From: Apteryx mantelli
Lineage: Eukaryota; Chordata; Aves; Apterygiformes; Apterygidae
NCBI RefSeq assembly: GCF_036417845.1
Contig: NC_089981.1
Location: 9,007,501 to 9,071,500 of the forward strand
DNA: 64,000 nucleotides
Direction: 5' to 3'
The first letter of the stretch is position 1, and every line of letters begins with the position of its first letter. Shown piece after piece: positions 1 through 64,000 of this stretch. A program made the position numbers and the translations under genes. Below the pieces are notes generated by a model that did not search any database, had not been told where the DNA came from, and saw nothing but the letters and a program-made list of their open reading frames with translations.

Positions 1-509
1 ACCGGGTTCTAATTACACTCAGTGACTTGGATTCCCCAGTCTGAAGGACAAGATGTGAGGTTTTTGCTGTCTGCGCTTTGGCTGTCTATGTTATAAGGTA
101 TATGATCTCAGAAGTAATCGCCTTCACCTAAGCTGTTCATCTCGTGTTCTTCATAGTTTACGAAGAAGATTCATGGATCCCGGGGTATGAAGATGTCTCT
201 TCTAAGAAAAGATGAATGGTGCCCAAGAAGTGCCCCCCTTTTTCTTTATTAACTTTAAAGGAAGATAAGATTGATGAGGTCAGATGAACTCAAATCTGCT
301 GCAGAGGTTTAAATTTGGGTAAGATCAATCAATGTGCTCAGCTATAACTGGAATAAGCTGGGACAGCCTTTTGCTCAAGCCTATGACTAGATGCATAGTC
401 AACTATCTGAAAAGAGCATGTCGGATATTTTTGTGCCACAACACTCAGATATGATGCAATGCAATGTTGGTCAGTACAATATAATTACAAGATGATACAT
501 TAAAACAAG

Positions 510-531
510 TATATATATATATATATATATA
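510..531. repeat. (TA)n microsatellite, copy A only
   Basis: About ten AT dinucleotides. At the same place in copy B (about 55428-55492) there is non-repetitive sequence, so the repeat has replaced roughly 45-50 bp of the ancestral segment in copy A. Confidence 0.85.
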
Positions 532-669
532 ACTGATGATATTATCAACAAACGTTGAAAAATGGAAACTTTCTCAACCATCTTTCTTATTTCGAATCCC
601 CATTTTCAAACAAATAGATAGGGTCCTAAAACTTTCTCAGCTCTGTGGACATGCTATGATCGTGCTTTG

Positions 670-683
670 CCACCAGATGGCGA
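670..683 (+). promoter_or_regulatory. Possible CTCF-like motif, copy A
   Basis: The bases CCACCAGATGGCGA resemble the core of the vertebrate CTCF consensus (CCASYAGRKGGCRS). The motif is identical in copy B. This is a motif match by eye only; a single 14-base match has weak predictive value. Confidence 0.3.
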
Positions 684-697
684 AGGCACAAACCTGA

Positions 698-979
698 GTG
701 TATATAAATGTGGATACACTGGTGCTGATGTTTTCTGGTAAGTTGAAGATGGCTATTTTATTTGTTGGATTTTCTTTAGCCATAGTAGGGCGCTATATTT
801 TAAAAAACTTTTCTGAAAATTGTCATAATTCTCCTGCACAAGTTAATTATGAAAAGTCATACCAGGGGACATCCATAGGTAAAGGAGGAAGTGACACAAT
901 CCAGTATTATAGCTGGGGAGGCAGCACAAGTATTTGGGGAAGCAGAGTAAAGGGAAGACAAGAGGATTTTCTTCTGTGA
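698..979 (+). other. Unidentified open frame, copy A (93 codons)
   Basis: An open frame of 93 codons with a hydrophobic stretch near residues 17-34 (AILFVGFSLAIVGRYI), followed by a Gly/Ser/Tyr-rich polar part. I do not recognise the family. In copy B the same frame is open over 173 codons. In copy A it is cut on both sides by single-base changes: a TGA upstream where copy B has TCA, and a TGA at the end where copy B has TGC. A TATA-like string lies just upstream in both copies. It may be chance coding capacity or the relic of a mobile element; no function is proposed. Confidence 0.2.
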
Positions 980-2679
980 GGTGAATTGAATAACTGTGAA
1001 ACTTCCACCTTGCAGTAATTAAGTTACTGTGCTCCTTCAGCAAATTATCCATTATGAATGTATTAATTATGTCACCAAATACATCAAAAGTTCAACATCT
1101 GCCAACAAAGAAATACAGGGAGTTACATTATCTGTTTGTGTTAGAGTAACTGACTCTTAGGATTCAGTTCATCTCGCCTAAATTCAGGCATCCTACTGAA
1201 GGACCTCATGCTGGTGCCTAGGAGGTTGGAGATCTCTCGGTAGAGATAAAAGGGAGAAATTAGGGAGGATTGTGGGTGAAAACGCTCATGTCATCTACCA
1301 GGAAGCACGTAAAAGCTTTGTCTGAATCTAATCTAGTCATCTAAACCCCCTCTGGACTCAATGGAGAGAGACAGGCAGTTCCTGGAGATGATTCAACTTG
1401 TCCTAAGGAAGAAGCGCTCTGTGAAGATGCTAACTTCTTTCTCTCTGATGAACACAGAGGAAGCCTGATTAGCTTTAAATAGGTCACTTGCATACAGTTA
1501 AAGCTCAGTAAGGAAGTCTTCCTGTATGTTTTCCCCAAGTGTTTCACACCCATGAGCATTTGAAAGAGTAATCATGGAGCCTGGCCTCCTGCATTGCTCT
1601 GGTATGGAAATATGGTGTGATGGCATGGCGCAGAACTGCAGGCTTGGGAGGGTAAGGCTGGTGGATTTCCAGGGAAGGGTTTTTGTTTTTGTTTTTGTTT
1701 TTACACATGCACGTGCAATTTCACACATGCTTTCTCCATGTCATGTTGCTTAGGCTCCATGCATCCCAGATTTTGGGATGGGCATAATTTACTGCGCACA
1801 TAAAGACAGTCAGAACAGCACACGGTGCAGCTCAGTGTGATATTTCAGAGAATGTGAAATGCATCTCCTGGACAGAGCTGTGCAGTAGATACAGACCCAT
1901 CATGGATCTTGAGCACACGCCACATGTCTATACAGCAGATGGGATTCATCTCCCTGCACTTAAGCTATTTAAAAGTTAGGTGACCAAATCTAATCTAGTT
2001 GTCTAAGCTGCCTTTGTAGTAACGGAAGGAGACAGGCCATTCAAGAAGATAATTCATCATCTCTCTCTTGCAAACTCATCTTACAGGGAAGTGGGACATT
2101 TTCCATTTCCACTCATTTCCTGCTGGTATTTTAAATGCTATCTTAAATTTGCCCTCACTCCCACACCTGCAGAAAGAGAAGGAAGATCAGAAGCAGTGGG
2201 GGAGTCATTGGTATTCCTGGTGGAGGCTGCTCTCCAAAGATCTCCCATCTTTGGGCAAATAGTGTTTCTCTTCAATGGTGAATTCCTACTTCTCTAATCT
2301 TCCTTTTGCATGAGAGAGCAATGTTGAAACATTGAAATGTCTTCTGGGTCAATTATGCTAAATTTCAATTGAGAAAAATCAAAATGCTTCACTTTGATCA
2401 TTTTGAATCATTTAATTTCACTAAAGAAATTATTAGATATTTCAGAATGTATACCATAGACATTGCAATACAGTCATGTAGTATGTAATAATAGAGTGTG
2501 TTTTGAATTAAATGAAACTAGACAAGAAAGTAGGTATGAAAAATGCTTTGGAAACTGGAAGTGCTTCTCCACCTCAAATGTAAGGATGGCTCAAAGTCAA
2601 ACTATACCAGCTGACTAGCTGGGCAGTTGGTTTAAAAGGAAGTGCTAAAAACCTGGGAATAGGAGCACTTACAGAGATG

Positions 2680-2705
2680 TTTTATTTATTTATTTATTTA
2701 TTTTT
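2680..2705. repeat. (TTTA)n microsatellite
   Basis: About six TTTA units in copy A; the matching site in copy B (about 57641-57661) is shorter. Ordinary slippage variation between the duplicates. Confidence 0.8.
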
Positions 2706-3617
2706 CCTTGGGAGATGTTGTGCTGGAAGCAGGAAGGGGACCTGTGGGAAGATGGAGGCACTGTGGGATGCATGGAGGAATACCGGGGCTATTAAGGTAG
2801 TGGGAATTCTGCATGTGTGTCCATCGCATGCATCTCTAAGCACACGAGGTTTATCAACTGGAAATAACTGAGTATGTAATTACCTCACAGGAACAGCTTT
2901 TGGGAAAGAGGTCTTCAGATATGCATGGGTTTGAGGGCAGACTGAAATAGCAGCAGGTGGCTATGGCCCAGAAGTGAAGGGGCTCAGCCGGACTTCAGGG
3001 AGAAATAACAGAATGGTGGAAACAGTGAATTTAGGAGCAGAGTTAGCCAGCTACAAACGAGGGACATGTCTGCAGAGGATGCGCAAATGACTTTTTTGCA
3101 ATTTCTGATCGCCTCACAGCCTGTCTTTGCTTGAAACAAGGTAAACCCTGGCCTCAGCTCAGTTCTGCCATTATGAGCATTCACAGTCTGTGTCGTTACC
3201 TGTGGAGGCTAGGTTGAGTGCCAGTGTGGACTTCCAGCTGCTTGAGCTTATCTAGGTAGTGCCCTGAACTGCGCTTCTCACACTTGCTTCTGTCACTTGC
3301 TCCAATTACTCATTTCTTCTCCTCCTGCTAGGCTGAGCCATGTCTCCTTTTAGTCCTCTCCTCCCTTCCTTTGCCTTCCCTCCATCCAGAGTCAGCGTCC
3401 TCACGCACAACCTAACCAGGCCACCACAGCGGGACCATTCTTTCCCCAAACAGCCCCTGGAGTCTTCCTCAGCTGAGTCCCTTGCTCCAGGAGTTCAGCC
3501 AGACCTTGGCACTTACTTCACAGACCCCCTCCGTGTTGGCTGTAGCCTGTGCGGCCACCAACACATCCAGGTTCCCCCACCCCCTGGACTCTACCTTCTT
3601 CAGCCATGGCCTTGCAA

Positions 3618-4041
3618 CAGCAGCCAGCTTATCCTCAGTGCTGAGTTCTTCAGTTTGAAAGGCATTGCACTACAATAAGGTTAGAGCTCATGTTCATGGG
3701 TGGGGGCAAGTGGTATGTCTGCATGGTCTGACATCATTGTGTGAAAATAGTCTGGGATGCCAAAGGTCTTTGCAGGACAGGGGACTGAACTCTCTATTTC
3801 CAAGTCTGTAGGCAGCAGCCCTCACTTGGGTCTGTGAGTTGACACATATGGCGGAGGTGGGCTGGAGGTATTCTTGATCTTTGATCTCGTAGGGAACATG
3901 GCAGTGGAAAATAGGATTTGGGATCCTTAATGGAACTATGGCATGCTTGTTGGGTAGGGTTTAGGATAAGAGTTGCACTGGCAGACTTGAAGGGTTGGCT
4001 GACAGGCTTCTCGGCAGTTGAATTTTGTTGCCAAACCTGAA
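3618..4041. other. 424-bp segment present in copy A, absent from copy B
   Basis: Copy B joins base 58560 (pairing with 3617) directly to 58561 (pairing with 4042). No target-site duplication or terminal repeat is visible at the ends in copy A, which favours a deletion in copy B over a transposon insertion in copy A. Confidence 0.85.
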
Positions 4042-5827
4042 AGGAGGCCACAGAGTTGTGCAGGGACAGCCCTGAAGAGCTGGAATTCACTACCCGCTGC
4101 TAAGGATACAGAAAAACACAAGGACACAATTGCCAGTTTGGGGAGGGGCTGTTCTTCCTTCCCTGCCCCACTCCTTCAGTGACCACCTCCATTTATGCCC
4201 CACTGAAATTTTCCAGGATTCTGCTCTGTTGGGGTCTTGGCAATTTTGCTGCCTTTACTTAGAAACACAATCTTTCATTTAATTTTAGAATAAAGAACAT
4301 TCTGAGGGAGCCTAGCAGGGAGGATGGAGCCCACCTGCAATGTGAGCTGCAGGGAGGGATTATTCCCTTGCAACAGAACTACCTCAGAGCATCTTGTCTC
4401 TATGTCTGAAACACAAATGGCCATGAAAGAAAAAAGGATCGTTCTCAGCCCCATGTCTGAAGGCAGCAGCTAAGTCTGTAATTGGCCTGGGCTCATAACG
4501 AGCATCCTTAGTTGGACAGCTCAAGACCTGACAAAGCTCATTAATCCCACTATTAGTCAAAATCAGATTGCTTTGATGGCATTACTCCAGGAACATAGTC
4601 CTGGTGTGGCATGAGAGGTCTGAACAAAGCCCTTCTCCACACAAACACTTGCCCCTCTGATGCCTACATAAACCCCATAGTGATGGCTCCTCAGGTATAA
4701 GGCTAACGACCCTCGGTGGAAGCACCAGTCTGCAGGGTTACACAATGCAGTAGCATGCGCAGTGCAAAGAAGAGGCCTAAGCAAATCTCAACAGCAGTAT
4801 GGCATGCATAAAAAGACTTTTCCTCTCCTTCCGAGCTTTCTATTTGCTTTGAGATCCAAAGCTAGGATCGAACGAGGCAGGGGCTGCCTGACACAAAGCT
4901 TCATTAAGCCAAAAGGCATCCTCCCAGGACTCCCTTTGGCTCCTGCATCTGCAGAGCTCTGGGGATACCCATGAATGGACAAGCTCTGCTGTGAACACTG
5001 CGGCTCTCCAGATTTCATATGGGCGGCCCCCTTTGCCCACAACATTCCTTGCCTGCTATTCAGAAGCAATGAACTGCTAAGAGGAACAGTGCTGGCTGGT
5101 GCTCAAATGGGTGTAAAGGCTGCCAGGTGAAAGCCAGTCTGCTGGTTTTGGAGACCACAAGTCATCACTTTGACTGAGGGATGAAGGACACAGAAGTGCA
5201 CCCCTGCACACTGGCACCATCTGGTCCCAGCTGTCTACATGCTCACCTCTCAGCCCCACTCCCCCCTGCAAACCTGGCCTTGCTCATGTCACGCTGCACA
5301 CTCCCTGCACGGGCTTTTCACAGAGGCCACGGTGGCAATGCAGTAGGCAATGTGGGCATGCCTGAAAACCGAGGGGTGCCTCTCCTTCCACTTCCCACCC
5401 CCGGGCTGGAGCCTGGCATTCCTGACAAGCATGAAGCCTGAGCACTGTGCCATGGCGTCCAACCCTGCCACATGACATGTCCCCATGACTCACCAGCAAG
5501 TGTCAACACACGTGCCAGTGGGCCAGAGGAGGATGAGGGAATTCCTGCTTTTGGGGCACAATTCCTCCTGCGCCAGCTTCTTCATGCCCAGGCACCTCCT
5601 TCACACCGCAGAGCATCTGCAGCTCCCGGGGCCCCAGCCAGTGCTTCAGGCAGAAGGTCCTGCCTCCTCTGCAGAGAGGAACAGCAGGGGCTGATGTGGA
5701 GGCTACTTTCTTGGGGGCCGTGCTGTCAATGCCCCTGGCAGAGTCTCAGGAATGGAGGCCAGAGTGCACGGTGCTCGAAATCTGCCACAGTCACTGCCCC
5801 TGTGGGCCCCTGCTGTGGAGGTTCGAG

Positions 5828-5965
5828 CTGGGGCCATGGGGCAGGAGGTCTCTGTGTTGGGCTCTGTGGGGCACCGGGACAGAGCTGGGGCCTTGGGGCA
5901 GTGAGTGGCAGCTGGGGCCATGGGGCAGGAGATCTGGGCTGGGGCCTTGGGGCAGGGGGAAAGAG
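5828..5965. repeat. G-rich minisatellite, copy A
   Basis: Imperfect repeats of GCTGGGGCCATGGGGCAG and GCTGGGGCCTTGGGGCAG, interspersed with spacers of variable length. Long open frames on both strands here (for example minus 5703-6254) come from this composition and are not genes. The runs of four or more G could form quadruplex structures. Confidence 0.8.
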
Positions 5966-6234
5966 CTGGCCGGGGCTCCACGGGGGCAGGTGCCATGTCT
6001 CCCTGGGCTGAGCCGTGGTGCCCCATAGCAGCCCTGCTCCCAGCATGCCGTGGGGATGCCCCAAGGCATGCTGGGAGTGTGGCTGCCGCCAGCCCAGCCC
6101 TGGTGTGGCAGAGCCGAGGTGCTGGCACCCTGAGGGTGCTGCCTTCCTGCCAGCTTAAAGCCATGGGCTCTATGCAGCCAGTGCGTCGCTGTCTGCTTTC
6201 CGGGGGCGTGCAGTCGTGTGCCTTGCAGTCTCCT

Positions 6235-6600
6235 CGATCGCCTCCTTGGCACACTCCAGGCTCCTTTGTGCGACCTTAGATCCCTTCTCCATGCATGCGC
6301 TGATGCTCTGGTCCCCTCACACCTGCTAAAGTCTCCTCCAGTCCTCTCCCTGCATCCTCAGGTTCCTTCTGTTTCCCTCCGTGAGCACCTGAGCCCCCTG
6401 CTTTCCCCGCCCTCAGCACTCTCCTCCCTTCTATTTCCCCCAAGGCTTCCTCTGATCCCCTCTGTTGCTCGCCACGCGCACCCTCAGCCCCTCCATTCCC
6501 TTCCCTCTGTGCTCCCGTCCCCTCCATTCACCTCCCGGCATGCTCGCATCCCCTCCCTTTCCCCCACTCACACTCACTTCCCCTCTACAGCTTCTCTCTT
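6235..6600. repeat. Pyrimidine-rich low-complexity tract, copy A
   Basis: A long C/T-rich stretch of loosely repeated CCCCTCC, TTCCCTC and CACTC words on the plus strand. It is repeated in copy B at about 60755-61120. No coding or RNA gene is supported here. Confidence 0.7.
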
Positions 6601-8803
6601 CTGCAGGCAGTGCTGCTGCCAAAGGCACCGTGCCCCTTCCACAGACCTCTGCAGCTGGAGAGTTGGGGCGCGGGGGTCAGTAGGAACTCAGCTCTGCTCC
6701 CACTGTCTCGCTCACTCCATTGCTTCCTTTGAGGCTCCCTCAGATTTGCAGGGCGGAAAATAATGTGCAGGGGATGCCTTTCGGGCACTCGGTGTAAAGC
6801 CACTCTGCTTTCCATGCAGCCATCTCAGCTATCTGTTCTGCTTCTGCAAGGGGTCTCTCAGCCTGCAGTGCTTACCAAGCAGGTGAGAAAGCAAAGACCT
6901 CAGGCATCGTTTCCTTCCGAAGAGGCCAGAGGGCCGGCCGCTCCTCGGACCACCCTCAGAGCAGACTGAGAAGTAACCAGAGAGGGTCACCAGAATGTAC
7001 TGTGTGCAGGCATTATTCCCGTGCCTCGTTTGGGTGTGTGATACTGCACTGTCACGCTGTAGATGGGAAGCTGCTCTCAGTCGCCTCCACTGGGAACCCA
7101 AGCGGTGGGATGGCACTGCGAGTGTTGCAGGCTCCATCTGAGCATCACATTTTTCTTCTGCAAAACGAGTGACTTTAGAATGGATATGGGCTTTGGGCGC
7201 TCCAGTGATAATCTCCACCTGGCGCCACCCTTCTTTTTGTTTTGCCCTGTTAGGATCACATCTTCAAACCCCCCCCAATTAGAACCCACCCCAAGACCAG
7301 GATTCCCAGACCTCATCTCTAATGCAGAGAGAATTTAGTGCCAAGGGAGAGAAATGACCTTTCCAATAAGCGCTTTTATTTTTCTTGATTTTCCCAGGCT
7401 TTGACACCGTTTGGAGGCATTCATGGTGGATTTGCCTTAACACAGTTTTCAGGGTGAGAGAGCAAACCCCTCTGCTCCTTCACTAGGCCATGCCATCTCC
7501 ATGCCTGCGGCCTAGGGAAGCAACAGCTAGGACTTGGCCCTTCCTCCCCAGAGGCTGAGATAGTGCAGTCACAGTCTTCCTCTTCATTCATCCACTTGCT
7601 CATTTAGGCCTTCCTTCCTGAGCAGAGCCTCTCCTTGCCAGCAGTTGTAGCCCCGCAACCCTGATCTGGGGACATTGCGGGAGTGGCATGCCTGAGGTGA
7701 GCCCCAGCCTGGGGGACCCCTCCTGTGGCTCCCCATGCCCCCTGCTGTCCTTGGGGAGTGGGCAGTGAGGTGCGGGCAGCTCCCTAAAGTGCCCCAGGCA
7801 GCTCCCCTTGCCCTTGCAGGGCCCACCTTGGCAGCACCTGGGGGGTCAAGGGGTCCCTGCAGCCCCTCTGTGACATGGCCTGGGGCATCACGCAGTGCAT
7901 CGCAGCAACAGCTGCGCCCTCCCCATATGGCCCTGGCAGCCTGAGCTGAGCCCAGGTGCTTGGGGCTGCTCTCGCCACAACTCTGCACTGGCCTGCCCTG
8001 CTCTGCTCTGGAGCAGCTGCTGTGCAGCGAGCAGGAGAAGGCGAGAGGAGGTGGTGGGACAGTGCGAGACGCTGTTTGGTGACCTTCCCAGCAGGTCGTT
8101 GGAGAGGAGCGTTTCTTCCTGCCACAAGAGCTCTTTGGACTAACTCGGTAGGCTGGGAATTCCCTCTGTGCCCCTAGGGAAGTCCTCGGTACTGCTGGGA
8201 ATTGCTGCCTGCGGGAGCCCTCCATAATATGGCGCTGTCAGGGCTGCAGAACTTGCACGTTTAGAATCTTTGCTCCCCGGCAGCGCGTCCACCCCTGTGT
8301 TACTAGTCCCTTGTCAGCTGCGGTCATAGGACCTTTGGTCCTCGCTCCAATAACTCTTTCTTCCTTTGCCGCTGTCACACCTGTGGTCCTTGGCACTGTG
8401 GAGCCAACCTGGTTTGACAGGAGTGTTTTGGAGGTGGACAGTCATGGCTACTGGAGTCTTTGAGCACTGGGAAGGTGCATGAGAGGAGCACTTGTAAAGG
8501 TGCTTCGTGTCTGAAGAATTTGCAGACGGCTCCTGTGTATTTCCCTGTTGCTGCTGTCTTTTTGGTTTTGGATCATCTTTCCAACCAGACCTTCCAACTT
8601 CTGCCCCTCATGTCTGTGGGCTCAGTAATTTACGTATTCTCTTGTGAACCAAACGCTTGCTTCACTTGCAGGAGATTTACCTTGTCTTCTTCAGCAATTT
8701 TCTTTGCCTGAGAAACTTCTGCAAAAGTAAAGAGCTTTACTTCTGTGCTTACAAAAGTTCATTTGTGGTTCATATGCTCTTTGAGTTCAGGTTCTGAGGA
8801 AGA

Positions 8804-11800
8804 ATGGACCTCAGGCAGACTGAGCGAGTCCTTGCAGAAGTCAAAATGACTTTACCTTACTCCTTTTCGGTAAGTAATGGATTTCACACAGCACAGTGAT
8901 GCCAGTGCACTTTTCGCTCAGCTGAGAAGAACTTCCTCCAAAGTGTACCACAGTCTAAAAGAACCTGTACCTTTGCTCCCTACAGGCACGCTATAGCGTG
9001 AGAGAAAGGAAGCCTGTTGTATGCTATCAAGCTCCACTGGAAAGTAGGTTATAGGCGCAGCTTCTCGGAAGGGCTAATCTCTCGTGTAGAAGGGGGATAG
9101 AAGATGTTAAACAAAAATGTAGCTACGCACAGCGCAATCAGAAACTATGTCTAGGTTCTGTAACTGTAGGGCCATCAAAGGACGGTGGACACCAAGAAGG
9201 GGAAGATGGCCAAGATGCTCACAAGGAGTATAACCTTCGGCACAGGAATACTGTTGTCCAGTATCAAGAGCCTTTGGAATGTGGGTTACGCGCGCAGTTT
9301 GTCAGAAGGGCTGATTCCTTGTGCTTAAGGGTGGGAGCTATAAGTTCTTGAATGAAAACGTGCATATGCAGAGACAAACAAGAAATGATGACTTGGTACT
9401 GTAATGACAGGGTCCTCAGAGGACGATGAAGAGCAGGAAGAGGATGACAGCGAAGATACTCCAAAGCCATCTAACCTTCGGCAAACTGCTGAAGACACTC
9501 AAGCCCCACTGGAAGGTAGCCTATATGCAGAGCCTCTCTGAAGGGCTAATTTCTTGTGCAGAAGTGGCATACACGTTGTTGAATGAAAAGCTATACGCGC
9601 ACAGACAAATAAGAAGTTCTCGCTAGGTTCTATAATCATAGGGGCAACACAAGAAGGTGAAAGCCAAGAAGGGGAAGATGGCAAAGATCCCTGCAAGGAG
9701 TATAACCTTCGACCCAGGAAGACCATCACGTACTTCCAGCATCCACTGGAAAGTAGGTTCCATGCACAGTTTCTCGGAAGAGCTGATTTCTTGTGGATAG
9801 TGGGCTAGAAGTTGCTAAATGAAAAGACATATACCTCCCACCCAACCCCCCCCCCCAATACCATTCATTTAAATTCCTTGCCTTCATTCTGCAGGTAAAA
9901 CTCTCCCTTTGGGATCGAGATGCCTGTATCCTGCGCACACTGCAGTTCTTGGCCAGTGTGCATGCTCACTGCTGCTTTTCATTTCTTCAGGACCATCTTC
10001 TCCTGACAGGCAAAGGGCTGCTCCATCGCAAAGGCCATGCTGCAGAAGAACAAACAGGTTGGTGTACGGATAGTGATAGTTCTCAGGGATCCATAGTGGT
10101 GCCACTCCCATCACTCAGTAATGCTTGAAAAGATTTTCCGATTGATGGCCGTGATGGGAAAATCGCAGCATTGTAGCTGGCACAGCTGGAGGGTCTAGAG
10201 GAAGCAAGGCTTTTCCTTTGGGAGAGAAGATAACTTTCATTAGCCCACAGCTTTTAAAAAGGCAGGATTTGGGGGTCAGCGATGAGATGATTGCGGATTG
10301 TCCTGGCTGAGATTGGGGATCTGCAATTCTTCTGTTCTGCACTTGAAGCCAGAATCCCCTTCCACAAATTGTCATTAGACGATTTCATCGTGCAGTATAA
10401 AAATGCCCACCTGCCTTTCTTCACGCTTGCATAGTGAACGCCAATCAAGTCTAGGGAATATTTCATGGTTTGGGAAGTTTATGCCAGTGTATAAGCGCTT
10501 CTGCACTCACTTGCCAACATGAAAACCACAGCAATCCCGCTAACTGCATGTTCAGTTAGAAAGCCCCTTTCCCTTTCTCCTCCATTCACATCTGGTGTCT
10601 TCCCCAAAGCTCTGGGAAAGACGAATTCAACGCAAAGCACGTGGATGGAAGGAAAACCGGAAGCACCCTGCCAGAAGCTGATCCAGTGCAAATCCAGAGT
10701 TCGGTAAGCAGTGGTAACTCATTGTGTCAGTGGGGACTTTTCCAGGGGTCATGAAAACCTTCCCTACTGTGCTGCCAACAGCTCCCGGGCTTCACGCTTT
10801 CCTCTCAGGGAACTTCAAGATCGTCCTGAGCCTTTCCTTTGTGCTGGCATAGGAAGAATTTGGAGGAAGCCTTTTTTTTCCAGGTGGCAGCTTTCTCTGG
10901 CCTCTGACATGTCTTCTGTTGCATGTCTCTTTAGGTATGCTTTGATGGTGTGGGTGGTCTCTCTCACCACATTTCAGCCTTAAAGGAGATGGTGCTGTTC
11001 CCACTGCTTTACCCAGAATTCTTTCAGAGATTCCAAATCCGACCCCCCAGGTAACGGGCAGTGCATTCGAACTACAGAGCTAACTGCTGCAATATGCTTT
11101 TCAACATGAAAAGTATTCTCCTTTTTTTTTTTCTTTTTTTTTTTTTTTGGAGGGGCAATATGTCAAGACGTAATGGTTAGCTTTATATATTCTTGGCCAA
11201 CAAAGCTTGACTCACTGGATGTTGAAATATGACTTGAAATCCTTCCCTTTCCATACCTTTAAAAGTGTGCAAATCTTCAGATGCTTTGCTGCTTTGGTCA
11301 CAGGAATTCCCTTTTCTGGCTGATGTTTTAAGTAGGGTGTGGAAACACAGAAGACCTTTTTTGGCCTCCCAGCTGAAGGCTTCCTCCCCAGTGCTTCCAA
11401 CAAATTCTGGCAGGCACAGTCCAAGAGACTCCAACTGTGGCAGGGAGAAAGACAGGCTTTGCTCGCAAATCTGTCTAAGACGGGAAGTGTTCTGGTTAGG
11501 AGGGAAGGCCGCTTTGCTTTCACAACGGGGGCTGTCATGGGCATTTTCCATGTTTTTGTTGTAGCTACGTACATCTCTTTTTTTCATGTTGCAGAGGCTG
11601 TCTGTTCTATGGCCCACCAGGCACTGGAAAGACACTGGTGGCTCGAGCGCTCGCAAATGAATGTAGGCAGGGAGACAAGAGAATAGCATTCTTCATGAGA
11701 AAAGGTGCCGACTGCCTCCGTCAATGGGTGGGAGAATCCGAGCGACAGCTGTGCTCATTATTTCAGCAGGTAAGGAGGAAATGCGCAGCAGGTTGGGTCA

Positions 11801-14800
11801 GAGTTGGACCTCTACTTTTCCGGGGTGGACGTCTTCCAGGAGGACTTGGCCTCTTGGGCAGTTTGGCAGTGTCTCCTGTTGAGAAGGGAACATCAGTGTT
11901 TCCTTTTCCCGTGCCGTGCTGCTTTGCCTGAGGGGCTGGAAATCTTGCAGATGTTGGGTCCAGCACAGTGCCAGTGCCTTTGCAGCCATAATGTTTATCC
12001 TGCATGTGCTCGCTGCGTGGTGCTCTGTTTCACATACGTCAGTATGCCTGCACCTGTACTTCCCTTCCAGGCCTATGAGATGCGGCCTTCGATTATTTTC
12101 TTTGATGAGATCGACGGTCTCGCTCCTGTGCGCTCCAGTCGCCAAGACCAGATTCACAGGTACTTCTTTTCGCTTCCATCTCCATGTCATCTGCTTCATC
12201 TCTAGGAAAAGAAGACCCACCTGCTTCCCTTTATAGGACACACCCACACACACCCACACTCTGAACTCGAGTACAACGACACTGAGCTTCATAGCAGTTT
12301 AAAGGCAGGAGTTGAAATCAGGTCACTAAGCTTGGTGTCCAGACAAGGTCTCTCTCGAGACCTTGCCTCGCTTTTTCTGTCTTACCATGAGTCCTTTCGC
12401 TAACAACAGCTCATCCAGAAAAGCTTCTCCTTTCTGAGCAACGTGACTTTGGAGAAAGTCATGCCAAAGGTAACAACAGCTACTAACATTTTTTTGGTAG
12501 TTCTATTGTCACAACACTCCTGGCGCTTATGGATGGCTTAGACAGCAGAGGAGAGATCGTGGTCATTGGAGCCACCAACAGGCCAGACTCCCTGGATCCT
12601 GCTTTACGAAGGCCTGGACGCTTTGACAGGGAGTTCCTTTTCACCTTGCCAAACAAAGAGGTAAGGCTGTTTCGGCAACCTTCCTGCTACTGGCACAGAA
12701 CCTTGCTTGACAAGAAAACCGGCTTACCCCACAGCATCTCCGAGAGCGAGCAAGGAAACAAGTGGCATACGTGCTGCACAGCTCCCGGTTCCCCACACAG
12801 AACTGGCAGGAAGGCTGCAAACAGGAGTTTCACTCCGCCTGGAGCACATGGACATTCTTCCTTGCCCAAGGGCTTGCTCTTTGCTTAGTTAGTGAGTCCA
12901 CCTAGGCTCTTGCCTTCTGAGGTTGCCACCTTGTTCTCAGTTCTCCAGTTGGGAAAGCCTCGGGGGAAAACTTGGGCTTGAGTGTGGCCGGGCTGGGAAT
13001 CCTCGGAGCCGCCCATAAGCATTTAGGGAGCTGACATTGTTACTGGTATTAGCAGGGAGCTCAGGCTCTTTTTCTTTCTTTCTTTTATTATTTTTTTTTT
13101 TTCTGGCTACCCCAGATTCTTTTGTCTTTAGTTCACATTTTGTGGGGAAAAGGACAAAAAGGTTATTGGATTGAAGGCTAGTAAAAATGCACAACACACT
13201 ATACTGGACAGAAACAGGAAACACTTCACTGAAGCTCTGGCAAAGAGCAGCGATGAACATAGGCACAGCTTGACATTTGCTCGTTCAAGGACAGCAGCTG
13301 GAGTCAGAATTCTTGCTCCTACTACTGTACTTACTCTTCCAATCTACTTGAAAAGTACTGAGCTTTGAAAAGCAGGCAGTGTGTTACTAGAATGTAAACA
13401 TTTCTTAATTTTAGCAGAGGAAGACAAGCAATTACGGGAATGTGACGGGGGGAGGGGGACTGCGCATTGCTTATTTTCTTTTTGAGAAAGAGGCTTAAGA
13501 CAAACCACAGTGTGACCACCTGGTTTGTAGGCTCGAAAAGAGATTTTCAAGATCCACACCAGAGACTGGAGCCCTAAGGCCCTGGACGCACTGCTTGAGG
13601 AGCTTGCTGAAAAATGCGTCGGTAAGATGACAAAACGCACCGAGTTCCTGCCTGTGCCTGGCTCCTGACAGCGTCTGAGCTTGTGCCAGGCAGTACCCAA
13701 GCTGCTTCTGTCTCCTTGCCTTCCCTTGCCTCTGAGAACATGGAAGGCTCTGGGGGGCGTCTTCCTCAGGAGCTAAGGTTGGCTCAGAGGCCTACTTCCG
13801 AAGCACAGGCTGTAGGGCGCTGGGCCTCCCGTAATGCAAGCTCCCCATCAGGGCACTGCTCTGCAGTGCAGGAACTCTTTTGCCATTGCCCATGAAACTC
13901 TTCCCCTTTGGGCCACATGCAAAGACTTTGAGAGTGTCCCTCAGCAAAGCCTGTCCTTGACTGCTTTCTGCTGCCTGAGACTGACATCCCTTTGGATTCT
14001 GCTCTTGTTGCTCAGGATACTGTGGGGCCGATATTCAAGCCCTCCGCGCTGAAGCTGCCCTCTGTGCTTTGCATCGACACTATCTGCAGATCTACACAAG
14101 CAGTCACAAGCTGCACATCGATGTTGCTGCCATTGAAATCACAGCAACAGATTTTCTTGTGGCTATGCAGAAGACTGCACCAGCTTCACAGAGGGCTCCA
14201 GCTTCCCCTGGACAACCACTGCCACCCTTTTCCAAGCCACTGCTTCAGAACACGCTACAGAGACTCCTAAAAGGCCTGCAGAGGGTATTTCCCCATGCAG
14301 CACTTGCACTCCAGCAGGACCAACAGCCAGGTAGGGCTTCACTGCCTTCACTGCCATAAAACTCTCCCAAAGCAAACACTGCTAGTTTGTGCAAGCAACA
14401 GAAACAAACCTTTCAGTCAGGAGGAGGTGAAACTGAATGGTAGAGAGGGCAGAGCTGGGAACTCCTCCCACTTCACAGTACAGAACTCTATGTTCTCCAC
14501 GCAAGCATCCAGTTTCCGAAGGCTGTCAGCATCATCTGTCCCGTTTGCAAGGAGAAAAGGAGCTTTCACCGCTAGCAAAACATAGCTTGCGCAAATCCAG
14601 ACACTTAGGAGAGCTCTGTAGAGACTGAAGGCTTTGGAAAATGGCATTCAGCGTATGCCCCTCAGACGAAGAAATACAAGGCCCCAGGTTTCAGCTCACA
14701 TTTAGAAGCTGTCTTAGCACAAGAGAAGGTTGCAGACTCTTCGGGAAAGTTAACAAGCCTCTCTTGCCTTCTCATGGTACCACTCATTTCTTAGAAAATG

Positions 14801-17800
14801 ACTGCATGGACAGTGATGAGGAGTCACCTTCTGGTCCTGAAGATGAGCCGTTTCCTCCAAGGCCTGGCCAGCAAAAGCAAACCTTCCTTAACTGTAACGG
14901 GTAACTGCCCGTGTCCTTTCATTGAAATTCTTCTGATTGCTGGGACTTTCCAAGCTGTCGTGGCCGTTGCAAGTGGGAGGGGCGTTAGATGAGGGAGGAC
15001 AGAAGAGTTAGTCCAGGGTGCTTTGGTATCAAAAACTGCAAGCAGGAAGCACGGAGATATAACTAGGTGCTACAGTTGTAGGACAGCAAGTAGCTCCAGC
15101 CGATCATCTGGAAGGAGACAGCCTCCTTTCCTCCACCAAAGACATCCACAGACAATTAGGCCAAAGAAATATGTTGTCTCTCCTCTTAGCTAAAAAAATG
15201 CAACGTGGGTTTGTGGAGTCACCTAGCTTCCCAGATTGGGAATGCAGGAGTGACTCACTTCGTAGGAAGAAAATTGAGGAATGGCCGGCTAAAAGGGCAT
15301 AATAAAAACCCTGCAAAAAAGGCTTCATTTGCGATCTTTAAGCCACTATGCTTACATTCATATTTTGATATTGCAATGGGAAATTAATTCAATCCCACAA
15401 TGGAGAAGTTAGCTTATGGGGTCCCAGCTGCGTCAGTAGTTTTTCTCACTCTCTCTTACCGTGCTGCTCAGGAAGGCTTCTGACCCACAGAACTTGGTCC
15501 AGTCTCTAGGCTCCTTGGCCCTATCCAGAAAAGGTCCTGCAGTACTGGGATGGCAAAAAAAAAGAAAAAAAAGGTGCTATTCACAGATGTATTCCATGAT
15601 AACAGAGCAAAAACCACGAGAAAGTTGTATTTGCAATCTAGGAGAGAGCACACAAGGAAAGATGAAACCAACTGAATGAAGGAATCTAATAAATATCCTC
15701 CAGTTCTATGTGTTTTGCACTTTGTTAGATACAGCTAAGGCCTTTCAGAGCCCACGGCATTTCTTTTCCCAGGAGGGTTCTTCTGCTCCTTCCTGACCAC
15801 CTTCTCCATTTCCAGTGGACCCCCTGCACCTAAACTTGACCAAGGCAGAGGCCTCAAGGCTGCTCAGTCAAGACATCCTGAACATAAAAGCCTCACAGCC
15901 GGGGGGAAGAGATCCAGACCAGTGTGTGCTGGACAAAGAACGACACCTGGAACATCTGTGTCTTGACTGATCACTTCCTTTGCAAACTTCTTGTTTTGCA
16001 GTTACGCTCCTAGCAATGCTTGTTGCCAGCCAGCATGTCACAGGCCCAGGTTCTTAATCGCTGGAGAGCCCGGGTACGGGCAAAGTTCCCACTTGGCGCC
16101 TCCACTAATACACGCGCTGGAGAGGTTTGCGGTTCACGTGCTGGACCTGCCGGCTCTCTTTGCTAGCAGCACCTCACCCGAAGAAAGATGCGCACAGGTA
16201 CCTCTTCTCTCTGCAATCTCACAGGATGAATAGACTCAGGGGAAGCAGGCAGACCTCCCGCGGTTAATGGTGGTGGCCTGGCTTTCCTCTGCTTCCTGTG
16301 GTGTTTATTTCGCGCTGAAAGAACACTTTTCTTGTACGCTGAACAATGCAGAAGAAGGACGTTGTGCATGAGCATCTTTTCCATTCCAGGCTAAACAGTA
16401 AGGATGTTGCTAGCAGCTCAGGGAGCTCCAAGACGCTCTTGATAAAGCCCTCTGCATGGCAAGAGCTGCTGCTCATGACAGTGGGCTCTCCAGAGTTGTT
16501 TCCCTTGCCTCTTCAGGCTCTGCAGCTCCCAGGAGGCGCCTCTGCCTCAGCCTGACTGCATGTCATGCCCTTTCTCTAGCCTCCCTCTTTATAACACTGA
16601 AATGCAACCCAGGCTTGGGAGGGGGGAAGAAAAGGGTTTCTCTTCTCTCATCACACCGCAGGGAAGAGGCAAGAACACACTTGCTGGATTCGAGCGGTGT
16701 AGCAGTGGCCCCAGGCTGATGTGGACCCTGCTGAAGGGCTGGGCCTGTTTTTTCAAGCACACTGCCACTCGCACCGGGCGTGAGGCTCTGGGCGAGTTAC
16801 CTGACATCTAAGCAGTTTGGAAATCAGGCAGAGATTCAGGCCTGCCTCTCGCTGTGTAGCTATGTCCAAGGAGTTGGGTCCAAGCAGCAATGTTACCTTA
16901 TTCTTGGTGGCTTGTTTGGACGCTTTGTCTTTGTGCACTCCCGTTTTGCAGGCAATTTTGATTGATCCATTGTTGTTCAGCAGCAGCCTCTGCTACCCGC
17001 TTCAACAGTCTTCTCCAAACTTCCTTTTGACTAGTTGATCCGAGAAGGCCAGAGGACAGCACCGAGCATCCTTTCTATTCCACATATCCATGCCTGGTGG
17101 GAGGCTGCTGGACTCACCTTGAGAGCTACGCTCACAACATTACTAGAGGGCATTCCAGCATATGCTCCAGTGCTGTTGCTCGCTACGTCGGATGTTTGCC
17201 ATGCAGATCTCCCGCCGAGGTATTTCTCTCACTGCCTTCCCGGCTTCTTTCAGTCTCATGTTAATTTATCACTCCATTAAGCACCCAAATACTGTGCTCT
17301 CCTAAGCCATTCAACACCGGCATTACTAGGGCACCCTGCTGGCATCTCTTCCCTCTGCAGTTGCCACAAGGCTTCAACCTGAAGGGCAGCAAGGCAAGTA
17401 AATCCAAAACAGGCAACCTAGGAGATGCTCAGTGTCCTCCCTTGGAGCACTGGAACCTCGGGTCGCTTCACAGAGCTTTAATCCTAGAGGTGTTCCTTAA
17501 AGAAGATGCCCTAAATTGCCCTGCTGACCCAATACAATCTCGCCTTTAAGGCCAAGAAGCAAACTTGTTCTAGTCTCTCCCTTATTCAAAGCATTCCTCA
17601 GCTTCACTGGAAAAGGAATTCATCTTTGTGGAGCAGAACACAAATTTGGGGGGGGGGGCTTACGGCTGCGCTGTCTTTTCTCCTCCCACCTCAGGTACGA
17701 GCTTTATTTTCTGAGCTTTACGGAGAAGTTTTCAATGTCCAGTCACCTAGCGAGGAGGAAGGGAGAAAGTTTTTCGAGGACTTGCTTGTCCAGCAAGCTG

Positions 17801-19965
17801 CTAAGCCTGCTGCACCACAAAAGAAAGCAGGTGAGCCTATTCTACAAACACAGCGTTGCTATCTCTAGCTTAGCAGCCATTCGGCATTTGCTTTGGTAAT
17901 AGATTTCCTGGCACGAAGGTTTACTCTGCTTGTGTCTGAGTATCATCACTTGGCTAACCTTTTCTGGTTGACTGAAGCTTGTCAGGCATGGGAAGTCCTC
18001 CTGCCTGTGGCATCACCACCTGAGCCTCGACTGCTGACAGAGGAGGAAGAGAGGCAGCTCGAGGAGCAAGGGGATGAGACATGGCCAGCGGTGCCTGCAG
18101 AGTCCAGTACACCCCTCTCTACTGGCAAGTCCTTTCTTCCTTTTTTCTTTTTTTCTTTTTTCCTTTTTTGGATAAGGTGCCAATGACATTGATATCTTCC
18201 CTCTTGTCATGGCATAGCTGCTTTTGCTGATGCCGGTGGCTTTATGCCAAAGGCATTCCATTTCCAAATTAGGTGCAGCATGTGAGGTCAGTCCCCAGGA
18301 CAGTCACTCAATGTGCTTATGAAATAAAGCCCAGCCACAGAGCTTGGCTCACACTGTAAAACACTGGCCTCGATGGCCCCGCAACGGCTAACTCCTCAAA
18401 CGTAACATGTTGTTTAGAGCAGTTGCTGAACACTCCACAAGTTCTTATGGTAATAGGAAACAGTGAGGATTTTTCCTTTGCTTTTGCTTCCTTTTTCTCT
18501 TCCTCTCCCTCTTGCCTTCCTGCCCGCCACCCCCGCACCAAGTCATGGCCGTCTGTCTGTGAGGCCTAGGCAACCTCTGCTTTTGGAACACAGGGGAAGG
18601 AGAGCTTGTCTCCAAAGACTTTTCTGCTTCTCACCTCTTGTACTTCCTGTGATGAGAGACGAAGCCACCTGAGCTTATTACCCTGCTTTGTGCTCATGCC
18701 TTCGGTCTACAGTCTGCTCTGTGCACAAAATCTTCAAGGGCATTCTTTTATGCATGATATAATCTAATAGTTCTTGCGCTTTTTAATTCTAATAACAATT
18801 GGACCCCCTTCGCTTGCTGCCCTCTCTCCCTCAACACATGCATGTAGTGAGCCAGCACAATGGTACTTCAGTCCCTCTCACCATTTCCCTTGTGCACCAA
18901 GTAAGACGACGGTGCTAGATTGTGCAGACAGAACTGCTTAGCTAATGCTTTGGCTTGCTTTTTCTCCTATCTCTGTGCAGCTGCCTGCAGACAAAAGCGA
19001 AGGAGGAACGCATCGCCCTCAGAGAGCCTAGCAGAGAAGAGGAGGAAATGCTCACCCCCTGCTGAGAAGGAAACCAGCATCTCTCTCAGGGTAGGTTGGA
19101 GCTCACTGATCCACCTTTGCTTCCCGCTCTGCTGACGACCCTTGAGGCAAGAGGGCCTTTGCTGTGGCAGCCGCTGTCCTTTACTACAAAACGGGCCATG
19201 GCAGTTCCCGCTGTTCTCAGAGAAGTTCACTTGCAGTTAGGATCATGGAGGTGATAGCCTGAGGAGCAGCACGATGCTAGCTGAAACTGGAGCCTTGCTT
19301 TTTCTCGCAAGTCGGACACAGCAGCTCATTTCCTCCATGGAAATCTGCTGCGATATTTAGTCTGTTCTTGGACGTTTCACTCCTTCTTTATTTAGCCATA
19401 CAAGGAAGGAGGATGCGAGTTGTGTGGGACCATTTTCTTTTGTGTCTGAACACATCGAGAGCCTATTCAAATGATCTCGTGCTAACGCAAACTTGTACTG
19501 TCTCCCTTTTTTCTTCAGCAACTGCTGAATGTCGTTGGCGACGCAACAAAGCACTGCAACATCCGCCACCTCGAAAAACTACACCTGGTGCTCAGCCAGT
19601 GTGTTTACCGCCATCGGCAAGACGATGACAAAACGCAGTTGATAGAGGTACTTTGCTTACACAGCACTTCCTGTCACTGTTCTGCACTTCTTCCTTGTGC
19701 ACAGTGGATATCCTGCTTATTCGCTATTCCTCTTTCCTGCTTAGCAGTCCGTGTTACATACGAGTTGCTGACTTCCACCTGGAAGGCATCTACTCAGACT
19801 TTCACTTTATACAAAGCAGCTAGCTACAGGATCTTACATTTCTATTCCAGCTTATAGCAAGTTTGCCTGTGTTTAGGTGGCAATTATTATTCCTTTTTTA
19901 TCTTTTTTTTTATCTTTTTTTAGGAAATGAAGGAAGAAATTGAAAACTTCTCCCGTGCTCAGTAA
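8804..19965 (+). CDS. ATAD2: ATAD2-like AAA+ ATPase gene, bromodomain missing (21 exons, possibly disrupted)
   Basis: Exons placed by similarity to ATAD2 and by GT/AG sites: 8804-8869, 8986-9043, 9170-9280, 9411-9515, 9642-9752, 9991-10057, 10610-10703, 10935-11050, 11595-11769, 12071-12159, 12501-12660, 13531-13621, 14016-14330, 14795-14900, 16002-16197, 17035-17219, 17695-17830, 17978-18124, 18981-19090, 19519-19647, 19924-19965. They total 2609 nt (about 870 codons), against roughly 1390 residues in human ATAD2. ATAD2 proteins are nuclear AAA+ ATPases that act on histones and chromatin through two AAA domains and a bromodomain. Here AAA1 is intact, AAA2 is degenerate as in the family, and the bromodomain exons are absent. 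The start at 8804 follows an in-frame TGA, but exons further upstream are possible. All junctions agree in phase except 17219/17695, which is off by one base. The sequence around the end of AAA1 is closer to ATAD2 than to ATAD2B as I recall them. It is either a young functional paralogue or a pseudogene early in decay. Confidence 0.85.
8986..9752 (+). repeat. Tandem array of four related ATAD2-like exons
   Basis: Exons 2-5 share the module that in ATAD2 sits between the acidic region and AAA1. Their ends read [49 protein letters not shown] and [17 protein letters not shown], three of them behind an acidic, Gly/Gln-rich lead. Exons 3, 4 and 5 are 111, 105 and 111 nt, all phase 1-1, so adding or losing one keeps the frame. 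The introns also resemble each other (for example a TCTCGGAAG/GTCAGAAGGGCTGAT-type stretch after each donor), which shows duplication of roughly 240-bp genomic units. Confidence 0.85.
10935..14330 (+). other. AAA1 ATPase domain exons of the ATAD2-like gene
   Basis: Exons 8-13 encode a complete first AAA module: Walker A GPPGTGKT (exon 11595-11769), pore-region residues near [10 protein letters not shown], Walker B IIFFDEID (12071-12159), sensor-1 GATNRPD and arginine-finger segment RRPGRFDRE (12501-12660), then the helical lid with YCGADIQAL (14016-14330). Every catalytic motif used for ATP binding and hydrolysis in this family is present. This argues that the domain was under selection until recently. 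Phases 2/0/2/0/1/1 join cleanly. Confidence 0.9.
16002..17830 (+). other. Degenerate AAA2 domain exons, with a phase break
   Basis: Exon 16002-16197 carries a Walker-A-like [10 protein letters not shown] lacking the catalytic Lys, as is normal for AAA2 of ATAD2. Exon 17035-17219 carries the PHIHAWWE and LLLATSD segments; 17695-17830 carries [13 protein letters not shown] and the FFEDLL segment. The middle exon ends after two bases of a codon while the last must start on a codon boundary to keep the family sequence, so one base appears to be missing near DLPP at the exon end. A weak alternative donor at GAT|gtttgc (about 17194) would restore phase at the cost of eight codons. Confidence 0.75.
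17978..19965 (+). other. Post-AAA linker and C-terminal tail without bromodomain
   Basis: Exon 17978-18124 follows ATAD2 through the LEVLPVAPPPEPR-like linker (here [14 protein letters not shown]) and an acidic EEE stretch, up to where the bromodomain should begin. It then diverges and stops at a GC donor (ACTG|gcaagt). The next exon, 18981-19090, is a basic KRRR/EKRRK segment. Exons 19519-19647 and 19924-19965 match the family C-terminus ([16 protein letters not shown], then [10 protein letters not shown] and stop TAA at 19963). The 856-bp intron between shows no bromodomain remnant in any frame I read. Confidence 0.75.
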
Positions 19966-20105
19966 CAGGAAACATGCTTCTACTCTGCCATTCTTTTTCA
20001 TTATTTGCTGTTTAGTCCTCAGTGCACAATTCAGTGAAGAGAGCCTGTAGTTATCATATAAAGACATCTGTTTGTATATATATCCAAATATAGCGAGGCT
20101 ATACC

Positions 20106-20111
20106 AATAAA
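20106..20111 (+). terminator. Poly(A) signal of the ATAD2-like gene
   Basis: AATAAA lies 141 bases after the TAA stop, in an AT-rich 3' UTR, with T/GT-rich sequence (TGGCTGTTTGTTGCTGTTGG) about 30 bases further on. Confidence 0.7.
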
Positions 20112-20559
20112 GCTCATATCAATCCTTTTAAGCTTTCTTACTGGCTGTTTGTTGCTGTTGGTGTTCCATACCTATTGCGTATACATACATGATCTGTTGA
20201 CATCGAGGTGTTTGGCCTTCCTTTCGCATGTGCATTGCCTGAAAGTCTCGTGCCTGGCATTTTTAGGAGACCAATGGTCGTCAGTGCCTTTGACCTACAC
20301 ACATCTGGACGTCTTCCAAGTAATCTCAGTGCCTCTCTCAAAAGAAAGCAACGGAAAACTCGACCATCTTTGCCCAAACGGTGACAGGCGGTTTTTCTGG
20401 CGTCGCCTGGGCTACTGCCTATGCCATTGTCATTTAGGCAAGGTTGCAAGGCAGCGCAGAGGTCATTCTTCTTCGGACCTGCTCGCGCCCCCAGGGATTC
20501 TCAGAGAAGGAAAACAAAGCTGCAGCAAGCGTCGGGGAGGAAAACTCTTCCCCAGGCAG

Positions 20560-21290
20560 CAGCACTTTGCTGTGCTCGGGGCGCCCCGCGCCCGGGCACG
20601 TCTCAGCCCGCAGCGCTGCCTGCTGCCCGCCGCCCCCCCCAGCAGCTCTCCTCCGCCCGCTCGGCGGCAAGGGGCGCTCGCGCTCTCTCGGCCCCTCGCC
20701 TCGGCCCCGGCCCCCCTTCTCAGCCCGCCAGTGCCCCCGGCAGCCGCTCCACCGCTGGGCACGGCTATCCCGGCACAGCTCTCCGCCCGGGCGGCCGAGC
20801 CGCGCTGAGCCGAGCCGAGCCGAGCCGAGCCGTGCCAGCCCCCGGCTCCCCCGGCGCCCACCCCCGCCCGCAGCGCCCACCCGGCCCCCACCCGCCGCCA
20901 CCCGCCGCGACCCCCAGCGCCGCCGGCAGCCGCGCTCCGCGCCGGGAGCCGCCCTCGCGGCGGGAAGCGCCCCCGAGCCCCGCCGAGGCTGCGAGCCTGC
21001 CCAGGGCTGCAGCGCCCACGGCGCCCGCTGCCCCCGCACCCTCGCCCCCGCCGCGCCTGTTGCGCTCTCGGCTCCGCGCAGCGGCCCCGCGCCCCGACGC
21101 CTCGCCGCCCGGCGCCCGCGCTCTGCCCCGCCGCTGCCCCGGCCTGCCTCGCCCGGCCGCAGCCTGTGCTAGCGCGCCCCGCAGCCGCGGCGCTCCAGCC
21201 CAGGGCGCTGCTCTTCCCCAGCGCTCTCCTGCTCGCCCCGCCGAGGCTCAGCGCCCTCGTCACGGATGCGAGCAGCGTGTTCATTGCACT
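20560..21290. promoter_or_regulatory. CpG island with (GAGCC)n repeat
   Basis: About 730 bp of very GC-rich, CpG-dense DNA beginning about 450 bp after the ATAD2-like poly(A) signal, with a GAGCC pentanucleotide run at about 20804-20832. Open frames of 200-440 codons on both strands are products of composition. An island like this normally marks a promoter. The next plus-strand locus is the MRGPR pseudogene 3 kb away. It could serve that locus, an unseen transcript, or an antisense transcript into ATAD2. Confidence 0.6.
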
Positions 21291-24200
21291 GCTTTAAAGG
21301 CTTGCATCTGGCATTGTAACACAAGAAATCGGCTTGGGGCAATGGTAACTCCCTTGCCAGGCTTGCTTGCCTGGATCGGCAGCGGTTATGGGCCTTCTTC
21401 CCAATGGAGAGCTGCCAGAGGCTGGTCACAGCCTGCCCTTCTGAGCACAGATCCAAAAGCTGCCCTGGCAGATGGCCGTTGGCAGACGTCCATCGCAGAG
21501 CAAGCGGCCGTGGGAGCGTCGTCTTTCTTTTCCTGCTTCTGCCCGCTGCAAACAGAAATCAAGCAAACAGCAGGCAAGAAAATCAGGAGGAGAGAGTGCT
21601 CCTGCCCTTCCCCTTTGTGCAGTGCAGTGCTGTGCGATGCAGCAGGAAGAGCCGAGAGCGAACAGCTGAAGGCGCCACACACACTTTACCGCAGACTTTG
21701 GAGAAACTCCAAGGCAGCTAAGCACTTACGAAGGAAACAACCACCCGAGCTGTAAAACTGTGAGCATCCCTCAAGGGACACAGCCTTTGCTGATCTGGTT
21801 TTACATTTGACTCACTGTGTCCCCTCAGAGAGGGCTGCTGCCCAGGCGCTCCTGCTCCTCCACCTCTTCTACCCTTTCACTTGAAAAGCCCTCCCTCCTG
21901 CTCTCTCTCCTTGCTGCTAGCACTGGTGTCGAATGGTAGTGCTCCGAGTGGGGCTGCTGCTTGCCTAGGTGCTTGCCCAGCACTCCCTGGCAGGGCAGCG
22001 CTACCCAATGCAGTGCACTTGCCCCGGACGACAGGAGCATCAGTGCAGCCCTCTGTGGCTTCAAGAGGTTCCGAAACCTCTTAGCCTGGGATTTGCACCT
22101 GCATCTTAGGGAGGAGAGTGTGCTGGGAACTGACAAGTATCGACTCTCTGGTGTGGCTGTGTGTTTCCTTCCCCTTCGGAACGAGCAACAGATGAATCCT
22201 CTTGCTGGAGGGCCTTCAAAAGCACTTGCCTCCTCCGCAGAAGGCATCCACAACTGCCCCAGAATGAAATTGTCCCACACCAAGAGGAAGCTCTCAGCAC
22301 CTCTAGTTGTGGCTCAGCACAGGTCCTGGAGAGAGAAGGGTTCCAAGCCATGTCTCTGCAAAATAATTTCTCTTTTCCTGCTTCTGATGCTCTGAAAGTG
22401 AGTATGCCATGACAGCTTCCTCCACATCTGGCCCTGCCTTGCTGACCGTCTCTTCCAAGTTGCTGGCTGTAGCAGAGACTTGGCATGGCCAGAGAAAACA
22501 AGCCCTGCTGCTGCTGGTTCTGCTGGTGCTGCTGCCAAGAGGGTTTCCTTGCTCTGGAGTCCATCTTCACTGCCCGGTGGGACCAAGGGAGGGCATTTCC
22601 ACCTGCTGGCCTGCAAGAAACCTGTCATGCTTACAGTGCAGCCTCTCAGCAGTAAGGGCCACCAGTGAGCAGCATCAGCCACGCAGAAATCTGGGAGAGG
22701 CTCCAGGGAAAAAGCGGAGAGAGCCAAGCATGTGCTGGAGAGACTCCTGGGCCCAGGAAGGAAGCTGTGGCTCTATATCCCGCAGGGAGGTTTGTCCCAG
22801 CGGGTTGTGCTGCATCCAGTGACCCGGCACCTGCCCAGTGGGCCATCACTCCAGGGCTCTCTTAGGCTGCTGCTGCGATCCAGTGAAGCCACAGCCAGGC
22901 ACAAGCAATCTGACCGAGGAAGAGGTGGGGCACGCTGCCCGCCTGGCCTCTCTGCCTCTGCACATGAGACTTCCTTCCAGGCTCCTCCAGGAAGCAAGTG
23001 GCATCTGTCTCCATGCATTCAGATCCCTTCTTCCATCTTCCCTAGCAAAACTCCCCTGCAGCCTCGGTGCGTTTGCTACTCACACAAAGTCCAACACATT
23101 TTTCCCTTGGCTGTCCAGATTCCCCTTTGATTGGTGCTATCCGTCGCGGTGTCTCTGCAGGCAGCAGGCAGCGCCATGGGGTTCCTGCGTTGCTGCCTGC
23201 CAGCTGGCTCCCCTGAGCTCCCCCAGGCAGGGCCAAGTTACTCTCCTGCAGGAGCTGACTGCGATTTGCTAAGATCCCGCATACCAGTGCACTGCAGGAA
23301 TCTGCTGGAGCAAATGGACTGCTCACCTTTGCCTGGCACGCAGGCAAAGTCTCCATGGTCCTGGCACTTCCTATCGTTGACTAGGCAAGAGAACAAAGAC
23401 TGCACGTGGGAAATGCATGTGGTTCTTCATTTTAGAAATCACTGCTTTCCAAAGTCACTCTGCTGGTGCAGAGGGAACTGTAAAGGCACACCATTCTAGT
23501 GGCTTACCTCCAACGCAAGGAGCTTAATTGAGGGAAGTCTGGTCACTCTGCTTGCCCCTGGAGCAGTGATGTGCAGAAAACACGAGGAATCTACCAGGTG
23601 ATGTTTCCATGTAGCACAGGCAATGGACAAAGGCGGAGCTCTGTAATACCAAGCTCTTCTTTTCCCTCTCTCCTGCAAGGCAGCAGAAGGTTTAAAAGTG
23701 CTATCCCACACTGCCAGACATCCTGCAGCAGGCAGGAATCCAGCTGTGCTCATGGCAAGCCGCTCTCTGCCATGTACTCAGTCCTGCTGCTCTACCTGCT
23801 TCCAGCAGAGGAAAAAGCAGCTTTCCCTTTTCAATGGAGGCCAAAGTGAGCCGTGGTGACAGCTAGATGAGGCTGGTGTCAATTTGCAAGCCTATGGCTA
23901 AGCAGCTCAGGGAGCTCTGCATGTTTACACATGGGCTCTCTGCGCCCGGAGGAGGCTGTGGACTTAGGCAGATCTTGTGGGAGCAGCTCTCCATTGCTCT
24001 TGGGACTCTCCAGGACCCCTCCTTTTTGACATCCCCTGTTTGCAGTGATTCCACCCCATCCGCACCGCTCTCTGTCTCTCTTTTTCTCCCAGATGTCTCT
24101 TGCCCCGAACCTCCAGCCTGTCTCCACCTCTCCCTGCTGCCCCAAGACAGGCTCTTTTCAGGCCTTTCCCGGTTACTCACGGGGGGAGGTGTTCCTTCCC

Positions 24201-24354
24201 ACCCCAGCCCAGGGCTTGGCATGGGGGAGTGGGGAGGGAAGGCGAGTGCTGGGAGTGCTGATGCCCCTGATCTCCTCTCTCCTTCCTTGTCTCTCCTAGG
24301 AGGTGGCGGGAGAGGGGAGAGGGACAAGACGACACCGACAGCAGGGGCTTCACC
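21291..24354. other. No gene recognised
   Basis: GC-moderate sequence between the CpG island and the MRGPR pseudogene. It contains a CTG/CTGCTG-rich patch near 22505-22545. A plausible 3' splice site (tctcctag at 24293-24300) precedes the MRGPR start codon, in keeping with the usual non-coding first exon of that family. No coding exon is supported. Confidence 0.5.
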
Positions 24355-24752
24355 ATGGTGGACACCAACACAACAGCCCTTTCTCTGAGCTACACGGCCA
24401 CAGGATACACAAACTCTCAGAGGACTGCAGAATCTCAGTGCATAAGAGATTACAGAGCGGTGATAATTTCAAGTGTCTCTGTGTGTGCTAGTGGGGAACG
24501 GGATGGTTGTGTGGTTCCTGGGCTTTCACATGAAGAAGAGCCCCTTCACCGTCTACATTCTGAACCTGGCCATCACCGACTTCTCTTTGCTCCTCTTTCT
24601 TCTTGTTATATTACCGCTAGACATGGTTATAGAAATCTCTTGTTCTCCATTATATAACTATATCTTTTCCAAATATCTCCTGATGGATCTGTTTCTCCTG
24701 GGGTACTTTACCAGCATGTATCTCCTGGCAGCAATGAGCATGGAGAGGTGTC
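24355..24752 (+). pseudogene. MRGPR-like receptor pseudogene, 5' part
   Basis: The ATG at 24355 opens an N-terminal tail with sequons (NTT near residue 4), typical of Mas-related GPCRs. Around 24470-24480 the family sequence moves into another frame by a one-base shift and continues through TM1-TM2 ([34 protein letters not shown]) to the TM3 end AAMSMERCL. It is cut there by the CR1 insertion. The frameshift, the insertion and the missing TM4-5 make it non-functional. MRGPRs are small class A receptors of sensory neurons and immune cells. Confidence 0.8.
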
Positions 24753-25643
24753 TTGCTGATGATACAAAACTGGGAGGAGTGGCCGATACGCCAGAGGGCT
24801 GTGCTGCCATTCAAAGAGACTTGGACAGGCTGGAGAGGTGGGCAGAGGGGAACCTCATGAAATTCAACAAAGGGAAGTGCAGGGTCCTGCACCTGGGGAG
24901 GAATAACCCCATGCAGCAGTACAGGTTGGGGGTTGACCTGCTGGAAAGCAGCTCTGCTGAGAAGGACCTGGGAGTGCTGGTGGACACCAAGTTAAGTATG
25001 AGGCAGCAATGTGCACTTGTGGCCAAGAAGGCCAATGGGATCCTGGGCTGCATCAGAAAGAGTGTTGCCAGCAGGTCGAGGGAAGTGATTCTCCCCCTCT
25101 ACTCAGCCCTGGTGAGGCCACATCTGGAGTACTGCGTCCAGTTCTGGGCTCCCCAGTACAAGAGGGATGTGGCACTACTGGAGCAAGTGCAGCGAAGGGC
25201 CACAAAGATGATTAGGGGACTGGAGCATCTCTCTTATGAGGAAAGGCTGAGAGAGCTTGGCCTGTTTAGCTTGGAGAAGAGAAGGCTGAGAGGAGATCTT
25301 ATCAATGTGTATAAGTATCTGAAGGGAGGGTGTCGAGAGGATGGGGCCAGACTCTTTTCAGTGGTGCCGAGCGACAGGACGCGAGGCAATGGGCACAAAC
25401 TGAAACACAGACACTTCCATCTTAACATGAGGAAAAACTTTTTCACTGTGAGGGTGACAGAGCACTGGAACAGGTTGCCCCGAGAGGTGGTGGAGTCTCC
25501 TTCTCTGGAGATATTCAAAATGCGCCTGGATGCAATCCTGTGCAATGTGCTCTAGGTGACCCTGCTTGAGCAGGGGGGTTGGACTAGATGATCTCCAGAG
25601 GTCCCTTCCAACCTCAGTGATTCTGTGATTCTGTGATTCTGTC
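24753..25643 (+). mobile_element. 5'-truncated CR1 LINE (3' end of ORF2)
   Basis: Begins at the ADDTKLGG reverse-transcriptase motif and stays open to a TAG at 25555, covering the C-terminal half of the CR1 ORF2 product (motifs [42 protein letters not shown]). It ends in the conserved CR1 3' hairpin region and three copies of ATTCTGTG. The intact frame suggests a comparatively young copy. No target-site duplication is seen, as expected for CR1. It splits the MRGPR pseudogene. Confidence 0.95.
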
Positions 25644-25879
25644 TGTTTTATTCCCAGTCTGGCACCGATGACGTCACCCAAAGTGCTTGTCCGGAATTGT
25701 GGGGGGGGTAATCTGGTTTCTTTCTGGACTTTTTGTTTGCTTGTTTTTTCTGGGTTGTTATTCCCCCTTTAATATGGACTGTTGACATATATTTCTACAA
25801 CTAGGCATTGTGAATTTCTTCATTTTCTTTCTTCCCGTTCCTTTCCAACCTGATCCTGCTCATCAGACTTTGATATGGC

Positions 25880-26203
25880 TCACAGAGGCGTCACCCTGGG
25901 AGACTGTTTGTTGCGATCTTGCTCAACATCCTCTTCTTCTTTGCCTTTGGGTTTCCTTACAGTGTAGAAATAATACTCAGTGTTGCTTATTCAAAAGAAT
26001 TATTTCCTGAAAATCTGTCTTTTTTGCTGGCGTCTCTGAACAGTAGCATCAATCCTGTCATTTACTTCCTTGTCAGGAGCTGCCGTCAGCGCCGGTTGCA
26101 GGGCTCTGTGAAAGTGGCCTTCCGGCGAGTGTTTGCAGAGAAAGCAACATGTGAGGAGGGCAGCCAAGGCCCCGGCAACACTGCTGTGGAGACCACTGTG
26201 TAG
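25880..26203 (+). pseudogene. MRGPR-like receptor pseudogene, 3' part
   Basis: Resumes the receptor with GRLFVAILLNILFFFAFGFP (TM6), then TM7 with ASLNSSINPVIYFLVRSC and a basic cytoplasmic tail, stop at 26203. TM4-5 are not found between the CR1 end and this point, so about 300 bp of coding sequence were lost as well as interrupted. A poly(A) signal follows at 26433. The SINPVIYF motif is the MRGPR form of NPxxY. Confidence 0.8.
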
Positions 26204-26432
26204 ATCCCTGCTGGCAAGGCAGGAGTGGAGATGCTGATCTCCACAGGCAGCCCGGGAGGAGACGGAGAGCCCCACGCCATGGCTGGTGGCCCTCTTGCCA
26301 CCAGGGAGGTGACCAAAGCTGGGTGTGGGGACAGGGCCACAAGCCTGGCATAGTGCTGCTCTGCTGGACTTGGTCCCCAAGCACTGCCTGTATTCCCCTT
26401 TGCAACCTCCACCACGGTCCTGGTCCTCGCCC

Positions 26433-26438
26433 AATAAA
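26433..26438 (+). terminator. Poly(A) signal after the MRGPR pseudogene
   Basis: AATAAA, 230 bases past the receptor stop codon; probably the ancestral cleavage signal of that gene. Confidence 0.5.
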
Positions 26439-26595
26439 CTTTGGCTTTCTTCTGCCAGCAAACAAGCCCTTGTGGTCTTCTTGGGGCTCTCTCGCTCAGG
26501 AGAAGTGAGCCACATTCACAGGAAGGCTCTGGTGGAGCTTTGGCCGACTCGGGGAAACAAGTTTTCAGGCAGGGTGAAAGCGGCAATGCCAACAC

Positions 26596-26633
26596 GTGGT
26601 GGTGGTGGTGGTGGTGGTGGTGGACCACCAGAG
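26596..26633. repeat. (GGT)n microsatellite
   Basis: About ten GGT triplets followed by an inverted CCACC, so a short hairpin is possible. Confidence 0.85.
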
Positions 26634-27497
26634 GGGGATTGCCTCTTCCTGCTGTCCCTGTGCTGAAGTGAAAGGCTGAGCAAGAACTGGAGGGGAACCC
26701 TGCCAGCAGGAAGCAGAAATGCAGCTGGGTCAGCATTTGGTCAGCGGTCACCTCCCTCGGGCCCAGGCAGCAGCGTCTGCTGCGAGAGCTGCTCTCTGTG
26801 CCCACCCTGCTGCCCCGGCACGGGGTTCTCCGCTGCAGCCCCCCTTTGCTGGTGTGAAGAGCAGGTGAGCGGCTGGGCTGGCTCACTGCAGGCAGGCCCC
26901 GGCCCCAGCAGCACGGCTGGGGGTCAGTTTGCAGGCCGTCTCTTGTGGTCTGCCAGGCTCTGCACCCCCGGCACCTCCTTGGCTGCGCACACACCCCTGT
27001 GAAGAAGATGTCCCGAGGTCTTTCTCCCTTGAGCTCGGCAGGCGGGGTCTGAGCCTCTCGCACACATCCGGCACCCTCAGCACCCCACAGCTGTGATTTC
27101 CACGGGCAGTGACCGGCTGTATGAGAAAGTCCCCAGAGCTGTGTTTTGAACCTGCCCCCAGATCACGTCTTTTTCTGACGCCGTGTCCTCGTCAAATTTG
27201 AAGCAGGGAAGAAGTGTTCCCTCTTTCCCTCCCACAGAAGTGTGCAGCCCTCACTCAGAGGTCTTTGTCTTCTCTCCCCCAGCCTGGGCATGTCCCCCTC
27301 GCTCTGCAGAGCAGCCCCTGCCAGGGAAGGTGGTGCTCTCCTTTGCCTGCCCTTGTTTCCTGTCTTGGTGCCTTTCCCACTTCTCCCATGGTGTTGCTGT
27401 GCTGGGGGGTGAGCAGGGCCTGCGGCACGTGTAGTGTGTGTGCAGCCTCTCGAGATCTCCGTCTTTCCCCAGGAAACACCTCAGAAAGAAGGAGTAA

Positions 27498-27531
27498 AGG
27501 AAAGGAAGGAAGGGAAGGAAGGAAAGACAAG
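27498..27531. repeat. (GGAA)n-like purine microsatellite
   Basis: Imperfect GGAA/GGGAA repeats in a purine-only stretch. Confidence 0.75.
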
Positions 27532-27744
27532 TGAGCAGTAAAGATGCAGTCTCCCTAAGGCTGATGGATGAGATTCTGTGAGACAAGAATCTCTTGCAGA
27601 GAAAAGCTCATTTGCAGCCCTCTGTACTCCACGACATTTAATCTCTGAGGCAACATGTTCATGCCGGGAATGGGATTAGAATCAGTGGATGAAGCCCTTG
27701 TGCTGTTGCATGCCAAACATTGGTAAATTCCCATTTTTGGTGGT

Positions 27745-27945
27745 CCCTGGCTCATCTCTCTGGGACAGCAGCACCAACCCAGTCATTTACTTTCTGGTCC
27801 GGAGCAACCGTCACCACCGGCTCCATGGCTCTGGGAAAGTCACCTTCTGACAAGCGTCTGCAGAGAAAGCAACGTGCGGAGAAGGAAGCCAAGTGCCCAG
27901 AGACACTGCTGCAGAGACTGCTGTATAAATCCCTGCTGGCGAGGA
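27745..27945 (+). pseudogene. Second MRGPR-like 3' fragment
   Basis: Nucleotide similarity to 26030-26220: an AACxxxGTCATTTACTTTCTGGTC-type TM7 stretch, the basic tail, a GCAGAGAAAGCAACGTG segment, and the ATCCCTGCTGGC(A/G)AGG stretch downstream. Reading frame is lost (for example a TGA in the tail region). It is a partial duplicate or the remains of a second receptor gene about 1.7 kb from the first. Confidence 0.7.
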
Positions 27946-30900
27946 GGTGTGGGAGGGTGGGGCAGCCTGCAGAGGGGACTGAGGGGAGGTGGGCAGCAGT
28001 GCTCAGCCCCCAGCAGAGCCAGGGCATCTCCACTGCGGTGGGAGCAGCTCAGCTGGTGACGTGCCCCTTCCGAGCAGGGCTGTGCTGGGGACCAGGGAGC
28101 TGGGTGAGAGCGATCCTTGTCTGCACACCGTGCCAGTGCCTCTTCTCATTACGTGGTCTCCCTTGTGGAAGGGGACATGGTGCACAGAGCATGGCTATGC
28201 AGAGCATGCAGAGCGCGGGGAGGAAGAGTGACCCAGGATGTTGGGCATGTCTTTGGGACCCTGAACCTTACAGGGAGTCTCTTCCCTCACTTTGACTTGA
28301 GGCCAAGCCTGCAGGACTCCAGGGCATTCTGGCAGCTCCTGGGAGGCCATTCTCAGCAGGGATGAGTTTCATCCTGGCTATTTTGGGCTTGTATAGAAAC
28401 ATCCTTCAGGCGTGAACACCTAGGGGACCGTTCAGCTGGTGCCACGGCTGCTCTGGTCAACACACAGGGGTCCTGGAGTGATGCGTGGTGCTTCTGTGTG
28501 TGTAGAGAAGAGCACCAATTCCTCACCTACACCCTGAGCCTCTCCATCGCTGTCCCCAGAGGACATCTCAACTCATCACTCCCAGCTTTCGCCCAAGATG
28601 GCCATCTCCAGATGAGTTAGTTGCCCTAGGCTGTCTGTACAGGCAGTGGAGAGAAAGGTGCTTGTAAGGAGCTTTTCCCTTCCCTATGTGGCTGCAGCAC
28701 ACAGCTCCTGCTGAGCCATCAGCCACCCTCCTGTGCCTGTGCCAAATCTCTTCCCCACCACCGTCTCGCCCCACACTGCGGATGCCTCGCTCCCCTTACG
28801 CAGTGCCATGCAAGGCCTCTCACCCTAGTGCTTCTGAGAAAGCTTTCAGCTCCCAGCCACAGCACCTTATCTCACTGTCTTCCCAGTAGCTGCTGTGAGG
28901 GTCACCTCTCTTCCTGGCACTGGCACTTGCCTCTTGCTGCAGGGCTGAAAGGGCATTTCTCTGCCTCTCCATCCAGCTCTCCAGACTTTCTATTTGTTTT
29001 TTGTTTTTTTTGGCTCCTGCCCTCAATCCTTCCCTCCTTTGTGTCTCCATTACTCTCTTTCTGAGTTGGCTGGTGCGTGGATCGAATTAACACTAAAACA
29101 GTTTGTGAGCAAGTGAAGGGCTGGATTTAAAAGGAATGGATCTAAATCTGATTTTTTGAAATTAAGTTGAGGGCAGAGAAAGAAGGGAAAATGTCTGCAC
29201 CAGAACATTCAAAGAACTAACAGGGGTCTAAACTTTTCTTTTTTGTTTGTTTTAATTCTACGGAGTAGCAGTATTCCTGAAGCCATTTCATGCCAGTTAA
29301 CAAGGTTTGGAGAAGGCCTTTAATGGTTGATTACAATATTGCTTTAGCAGAGATTTCACTAGAAACCATGAGACCTCTCTGCTGTCCTCCTTCGTTGGTT
29401 TCATTTCATAGGTTCACCTTTGACTGCAGCTGCTCAGGTTAAGAAAGATGGGGCCCATCGTGACAGTGAGATTTGTCCGCCCTAAGTTATTTTGTTTAAA
29501 AGCTAGATGTCCATTTAAGACCTAATCGCATCCTAAAATCAGTTCTGAGGTAGATCAGATGCATCTGCCTCCAGAGACATTCATTTTTTTTCCGCAGAAG
29601 AGCCTAGAGTGACTAAGTCAGGGTTAAACTCGCTGACTTCCATCGGCATTAAATAGGTGACTTCCTCCCTCAGTTTCCCAATTCGTAAATGAAGGACTTT
29701 TTTGACTGACTTGGTAATTCACTGACCTCTGTTAAAACATGCAAATTCTTGCAAAGAGGCTTTATTCACTGGATTTCCAGTGATGAAATTTCTGGTGAGA
29801 TAGGACTTGGAGGGTCATCAAGAGGTCACCCAGGACATCTTCTGTCCCTATAAAAACTTAATCGTAACCACTCCTGAGAGAAATGAGCCCAACCTGTCCT
29901 TAGAAGACTCCTGTGACAGGAATTCTTTACCATCCCTGGAGGATGGTGACTCTTCCTACAGCTTGAGGTTTCTTTCTTTTTTTCCTTTAATGAGGATTTC
30001 TCTTTTACATGTGTTTTGGAATACACAGAAGTGAAAAAAGGAGAGAAAATATCTAGATTACAAATGGACTGTTTTAGCATTCACAATGCTAGGAGGCCAG
30101 AGCAGTGGACCTAATGGCCCTTTACACATGGGAAATCCATACAACTATCAGCTTGGAGTAAGGAAGAACTCCGAGAAGCGTTAACTGGATAGTTCCATGC
30201 ATATGCTTGTCCACTTGAATACTCAGCTACTCCTTTGAGTGTTATTTCTTATGGAGAAACCCTGAAATGCCTTTGTGATATCATTATAAAAGCATTGACT
30301 GACAACTGTTTCTTTAAAATATATTTACTTAAACTTTTCAGTCAAGACAGAACTCATTCTCCTCCTTTGCCCCTTTCTTTCACGCCTTCCCTTCACCAAG
30401 CCTCCACCCCTCCCTCCTGCAGCCCCAAGAGCCCTTCAGGTGGAAGATTTCCTGGGAGAGGGTTAAAAGTTGGTACTTAAACGGTTTTCTTCTCAGCCCT
30501 TTGTGCAGCTGCTGGGATATGAAAGCATCCTTCAGCACACCCAGGTCACATCATCCACACAGCCTATTAAACCACTTCTCACACAGGCAGGAAACATCAA
30601 GATACACTTGTGACACACGAAAGCAAGTAATAAATTAGATGGGATTGGATTATACACTAACAGCCACCTCCTAAGCAAGTCTTGGAAGCTTTCCAGAAGC
30701 CATTCTATGTTCTTTAAAGGTGCTGTGCTCTAACACATTCATACCAGGGAAGACAGAAGTTGAGGAGATAAAGTTGTACAGCCCTTACACAAAATATTAG
30801 ATCTCTAAACACAGGCGAGGTAAGTTTTGCAGCTTCTCTGGCTTCTCGCTTTGCTTTGCTTTGCTCGCTTTGCTTTCCTCTTCCTTTTCCTTTCTTCTTG

Positions 30901-33516
30901 AACAAATGTGAAAATACAGAAAGGAACTTCCACTGAAGTTATCAACTGTCTCTAGTTATCTTTGGCTAGAATCATATACAGAGCTAGTTCTACAGCCGCA
31001 GATTCGATTGCTTCGATATTATTCTTTTGTTTCCCATAACCACCTGAGATTTTAGGGAAGAATGCATGCAGTAAGGAGATGGTGCAATTTCTCACCCTTT
31101 TTGAGATGTTAAGAGTACACATGAGATTCATTTTATTTTGCAGCTGATTGCATTATGTCATATAGCTCAGGTCTACCCCTGCAAAGGCACTTGAAGAGAT
31201 AAGCCATAACTGGTGGCAATCCTCTACTGAATTAGTCATTCTAGTAACCCTCTTAAAGTCAACAGTGAGAAACAGGTACCTGCAGCACATGATTCATCAC
31301 ATCTACAAGTAGACTGGTCAGGTGTAATATGCCTAGCTTAGGTACAGGTGCCTACCTGGCTTAGGTCGATGAGATGAGATCAGACAGATGGGTAGTTTGT
31401 TAAATGCAGTTTGGTGGTGATGGAAAGGACCTTATCAAGCAAGACACATAGTCGAGCTGTCTGAATTGTGAATCGGTCCTTTTGTAGATGCACACCATGT
31501 TTCTAGCTCAGGAGTTTGCCATCTGCTGGTATTCAGGCATATAGTTTCCCCCGACCATTTCTCTCTTGGTCACTCCTTTCTGACTGCCTAAATATGGCCC
31601 TGCGATTGCTGTGGTATGCTTCCAGTCATGCTCTGGCTACGTTGTTGCTCAATGGAAGGAATAGGGGAAGAAAGGATCATGACTTGATAAGACGAGGGAG
31701 AAAATGACCTCCCATTGTTCTTACTGATCCTTTTCCTTGTAGAAATATCTGAAGGGGAACCATCCATGCAAAGTTTACCGTTCTGCTTGAAAAACTTTCA
31801 TCTAGTGTAAGTACAACTGTAAGCATAGGAAAAGTCCCTAACTTTGCCCATTTCCTCTCTCGGCTTCACTTTGTGGGTTTGAAAGTAATCTTGGGTTTTC
31901 TCAGTTTCAGTGTTTCCTGTGGATGCTTGATCCCTTTGTGCCTGCACGAGAATTTCTGATTATGCTGCAGATTGAAGTAGTTGGTAGATAACTTGGCTTA
32001 ACTGAATCATTCTGCCGATTTGCTCACAGATCACCAAGACAAATGAGAAGACCTGGTTGTGATGTAATTCTGCAGGACTTAAAATGGTGCATTTTAACAC
32101 CAGCTGACAGGGAATGTTTTGATCCTAGAAGGAAGCCCATACAGTGGATATTTTTATTAAAAGAGTGCCTGCTTTTGGCTGACCTTAAACTCTCTGTGAA
32201 GAGCTTCATCTGGTGGTTCCCAGACTTCTTTGACCAAGGGAATTCTGGTGGTCTGGGTGCATAATGGCAAGCTAGAGACGTTACACTCTTTCTAAAGATG
32301 TAGGCTACTCATTTATTAGTGACACGTAATGCTCGATGGGTTGTAGGTGGAACACAGGGTGAACCAAAGAAGTCCCATGTTTATGCTGGAATGTGACCTT
32401 GTCTCGAATGAGAAACTGTATGGATGTAGAAATGCCTAGGGACAAGGAGCTCAGCCATAACCTGAAAAAGGTGGATGGCATTGCAAAAAGCTCTGCGGTA
32501 CTTTCTGGCACCAAAAGGGATTATTCTCCAAAGTTCATTCTAACCTGGTGGTGCTAATTTGCTTAAGCTCCTCATAGTGAGTGGAGGAAAAAAGGGTTCT
32601 GCAAAGGACCCTAATTTAGTCATTCTGAATCAGCCTATGAATCAGACTTATACTGGCTGTTGAAGGAGTTTAGTTAGATTAGCTTCATTAAGCTAAGTTA
32701 ACCCTTGAAAGCATCACGCAGAGTGTATCAAAAATCGTACTAGGTAAAATCAGTACAATGCTGGGACAGAAGATCTCACAAGAGTCTTTCATTCTTCCTT
32801 CCTCTGATAGAAACAATGCTGAGATTTAGAACAATGTGAAATACTACACTAAGTCATATGTGCAATTTTTTTCCCCTCCATGATAGATAACCTTACCAGA
32901 ACTCATTTTTCAGCCTGTGACATTTCATATTTACGTTTCAAAGTGTATATACACAAGAGAGTTCTTTTCTCTGCATGTGGTTACATTTCCCTTCTAAACA
33001 AGAATTCAAAGATCATTTGTACTTATAAAACAAATCATCATTCTGAGCAATGTTTCCAGGTATTCTTAAAGACATCCATTTTACAAAGATTGCTGTGAGG
33101 GACTTTGTCTCCCCTGAGGGCAAACATACTGCATTATCTGCCTTGTAGTGCCCAAGGTGAACACTCTGGCCTTGTCCTTAGTGCATGGAAGGCTACCAGC
33201 TATGGAGCCAGTCCTTCAAGATCCTGGAGCACCAGGATTAAGGAACATATCACAGAGTGCACCTATCTCTGTGCCACCAAAGCCATGGCAGAAGCTTTGT
33301 ACTGTGGAGAATTAAATAGCCGTTAAAAAAAAATACATGACAGAACTTAAACACTTCATAAGCTTAATACTAATGCTATATCTTTCTTGGTTTGTATCCA
33401 CTTCTGATATAGAACTCATTATTAATAATGAAAAAAATGCTGATGAACCATGTGTCTGTCTTTGTTTTCCCAGGTGTATAAGCTGTATATTGCATATTGG
33501 CACCCGTCTGATCAAC
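27946..33516. other. Intergenic, no gene recognised
   Basis: 27.9-29.0 kb is moderately GC-rich with only chance open frames; 29.1-33.3 kb is AT-rich. I see no splice-flanked conserved exon, RNA gene or intact transposon. Confidence 0.5.
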
Positions 33517-34452
33517 ATGGAGAACGTAAGCAGTGTGAAGGAATTCATTCTTCTGGGCCTTTCAAAGAACCAAGGGGTGCAGAAAATATGTTTTGTGGAG
33601 TTTTTGTTCTTCTATATTGTTACTGTGGCAGGAAATCTGCTCATCGTTGTCACTGTAGTTAGCAGTCAGCGTCTGAACTCCCCCATGTATTTCTTTCTCT
33701 GCCACCTGTCCATTGCAGATACTTGCTTCTCTTCTGTCACAGCTCCCAAAATGATTGCTGACTTCCTTGTTGAAAAGAAAACCATTTCCTTTGGGGGTTG
33801 CATGGCACAGCTATTTGGGTTTCATATCTCCGGCGGCGCTGAGATCTTCATCCTCACAATGATGGCCTATGATCGCTACTTTGCCATATGCAGACCCCTG
33901 CACTACACCACCCTCATGACCAGGCGTGTGTGTGGCTGGATGGTGATGGGTTCATGGGTGGGGGGCTTTGTGCACTCCCTGGTGCAGACCCTCATAACCG
34001 TTAGCCTCCCTTTTTGTGGCCCCAACAAAATTGACCACTACTTCTGTGATGTCCGTCCCCTACTACAACTGGCCTGTACAGACACCTATGTTGCGGGCAT
34101 CATTGTTGTTGCCAATACTGGAATGATTTGTTTGGTCTCTTTCTTCATCCTGGTCACGTCCTACATTGTCATTTTGTTTTCCTTGAAAAGGCGAACGTCC
34201 GAAGCGCGGTACAAAGCCCTCTCCACCTGTGGGTCCCACATTACTGTGGTGATTCTCTTCTTTGGGCCATCCACATTCACCTACATACGCCCATCCAGCA
34301 GTCTCTCGGAGGAGAAGAGGTTAGCTGTGTTTTACACTGTCATCACGCCCATGCTGAACCCACTCATCTACACGCTGAGAAATGAGGAGATGAAAAGTGC
34401 CATGAGAAAACTGTGGAATAGAAAAGTTTGGCGTGAAAAGGGTGAGGTGTAG
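33517..34452 (+). CDS. Intact olfactory receptor, class II, OR4-like
   Basis: Single-exon receptor of 311 residues. An in-frame extension to 33337 exists, but the ATG at 33517 gives the usual OR length and N-terminus with an NVS sequon at residue 3. Diagnostic motifs: GN in TM1, PMYFFLCHLSIAD in TM2, the conserved Cys in GGCMAQLF, MAYDRYFAIC at the end of TM3, HYFCD in the second extracellular loop, KALSTCGSHI in TM6 and PMLNPLIYTLRNEEM in TM7. The EKKTISFGGCMAQLF and DHYFCD combination points to family 4. ORs are odorant-activated G-protein-coupled receptors. No lesion is visible; it is the only intact receptor in the window. A truncated relative lies 3.3 kb downstream on the same strand. 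Confidence 0.92.
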   Translation: MENVSSVKEFILLGLSKNQGVQKICFVEFLFFYIVTVAGNLLIVVTVVSSQRLNSPMYFFLCHLSIADTCFSSVTAPKMIADFLVEKKTISFGGCMAQLFGFHISGGAEIFILTMMAYDRYFAICRPLHYTTLMTRRVCGWMVMGSWVGGFVHSLVQTLITVSLPFCGPNKIDHYFCDVRPLLQLACTDTYVAGIIVVANTGMICLVSFFILVTSYIVILFSLKRRTSEARYKALSTCGSHITVVILFFGPSTFTYIRPSSSLSEEKRLAVFYTVITPMLNPLIYTLRNEEMKSAMRKLWNRKVWREKGEV

Positions 34453-37400
34453 AACTGTGGTAACATTTTCTCAGGAGCTGAGAAAATCAAGTCTCTCTCA
34501 CTATAATTCCATTTTGGAAAATTTACTGAAAGCTCCCTTTTGAAGAAAAGCTTGGTTTTAGCTGTTGCAGTAATTAGGAAGACGCTGAAAGTTCATGTTT
34601 TGACTGGAATGGCATTGTAAACTCTGTGACTAGCAGGGATTCCCTTTATGTTCTCTTTTTGAATAGCACAGGCGCAGGACTGGGGCTTCCAAGCACTGTC
34701 GAGACACCAGCAAATAAATAAATGAATGCTATCAAAAATATTAAAATGTGTTCCAGGCAGAGCATCCCATTAGTCCGAGCTCTCCCGGGTGTAAACTTTC
34801 CGTCAGACAAACTCCATCTACTCTGTAATCTACTTAGCTAGGAAACGATGGCCCAAGGTGTCTGCAAGGCTGTTGGTCCCCTGCTGCTGGAAGCAATTGT
34901 ACCAAAGGCTTCCTTCCCCTTTACTTTGGAGTAAATGCCTTCTTAGGAGTACTGCATTGTCATATGCTGAATCCATGGGTTAGCAATTAAACTGCTGATC
35001 TTAGATGCTGGTTGGGTCATTTGCTGATGCAGATGATATCAGGAGAAGCTTCTCCTCTTCCCATTCCAGTGCAACTCTCTTCCTTTCTGCAGTAGTTCAC
35101 CTATCACTAATGCCCTCCTTCCTAGCCATCCCCTCTGCCCTTCATCTCTGCCTCAGATTTTGCATTTTAATGTTTAGACTAATAGCGAATCAAAGATCCA
35201 AGTGAAAGATAAATTGCTCACCGTAGGAAATTGTCACCACCAAAGAAAGCATTGGGGGGCACAATTCTATGTGTCAGTGAAAAAAAAGAGTTATTCAGTA
35301 ATAATTTCTGTATGCAGGATAACTCCTAGCCCAACAGGGCACATCTACAGGCCCAGGCAAAGGAAGAAACATGTATTCCAAGGGAATAGCTGGAGCAGCT
35401 ACTCCTGCAGGAGGGAAGAGAAGAAATGTGAAGATGGAAGATTAAATCATCTCAGAGCCAGTCACAGCTGCCACAGGGAGGTTGGTTCTAGCAGCTAAGG
35501 TTCTCCACAAGGCCAAAGGAGCCACACTTGCTTGCACTTGTGTTGCACCTTAACATGGCTTAAGTGTGATTCAAGATAAGAAGGTGTTCCCTGCACAGGA
35601 GAGTGGCAGATCTACAGACCAAACCCTGGGACAATGTCAGAAATGCTCTGGTTCCCTGAATGTCCTCTGTTCTATGCAGGGGCTGCATTTGCAAAATCTT
35701 GCACATGGTCAGCCATGACATTGATTTTAAATAGAAATGTTTCCAAAAGAAGCACATAGCTAGTACTAAATGAAGTCCATTTATCTGGACAGCATTGGAA
35801 AGCAAGCAAGAAAGCAAGCAAACCCCCACATAATGTGACATGGTCTAGGTGATCACACTCCAGAGTCACCCTGTAGAGATTACTCTAATAGCTGTCCAAA
35901 ATATATATTTTAGCTCCCCGTCCACTGATTCTTTCTGACAAAGAAAACTTCACATGCCTCTGCGATCTCATTGCTTCTGGTAAGCTTGTGCTTCTGCTGT
36001 GCAATTTACTTGAAATATTTCTGCCACAACTTCCCCATCTGGAGAGAGAGAGTTGTTCTTGCAGATGCTCTTGGAAGTTGTTTTTGCAGAATGAGAAATG
36101 GAGCTAGACATTCAGGCTGTCCGTTTCATCCCCTGTAGTTTTCAGCCCTGGCAGAGGTGTGGACTGCTCTCGTGACACATAAGAAGCAGCTTGGAGCTGA
36201 GAGATTTTGATGAAAGTGCCTGAAGTGGTCCAGGAAGGTCATCAGAGGAGAATAGCAGGCAATCCTGCCTTTGAAAAGAGACATTATTGTTGAGTGACTT
36301 TTGTGAGGTGCATTTTATGAAGTAGAAAGAACTCTATTTTTTTTACCCTTTATTTAATTGGTGTCTTCTTTGCTTATTTTTCAGTTATATGCCATTTCCA
36401 GAAATATCTGTCAAAAGGAAGTTTCTGGTGTTACAGAGTCAAGGAGTCAATAGGTAGCTGCAGCACTGCCTATGTACTCAGTCTTAACTTGTCCCCTCTA
36501 GCTGTACACATCGTGGCAACAATGCTCTTAACACACATGCTTTGGGCTTCCCCACACTGCTTTCCCTCTGCCCATGGAGTGGCATGGAGATAGGGCTGGA
36601 GACACGAAAGAATATTTCCTCTGCTGCTAAAGCTGGAGGGTGGAAGAGGCAGAGATCTTGTGAGAAAGAACTGATTGACCTGTGTTTGTGGAACAGGATT
36701 AAGGTCCCAAAGGACTTGCCAGTATTGTGGACATTGTTATGCAGCTCTTGCCGTCTATCTTTTCAGTGTAGAAACTGAACACTAGTGATACTTGCGTACT
36801 GCACTAGAGTGCAGCAAAGGTGAATACAAGGGTGTTGGTGAGTAAAGGAGATTCAGCAGCGATATATTTATTACCCCAGGGGCATCACAGGTGTGTTTAT
36901 GGGGATTTCCATAGTCCAGAACTTGGCTGAGGTGTACAAAAACCTTACTGACGCATCGTTAATGCAGATTATCTCCAGTATTCACCCACGTACTGTAGGA
37001 AAGGTGGTCTGAGGAAACACAAGCCCGCTCTTTTGGAGACTGAGGTCACAACCCAGAAACTCATGAGCAATAACTGGAACCCATCCACACAAGATGTAGC
37101 CCAGTACAGCACATATAGGACAATGACTCTCCTGCTTCAGGTTTCCTGGCATGCCTTGAACATGGTCTGATTTCACTTAGGGCGCCTTAAAGACAGTTTG
37201 TGCCTAAAGGCACATCTCTGCTAGACAGACATGAGGTAGGTGTCCACTTTACCTCCTCCAGAAGGATCTACACTGAGAGTTGAAGTGATGTTAATTAGCC
37301 AGCTGCCTTGTGTCATGATGTGAACACTGATGGTTGCACAGAAATGCATGGACATTCTACCAGAGTCAGAGAGCAATAGCAAGGACTAGTTCTGTTGAAT

Positions 37401-37795
37401 TCCTTCAGAGGGTTGAAACAGAAGGTACGTTCACTGCTTGAGCAGAATTCCTTAGGGCATGACTAACGTGTTGAGACTCAAATGGTAACATGCACTATCC
37501 TTCTCAGTCAGTTTTTCATTTCCAAATCAACACTTCAAAAGTGGATGTTTAGGGAACCTAGTGACTAGTCTTCCTTTTTAAAAGGGGCAAAGATCAGAAA
37601 TATGAATCTGGAGGATATTTCCACCAACTCCCTCAAACAAATAAACGGAACTCGCTATTACACACATCAGTAATACATTCTGGGTTAGACATCAACTGTC
37701 ACTCCTTGAGAGAAGCATTGACTTTGAAAGGAAACTTTCCCCAAAAGACATAAAAGGGAATACATTGATATTGAACATACCAGTGATCAATATGG
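34453..37795. other. Intergenic between two OR loci
   Basis: AT-rich DNA with no conserved exon or recognisable transposon. Upstream non-coding exons of the OR genes may lie here but cannot be identified from sequence. Confidence 0.5.
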
Positions 37796-38812
37796 ATGTG
37801 TACTGATAACACTGTGTCTCTGATGCCATCACAGGTGGCTTTATTCTGTGCTTCAGGTCCTGTCTACGTGACGTATGTGAAGAACAAGAACAATGTGACG
37901 GAGTTTGTCTTCCAGGGACTCACACAAGATGATGCATTAGCAAAAGTATGCTTCACATTCTTCTTAGTCTTCTATGCCACTGTTATTCTTGGAAACCTGC
38001 TTAGCATCAGCACTATACAGAACAGTCAACAGCTGGACTCCCCCATGTACTTCTTCCTGAGCTGCTTGTCCTTTGTAGATATCAGTTACTCTACTGTCAC
38101 AGTTCCCAAACTCATTTATGACCTTCTTGCTGAAAAGAAGACCATCTCTTTTGTGGGCTGCATAGCACAGCTCTTTGGGGTCCATCTCTTTGCCTGCACG
38201 GAGATGTTCATCCTCACAGCAATGGCGTATGATCGTTACACTGCTATATGCAAGCCGCTTCATTACACAAGCATTATGAACAAGCATGTGTGTGGCTGGC
38301 TGGTGGCAGCTTCGTGGGTGGGAGGCTGTGTGCACTCCCTGGTGCAGACCCTGCTGACCGCTCAGCTATTGTTTTGTGGGCCCAATGAGATCGACCACTA
38401 CTTCCGTGATGTACACGCTTTGCTGAAGCTGGCCTGCACTGACACCTACGTGGTTGGTTGCATCGTGGTTGCCAATAGTGGTCTGATTTCCTCAGGCTCT
38501 TTGCTTGTTCTTGTTGTGTCCTACGTCATTATTTTGGTCTCTTTGAGGACACACTCTTCCAAAGGGTGTCTCAAAGCACTCTCTACCTGCACCTCCCATA
38601 TCACTGTTGCACTTCTGTTCCTTGGGCCATGCATTTTCATCTCTATGCGCCCTTCCACCATCTTCTCAGCAGACAAGAGTAGAACTGAAACTAAATTCAA
38701 GGTTTCATGTAGCTCTCATCTTTCTTTGGAAATTGTCAGTCAAAAGGATGTGAGCATATTGTCACCAGTCAAACCCAAGCCTTTGGGGTGGTATTGTGGC
38801 TTTTACCTTTAG
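37796..38812 (+). pseudogene. OR4-like olfactory receptor pseudogene, 3'-truncated
   Basis: Clear OR from about 37881 (KNKNNVTEF) to about 38685, with PMYFFLSCLSFVD, MAYDRYTAICKPLHY and KALSTCTSHI. Three defects are visible: the family start ATG is GTG, so translation would need an upstream in-frame ATG (37796 or 37823); the extracellular HYFCD is HYFRD, losing a structural Cys; and sequence after SADK in extracellular loop 3 changes to unrelated residues, so TM7 and its NPLIY motif are missing. It is probably a tandem duplicate of the intact gene upstream. Confidence 0.85.
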
Positions 38813-39690
38813 ACACCTTAGAGCTGTGTAAGTCTCAGGTCTAGGCTTCTCCTGGCATTAAGAGGAATAACTAGGTATTTTGAGAGGTTATGCTTTCCCA
38901 TTAGCTCCTACGAGCTTCAGAGAGTGGTGTCTGCTCACGTTTCCACACAAAAAAAGTGATGGTGGTGCTAAACTTCCAAGAGAAAGCAAATCCTTCAGGA
39001 TGGCACAGCACAAGCAGGTTTCATCTCACATATATTGGTGTGCTGACATGAGGTGCCTCAACTTGAGAGAGCTGCTGAAGACAGCAAGAGACCTTTGAGG
39101 GGACTGCGATTCATTGCATGGTAAAAGAGGAGCATGAGAGGAGCAGGATGCTGCACTAGGTGTCTGCCTTACAGTGAAGGGTGACATACACTGTACTAGA
39201 CTTTCCAAGGCTCCCAGGAACACTGATGGACACAGAGGCCGTTCCCCAATGCCAGGCATTCACTCCGATTTTCAGCAGTCTGTGCCAACCTGGTGTCTCT
39301 GGGAACGCTTCATTTAAAGGAGCTCTGCTAACACCTTTCCAAGGCCTTGGCCTTATGTCATAGCTGAGCTTTATAATCTATCAGAGCAGCAATCCAAGCA
39401 TGGTTAAATACCATAGTCAATGTTGGAGCCACAATCCAGTTCAATTGTCGGGACATTTTTCACCGCTTTATTTAGAGACTGGATGAAGTTTCATACTTTG
39501 GCCAGTCGTCTGGTGCTTTACACTATAAAGATCTAAGGAATAGGCATCTCAGTGGAAATATGGGGATCCAATATCTCTCCATACTCCATAAGATATAACC
39601 TAAATCCTAGCTGAACACTGAAAATTTCCCTAAAGTTCTTAACAGTACTGTTCTTGATCCATCGAGTTTTCCTCAACTGTTTGCAGCAGG
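38813..39690. other. Intergenic, no gene recognised
   Basis: Host DNA between the OR pseudogene and the provirus. TM7 of the truncated receptor was not found here. Confidence 0.5.
39685..39690. other. Target-site duplication, left
   Basis: AGCAGG immediately before the LTR TG end. Confidence 0.9.
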
Positions 39691-39923
39691 TGTTACCGTT
39701 CTCGTTCTTACCGAGGAGGCACGGGGCCTTCTCCCCAGGCCCCGGACCATCACCACACAGACACCAATATGAGGAGTGGCAAAATGGCGTTTAATGAAGC
39801 GTGTCCTGCTCTTTTATAATGCTGTAAAGCCCCGCCTTCTTCTCCGGCAGCAGTGCTCCGCCCGTTACAACCTTCCCATGTTCCGCCCCGCAGTGCCTCC
39901 CTGCTCATCCTTTTTCCTCCACA
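39691..39923 (-). repeat. Proviral 3' LTR
   Basis: 233 bp bounded by TG and CA. On the minus strand it holds a TATA-like TTATAAAAG (plus 39811-39819) and an ATTAAA poly(A) signal (plus 39790-39795). It is identical to the other LTR except for two substitutions (C/T and C/A). Confidence 0.93.
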
Positions 39924-39937
39924 TCTCCCCCTCTCCC
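39924..39937 (-). other. Polypurine tract
   Basis: GGGAGAGGGGGAGA on the minus strand directly abuts the 3' LTR; the plus-strand priming site of retroviruses. Confidence 0.85.
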
Positions 39938-40139
39938 ATCAACGTTGTTTCGTTATATCGAGCGGGACGCAACAAAACACGCGGAAGTGCGGCGTGTCTC
40001 GACGGGACCGCCATCGGGTGGTTCCTTGCATTAGTAGCTTCGTGAGCGGAGCTGTGTGCTGCCTCCCCTTCTTCCGCTTCTTAACACAGGCGGTGTCCTT
40101 GTCTTCGTCGTTCAGGGAAAACCTTAAGGCATAGGCGGG

Positions 40140-40400
40140 ATTGCTCATTTCCAACAGACTATATCCCCCCCCCCAAAGCCCAGCCATTCCTCCAGAAGTT
40201 CTCCTTCTTGTTTTCGAGCAATCCAGACTTGGCCCGCTACTTTCAGCAAGGCTTTCTTAACGCAGCTCAGTATTACACACAAGCATAAGCCTATAGTTAT
40301 GAGGATTAGCAAAATGCGCAAGCCTTCAGCGAGCAGTCCTATTAGCCACTGTGGTAGATTGCCAAACAGGTTAGTTAGCCATTCGTCTAATGGCGTTTAT
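40140..40400 (-). pseudogene. env remnant 2 (second transmembrane tail)
   Basis: A separate minus-strand frame begins near 40400 with a WLTNLFGNLPQW pattern, a hydrophobic segment rich in Leu/Ile and a Cys-containing basic tail, then runs on toward the polypurine tract. It resembles the membrane anchor of retroviral env but is not the same sequence as remnant 1, so the element holds two different env ends. Confidence 0.55.
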
Positions 40401-40545
40401 TGTGGGCTGCGTGCAAGCTTACATACAGGTGCACTTCGTTTCCACCCCTAGGCTGCGCGTCACACCGCGTGATCTTCCGCTACGCCTAGTCTACTGCTTC
40501 TCATGCAAATATCTTGTCTAGAACCTCTTTTTCCTGTACTATTAA
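40380..40545 (-). other. LTR-like fragment between the two env remnants
   Basis: On the minus strand this stretch ends in TAAGCTTGCACGCAGCC and an AATAAACGCCATT word, which is like the U3/R poly(A) region of avian leukosis-type LTRs but differs from this provirus's own LTR. It may be a piece of another LTR trapped by recombination. Confidence 0.4.
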
Positions 40546-40890
40546 TTGATATACTCTGTGCTCATGTCTATCAAGCAGTTAAGCCGTACATGCCGTAAGC
40601 AATAATTCAGAATTAGCAAGCCGCAGCATATCGCTATTACTACTGTGAGTGCTATCAAGCCTAGTGTTATAAGCCATTTCTAATCAAACCATGACAAGAT
40701 CCACGCCCCTGTGTTGACTTGTTCCCCGTCAGGAAAGTCTCTGTCGGCCCCGCCTCGGGGTTGAACGGGATGCAGTAGTGAGCTGCTCTGTGCGCCTGTG
40801 CTCATCTCCTCCAGTATGACTCTGCGGTCCCCGGAATCATGAAGCCGGCGATAAACATCAATGCAGCCATGCAGCAGCATCCCGTCTGGC
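40545..40890 (-). pseudogene. env remnant 1 (broken, with membrane segment)
   Basis: A minus-strand frame from about 40880 runs to a stop at 40680. In the same frame beyond the stop is a long hydrophobic segment and a short tail ending in two stops near 40548, as at the C-terminus of a retroviral transmembrane protein. Surface-protein sequence is nearly all absent. The in-frame stop sits just before the hydrophobic segment. Confidence 0.55.
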
Positions 40891-40931
40891 GTCGCCCTGT
40901 TCAGGATGGAATCTCACCAAGAATGATTAGT

Positions 40932-41011
40932 TACACCCCAGACCCTCCCGTACGTGCATTTAGGTCAGGTTTTATGCATTTCATTGGAACCCATCTTATC
41001 TGCTCCTCCCG
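40932..41011 (-). pseudogene. pol remnant (integrase C-terminus)
   Basis: Right after the gag stop the minus strand carries about 26 codons with an RWVPMK/KPD pattern, like the C-terminal edge of retroviral integrase, ending in TAA at 40932. Everything between the nucleocapsid and this point is deleted. Confidence 0.55.
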
Positions 41012-41013
41012 TT

Positions 41014-42600
41014 TTACCGCAGCATACCCTCTTCCCTGTGATATCCACAAGAGAAGCAACGCTGTGGTCCCTTTCTCATCTGGTCCACCGCCGTGACAAG
41101 AGCCTGCGCTGCTGCTGTTCCCTGATTCTGTTTTTGCAGTACCGTGCGGATGACAACCGAAAGTGGTGTTCCTTTAGGGATCGTTTTCAGGATGTCCTGC
41201 GTCATGGCGTCACTCTGCTGCCAGAGGCACTCCATCATGACCGGACCCTGGGCCTCAGGGGGCAAGTCTGACTCTGCAATGGCCCGCTGGAGCCTGTCAC
41301 AGAATTCAGTGAAGCTCTCTGCGTGTGTCTGTTTTATCTTTGTCCAGGGTGGCTCTACCTTTACTAGCTTCCCGAGTTCTTCATACACGGCCTTTGGGTC
41401 GATGGGCGTCCATTCTATGAGCCCTCCGGGCGCCAGGCGTACCGGCAGCGCCGACGGCGTTTCAGGGGGTGCCGTGAGTTTAAGACCCCGTAATGTCACC
41501 GCCCCCGCTGATAGTTGCCAATCTGGCAGGTATAACTCGGCTCGGGGCTTTTCGCCACTGGAATCGTCCTGGGATCGTGTGTTGGCCAGTCGCTGCAGTA
41601 TCCGCTGTTGTTTTTGTACTTCTCTCTCCAGCCTCCGCAGGAGCCGCAGCGCCTGCTCTAGTCCTATCTCCACATCCTCCTCCACCTCCTCCGCTCTCAC
41701 GCCTCCCTCGCGCTCCCCCCCCCGATAGACTTCTTGAAACCGCCTTGTAAGGCTGTCCATCTCATCCTCGCTCACCCGTTCCCTCCCACTGGCTCGTCTC
41801 GTACTATCGAAGGTGACTCTCCTCCGCCCTCTTTCTCTGTCCCCGGCGCCATCTTTGGCCACTGACTCGCCCTGATTCCAGCTCTTATCAGGTACCATGA
41901 GTGCCCCGGGGAGCCACTCATTCGGTGTTCGTATTCTCCCTCGCTCATTCTCTCGCTCATTCTCTCGCTCATTCTCTCGCTCATTCCCTCGCTCATTCTC
42001 TCGCTCATTCCCTCGCTCATTCTCCCCCCTTTCTCCTTCCCCCTCGGGCTCACTGGGCGCGACAGGGCAAGGTTGTCCTGCTCTGTCTGCCTGTCGCAAC
42101 TCGTCCCAGGGGTAGTGTGGTGGAGGGGCACGCGAAGCCTCTTCTCCCAGCCCGGCTGGCATCACCAAACCTCCGTCCCGTTGTTCCTCCCCTTGCTCTT
42201 CGACCCGCTCCTCTCCCCCCTCTGGCGCCGTCTCCTCCGCCGCTCCCTCTATCTCCGTCGACCCCACGCGTATCCCACTCCCTCTAAGTGCCTCTCTAGC
42301 CGCCTTCCACGTCTCCCGTTCCTCCCTCGCTCTCCGCAGGAGCATTCTTATCAGCCCCCACACCTTTAACTCCCTCGCGGATCCCCCGTTCATCGGGAAC
42401 TCCGCCAGCGCTGCTGTGCATTGCAGCCACAGTTCCTCCCGCAGAATCTCCATAGGAGAAGTAATCACTCCCTCCTTCACGAGCCTCTCTACACACGCTC
42501 GTATTGTGCTCGCCTTCAGCGGCGCCCGCCATTCCTTGGCGCAGGCCATTACTACCTTACATATGGCCTCCATAGTTCCGGATCCGGATCCCTTCCTCAC
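41014..42600 (-). CDS. gag: Retroviral gag, open over 528 codons, truncated in NC
   Basis: The structural polyprotein frame is open throughout. A second ATG at codon 10 (42573) gives an N-terminus more like the alpharetroviral matrix protein. Order: matrix-like region (about 1-90), a long acidic/Pro-rich linker with a Glu-Asn-Glu-Arg repeat (about residues 193-220), a second charged region with a heptad-like Leu/Arg stretch (LRLLRRLEREVQ), then capsid with the major homology region (ESFTEFCDRLQRAI) near residues 430-445, and the first half of a nucleocapsid zinc knuckle (CFSCG) before an early stop. The deletion that removed the rest of nucleocapsid, protease and most of pol lies just after. 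Intact gag without pol suggests mobilisation in trans or retention for another reason. Confidence 0.88.
   Translation of the reverse strand: MRKGSGSGTMEAICKVVMACAKEWRAPLKASTIRACVERLVKEGVITSPMEILREELWLQCTAALAEFPMNGGSARELKVWGLIRMLLRRAREERETWKAAREALRGSGIRVGSTEIEGAAEETAPEGGEERVEEQGEEQRDGGLVMPAGLGEEASRAPPPHYPWDELRQADRAGQPCPVAPSEPEGEGERGENERGNERENERGNERENERENERENERGRIRTPNEWLPGALMVPDKSWNQGESVAKDGAGDRERGRRRVTFDSTRRASGRERVSEDEMDSLTRRFQEVYRGGEREGGVRAEEVEEDVEIGLEQALRLLRRLEREVQKQQRILQRLANTRSQDDSSGEKPRAELYLPDWQLSAGAVTLRGLKLTAPPETPSALPVRLAPGGLIEWTPIDPKAVYEELGKLVKVEPPWTKIKQTHAESFTEFCDRLQRAIAESDLPPEAQGPVMMECLWQQSDAMTQDILKTIPKGTPLSVVIRTVLQKQNQGTAAAQALVTAVDQMRKGPQRCFSCGYHREEGMLR
41940..42023. repeat. 12-bp minisatellite inside gag
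   Basis: Seven tandem CTCGCTCATTCT/C units. The unit is a multiple of three, so it adds four-residue blocks (E-N-E-R/G type) to the gag linker without breaking frame. Confidence 0.92.
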
Positions 42601-42638
42601 GCTCCCGGTGCCTACGCCGGCCGAGCCGCCTCCTTGGA

Positions 42639-42656
42639 ATCACGTCGGGGTCACCA
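42639..42656 (-). other. Primer binding site, tRNA-Trp type
   Basis: Two bases inside the 5' LTR the minus strand reads TGGTGACCCCGACGTGAT, the tRNA-Trp primer site known from avian leukosis-type retroviruses. Confidence 0.9.
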
Positions 42657-42658
42657 CT

Positions 42659-42891
42659 TGTTACCGTTCTCGTTCTTACCGAGGAGGCACGGGGCCTTCT
42701 CCCCAGGCCCCGGACCATCACCACACAGACACCAATATGAGGAGTGGCAAAATGGCGTTTAATGAAGCGTGTCCTGCTCTTTTATAATGCTGTAAAGCCC
42801 TGCCTTCTTCTCCGGCAGCAGTGCTCCGCCCGTTACAACCTTCCCATGTTCCGCCCCGCAGTGACTCCCTGCTCATCCTTTTTCCTCCACA
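42659..42891 (-). repeat. Proviral 5' LTR
   Basis: Same 233 bp, upstream of gag on the minus strand. The TATA box and poly(A) signal are at matching positions, so transcription would run toward lower coordinates through gag. Confidence 0.93.
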
Positions 42892-42897
42892 AGCAGG
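42892..42897. other. Target-site duplication, right
   Basis: AGCAGG immediately after the LTR CA end; matches the left flank. Confidence 0.9.
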
Positions 42898-44939
42898 GAA
42901 ACCCCCAAATGCCCCTACAACCTCCTGACTCTGGGCAATGCTGTTCTACCGCAAAAAGACTTACTTTAGCATTGCTGTCATGACAAGTGATTCAAGGCCG
43001 GGATTTTCCCAAATCTCCTCCTGGAACTGAGATTTGGGGAAGGGAAGAAGAGGAACAGGATTCTGGATGGTGGATCAGAAGGCTTTCTTAGAAAAACAAA
43101 CTGTAGATTTGAAGAGACAGCAGCTCTTTAACATTTTAAATTCCCTAATTTTGTCTGGGTTTCTCGAGGTGGAGACTAAGGCATAGGTGAATGCAGGACT
43201 TAGATGAATGCGGGGCTTATGAAAATCTGTTCTTTTTGATGATATTTGTCAGAAAGCATATTTAGGTTTGAGATTGTGATTCTTGATTGAAACATGCTGC
43301 CAGTTCTGCTGATGCTTAGCTCTAGATGGCTTTGACTATCTTAAACATCAGCGCAGAGAGAGGTGTGCAGACATGACTCATTGCTGTGCAGGGAAGCTCT
43401 TTGATGACAACCTACCTGTCTTTTTCTGGAAGAGTAGTAGCGTACATTGCTCTTCCCAGAGACCTGTAAACATACACAGGAAAATAAAATGATGCCTGTG
43501 ATTTCTTTTCAAGGTATTTCCTTCCTGTGAGCTGGGAGTCCACTGAAAGAGACAATTTTGGACACCTCAGAAATCTGGTTTAAAAATCTGACATCTCTGT
43601 CCTAGATAAGGACAACGCAACATTGATACGTGTAAAAACTGTGAACTTCACATATCTGATGATACTTAATAATCAGAAACAAGAGATAAACCTTGAGCTT
43701 CAGCCTCTGCAGCAACAGAAAGATGACAACTAGCAGGACCAAAGGGCTACATTTTCCTGAGACTTGTAAAATCCTTCTTTAGGGTGCCATAGATGACCAC
43801 AGGGACACAATCTTTGCTATAGTTATGCACAGCTTTAAGGAGAGGAAGTCAGGGGAAATAACAGCCCTAACAGGCTTGCAGTGAAATGCAAAGGGAATCC
43901 GCAAGACCTCTTTCCATCCCCCTTTGACTGTAAACCTTATGCAGAGGCAGGAACCTCTCGCCTGTCTGAGATTAATTCTGTCACTTTCAGCTCAATAAAG
44001 ATTTCAACTCCTTCTGCCAACTGAGGGACAGCATTTGTAAACTCAGCCAGAAGGGATGAAACATCTGTTAGCGCTAGAACACCTATCCTTAGAGCTAGCT
44101 TAGTTGAATTGATAAAAGGATTCCAAAGCCTTTCCCAACTTTCTCATCTCCCAGAAATGATTGGTCGTTTAGTCTCAAAATCACATTGATGGCAGACATG
44201 TAGTTGGTAAGTCACCATCTTATTCCGTCATTCTTTTAAGTGAAAGAACACTGCAGCTTGATTAACTTTCAAATTATGTCCAATGTCCTTAAAATAACTA
44301 CCAGTTCACTCAGTTGCCTCAAGTGGATTGCTGATATGTGGAGATGAAAAGCAGAAATAAGTTCTTGTTACTTCACAATGGTAGCAAAATTAGAAGTCAA
44401 TCTTTTCTGCATTTCTGTACTTTTTTCATGTTTCCAGGCAGAAGGGGAAAAAGGAGGTAGTAATGAGTGACAGAAGAGGGAGATTTAACAGGAGAGGGAC
44501 AGTTACTTTCCCTAGTGTTTGGGGGGCAAAAACACGGGTGTCTCTTCTCCAAGATTTCCTTTCCAGAACTTCAGGTTCTGTGTGTTGCACTGGAAGAGGC
44601 TACTCCTTTCAAATACTGAAGACGTAGCAGAAGTGGCCATAAATTCAAATCACATTGCTTTTCTCCTCTTGAATATCTCTGAAAGCTTTTTCTCATCTTG
44701 ACGGACTGGTGGTTTTCCTACATGAGCAAACGTTCCTAATAGAACAGAGAACTGCAATTCTGTGCCACGCACTCCTCAGGCAGGAGTCCTGGTTGTGCTT
44801 GGAACTTGCAAGTTAAGAGTCAGGATTCCTCCAGCTTTCAGCAGCAGAGGAACACAGTCTTTCAAGATAGAAGTTGCAGATACAACCAGTTAAAAGTCCA
44901 CCTAAAAGCACTTCTAACAATTAAGTACCTTTCTGAATC
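42898..44939. other. Intergenic, no gene recognised
   Basis: AT-rich host sequence on the right of the provirus; no conserved exon seen on either strand. Confidence 0.5.
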
Positions 44940-45956
44940 TCACCCTTGGAAGCTGATCAAATCTTCCTTGGAAGTCCTACTCTTTGTACCAAGGTTTTGA
45001 TAAATTTTCCCCAAACAAAGTTCTCTTTCTAACAAGTCTGCTGAAGTTTCTCTAATAGGACCTAAAACTCTCCTCAGAGCATCCTTCACCTCCTTATTCC
45101 TCAGGCTGTAGCTGGTAAGATTCAGCACTGCAGTCACCACTGTAGAGAACAGAGAGGCCCATTTATCTCAGTCCAATGAGTAGCTGGATGTTGGGCTACT
45201 GTACATAAAAACGGTGCTGCCATAAAACAAGAAGAGAGCTCTCAGATGGGAAGCAGAGGTGGAGAAGGCTTTGCATCTCCTCTTGGAGGAGTGGATCCTC
45301 AGGGTGGTGGAGATGAGGTAGATGGAGGAGATGAGAATTGCCAGAGATGTGAAGATGCCACGAAACACACCAAAAATGTGAAGTACCGTCTCTTTGCTAT
45401 AGGTGTCAGAGCATGAAAGCTGGATCCTAGGGGGATGTCACAGAAATAATGACCGATAACACCAAAGTCACAGAAAGCGAATGTGAAGGTGGAGATAGTT
45501 TGCGCAAGTGCGTGGACAAAGCCAGTGAAACAGGAGATGATTAACGTCTCTGTACAGGCTTTTGAGGACATGACAGTTGCATAAAGGAGAGGGTTACAGA
45601 GAGCCACATGCAGTCATATGCCATTACTGCCAGCAGGAGACACACAACACTAGCCATGAGGAGACAAGTGAATAGCTGTGCCACACAGGCACTGACTGAA
45701 GTGGCTCTCCTCACTGCTGAAGAGTCCACCAGCAACCTCGGGGAGATAGCTGAGGAGTAACAGAAATCCACAGAAGCCAAGTTACTGAGGGAAAGGTACA
45801 CAGTGTGTGAAGCCGGGGGATCAACCTTCATCTACATGATCATTCCAAGATTCCCTATTAATGTGCTTAAAAAAAGCGGGTTACCTTCACCTCTTGGCTT
45901 TCTGTTAGTCCAGAGAGGATAAACTCAATGGCCACACAGTGATTCCTCTCAGGCAT
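44940..45956 (-). pseudogene. Olfactory receptor pseudogene, class II
   Basis: Starts with ATG at 45956 and a typical OR N-terminus (IEFILSGLTESQEV). TM1 is largely lost and the frame breaks near 45880. TM2-TM3 are recognisable (SLSNLASVDFCYSS, LLLAVMAYD). A frameshift at about 45607 leads to ALCNPLLYATVMS and HYFCDIP; another near 45370 leads to the TM5-TM6 part (HSSKRRCKAFSTSASHL); an in-frame stop at 45168 precedes TM7 (LTSYSLRNKEVKDALRR). At least three lesions. The CNPLLY signature resembles families 5/8/9 rather than the OR4-like genes nearby. Confidence 0.85.
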
Positions 45957-47619
45957 GTTGCTAGCACACTCATGTTATCTCCCGACAGGAAACTGGTTCA
46001 ACACCTAGAAGTAATGGGAAACTGGCAACACACAATGGATTGTCTCAGTAGCCACAAGGAAGTACGGTGCATTTTCATCATAGCTTCTGACTAGACTTCT
46101 TTAATTACGCATTGAAATGACTGGTGATACAAGGGAGTACTGTTCCTATTTTTCAGGTGAGATAAGAAAGCGCAGAAAGATAAAATAATTTATTCAGAAG
46201 GCAGCAGCAGCACTGTGAAACACCAGTCCTAGTCCGGCACTACAATGGTTTTTGTGTGACCTCTTTTAGTGTGCCTTTTTTAAGGAAAAAAGTCTGCTTT
46301 TCTTGAGGACATCTATGGAGCACTCTTCTCCCCTCACTCGTGGCCACGGTTGGGTGTACAGTATCATCCAAATGGCCCACTCTGAGGGCAATGGCCCGCT
46401 TGTTCCTGAAGATACATGGTCTTGACACTAGTTCAGACATCATTCTTCCTGTATTGCAATCACCAATACATTTTTTGCCTCTTAGCTAACTCCCCCGGGC
46501 ATTGGTAGCAGGGTAGTTAGAGCTCAGTATGGGCCACAAAGTCCATTAATGGGACAAAGCAGCCCCCATTCAGCCTTGCTGAAATAGGAATATAATGGTT
46601 AGGCTGCAGCTGTGTCAACTTGCTAAGACCTGCCTTAATTACATGGACCTCCACCACCCTGACCTTTGGGACTGCAACTTGTAAACATACAAATAACAAA
46701 TCCACATCCTGGCAGAAGAAAGTAAGAGTTTCCTCTCTTGAAAGAAATGGTGGCAAGCTCTAAATGGTAACAGCAGCAGGAAAACTCAGCTTTGCATCTT
46801 CCCAAAGAGGAGGAGATACCACAAGATCCTCCAGGTTTGGCTGAGAAAGGATTTCTCATTTGCTTGCATCCCCGTTGTCAAGGAAAAGTGGCCATCTTCT
46901 GCTCAGGAATAAATTGGGAAGAGTCACCAAATGAAATACTTTCCATTTAGAGGGTGAAAAATCTCATGCTAAAAGGGAAGGAATCCTGAACAAGAAGGGA
47001 ATCAGTCATCCCTGTAAAGGTTCTACCAGCTTCACCTCACATGAAAAATTATTGTTAATCTATTGGAGGTTACCAGTAACCTGGCTGACGCTCTCAAAGC
47101 GGAGTTCTTATCATGTGGGTGACTGAAAGGAGGTTTCAATTCTTGCTGAGGTCTGTTTCTAGCATAGGCTTCAAGGTATTGCATAGGTAAAAAAACTATT
47201 CTCTTACTGACCTGTTTCATCCAGAAAGGCAAGAGTAGATACTGTAGATACCAAGCCAGTTTATTCCCCCCTTGAGCCAAATCTTCAGAAGTACTTGCCC
47301 ATTTCAAGAAGCAGACAGCAGGATTAAAACCAGCCTATAATGGTTAGGTACACAGTTTAAGTGAGCAAAATGCTTACCCTGCTTAGGTGCACAGAAGACC
47401 AGACTGCCTTTACACACTGAGTTATCTTTGCATAGCTGGCTGTTGTTTATCTCCAACCTACCCAACCTTTTCTGCCCTAAAGCACAGCAACTAGCCCAGC
47501 TAATTCTCAGAAAAGGGCTTCAATGAGCTTGCTATCAACAGGTTGCTCTCTTCCATGGACTACTTGGGAAACTGAAGGAGGAAATTTCCCTCTCCTGCCC
47601 CAACGTGAGTGATCAAACA
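45957..47619. other. Intergenic, no gene recognised
   Basis: No conserved coding or RNA gene seen. Confidence 0.5.
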
Positions 47620-47782
47620 CTGGATTAGGTGCAAATTTGTACAATCTCCATCTGTGCTGACATTTAAAATTCAGCTGGATCGGGCCGGAGCAATCTGATC
47701 TGACTGAACCTGCTCTGAGGAGGAGGTTGGACTTGATGACCTCCAGAAATCCTTCCCAACCTAAATGATTCTATGATTCTAT
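47620..47782 (+). mobile_element. CR1 LINE 3'-end fragment
   Basis: A short copy with the CR1 3' signature: a GAGGAGGTTGGACTTGATGA stretch, CCTTCCCAACCT, and ATTCTATG-type terminal repeats. Only the last 150 bp or so are present and it is more diverged than the copy at 24753. Confidence 0.85.
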
Positions 47783-50700
47783 CTGCAGATTGAAAATGAT
47801 CTTTTTCATCTCTAAAATGAAGAAATAGGCCTACCTTTCTTGCATGAAGGTGTGAGATATTTTATGCCGTATTGACCCCAGAAATAAACTCTTATTTCAA
47901 AAGCTACAAACATTTCATGTACCTTCGTAATAGTGAGTAGCTTCCTTCTTCACTTGAAAGACATCTTACTGAAACAAGTCAGAAGATTTATCTAAACAGA
48001 AAAACTTTAGGACTTCAGATTTACAATAGAGCCCCTCCCTGCTCCAGGTAAATGCCCAGATAAATGTTCTTTGCTTTGATGTTTGCAGAACTATGCAATT
48101 CAGTACTGCCTTTGGAGCAACAGCTCATTCTTTTCCCTGTATGTTGCAGCAGACCTGCAGCCTGGGCGTTGTGAAACATTAGTGGAGTGACACGCTGAGA
48201 AACAACTTCAATATCAAATGTGATATTCTAACACTCAGCTTGCCGCTTCGGAATTCTTTCTTCAGAAAAATGGTGTTACTGAAGTACTTGGTGTATTTAG
48301 GACTCTCGATGCAGTTTAATGTCTGTAAATTAGATCTCCTGCAAGACACCAGGCCTTAATTAGGAGTCTCAGCAGGTGCACTGTAATGAAGAATCTTTCT
48401 GTGAATTAATTTCCCCTACCCTTGGTTAGGGGTCTAGTCAACATCTATTCTAGGCTCCCCCTATAGACAAAGGAAGCAATATCACCTTCAAAGGACAATT
48501 CATCCCATCTTAAGATAAGTGTGATAAGCAGAAGGAATCATCCTCTAAGGGTGTCTTTGTTGTCATTGATCATAGGACATGCCCGTCTCCTTCCCTGCCC
48601 TTACTACTTTTTACTAGTGAAACTGATGACATAAGTGTCCTAGGAAATTCAGTGAACCCTCGTCATGTCTGTCCCTATCAACTGACAAACAAGGCTTAAC
48701 AAAGCTTTAGACTGCAAACTTTAATACAAATTCTTTTAATAATAATAAGACCATATTCACGTAAATAGCAGTACAGTGTAAGATATCAGAGGAATCAGTT
48801 CTGCTTATCTGACTCTGAAGAGCTGCAGTGCAACTCCGTGGAGTTTAAGCATTAAGTATGCCATCTGAATGTGAATCCACCTCTGTTATTAATTATGATC
48901 AAACTTGATAATTCTTCCTCTCATTAAAATGCACAGTCCTGATACACAGTTAGCTGGTTTTTCCACAGAAGACTCCTGTCGTCTCTAATAACACATCTAC
49001 CGTTGGACTCGTGTCCTTTGTTAGATAACCTCTTTGGCTCATGGACCATCTAGTTTCAGGCAGCCTGCTCATCTGTGGAGCAGATATTTTGCTGTGATAA
49101 CCTGTTCATGTGTGGACCATCCAGGCTCAGATTATGTGTCCATCCATCGGCGTAGATTTTTCTTCAAATGCAGATAGAAAATTCTTCAAATGCAGATAGA
49201 AAATTCTTCAAGTAGGTAATCGCTGGTGATTTGCTTAGAGTTCTGGTGCCTCTGCCTTAACACTGCCTTTGCACTTTCACCCAATCCCACATATAATTTT
49301 CTTCTAAGGTCCTTGAATAATTAACTCTTTTGAAGAAAAGAAAAATAACGGTCTATTGGAAGATGTTGACATAGATATCATGTTTTAGTAAACAGTTTGC
49401 CATTAACCTCTCTCTGTTCTTGCAATATCACTGGACACTTATTGAAATTACTTTACGATAAGGTGATGAAGACAGCTGTTCTGGGAAGCTGAGGAGCCTT
49501 TGAGACATACGAACAAAGACCCTTCCCCTGATTCTGGCAGGAGTTTAAGGACATCTCTACCTGCCAGAAAAGCTAGCTTACTTGTGCTACTTCGAGGGCT
49601 TAGAGGTTGTTCGACAAACTGTTGGCCTTCAGAGCAGAGAGCTGAATTGGGTTACTCAGCTGAAGAGTGATCTGCTCTGACTGTCCCTAGCAGCGAAAGT
49701 CATCAGCGGGGCTTAGGCAGGCAGAAATGTCCCAGGTAACGCAGCCTTGGTTGGACTGTGCTTACAGTGGCTGCTCGTGCTGTGGAGTGGGGGCGACTCC
49801 TGGGACAATGAATGTGCAGTGCCATGTGTAAGATGATGAGTGAGGGAAGCTCGTCTGTCTGGGCTGCACCGTGAGGTCTGCAATGTATTTGCATTGGACC
49901 GATTCCTCTTCCAGACTGCATTAGACTGGCAATGTAATGGCTTCTGGAGTTCTTGTCTAGACTATGAGAAAGCCGTGGTGTTCAGGAGATAGCTGGGTTA
50001 AAAGTGGATCAGCAGGTATTGCTTGTCTGGGTTATTTATCTTTCTTTCCTGCAGTCCTCTCTCACAGTTTAGTCAGGAATATCTGAAACCTCCATGGTAT
50101 TCTAGGAAGCATGAAAATGTTTGCTTGCAGAAAATTTGTGCTTCTAGATGCTGCCAGAGTTGCTCTGGGAACTGACTGGTTACTGCTTAATGACACCTGT
50201 CAGTCTTAATGATAAAGCTATGGATATGGAAGAGTGGAACATATTTCTTCCTCAGACACTACGTTTACACATTAAGGGGTCTAAGTGGTTCAGGATGGGC
50301 AGAATGGGTTGCTCTGAGTGATGACCCAGTGAGAGGGAGTGTAGCTTTTTATGGGACCTTTACTTGCAGTCCTTCCTAAGGATAGGGAAAAATGGTCTTA
50401 CACCCATTTGTCTAATAACTCTGTGTGTTGAGGCAGTGTTATAGCAGGTTACGTTTCCTTCTCTGTGCTACTTCCATGGCCAAAGCAGCTGAGACTGAAG
50501 TCTTTCTCTACTGAAGCCAGTGGCTTTTTGTTCTCTACGAGCCAGCTCCCTGAGTCAGATGGAATGTGATCCAAAACCAGAACTCAGGGCAGCATTAAGC
50601 TGCATTAACGTGGACTTGAAATAATTCCATAAACCTGAGCTGGTCACTCTACACTCTTCCTGTAATTCATAGATATAAATATAGACCTTTCAAGGGAGAC

Positions 50701-51509
50701 AGAGACAGGTGTGATCAAACTATGGAGGCAAACAGACTTTTATTTGCCTTCATGAGCTATAGAAAGAGCCTACAAGTTTGGTTTATGCTTTGGCAGCTCA
50801 TTAACAGAAGTCTAAACTTAAGTAAGATGAATCCCAGCCTCAGCATTTGTAAAAAATTCTTCTGTGTGCACATTTTTAGCCTGCGATGCATGTGAATTGG
50901 TTCAAGGATATTCACCCACAACAAAAGAGGGTAGGCTGTCCCTCAGGACCACCTGCTGTGTGGTAACTTTGTTCTTGCATGGAAGACTCGAGTCACCCAC
51001 ATCACTAATACTGTAAACAGTCTAAGGTGCCTGATGAACGTGACCCACTATTGCTAAAAGGTTAATGATCACCTTCAGACTGGGAGTCAGGAAAAAAAAG
51101 ACTACAAGGATGTATGAGGTAAGGGAATGGAAACAGAACATGGAAGCGATACTGCTGAAGTGGTACTAGTTAGCAACAGTTGAAAACAAAGCTGGGATGT
51201 CTTCAAGGCATCAAACTTGAAAGTAAAAACTTAGGTGAAACTATATGCCTTCAAAAGTGTCACAATTGTACTTTCTCAAAATAAAGCTGTAGCTCTTGCT
51301 ATTACAGAAAAGTCTTTAATATTACAGTTATTTCTTTCTTCACTTCTGCATTCACTTTTCTCCTACTTCTGTTGCATAACGAGCAATTATTTCAGAATAA
51401 ATTCATCCATGAACAGCTGTACTCATCATTTCAATTTTTTAAGCACCTGTTCCAACTCCTTTGGAGGTTTTATTGACTGGCAAACAATTTTCTCCATGTA
51501 ACAGTCCGT
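47783..51509. other. Intergenic, no gene recognised
   Basis: AT-rich; includes a tandemly repeated 19-bp AAATTCTTCAAATGCAGAT-like word around 49152-49207. No gene supported. Confidence 0.5.
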
Positions 51510-52378
51510 TCAGTGCCTCATTTTGAGGACCTCCTTGGTCCTCAAGCTGTAGACCGTGGGGCTTACCATTGTATAAAACACAGACATCACCTGGTCTTGG
51601 TCAGGCAAGGAGCCAGAGATGTGGGGTGTGTAGCTGGAGTGCCAAAGGATATGGCAAAAACTATCAAGTGCACAGGAGGAGAAGGCTTTGTGCCTTCCCT
51701 TGCTGGAGTGGCACTCCAGGATAGCAGAGATGATGTAGATGTAGGAAATGCATACCTGCAGTATGACAAAGATGTCACCTAAGATGCAAAATGCTGCGAG
51801 GATGGTCTTGTTAACCCCGATGTCAAAGCAGGAGAGGCTCATCAGGGGTACCACACCACAGAAGTGACTGGTGATGCTGGAATGGCAGAAGGACACCCAA
51901 AAGGCACAGCTGCTGTGTATCATTGAGATTAGAGACCCACAAGAGTAAGAACCAAGTCACAGCTGGGTGCTGAGGCTTCATGACATGACAGCTTTGTATA
52001 GCAGTGGTTTCCAGCTGGTCATATGCCATCACAGCCAGAATGAAACATTCGTTGGTGCAAAATGTAGAGAAACAATACATCTGGGCAGCACAGCCACCAA
52101 ATGAGACAGCTTTGCTCTCTGCTAAGAGACTGGCCACCGTCCTGGGGGGTGATGACTGAGCAGCAGAGGTCTAAGACTGCCAAATGGCTAAGGAAAAGCT
52201 ATTTGGGAGGGTGGTTTGGGGAGACAATCCTTATCAATGCGGTCAAGCCCAGATTTCCAACTACAGTCATCAGACAAATAATTAAAAGCATTACAGTGAG
52301 AGTGGGCTGTGCTTCTGCCTTGTTGATTAGATCTAGGAGGAGGAACTCAGCTACTGTGGTGTAATTTTCTGCTGCCGT
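51510..52378 (-). pseudogene. Olfactory receptor pseudogene, class II
   Basis: The N-terminus (AAENYTTVAEFLLLDL) lies at 52378, but the start codon is ACG. TM1 (VVGNLGLTALI) is followed by a frameshift near 52150-52200. TM2-TM3 continue (VASLLAESKAVSFGGCAAQMY, FILAVMAYD), but sequence after MAYD is missing the usual RYVAICNPL. After another shift (51823-51923 overlap) TM5-TM7 appear with HSSKGRHKAFSSC and VFYTMVSPTVYSLRTKEV, where the NP of NPxxY is SP. It is clearly dead; the family is probably 5/8/9-like. Confidence 0.83.
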
Positions 52379-52839
52379 TTTGCTCAGATATTTGTTCACA
52401 TTAGGTAAGCAATCTTGTCTTGAAACACTCTGGAGAACAACTGGCAAAAAACGATCATGATCATATGCTCCCACTAGCAGTGAGCAGCTTACTTCCTTTG
52501 GTCAATGAGGACAATACTGATTTCATCCAAAATGCCGTTCTGAAATGTAATCACTTGTCTGTGTTATCCCAAACCAGCCATAACATACATTATCTACCTA
52601 GATTGTTCCAGTGTGAAGCTGGAGCACTATGAATGCCACTAAGTCACAGTCTAATAATGGTAAAAACATACGTATCAATGTTCAAGAGTTGTTAGTGGGA
52701 AGTAGGCTAAATGAGACTGCAAAGAGAAGAAATAGTCTCTGACAGACCTTAAAGAGGTAGTAACATTTCCCAGTTCTTTGAATTCTTAAATCACAATTGC
52801 ATATGCTAGTGAGCATTTCAATTACTACTGTTTCCAGGG

Positions 52840-53345
52840 TCTGAGGGCACTAACAGGCCTTAATGGGCCTGATCATCCTCGCCTGAGGCATCCACTTGCA
52901 CCTCCTGCCCATGGGCCAAGGAGCCCCATTTAAGCTCAACCCTGGGCCTTCAGTTTCTGTCTGAGCTTCCCTAGAGGAGCACTGATCTCCAGCTCAGCTC
53001 AGCTCACCTCAGCTCAGCTCAGCATGCAGACTCCATTGCTCTGGACCCTGCCCTGTGGACTGACCTCCCAGCTTGACCCTGGACCTATCTTGTCACTTTG
53101 GGCCTGCCCAGTAGGCACTGGACTCTCTCTGTCCCTGGTTACCCTCACCAGGCCTGATCCTGGCTCTGACCCGCAGGCTGACTTCTCAGCTTGACCTCAT
53201 ACCTGCTTCATCACCAGGAACTCTCCTGGTCATCTGGACTCTTGGTTGAACTTGGCTACCATCTCCAGGTCTTCTCTGCCCACCTGGCTCAGGGCCAGAG
53301 GGACAGGCCCTGGCTGCAGCCTCCTGAACTTATCATTCTACACAT
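52840..53345. repeat. Probable interspersed repeat, unidentified, with (CAGCT)n
   Basis: A GC-richer island in AT-rich DNA with several loosely repeated phrases (GGCCTGATC, CAGCTTGACC, CTGACCT, CTTCATCACC) and an AGCTC pentanucleotide run at about 52990-53022. It has the look of a degenerate LTR or satellite-derived element. I cannot assign it. Confidence 0.4.
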
Positions 53346-53399
53346 CCTGAATAGGGAAAAGGAAGGAAAAAATGGGCACTTCTATGGCATAACTCATCT

Positions 53400-54918
53400 C
53401 ATCATGTAGCAGATGTCTAAGATACTCACATGAACCATTCTGTAAAAATACCTGTTACTTTTTTTTTCCTCCCCCTCCCTATTGAGAAGAAACTAAGATG
53501 GAAGACAGAAACGAAGGCATGCTTAAAGGTATATCTCTAGGTGAGATGAATTCCATAAGCAGGCATATGTATGTAGAGCTACTCCAGATTTATTACAAAT
53601 AAACCAACTATTCCTTCAGTGCCTTACTTATAACTGTGATACTAATATTTTTTTTTTTATTCAGAAAAAGATATTAAAGTCTGCTGGTTGGATTCCAACT
53701 GTTTCCAGTCAACTTGATGGCATTCTTCTAGACAAATGTCTGATAGAAAACACTCTTTGATTAATTCTGCTCGTTCCTGCACCAAACCAAGCTCCATTCA
53801 CACTCATAACAAACTGACTGTCTGACTAGTAGGTACATGGACATATGAATTCATGAGCTGACTTTTGAAGGTGTGCAGGATATACAAAGTTACCTGTGAA
53901 GACAGAAATGGATGGAGAGCATCTTTGGGGAAAATAAGGTTTCACATGCATTTGTCTGCATGGGGTTACAATGATATTCCAGAGTAGATGTCAACTGCAC
54001 TTAAACTCCACGACTATGAAAAGAGTTAAATTCATATCCATTTTCACTTATCACGTCTTTATTAAACCAAAGGTAAGTAACTGCAATTTGTTTGCACAGA
54101 AGAATACATCACTACAATCTGCTGCTGCTGTATCAATTCTATCAATGAATTGGACATACAAGCCACAAAGAACACGTGTGAAAATGAGGCTATTCTAGGA
54201 TTCCTAGACTGTAACCTTCTAGTTCCACATTGTCCTGAAATGATGTTTTGCTAAATTTCAGTCTACTTTTAAATAGAAACAGACTTTATCTCTGTTATTT
54301 CTGTTTTGTATAACAGAGATGGTCTCTTTCCAAAATGTTGAGAAGATTTGGATTTATTCCACTCTTGGTAATACCCAGCACTCTGAAAAAGAAGGAGATC
54401 TGAAAAGGCTTTCATCTGGTTAACAGTGGAGCTTCTATATGTATGTATAGACATCTGGAGATCAAGGGTCTATAGGCAAATCTGGTAAATAATCCAGTCC
54501 TTACTGAAAGAAAAAAAAAAAAAGTCTCAGAAGCAATTACATAGCAACTTATGGTTGGATCATACAAGAACTTCCAAAGTGAACACAGATGTTACTTCCC
54601 AGTTGAGAAAGCAAGCAACTCTAACTGTGTTGAAATCCAGTGTTATAGCAGGCAGGATTAAGTAGTGGGTGTGAGAAAATGAATGGCCATCCTTCATAGC
54701 AAAGAAACTAGAGATGGGAAATAGATCTTTCAGCTACTAATTTCTAAGGCCAGGAAAACGCAAATTTCATACTAACCAGTGCAACTAGTAAATCCCCTCC
54801 TACATAATGTAAGAGTTAGAAAAAAGAAGAAGTAATTTTTTTTTTAATTTGATCTTAGTATGTAATATGGCTCAGATATCTTTCTCAGCTCCAATATTTC
54901 AGGATACATGAGAAAGTA
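53400..54918. other. Intergenic, left flank of duplication copy B
   Basis: AT-rich, with A/T homopolymers near 53460, 53649 and 54509. No gene recognised. This stretch may extend the duplication, but its counterpart would lie left of the window. Confidence 0.5.
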
Positions 54919-55499
54919 ACCAGGTTCTAATTACACTCACTGACTTGGATTCCCCAGTCTGAAGGACAAGATGTGAGGTTTTTGCTGTCTGTGCTATGGC
55001 TGTCTATGTTATAAGGTATATGATCTCAGAAGTAATCGCCTTCACCTAAGCTGTTCATCTCGTGTTCTTCATAGTTTACGAAGAAGATTCATGGATCCTG
55101 GGCTATGAAGATGTCCCTTCTAAGAAAAGATGAACGGTGCCCAAGAAGTGTCCCCCTTTTTTCTTTATTAACTTTAAAGGAAGATTAAATTGACGAGGTC
55201 AGATGAACTCAAATCTGCTGCAGAGGTTTAAATTTGGGTAAGATCAATCAATGTGCTCAGCTATAACTGGAATAAGCCGGGACAGCCTTTTGCTCAAGCC
55301 TATGACTAGATGCATAGTCAACTATCTGAAAAGAGCATGTCGGATATTTTTGTGCCACAACACTCAGACATGATGCAATGCAATGTTGGTCAGTACAATA
55401 TAATACAAGATAATACATTAAAACAAGTAGCAGCAGTAAACAATAAGTATCACCTATGTACAAAATAGAAGCTCTCCAAATGATGTGTGTATATAACTG

Positions 55500-56021
55500 A
55501 TGGTATTATCAACAAACGTTGAAAAACAGAAACTTTCTCAACCATCTTACTTATTTCGAATCCCCATTTTCAAACAAATAGATAGGGTCCAAAAACTTTC
55601 TCAGCTCTGTGGACATGCTATGATCGTGCTTTGCCACCAGATGGCGAAGGCACAAACCTCAGTGTGTATAAATGTGTATACACTGGTGCTGATGTTTTCC
55701 GGTAAGTTGAAGATGGCTATTTTATTTGTTGGATTTTCTTTAGCCATAGTAGGGCGCTACATTTTAAAAAACTTTTCTGAAAATTGTCATAATTCTCCCA
55801 CACAAGTTAATTATGAAAAGTCATACAAGGGGACATCCATAGGTAAAGGAGGAAGTGACACAATCCAGTATTATAGCTGGGGAGGCAGCACAAGTATTTG
55901 GGGAAGCAGAGTAAAGGGAAGACAAGAGGATTTTCTTCTGTGCGGTGAATTGAATAACTGTGAAACTTCCACCTTGCAGGAACTAAGTTACTGTGCTCCT
56001 TCAGCAAATTATCCATTATGA
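55500..56021 (+). other. Unidentified open frame, copy B (173 codons)
   Basis: Longer allele of the copy A frame at 698-979. The conserved part has one hydrophobic segment (about residues 70-87), then a Gly/Ser-rich stretch containing YYSWGGSTSIWGSR, ending near a Pro-Leu stop. Reading through both sites that are stops in copy A makes it the longest non-GC-rich open frame in this part of the unit. Family unknown. It could be a fragment of an old retroelement or a chance frame; only expression or homologues would decide. Confidence 0.22.
55634..55647 (+). promoter_or_regulatory. Possible CTCF-like motif, copy B
   Basis: Same 14 bases as at 670-683, unchanged although the surrounding duplicated DNA has picked up substitutions. 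Confidence 0.3.
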
Positions 56022-59000
56022 ATGTATTAATTATGTCACCAAATACGTCAAAAGTTCAACATCTGGCAACAAGAGAAATACAGGGAGTTACATTATCTGT
56101 TTGTGTTAGAGTAACTGACTCTTAGGATTCAGTTCATCTCGCCTAAATTCAGGCATCCTACTGAAGGACTTCATGCTGGTGCCTGGGTGGTTGGAGATCT
56201 CTCAGTAGAGATAAAAGGGAGAAATTAGGGAGGATTGTGGGTGAAAACACTCATGTCATCTACCAGGAAGCACCTAAAAGCTTTGTCTGAATCTAATCTA
56301 GTCATCTAAACCCCCTCTGGACTCAACGGAGAGAGACAGGCAGCTCCTGGAGATGATTCAACTTGTCCTAAGGAAGACGCGCTCTGTGAAGATGCTAACT
56401 TCTTTCTCTCTGATGAACACAGAGGAAGCCTGATTAGCTTTAAATAGGTCACTTGCATACAGCTAAAGCTCAGTAAGGAAGTCTTCCCGTATGTTTTCCC
56501 CAAGTGTTTCACACCTATGAGCATTTGAAAGAGTAATCATGGAGCCTGGCCTCCTGCATTGCTGTGGTATGGAAATATGGTGTGATGGCATGGCGCAGAA
56601 CTGCAGGCTTGGGAGGGTAAGGCTGGTGGATTTCCAGGGCAGGAGTTCTGTTTTTGTTTTTTTTACACATGCACGTGCAATTTCACACATGCTTTCTCCA
56701 TGTCATGTTGATTAGGCTCCATGCATCCCAGATTTCGGGATGTGCATAGTTTACTGTGCACATAAAGACAGCCAGAAGAGCACAGGGTGCAGCTCAGTGT
56801 GATATTTCAGAGAATGTGAAATGCATCTCCTGGACAGAGCTGTGCAGTAGATCCAGACCCAGCATGGATCTTGAGCACATGCCACATGTCTATACAGCAG
56901 ATGGGATTCATCTCCCCGCAGTTAAGCTATTTAAAAGTTAGGTGACTGAATCTAATCTGGTTGTCTAAGCTGCCTTTGTAGTAAAGGAAGGAGACAGGCC
57001 ATTCAAGAAGATAATTCATCATCTCTCTCTTGCAAACTCATCTTACAGGGAAGTGGGACATTTTCCATTTCCACTCATTTCCTGGTGGTATTTTAAATGC
57101 TATCTTAAATTTGCCCTCACTCCCACACCTGCAGAAAGAGAAGGAAGGTCAGAAGCAGTGGGGGAGTCATTGACATTCCTGGTGGAGGCTGCTCTCCAAA
57201 GATCTCCCATCTTTGGGCAAATAGTGTTTCTCTTCAATGGTGAATTCCTACTTCTCTAATCTTCCTTTTGCATGAGAGAGCAATGTTGAAACACTGAAAT
57301 GTCTTCTGGGTCAATTATGCTAAATTTCAATTGAGAAAAATCAAAATGCTTCACTTTGATCATTTTGAATCATTTAATTTCAATAAATAAATTATTAGAT
57401 ATTTCAGAATGTATACCATAGACATTGCAATACAGTCATGTAGTATGTAATAATAGAGTGTGTTTTGAATTAAATGAAACTAGACAAGAAAGTAGGTTTG
57501 AAAAATGCTTTGGAAACTGGAAGTGCTTCTCCACCTCAAATGTAAGGATGGCTCAAAGTCAAACTATACCAGCTGACTAGCTGGGCAGTTGGTTTAAAAG
57601 GAAGTGCTAAAAACCTGGGAATAGGAGCACTTAAGGAGATGATTTATTTTTATTTATTTTTCCTTGGGAGATGTTGTGCTGGAAGCGGGAAGGGGACCTG
57701 GCACTGTGGGATGCGTGGAGGAATACTGGGGCTATTAAGGTAGTGGTAATTCTGCATGTGTGTCCATCGCATGCATCTCTAAGCACACGAGGTTTATCAA
57801 CTGGAAATAACTGAGTATGTAATTACCTCACAGGAACAGCTTTTGGGAAAGAGGTCTTCAGATATGCATGGGTTTGAGGGCAGACTGAAATAGCAGCAGG
57901 TGGCTATGGCCCAAAAGTGAAGGGGCTCAGCTGGACTTCAGGGAGAAATAACAGAATGGTGGAAACAGTGAATTTAGGAGCAGAGTTAGCCAGCTACAAA
58001 CGAGGGACATGTCTGCAGAGGATGGGCAAATGACTTTTTTGCAATTTCTGATCGCCTCACAGCCTGTCTTTGCTTGAAACAAGGTAAACCCTGGCCTCAG
58101 CTCAGTTCTGCCATTACGAGCATTCACAGTCTGTGTCGTTACCTGTGGAGGCTAGGTTGAGTGCCAGTCTGGACTTCCAGCTGCTTGAGCTTATCTAGGT
58201 AGTGCCCTAAACTGCGCTTCTCACGCTCGCTTCTGTCACTTGCTCCAATTACTCGTTTCTTCTCCTCCTGCTAGGCTGAGCCATGTCTCCTTTCAGTCCT
58301 CTCCTCCCTTCCTTTGCCTTCCCTCCATCCAGAGTCAGCATCCTCACGCACAACCTAACCAGGCCACCACAGCGAGACCATTCTTTCCCCAAACAGCCCC
58401 TGGAGTCTTCCTCAGCTGAGTCCCTTGCTCCAGGAGTTCAGCCAGACCTTGGCACTTACTTCACAGACCCCCTCGGTGTTGGCTGTAGCCTGTGCGGCCA
58501 CCAACACATCCAGGTTCCCCCACCCCCTGGACTCTACCTTCTTCAGCCATGGCCTTGCAAAGGAAGCCACAGAGTTGTGCAGGGACAGCCCTGAAGAGCT
58601 GGAATTTACTACCCGCTACCAAGGATACAGAAAAAAACAAGGACACAGTTGCCAGTTTGGGGAGGGGGCTGTTCTTCCTTCCTTGCCCCACTCCTTCAGT
58701 GACCACCTCCATTTATGCCCCACTGAAATTTTCCAGGATTCTGCTGTGTTGGGGTCTTGGCAATTTTGCTGCCATTACTTAGAAACACAATTTTTCATTT
58801 AATTTTAGAATAAAGAACATTCTGAGGGAGCCTAGCAGGGAGGATGGAGCCCACCTGCAATGTGAGCTGCAGGGAGGGATTATTCCCTTGCAACAGAACT
58901 ACCTCAGAGCATCTTGTCTCTATGTCTGAAACACAAATGGCCATGAAAGAAAAAAGGATCGTTCTCAGCCCCATGTCTAAAGGCAGCAGCTAAGTCTGTA

Positions 59001-60347
59001 ATTGGCCTGGGCTCATAACGAGCATCCTTAGTTGGACAGCTCAAGACCTGACAAAGCTCATTAATCCCACTATTAGTCAAAATCAGATTGCTTTGATCGC
59101 ATTGCTCCAGGAACATAGTCCTGGTGTGGCACGAGAGGGCTGAACAAAGCCCTTCTCCACACAAACACTTGCCCCTCTGATGCCTACATAAATCCCATAG
59201 TGATGGCTCCTCAGGTATAAGGCTAAGGACCCTCGGTGGAAGCACCAGTCTGCAGGGTTACACAATGCAGTAGCATGCACAGTGCAAAGAAGAGGCCTAA
59301 ACAAATCTCAACAGCAGCATGGCATGCATAAAAAGACTTCTCCTCTCCTTCCGAGCTTTCTATTTGCTTTGAGATCCAAAGCTAGGATCAAACGAGGCAG
59401 GGGCTGCCTGACACAAAGCTTCATTAAGCCAAAAGGCATCCTCCCAGGACTCCCTTTGGCTCCTGCATCTACAGAGCTCTGGGGATACCCATGAACGGAC
59501 AAGCTCTGCTGTGAACACTGCGGCTCTCCAGATTTCATATGAGTGGCCCCCTTTGCCCACAACACTCCTTGCCTGCTATTCAGGAGCAATGAACTGCTAA
59601 GAGGAACAGTGCTGGCTGGTGCTCAAATGGGTGTAAAGGCTGCCAGGTGAAAGCCAGTCTGCTGGTTTTGGAGACCACAAGTCATCACTTTGACCGGGGG
59701 CTGAAGGACACAGAAGTGCACCCCTGCACACTGGCGCCATCTGGTCCCAGCTGTCTACATGCTCACCTCTCAGCCCCACTCCCCCCTGCAAACCTGCCCT
59801 TGCTCATGTCACGCTGCACACTCCCTGCACGGGCTTTTCACAGAGGCCATGGTGGCAATGCAGTAGGCAATGTGGGCATGCCTGAAAACCGAGGGGTGCC
59901 TCTCCTTCCACTTCCCACCCCCAGCCTGGAGCCTGCCATTCCTGACAAGCATGAAGCCTGAGCACTGTGCCATGGCGTCCAACCCTGCCACGTGACATGT
60001 CCCCACGACTCACCAGCAAGTGTCAACGCACATGCCGGTGGGCCAGAGGAGGATGAGGGAATTCCTGCTTTTGGGGCACAATTCCTCCTGCGCCAGCTTC
60101 TTCCTGCCCAGGCACCTCCTTCGCACCGCAGAGCATCTGCAGCTCCCAGGGCCCCAGCCAGTGCTTCAGGCAGAAGGTCCTGCCTCCTCTGCAGAGAGGA
60201 ACAGCAGGGGCTGACGTGGAGGCTGCTTTCTTGGGGGCCGTGCTGGTAATGCCCCTGGCAGAGTCTCGGGAACGGAGGTCAGAGTGCACGGTGCTCAAAA
60301 TCTGCCACAGTCACTGCCCCTGTGGGCCCCTGCTGTGGAGGTTTGAG

Positions 60348-60485
60348 CTGGGGCCATGGGGCAGGAGGTCTCTGTGCTGGGCTCTGTGGGGCACCGGGAC
60401 AGAGCTGGGGCCTTGGGGCAGTCAGTGGCAGCTGGGGCCATGGGGCAGGAGGTCTGGGCTGGGGCTGTGGGGCAGGGGGAAAGAG
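60348..60485. repeat. G-rich minisatellite, copy B
   Basis: Counterpart of 5828-5965 with the same unit order and scattered substitutions. Confidence 0.8.
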
Positions 60486-63329
60486 CTGGCCGGGGCTCCA
60501 CAGGGGCAGGGGCCGCGTCTTCCCGGGCTGAGCCGTGGTGCCCCATAGCAGCCCTGCTCCCAGCATGCCGTGGGGATGCCCCAAGGCATGCTGGGAGTGT
60601 GGCTGCCACCAGCCCAGCCCTGGTGTGGCGGAGCCGAGGTGCTGGCACCCTGAGGGCGCTGCCTTCCTGCCAGCTTAAAGCCATGGGCTCTATGCAGCCA
60701 GTGCGTCGCTGTCTGCTTTCCGGGGGCGTGCAGTCGTGTGCCTTGCAACCTCCTCGATCGCCTCCTTGGCACACTCCAGGCTCCTTTGTGCGACCTTAGA
60801 TCCCTTCTCCATGCATGTTCTGATGCTCTGGTCCCCTCACACCTGCTAAAGTCTCCTCCAGTCCTCTCCCTGCATCCTCAGGTTCCTTCTGTTTCCCTCC
60901 GTGAGCACCTGAGCCCCCTGCTTTCCCCACCCTCAGCACTCTCCTCCCTTCCGTTTCCCCCAAGGCTTCCTCTGATCCCCTCCGTTGCTCACCACGCGCA
61001 CCCTCAGCCCCTCCATTCCCTTCCCTCTGTGCTCCCGTCCCCTCCATTCACCTCCCGGCACGCTCGCATCCCCTCCCTTTCCCCCACTCACACTCACTTC
61101 CCCTCTCCAGCTTCTCTCTTCTGCAGTCAGTGCTGCTGCCGAAGGCACCGTGCCCCTTCCACAGACCTCTGCAGCTGTACAGTTGGGGCAAGGGGGGGGT
61201 CAGTAGGAACTCAGCTCTGCTCCCACTGTCTCGCTCACTCCATTGCTTCCTTTGAGGCTCCCTCAGATTTGCAGGGCGGAAAATAATGTGCAGGGGATGC
61301 CTTTCAGGCACTCGGTGTAAAGCCACTCTGCTTGCCATGCAGCCATCTCAGCTATCTGTTCTGCTTCTGCAAGGGGTCTCTCAGCCTGAGGTGCTTACCA
61401 AGCAGGTGAGAAAGGAAAGACCTCAGGCATCGTTTCCTTCTGAAGAGGCCAGAGGGCCGGCCGCTCCTCGGACCACCCTCAGGGCAGACTGAGAATTAAC
61501 CAGAGAGGGTCACCAGAATGTACTGTGTGCAGGCATTATTCCCATGCCTCGTTCGGGTGTGTGATACTGCGTTGTCACGCTGTAGATGGGAAGCTGCTCT
61601 CAGTCTCCTCCACTGGGAACCCAAGCGGTGGGATGGCACTGCAAGTGTTGCAGGCTCCATCTGAGCATCACATTTTTCTTCTGCAAAATGAGTGACTTTA
61701 GAAGGGAAATGGGCTTTTGGGGCTCCAGTGATAATCTCCACCTGGCGCCACCCTTCTTTTGGTTTTGCCCTGTTAGGATCACATCTTCAAAACCCCCCAA
61801 TTAGAACCCACCCCAAGACCAGGATTCACAGACGTCGTCCCTAACGCAGAGAGAATTTATTGCCGAGGGAAAGAAATGACCTTTCCGATAAGCGCTTTTA
61901 TTTTTCTTGATTTTCCCAGGCTTTGACACTGTTTGGAGGCATTCATGGTGGATTTGCCTTAACACAGTTTTCAGGGTGAGAGAGCAAACCCCTCTGCTCC
62001 TTCGCTAGGCCATGCCATCTCCATGCCTGTGGCCTAGGGAAGCAACAGCTAGGAGTTGGCCCTTCCTCCCCAGAGGCTGAGAGAGTGCAGTCACAGTCTT
62101 CCTCTTCATTCATCCACTTGCTCATTTAGGCCTTCCTTCCTGAGCAGAGCCTCTCCTTGCCAGCAGTTGTAGCCCCACAACCCTGATCTGGGGACATTGC
62201 GGGAGTGGCATGCCTGAGGTGAGCCCCAGCCTGGGGGACCCCTCCTGTGGCTCCCCGTGCCCCCTGCTGTCCTTGGGGAGTGGGCAGTGAGGTGCGGGCA
62301 GCTCCCTAAAGTGCCCCAGGCAGCTCCCCTTGCCCTTGCAGGGCCCACCTTGGCAGCACCTGGGGGGTCAAGGGATCCCTGCAGCCCCTCTGTGACATGG
62401 CCTGGGGCATCACGCAGTGCATCGCAGCAACAGCTGCGCCCTCCCCATATGGCCCTGGGAGCCTGAGCTGAGCCCAGGTGCTTGGGGCTGCTCTTGCCAC
62501 GACTCTGCCCTGCCCTGCCCTGCCCTGCTCTGCTCTGGAGCAGCTGCTGTGCAGCGAGCAGGAGAAGGCAAGAGGAGGTGGTGGGACAGTGCGAGACGCT
62601 GTTTGGTGACCTTCCCAGCAGGTCATTGGAGAGGAGCGTTTCTTCCTGGCCACAAGAGCTCTTTGGACTAACTCCGTAGGCTGGGAATTCCCTCTGTGCC
62701 CCTAGGGAAGTCCTCAGTGCTGCTGGGAATTGCTGCCTGCGGGAGCCCTCCATAATATGGCGCTGTCAGGGCTGCAGAACTTGCACGTTTAGAATCTTTG
62801 CTCCCCGGCAGCGCGTCCACCCCTGTGTTACTAGTCCCTTGTCAGCTGCGGTCATAGGACCTTTGGTCCTCGCTCCAATAACTCTTTCTTCCTTTGCCGC
62901 TGTCACACCTGTGGTCCTTGGCACTGTGGAGCCAACCTGGTTTGACAGGAGTGTTTTGGAGGTGGACAGTCATGGCTACTGGAGTCTTTGAGCACTGGGA
63001 AGGTGCATGAGAGGAGCACTTGTAAAGGTGCTTCATGTCTGAAGAATTTGCAGACGGCTCCTGTGTATTTCCCTGTTGCTGCTGTTTTCGGTTTTGGATC
63101 ATCTTTCCAACCACACCTTCCAACTTCTGCCCCTCATGTCTGTGGGCTCAGTAATTTACGTATTCTCTTGTGAACCAAATGCTTGCTTCACTCACAGGAG
63201 ATTTACCTTGTCCTCTTCAGCAATTTTCTTTGCCTGAGAAACTTCTGCAAAAGTAAAGAGCTTTACTTCTGTGCTTACAAAAGTCCATTTGTGGTTCATA
63301 TGCTCTTTGAGTTCAGGTTCTGAGGAAGA

Positions 63330-64000
63330 ATGGACCTCAGGCAGACTGAGCGAGTCCTTGCAGAAGTCAAAATGTCTTTACCTTACTCCTTTTCGGTAAG
63401 TAATGGATTTCACACAGCACAGTGATGCCAGTGCACTTTTCGCTCAGCTGAGAAGAACTTCCTCCAAAGTGTACCACAGTCTAAAAGAACCTGTACCTTT
63501 GCTCCCTACAGGCACGCTATAGCGTGAGAGAAAGGAAGCCTGTTGTATGCTATCAAGCTCCACTGGAAAGTAGGTTATAGGCGCAGCTTCTCGGAAGGGC
63601 TAATCTCTCGTGTAGAAGGGGGATAGAAGATGTTAAACGAAAATGTAGCTACGCACAGCGCAATCAGAAACTATGTTTAGGTTCTGTAATTGTAGGGCCA
63701 TCAAAGGCCGGTGGACACCAAGAAGGGGAAGATGGCCAAGATGCTCACAAGGAGTATGACCTTCGGCGCAGGAATACTGTTGTCCAGTATCAAGAGCCTT
63801 TGGAATGTGGGTTACGCGCGCAGTTTGTCAGAAGGGCTGATTCCTTGGGCTTAAGGGTGGGAGCTATAAGTTCTTGAATGAAAATGTGCATACGCAGAGA
63901 CAAACAAGAAACGATGACTTGGTACTGTAATGACAGGGTCCTCAGAGGACGATGAAGAGCAGGAAGAGGATGACGGCGAAGATACTCCAAAGCCATCTAA
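63330..64000 (+). CDS. ATAD2: ATAD2-like gene, second tandem copy, first exons only
   Basis: Exons at 63330-63395, 63512-63569, 63696-63806 and from 63937 to the window end correspond to exons 1-4 of the gene at 8804. Splice sites and phases are all kept and no stop is introduced. Compared with copy A there are five exon substitutions, all amino-acid changing: Thr to Ser in exon 1; Asp to Ala, Asn to Asp and His to Arg in exon 3; Ser to Gly in exon 4. The remainder lies beyond the window, so whether it keeps AAA1 or repairs the phase break at the AAA2 exons is unknown. Confidence 0.85.

Follow-up and report, generated by a model that had tools for sequence, protein, structure and literature searches.

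How much of the work of ATAD2 needs its bromodomain is a question that might be addressed with a clade of bird ATAD2 paralogues, one copy of which appears to lie in the window, by which we mean the whole 64,000-nucleotide stretch of Apteryx mantelli DNA analysed here (contig NC_089981.1, positions 9,007,501 to 9,071,500, forward strand). A sequence-only reading of this stretch had described an ATAD2 paralogue with an intact AAA1 ATPase and no bromodomain. We assign a probability of roughly 0.62 to the following account: an old clade of bird ATAD2 paralogues lost the bromodomain by deletion, and the window copy is a recently inactivated passenger.

An ATAD2-type exon chain

The ATAD2-type gene occupies positions 8804-19965 of the forward strand. 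Mapping by eye and by script gave 21 exons:

8804..8869, + strand: exon 1, candidate first coding exon (ATG, phase 0, putative start), with a GT donor and an open frame into exon 2
8986-9043, 9170-9280, 9411-9515 and 9642-9752, + strand: exons 2-5, acidic module, matching emu ATAD2 190-228
9991-10057 and 10610-10703, + strand: exons 6-7, basic module and N-terminal linker domain (ADPVQI), by emu ATAD2 tblastn
10935-11050, 11595-11769, 12071-12159, 12501-12660, 13531-13621 and 14016-14330, + strand: exons 8-13, AAA1 (Pfam AAA and lid)
14795..14900, + strand: exon 14, acidic segment separating AAA1 from AAA2, by emu ATAD2 tblastn
16002-16197 and 17035-17219, + strand: exons 15-16, degenerate AAA2; exon 16 ends in phase 2
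17695..17830, + strand: exon 17, end of the AAA2 core, coding in phase 0, by emu ATAD2 tblastn
17978..18124, + strand: exon 18, fusion exon (linker and post-bromodomain segment) with a GC donor; join at about 18084/18085
18981..19090, + strand: exon 19, basic segment fused to the beginning of the C-terminal helices; site of the second missing segment
19519-19647 and 19924-19965, + strand: exons 20-21, C-terminal helices and stop (emu 1255-1311, E 1.6e-13)

All 20 acceptors are AG and 19 of the 20 donors are GT, the single GC donor being that of exon 18. Joining the 21 exons gives a translation of 868 read residues, with a single X marking the one frame break. Its best match among solved structures was human ATAD2 (8h3h, E 1.5e-267), and Pfam matched seven families, among them AAA (E 2.8e-44) and the AAA lid (E 9.3e-11); a bromodomain was absent from the seven. 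Alignment of ATAD2 to the window had been suggested as a check, and tblastn with emu ATAD2 placed the exons consecutively, starting near residue 190 and reaching the C terminus, while leaving the bromodomain region unmatched; coverage has two holes, at about residues 901-1063 and about 1099-1254. Exon mapping, Pfam and tblastn together bear out the proposed ATAD2-type chain over this interval with its complete AAA1.

Exons 8-13 encode the Walker A, Walker B and sensor 1 motifs, both arginine fingers and the lid of AAA1. The window copy keeps the Walker A lysine, the Walker B glutamate, the sensor-1 asparagine and both arginine fingers, together with the gate residues D and L, the pore-loop-1 tryptophan and the pore-loop-2 residues D and R. 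By these residues, AAA1 appears complete, active site included. The second AAA domain is degenerate: exons 15-17 align to AAA2 of 8h3h, and the Walker A site reads GEPGYGQ, without a lysine. By homology, the helices of exons 20-21 would form part of the AAA2 helical bundle, as does the 'C-terminal domain' of Abo1 in the consulted portion of its structural description (PMC6917787). Chain A of 8h3h (831 residues) also aligns to the window protein as if it lacked a bromodomain between EEQEE and YAPSYY; the consulted portion of that paper describes residues 403-1390, with the bromodomain not resolved (PMC10539301).

We found no ATAD2 counterpart of exon 1 (8804-8869), which is also present in a second tandem copy (63330-63395). 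Most copies among exons 2-5 end in a motif resembling YxLRxRxxVxxYQxPLE, and positions 8986-9831 consist of exon plus intron units of about 236 bp in tandem; four copies are in register, lying 235-237 apart in one family and 231-241 apart in another. Exons 2-5 look like a tandem duplication of an exon–intron unit. By eye, rhea (Rhea pennata) predictions carry this module in varying number and in another reading frame. Profile searches of the window found neither the N-terminal approximately 190 residues of ATAD2 (best E 1.8) nor its acidic C-terminal segment (best E 1.5), and an Rfam search gave no match.

The bromodomain was lost by a deletion within exon 18

The sequence-only reading had the chain pass from a linker exon (17978-18124) directly to a basic exon at 18981. 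The exon order stands; the bromodomain is missing through a join inside exon 18 rather than through an intron that bypasses it. There the ATAD2 linker is joined directly to a match of emu PVVPVDSSTPLS (residues 1064-1075), and emu ATAD2 has 162 residues between the two segments so fused. In a scan of 80,102 stop-free 12-mers from six frames of the window, the 12-mer at 18085 was the only one to score 48 against emu PVVPVDSSTPLS, a segment chosen after the alignment, and the next best scored 28. Exon 19 was the best match of a post-bromodomain profile (E 0.022). As both sides of the deletion lie inside exon 18, the bromodomain was lost by deletion and not by skipping; the join rules out loss by exon skipping only.

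A profile HMM search of 18125-18980 had been proposed as a check, with bromodomain exons in the intron as a finding that would overturn the idea. No such exons were detected in the 64-kb window. A profile built from 17 ATAD2 proteins and run on 2573 six-frame pieces gave a single bromodomain match, at E 0.48, in the same olfactory-receptor region where tblastn of the emu bromodomain (residues 902-1058) against the 64-kb window had its best hit (E 0.73, reverse strand). In the same HMM run, an AAA1 profile, a positive control likewise split over exons, matched six pieces at E 2.6e-33 to 8.6e-05. A bromodomain hidden in the intron at 18125-18980 or elsewhere in the window thus went undetected by both methods.

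An assembly gap is an unlikely source of the loss, as the identical join occurs in rhea and ostrich (Struthio camelus). It was found in 6 of 127 proteins from two ATAD2 searches, all from these two birds: rhea P0001, P0003, P0004, P0005 and P0121 and ostrich P0006. The rhea P0009 and P0122 models lack exon 18. A Pfam bromodomain is not listed for any of these eight (P0001, P0003-P0006, P0009, P0121 and P0122).

An old clade of bromodomain-less paralogues

We considered the best 120 of 7986 matches in a homologue search with the window protein. Among those listed, the closest relative was rhea P0001 (86% over 79% of the query) and the second by score was tinamou P0002, which has bromodomains and repeats; more rhea copies and ostrich P0006, all bromodomain-less, came next, and then bromodomain-bearing ATAD2. 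These best 120, in which cluster members are hidden, contained no bromodomain-less Apteryx protein, and no ATAD2B name appeared among them. A search with the tail of rhea P0003 matched 12 of 760 candidates: seven bromodomain-less rhea predictions, five of them with the join, and five bromodomain proteins at 33-35% coverage. As it missed ostrich P0006, it may have missed others.

In the tree, six rows (window, rhea and ostrich) form a clade at 100/100. Within it, the window copy, rhea P0001 and ostrich make up a 100/100 group whose sister, also at 100/100, consists of the rhea copies on a 38.6-Mb contig. The shared join and the tree place the window copy, as judged from sequence, in a bromodomain-less rhea and ostrich clade. 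The deletion is old, since the join is common to rhea, ostrich and the window and its carriers belong to one well-supported clade; by these comparisons the domain loss is genuine as well as old, and the deletion would predate the split of the ostrich, rhea and window lineages. The claim of an ATAD2 paralogue with AAA1 and without a bromodomain is thus confirmed, and extended to a trait that the three lineages share. Among the titles and abstract openings, mainly open-access, that were listed in a literature search on ATAD2 paralogues, birds and bromodomain loss, we found no report of this clade.

The age of the duplication itself is less firmly placed. When the tree is rooted by eye on reptiles, the clade is placed outside bird ATAD2 (90/90); in an AAA1–AAA2 tree, which contained no ATAD2B row, it joins bird and reptile ATAD2. 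Grouping it with palaeognath ATAD2 was disfavoured (AU p 0.031) in a test for which that grouping was named after the first tree, with long branches in the tree and with Eudromia and Engraulis excluded. A duplication preceding crown birds is only suggested, and the position outside bird ATAD2 could be a long-branch effect. The tree rejected passerine or crane duplicates as products of the same event.

The assembled window copy has a frame break at the exon 16/17 junction

Exon 16 reads ..CHADLPP with two bases left over (phase 2), and exon 17 needs phase 0. Rhea and ostrich predictions read through the point where the window is broken, and rhea P0001 is continuous there (LPEEVQALF, HADLPEEVQALF). 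With the canonical exon 16/17 junction, the first stop falls in exon 18:

18035-18037, + strand: first in-frame stop in exon 18, with three junctions downstream

A stop upstream of three exon junctions normally triggers nonsense-mediated decay, so the mRNA should decay. The sequence-only reading had missed this break: the exons do run to the C-terminal tail as it described, but the frame is not open over all of them, as it is broken at exon 16/17, and the C-terminal helices of exons 20-21 are encoded downstream of the break.

The break concerns a single base-phase in a single assembly and may be an artefact of assembly. The main competitor of our account builds on this: the window copy would be a working gene for a bromodomain-less AAA+ chaperone, and the break either a mistake in the assembly or circumvented by splicing. 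We regard this as unlikely but deserving of real weight. Every other junction is in frame, the 868 codons read contain no other stop or frame break and the catalytic residues are intact. Frame-keeping splice pairs also exist on paper; we examined the 12 best, scoring donors and acceptors with simple, approximate matrices. Pairs that use the exon-16 donor have acceptors scoring 2.6 or lower, comparable to the weakest in the gene model (2.5 for exon 7, 1.4 for exon 4 and -0.3 for exon 18). The other pairs need donors scoring 1.2 or lower, below all 20 model donors, the lowest of which scores 3.9, and the regular exon-17 acceptor, at 10.8, would compete with the weak acceptors.

Past constraint and possible recent relaxation

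We compared how often variable sites and sites that are invariant across 17 ATAD2 proteins have changed, using the protein sequences of the relatives and excluding positions at which the two remaining family rows differ. The ostrich lineage (8/276 invariant against 30/160 variable sites changed, p 4e-8) and that of rhea P0001 (5/273 against 13/143, p 0.0013) are clearly constrained. In the window lineage invariant sites have also changed less, as the working-gene reading would expect, but the contrast is the weakest of the three (10/278 against 13/143, p 0.024), and several of the ten window-specific changes at invariant sites are radical. Total differences at invariant sites are alike (window 38/295, rhea P0001 34/296, ostrich 34/293), which argues that the window lineage is not grossly decayed. 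Window and rhea P0001 are identical at 219/237 positions in AAA1, 144/157 in AAA2, 27/35 in exon 14 and 112/148 in the linker and tail.

In neutral simulations from the window's own coding sequence, run with no indels, 29 of 300 runs were stop-free at 95% identity, 6 of 300 at 93% and 1 of 300 at 90%. Because such runs are rare and the exon 16/17 break is the only one seen, inactivation is recent or absent. Between the two tandem copies, 5 of 299 bases changed in the early exons and 7 of 372 in introns, and all five exon changes are replacing, none silent; the early exons compared are acidic and may evolve fast anyway. This intron-like rate, with replacements only, further weighs against a working gene. 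Taken together, the window lineage was constrained for most of its history and possibly relaxed lately. The window copy is probably dead or dying, probably as a young pseudogene carried in an olfactory-receptor duplication of about 54.5 kb.

A more sweeping alternative, which we judge distinctly improbable, is that the entire bromodomain-less clade is non-functional and was carried along in olfactory-receptor duplications, the proteins predicted in rhea and ostrich being products of pseudogene annotation. These proteins are gene predictions, and some look damaged: rhea P0001 has lost one arginine finger (RRPGPFD) and by eye its tail runs into first-exon sequence of an apparent next copy, ostrich P0006 reads by eye into the exon-18 intron, P0121 is missing a stretch that follows the AAA1 core, exon 18 is absent from P0009 and P0122, and the predictions begin at different places. 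Against this, P0003 and P0004 span from before AAA1 to the C-terminal end, the rhea 38.6-Mb rows tested (P0003, P0005 and P0121) retain the motor residues, the ostrich and P0001 lineages are constrained as described above, and each of the six pairs compared shows higher conservation in AAA1 than in the exon-14 and tail segments. Some of the rhea copies have the appearance of intact bromodomain-less AAA+ motors.

The sequence-only reading had also wondered about a dominant variant or a new target. For the window copy neither a dominant variant nor a new target is supported, given the break near the end of AAA2 and early exons that are unconstrained between tandem copies; the rhea relatives, whose predictions cross the exon 16/17 junction, still allow either. 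That a truncated window protein poisons ATAD2 hexamers as a dominant-negative is very improbable: the open frame before the break does span AAA1 and most of AAA2, but the AAA2 bundle would be incomplete and the message is expected to decay.

A tandem array with olfactory receptors

The window also bears out the proposed tandem array, with one further copy visible at its end. Positions 1-9474 and 54919-64000 are a tandem duplication at an offset of about 54.5-55 kb, the blocks listed being 94-99% identical, and the repeated unit contains the ATAD2-like gene together with olfactory receptors:

63330..64000, + strand: second tandem copy, exons 1-3 and part of exon 4, cut by the window end (659/671 identical, no gaps)
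33439-34449, + strand: OR4S2-like open frame (nearest receptor from Apteryx mantelli, 92%)
37787-38812, + strand: related receptor copy, 75% identical over 300 bases (Pfam match ends at 230 of 280)
51510-51956, - strand: olfactory-receptor fragment

Contigs of identical length, 70,164,132 bp, are listed for rhea P0001 and for the rhea OR4S2-like receptor P0149; with the OR4S2-like frame of the window, this makes the ATAD2-like and receptor neighbourhood look old. Tinamou P0002 (Eudromia elegans) has two bromodomain-bearing repeats fused to an apparent olfactory-receptor start, and the neighbourhood may exist in tinamou too. One Apteryx olfactory-receptor cluster has 70 members.

The window holds other elements. 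An endogenous retrovirus remnant at 39684-42891 (- strand) contains a gag-like open reading frame (Retro_M and Gag_p24_C) flanked by two 240-bp direct repeats that are 98% identical. At 24467-25555 (+ strand), a 7tm_1 receptor fragment (E 2.8e-7) runs into a LINE-like reverse-transcriptase tail, which we take by eye to be a CR1-type LINE. Directly after the gene, at 20385-21755 (+ strand), a 456-residue open frame lies in GC-rich sequence (63% GC at 20-22 kb); it had no Pfam match.

A proposed motor without its histone-reading tier

We propose that the window locus is one copy of an old bird ATAD2 paralogue clade whose bromodomain was lost by genomic deletion. The deletion would have removed the bromodomain and the acidic linker that follows it, shortening the loop between the halves of the AAA2 bundle. 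AAA1, AAA2 and the C-terminal helices should still fold, because in structures of the ATAD2 family the bromodomain is an insert that separates one half of the AAA2 helical bundle from the other; the consulted portion of the Abo1 paper describes it as sitting on two linkers that leave and re-enter that bundle (PMC6917787). An intact member would then form an AAA+ hexamer that retains its ATP motor, along with the pore tryptophan that grips the substrate, without the upper, histone-reading tier. The window copy itself would be a recently inactivated passenger in an array of approximately 54.5-kb blocks with OR4S2-like receptors, as its broken frame and neutral-like early exons suggest.

An AlphaFold2 model of rhea P0003 had a mean pLDDT of 60.6 and a pTM of 0.42, with the AAA2-core and C-terminal-helix blocks mostly at 72-92 pLDDT. 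Foldseek placed 8h3h first, at an rmsd near 17 Å and a TM score of 0.34 by query length. The model, weak overall, supports the fold of the parts, not the assembled shape.

In the consulted portion of the human ATAD2 study, crosslinks to H3/H4 fall in AAA1, the bromodomain and the C-terminal linker, AAA2 and the C-terminal domain are described as an inert base, and H3/H4 on the bromodomain and C-terminal linker are proposed possibly to release an N-terminal lock (PMC10539301). The clade has lost the bromodomain and apparently the C-terminal linker, with the motor kept. An intact member would presumably not be recruited or switched on through histone binding to the bromodomain and linker, and a motor without a histone-gated switch would be coherent. 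In two of three rhea 38.6-Mb rows the lock residue, D415 by counting, is replaced by alanine, although a small insertion leaves the alignment there unsure. The pore-loop-1 lysine is replaced by Q or E in all six clade rows and is K in all 26 other rows, and the adjacent tryptophan is kept in every row aligned. As aligned here, the Abo1 counterpart of this lysine is K344, reported in the consulted portion of that work as the top-scoring crosslink to the H3 tail (PMC6917787).

Tentatively, and at odds clearly short of even, we suggest that palaeognaths, perhaps the bird ancestor, evolved an acetyl-blind ATAD2 motor lacking the bromodomain, the histone-binding linker and the pore-loop-1 lysine. 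Several rhea copies, possibly germline-expressed, would have a new substrate or no histone-gated on-switch, and the window copies would be decaying in the receptor array.

A lineage that lost the bromodomain and C-terminal linker while its motor stayed under constraint would amount to a deletion experiment carried out by evolution on what ATAD2 needs its bromodomain for. The clade also suggests that evolution can cut a bromodomain out of the middle of the AAA2 bundle. Drug design against ATAD2 targets the bromodomain, as described in the portion of the human study consulted (PMC10539301). The functional interest now lies in the rhea proteins and their kin, not in the window copy.

Comparison with known systems

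The window gene resembles ATAD2 (ANCCA) in its AAA1 motifs, degenerate AAA2, C-terminal helices (encoded downstream of the frame break) and segment order. It differs in that the bromodomain, the N-terminal approximately 190 residues and the acidic C-terminal segment were not found in the window, the clade's pore-loop-1 lysine is replaced and the window copy is frame-broken. Among birds, 6 of the 8 rhea and ostrich 'ATAD2-like' predictions carry the join, and those in the tree fall in the window clade. Passerine ATAD2-like proteins (Empidonax, Geothlypis and Serinus) still have the bromodomain, and in the tree they fall with passerine ATAD2 (Vidua). Crane ATAD2-like P0091 has no listed bromodomain and groups with crane ATAD2 (100/99), which makes it a separate event or an incomplete model.

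Of the architecture of bromodomain AAA+ proteins (ATAD2, Abo1 and Yta7), the window has AAA1 and a degenerate AAA2 but no detected bromodomain. In the consulted portion of the Abo1 study, the bromodomain mutant E900A shows no histone loading (PMC6917787), so a bromodomain-less enzyme might fail as a histone loader. Abo1 of fission yeast and Yta7 of budding yeast share the two-AAA architecture and were foldseek matches of the rhea P0003 model; unlike the clade described here, both keep a non-canonical bromodomain tier for histone handling, according to the consulted portions of the studies on them (PMC6917787, PMC9898759, PMC8410769).
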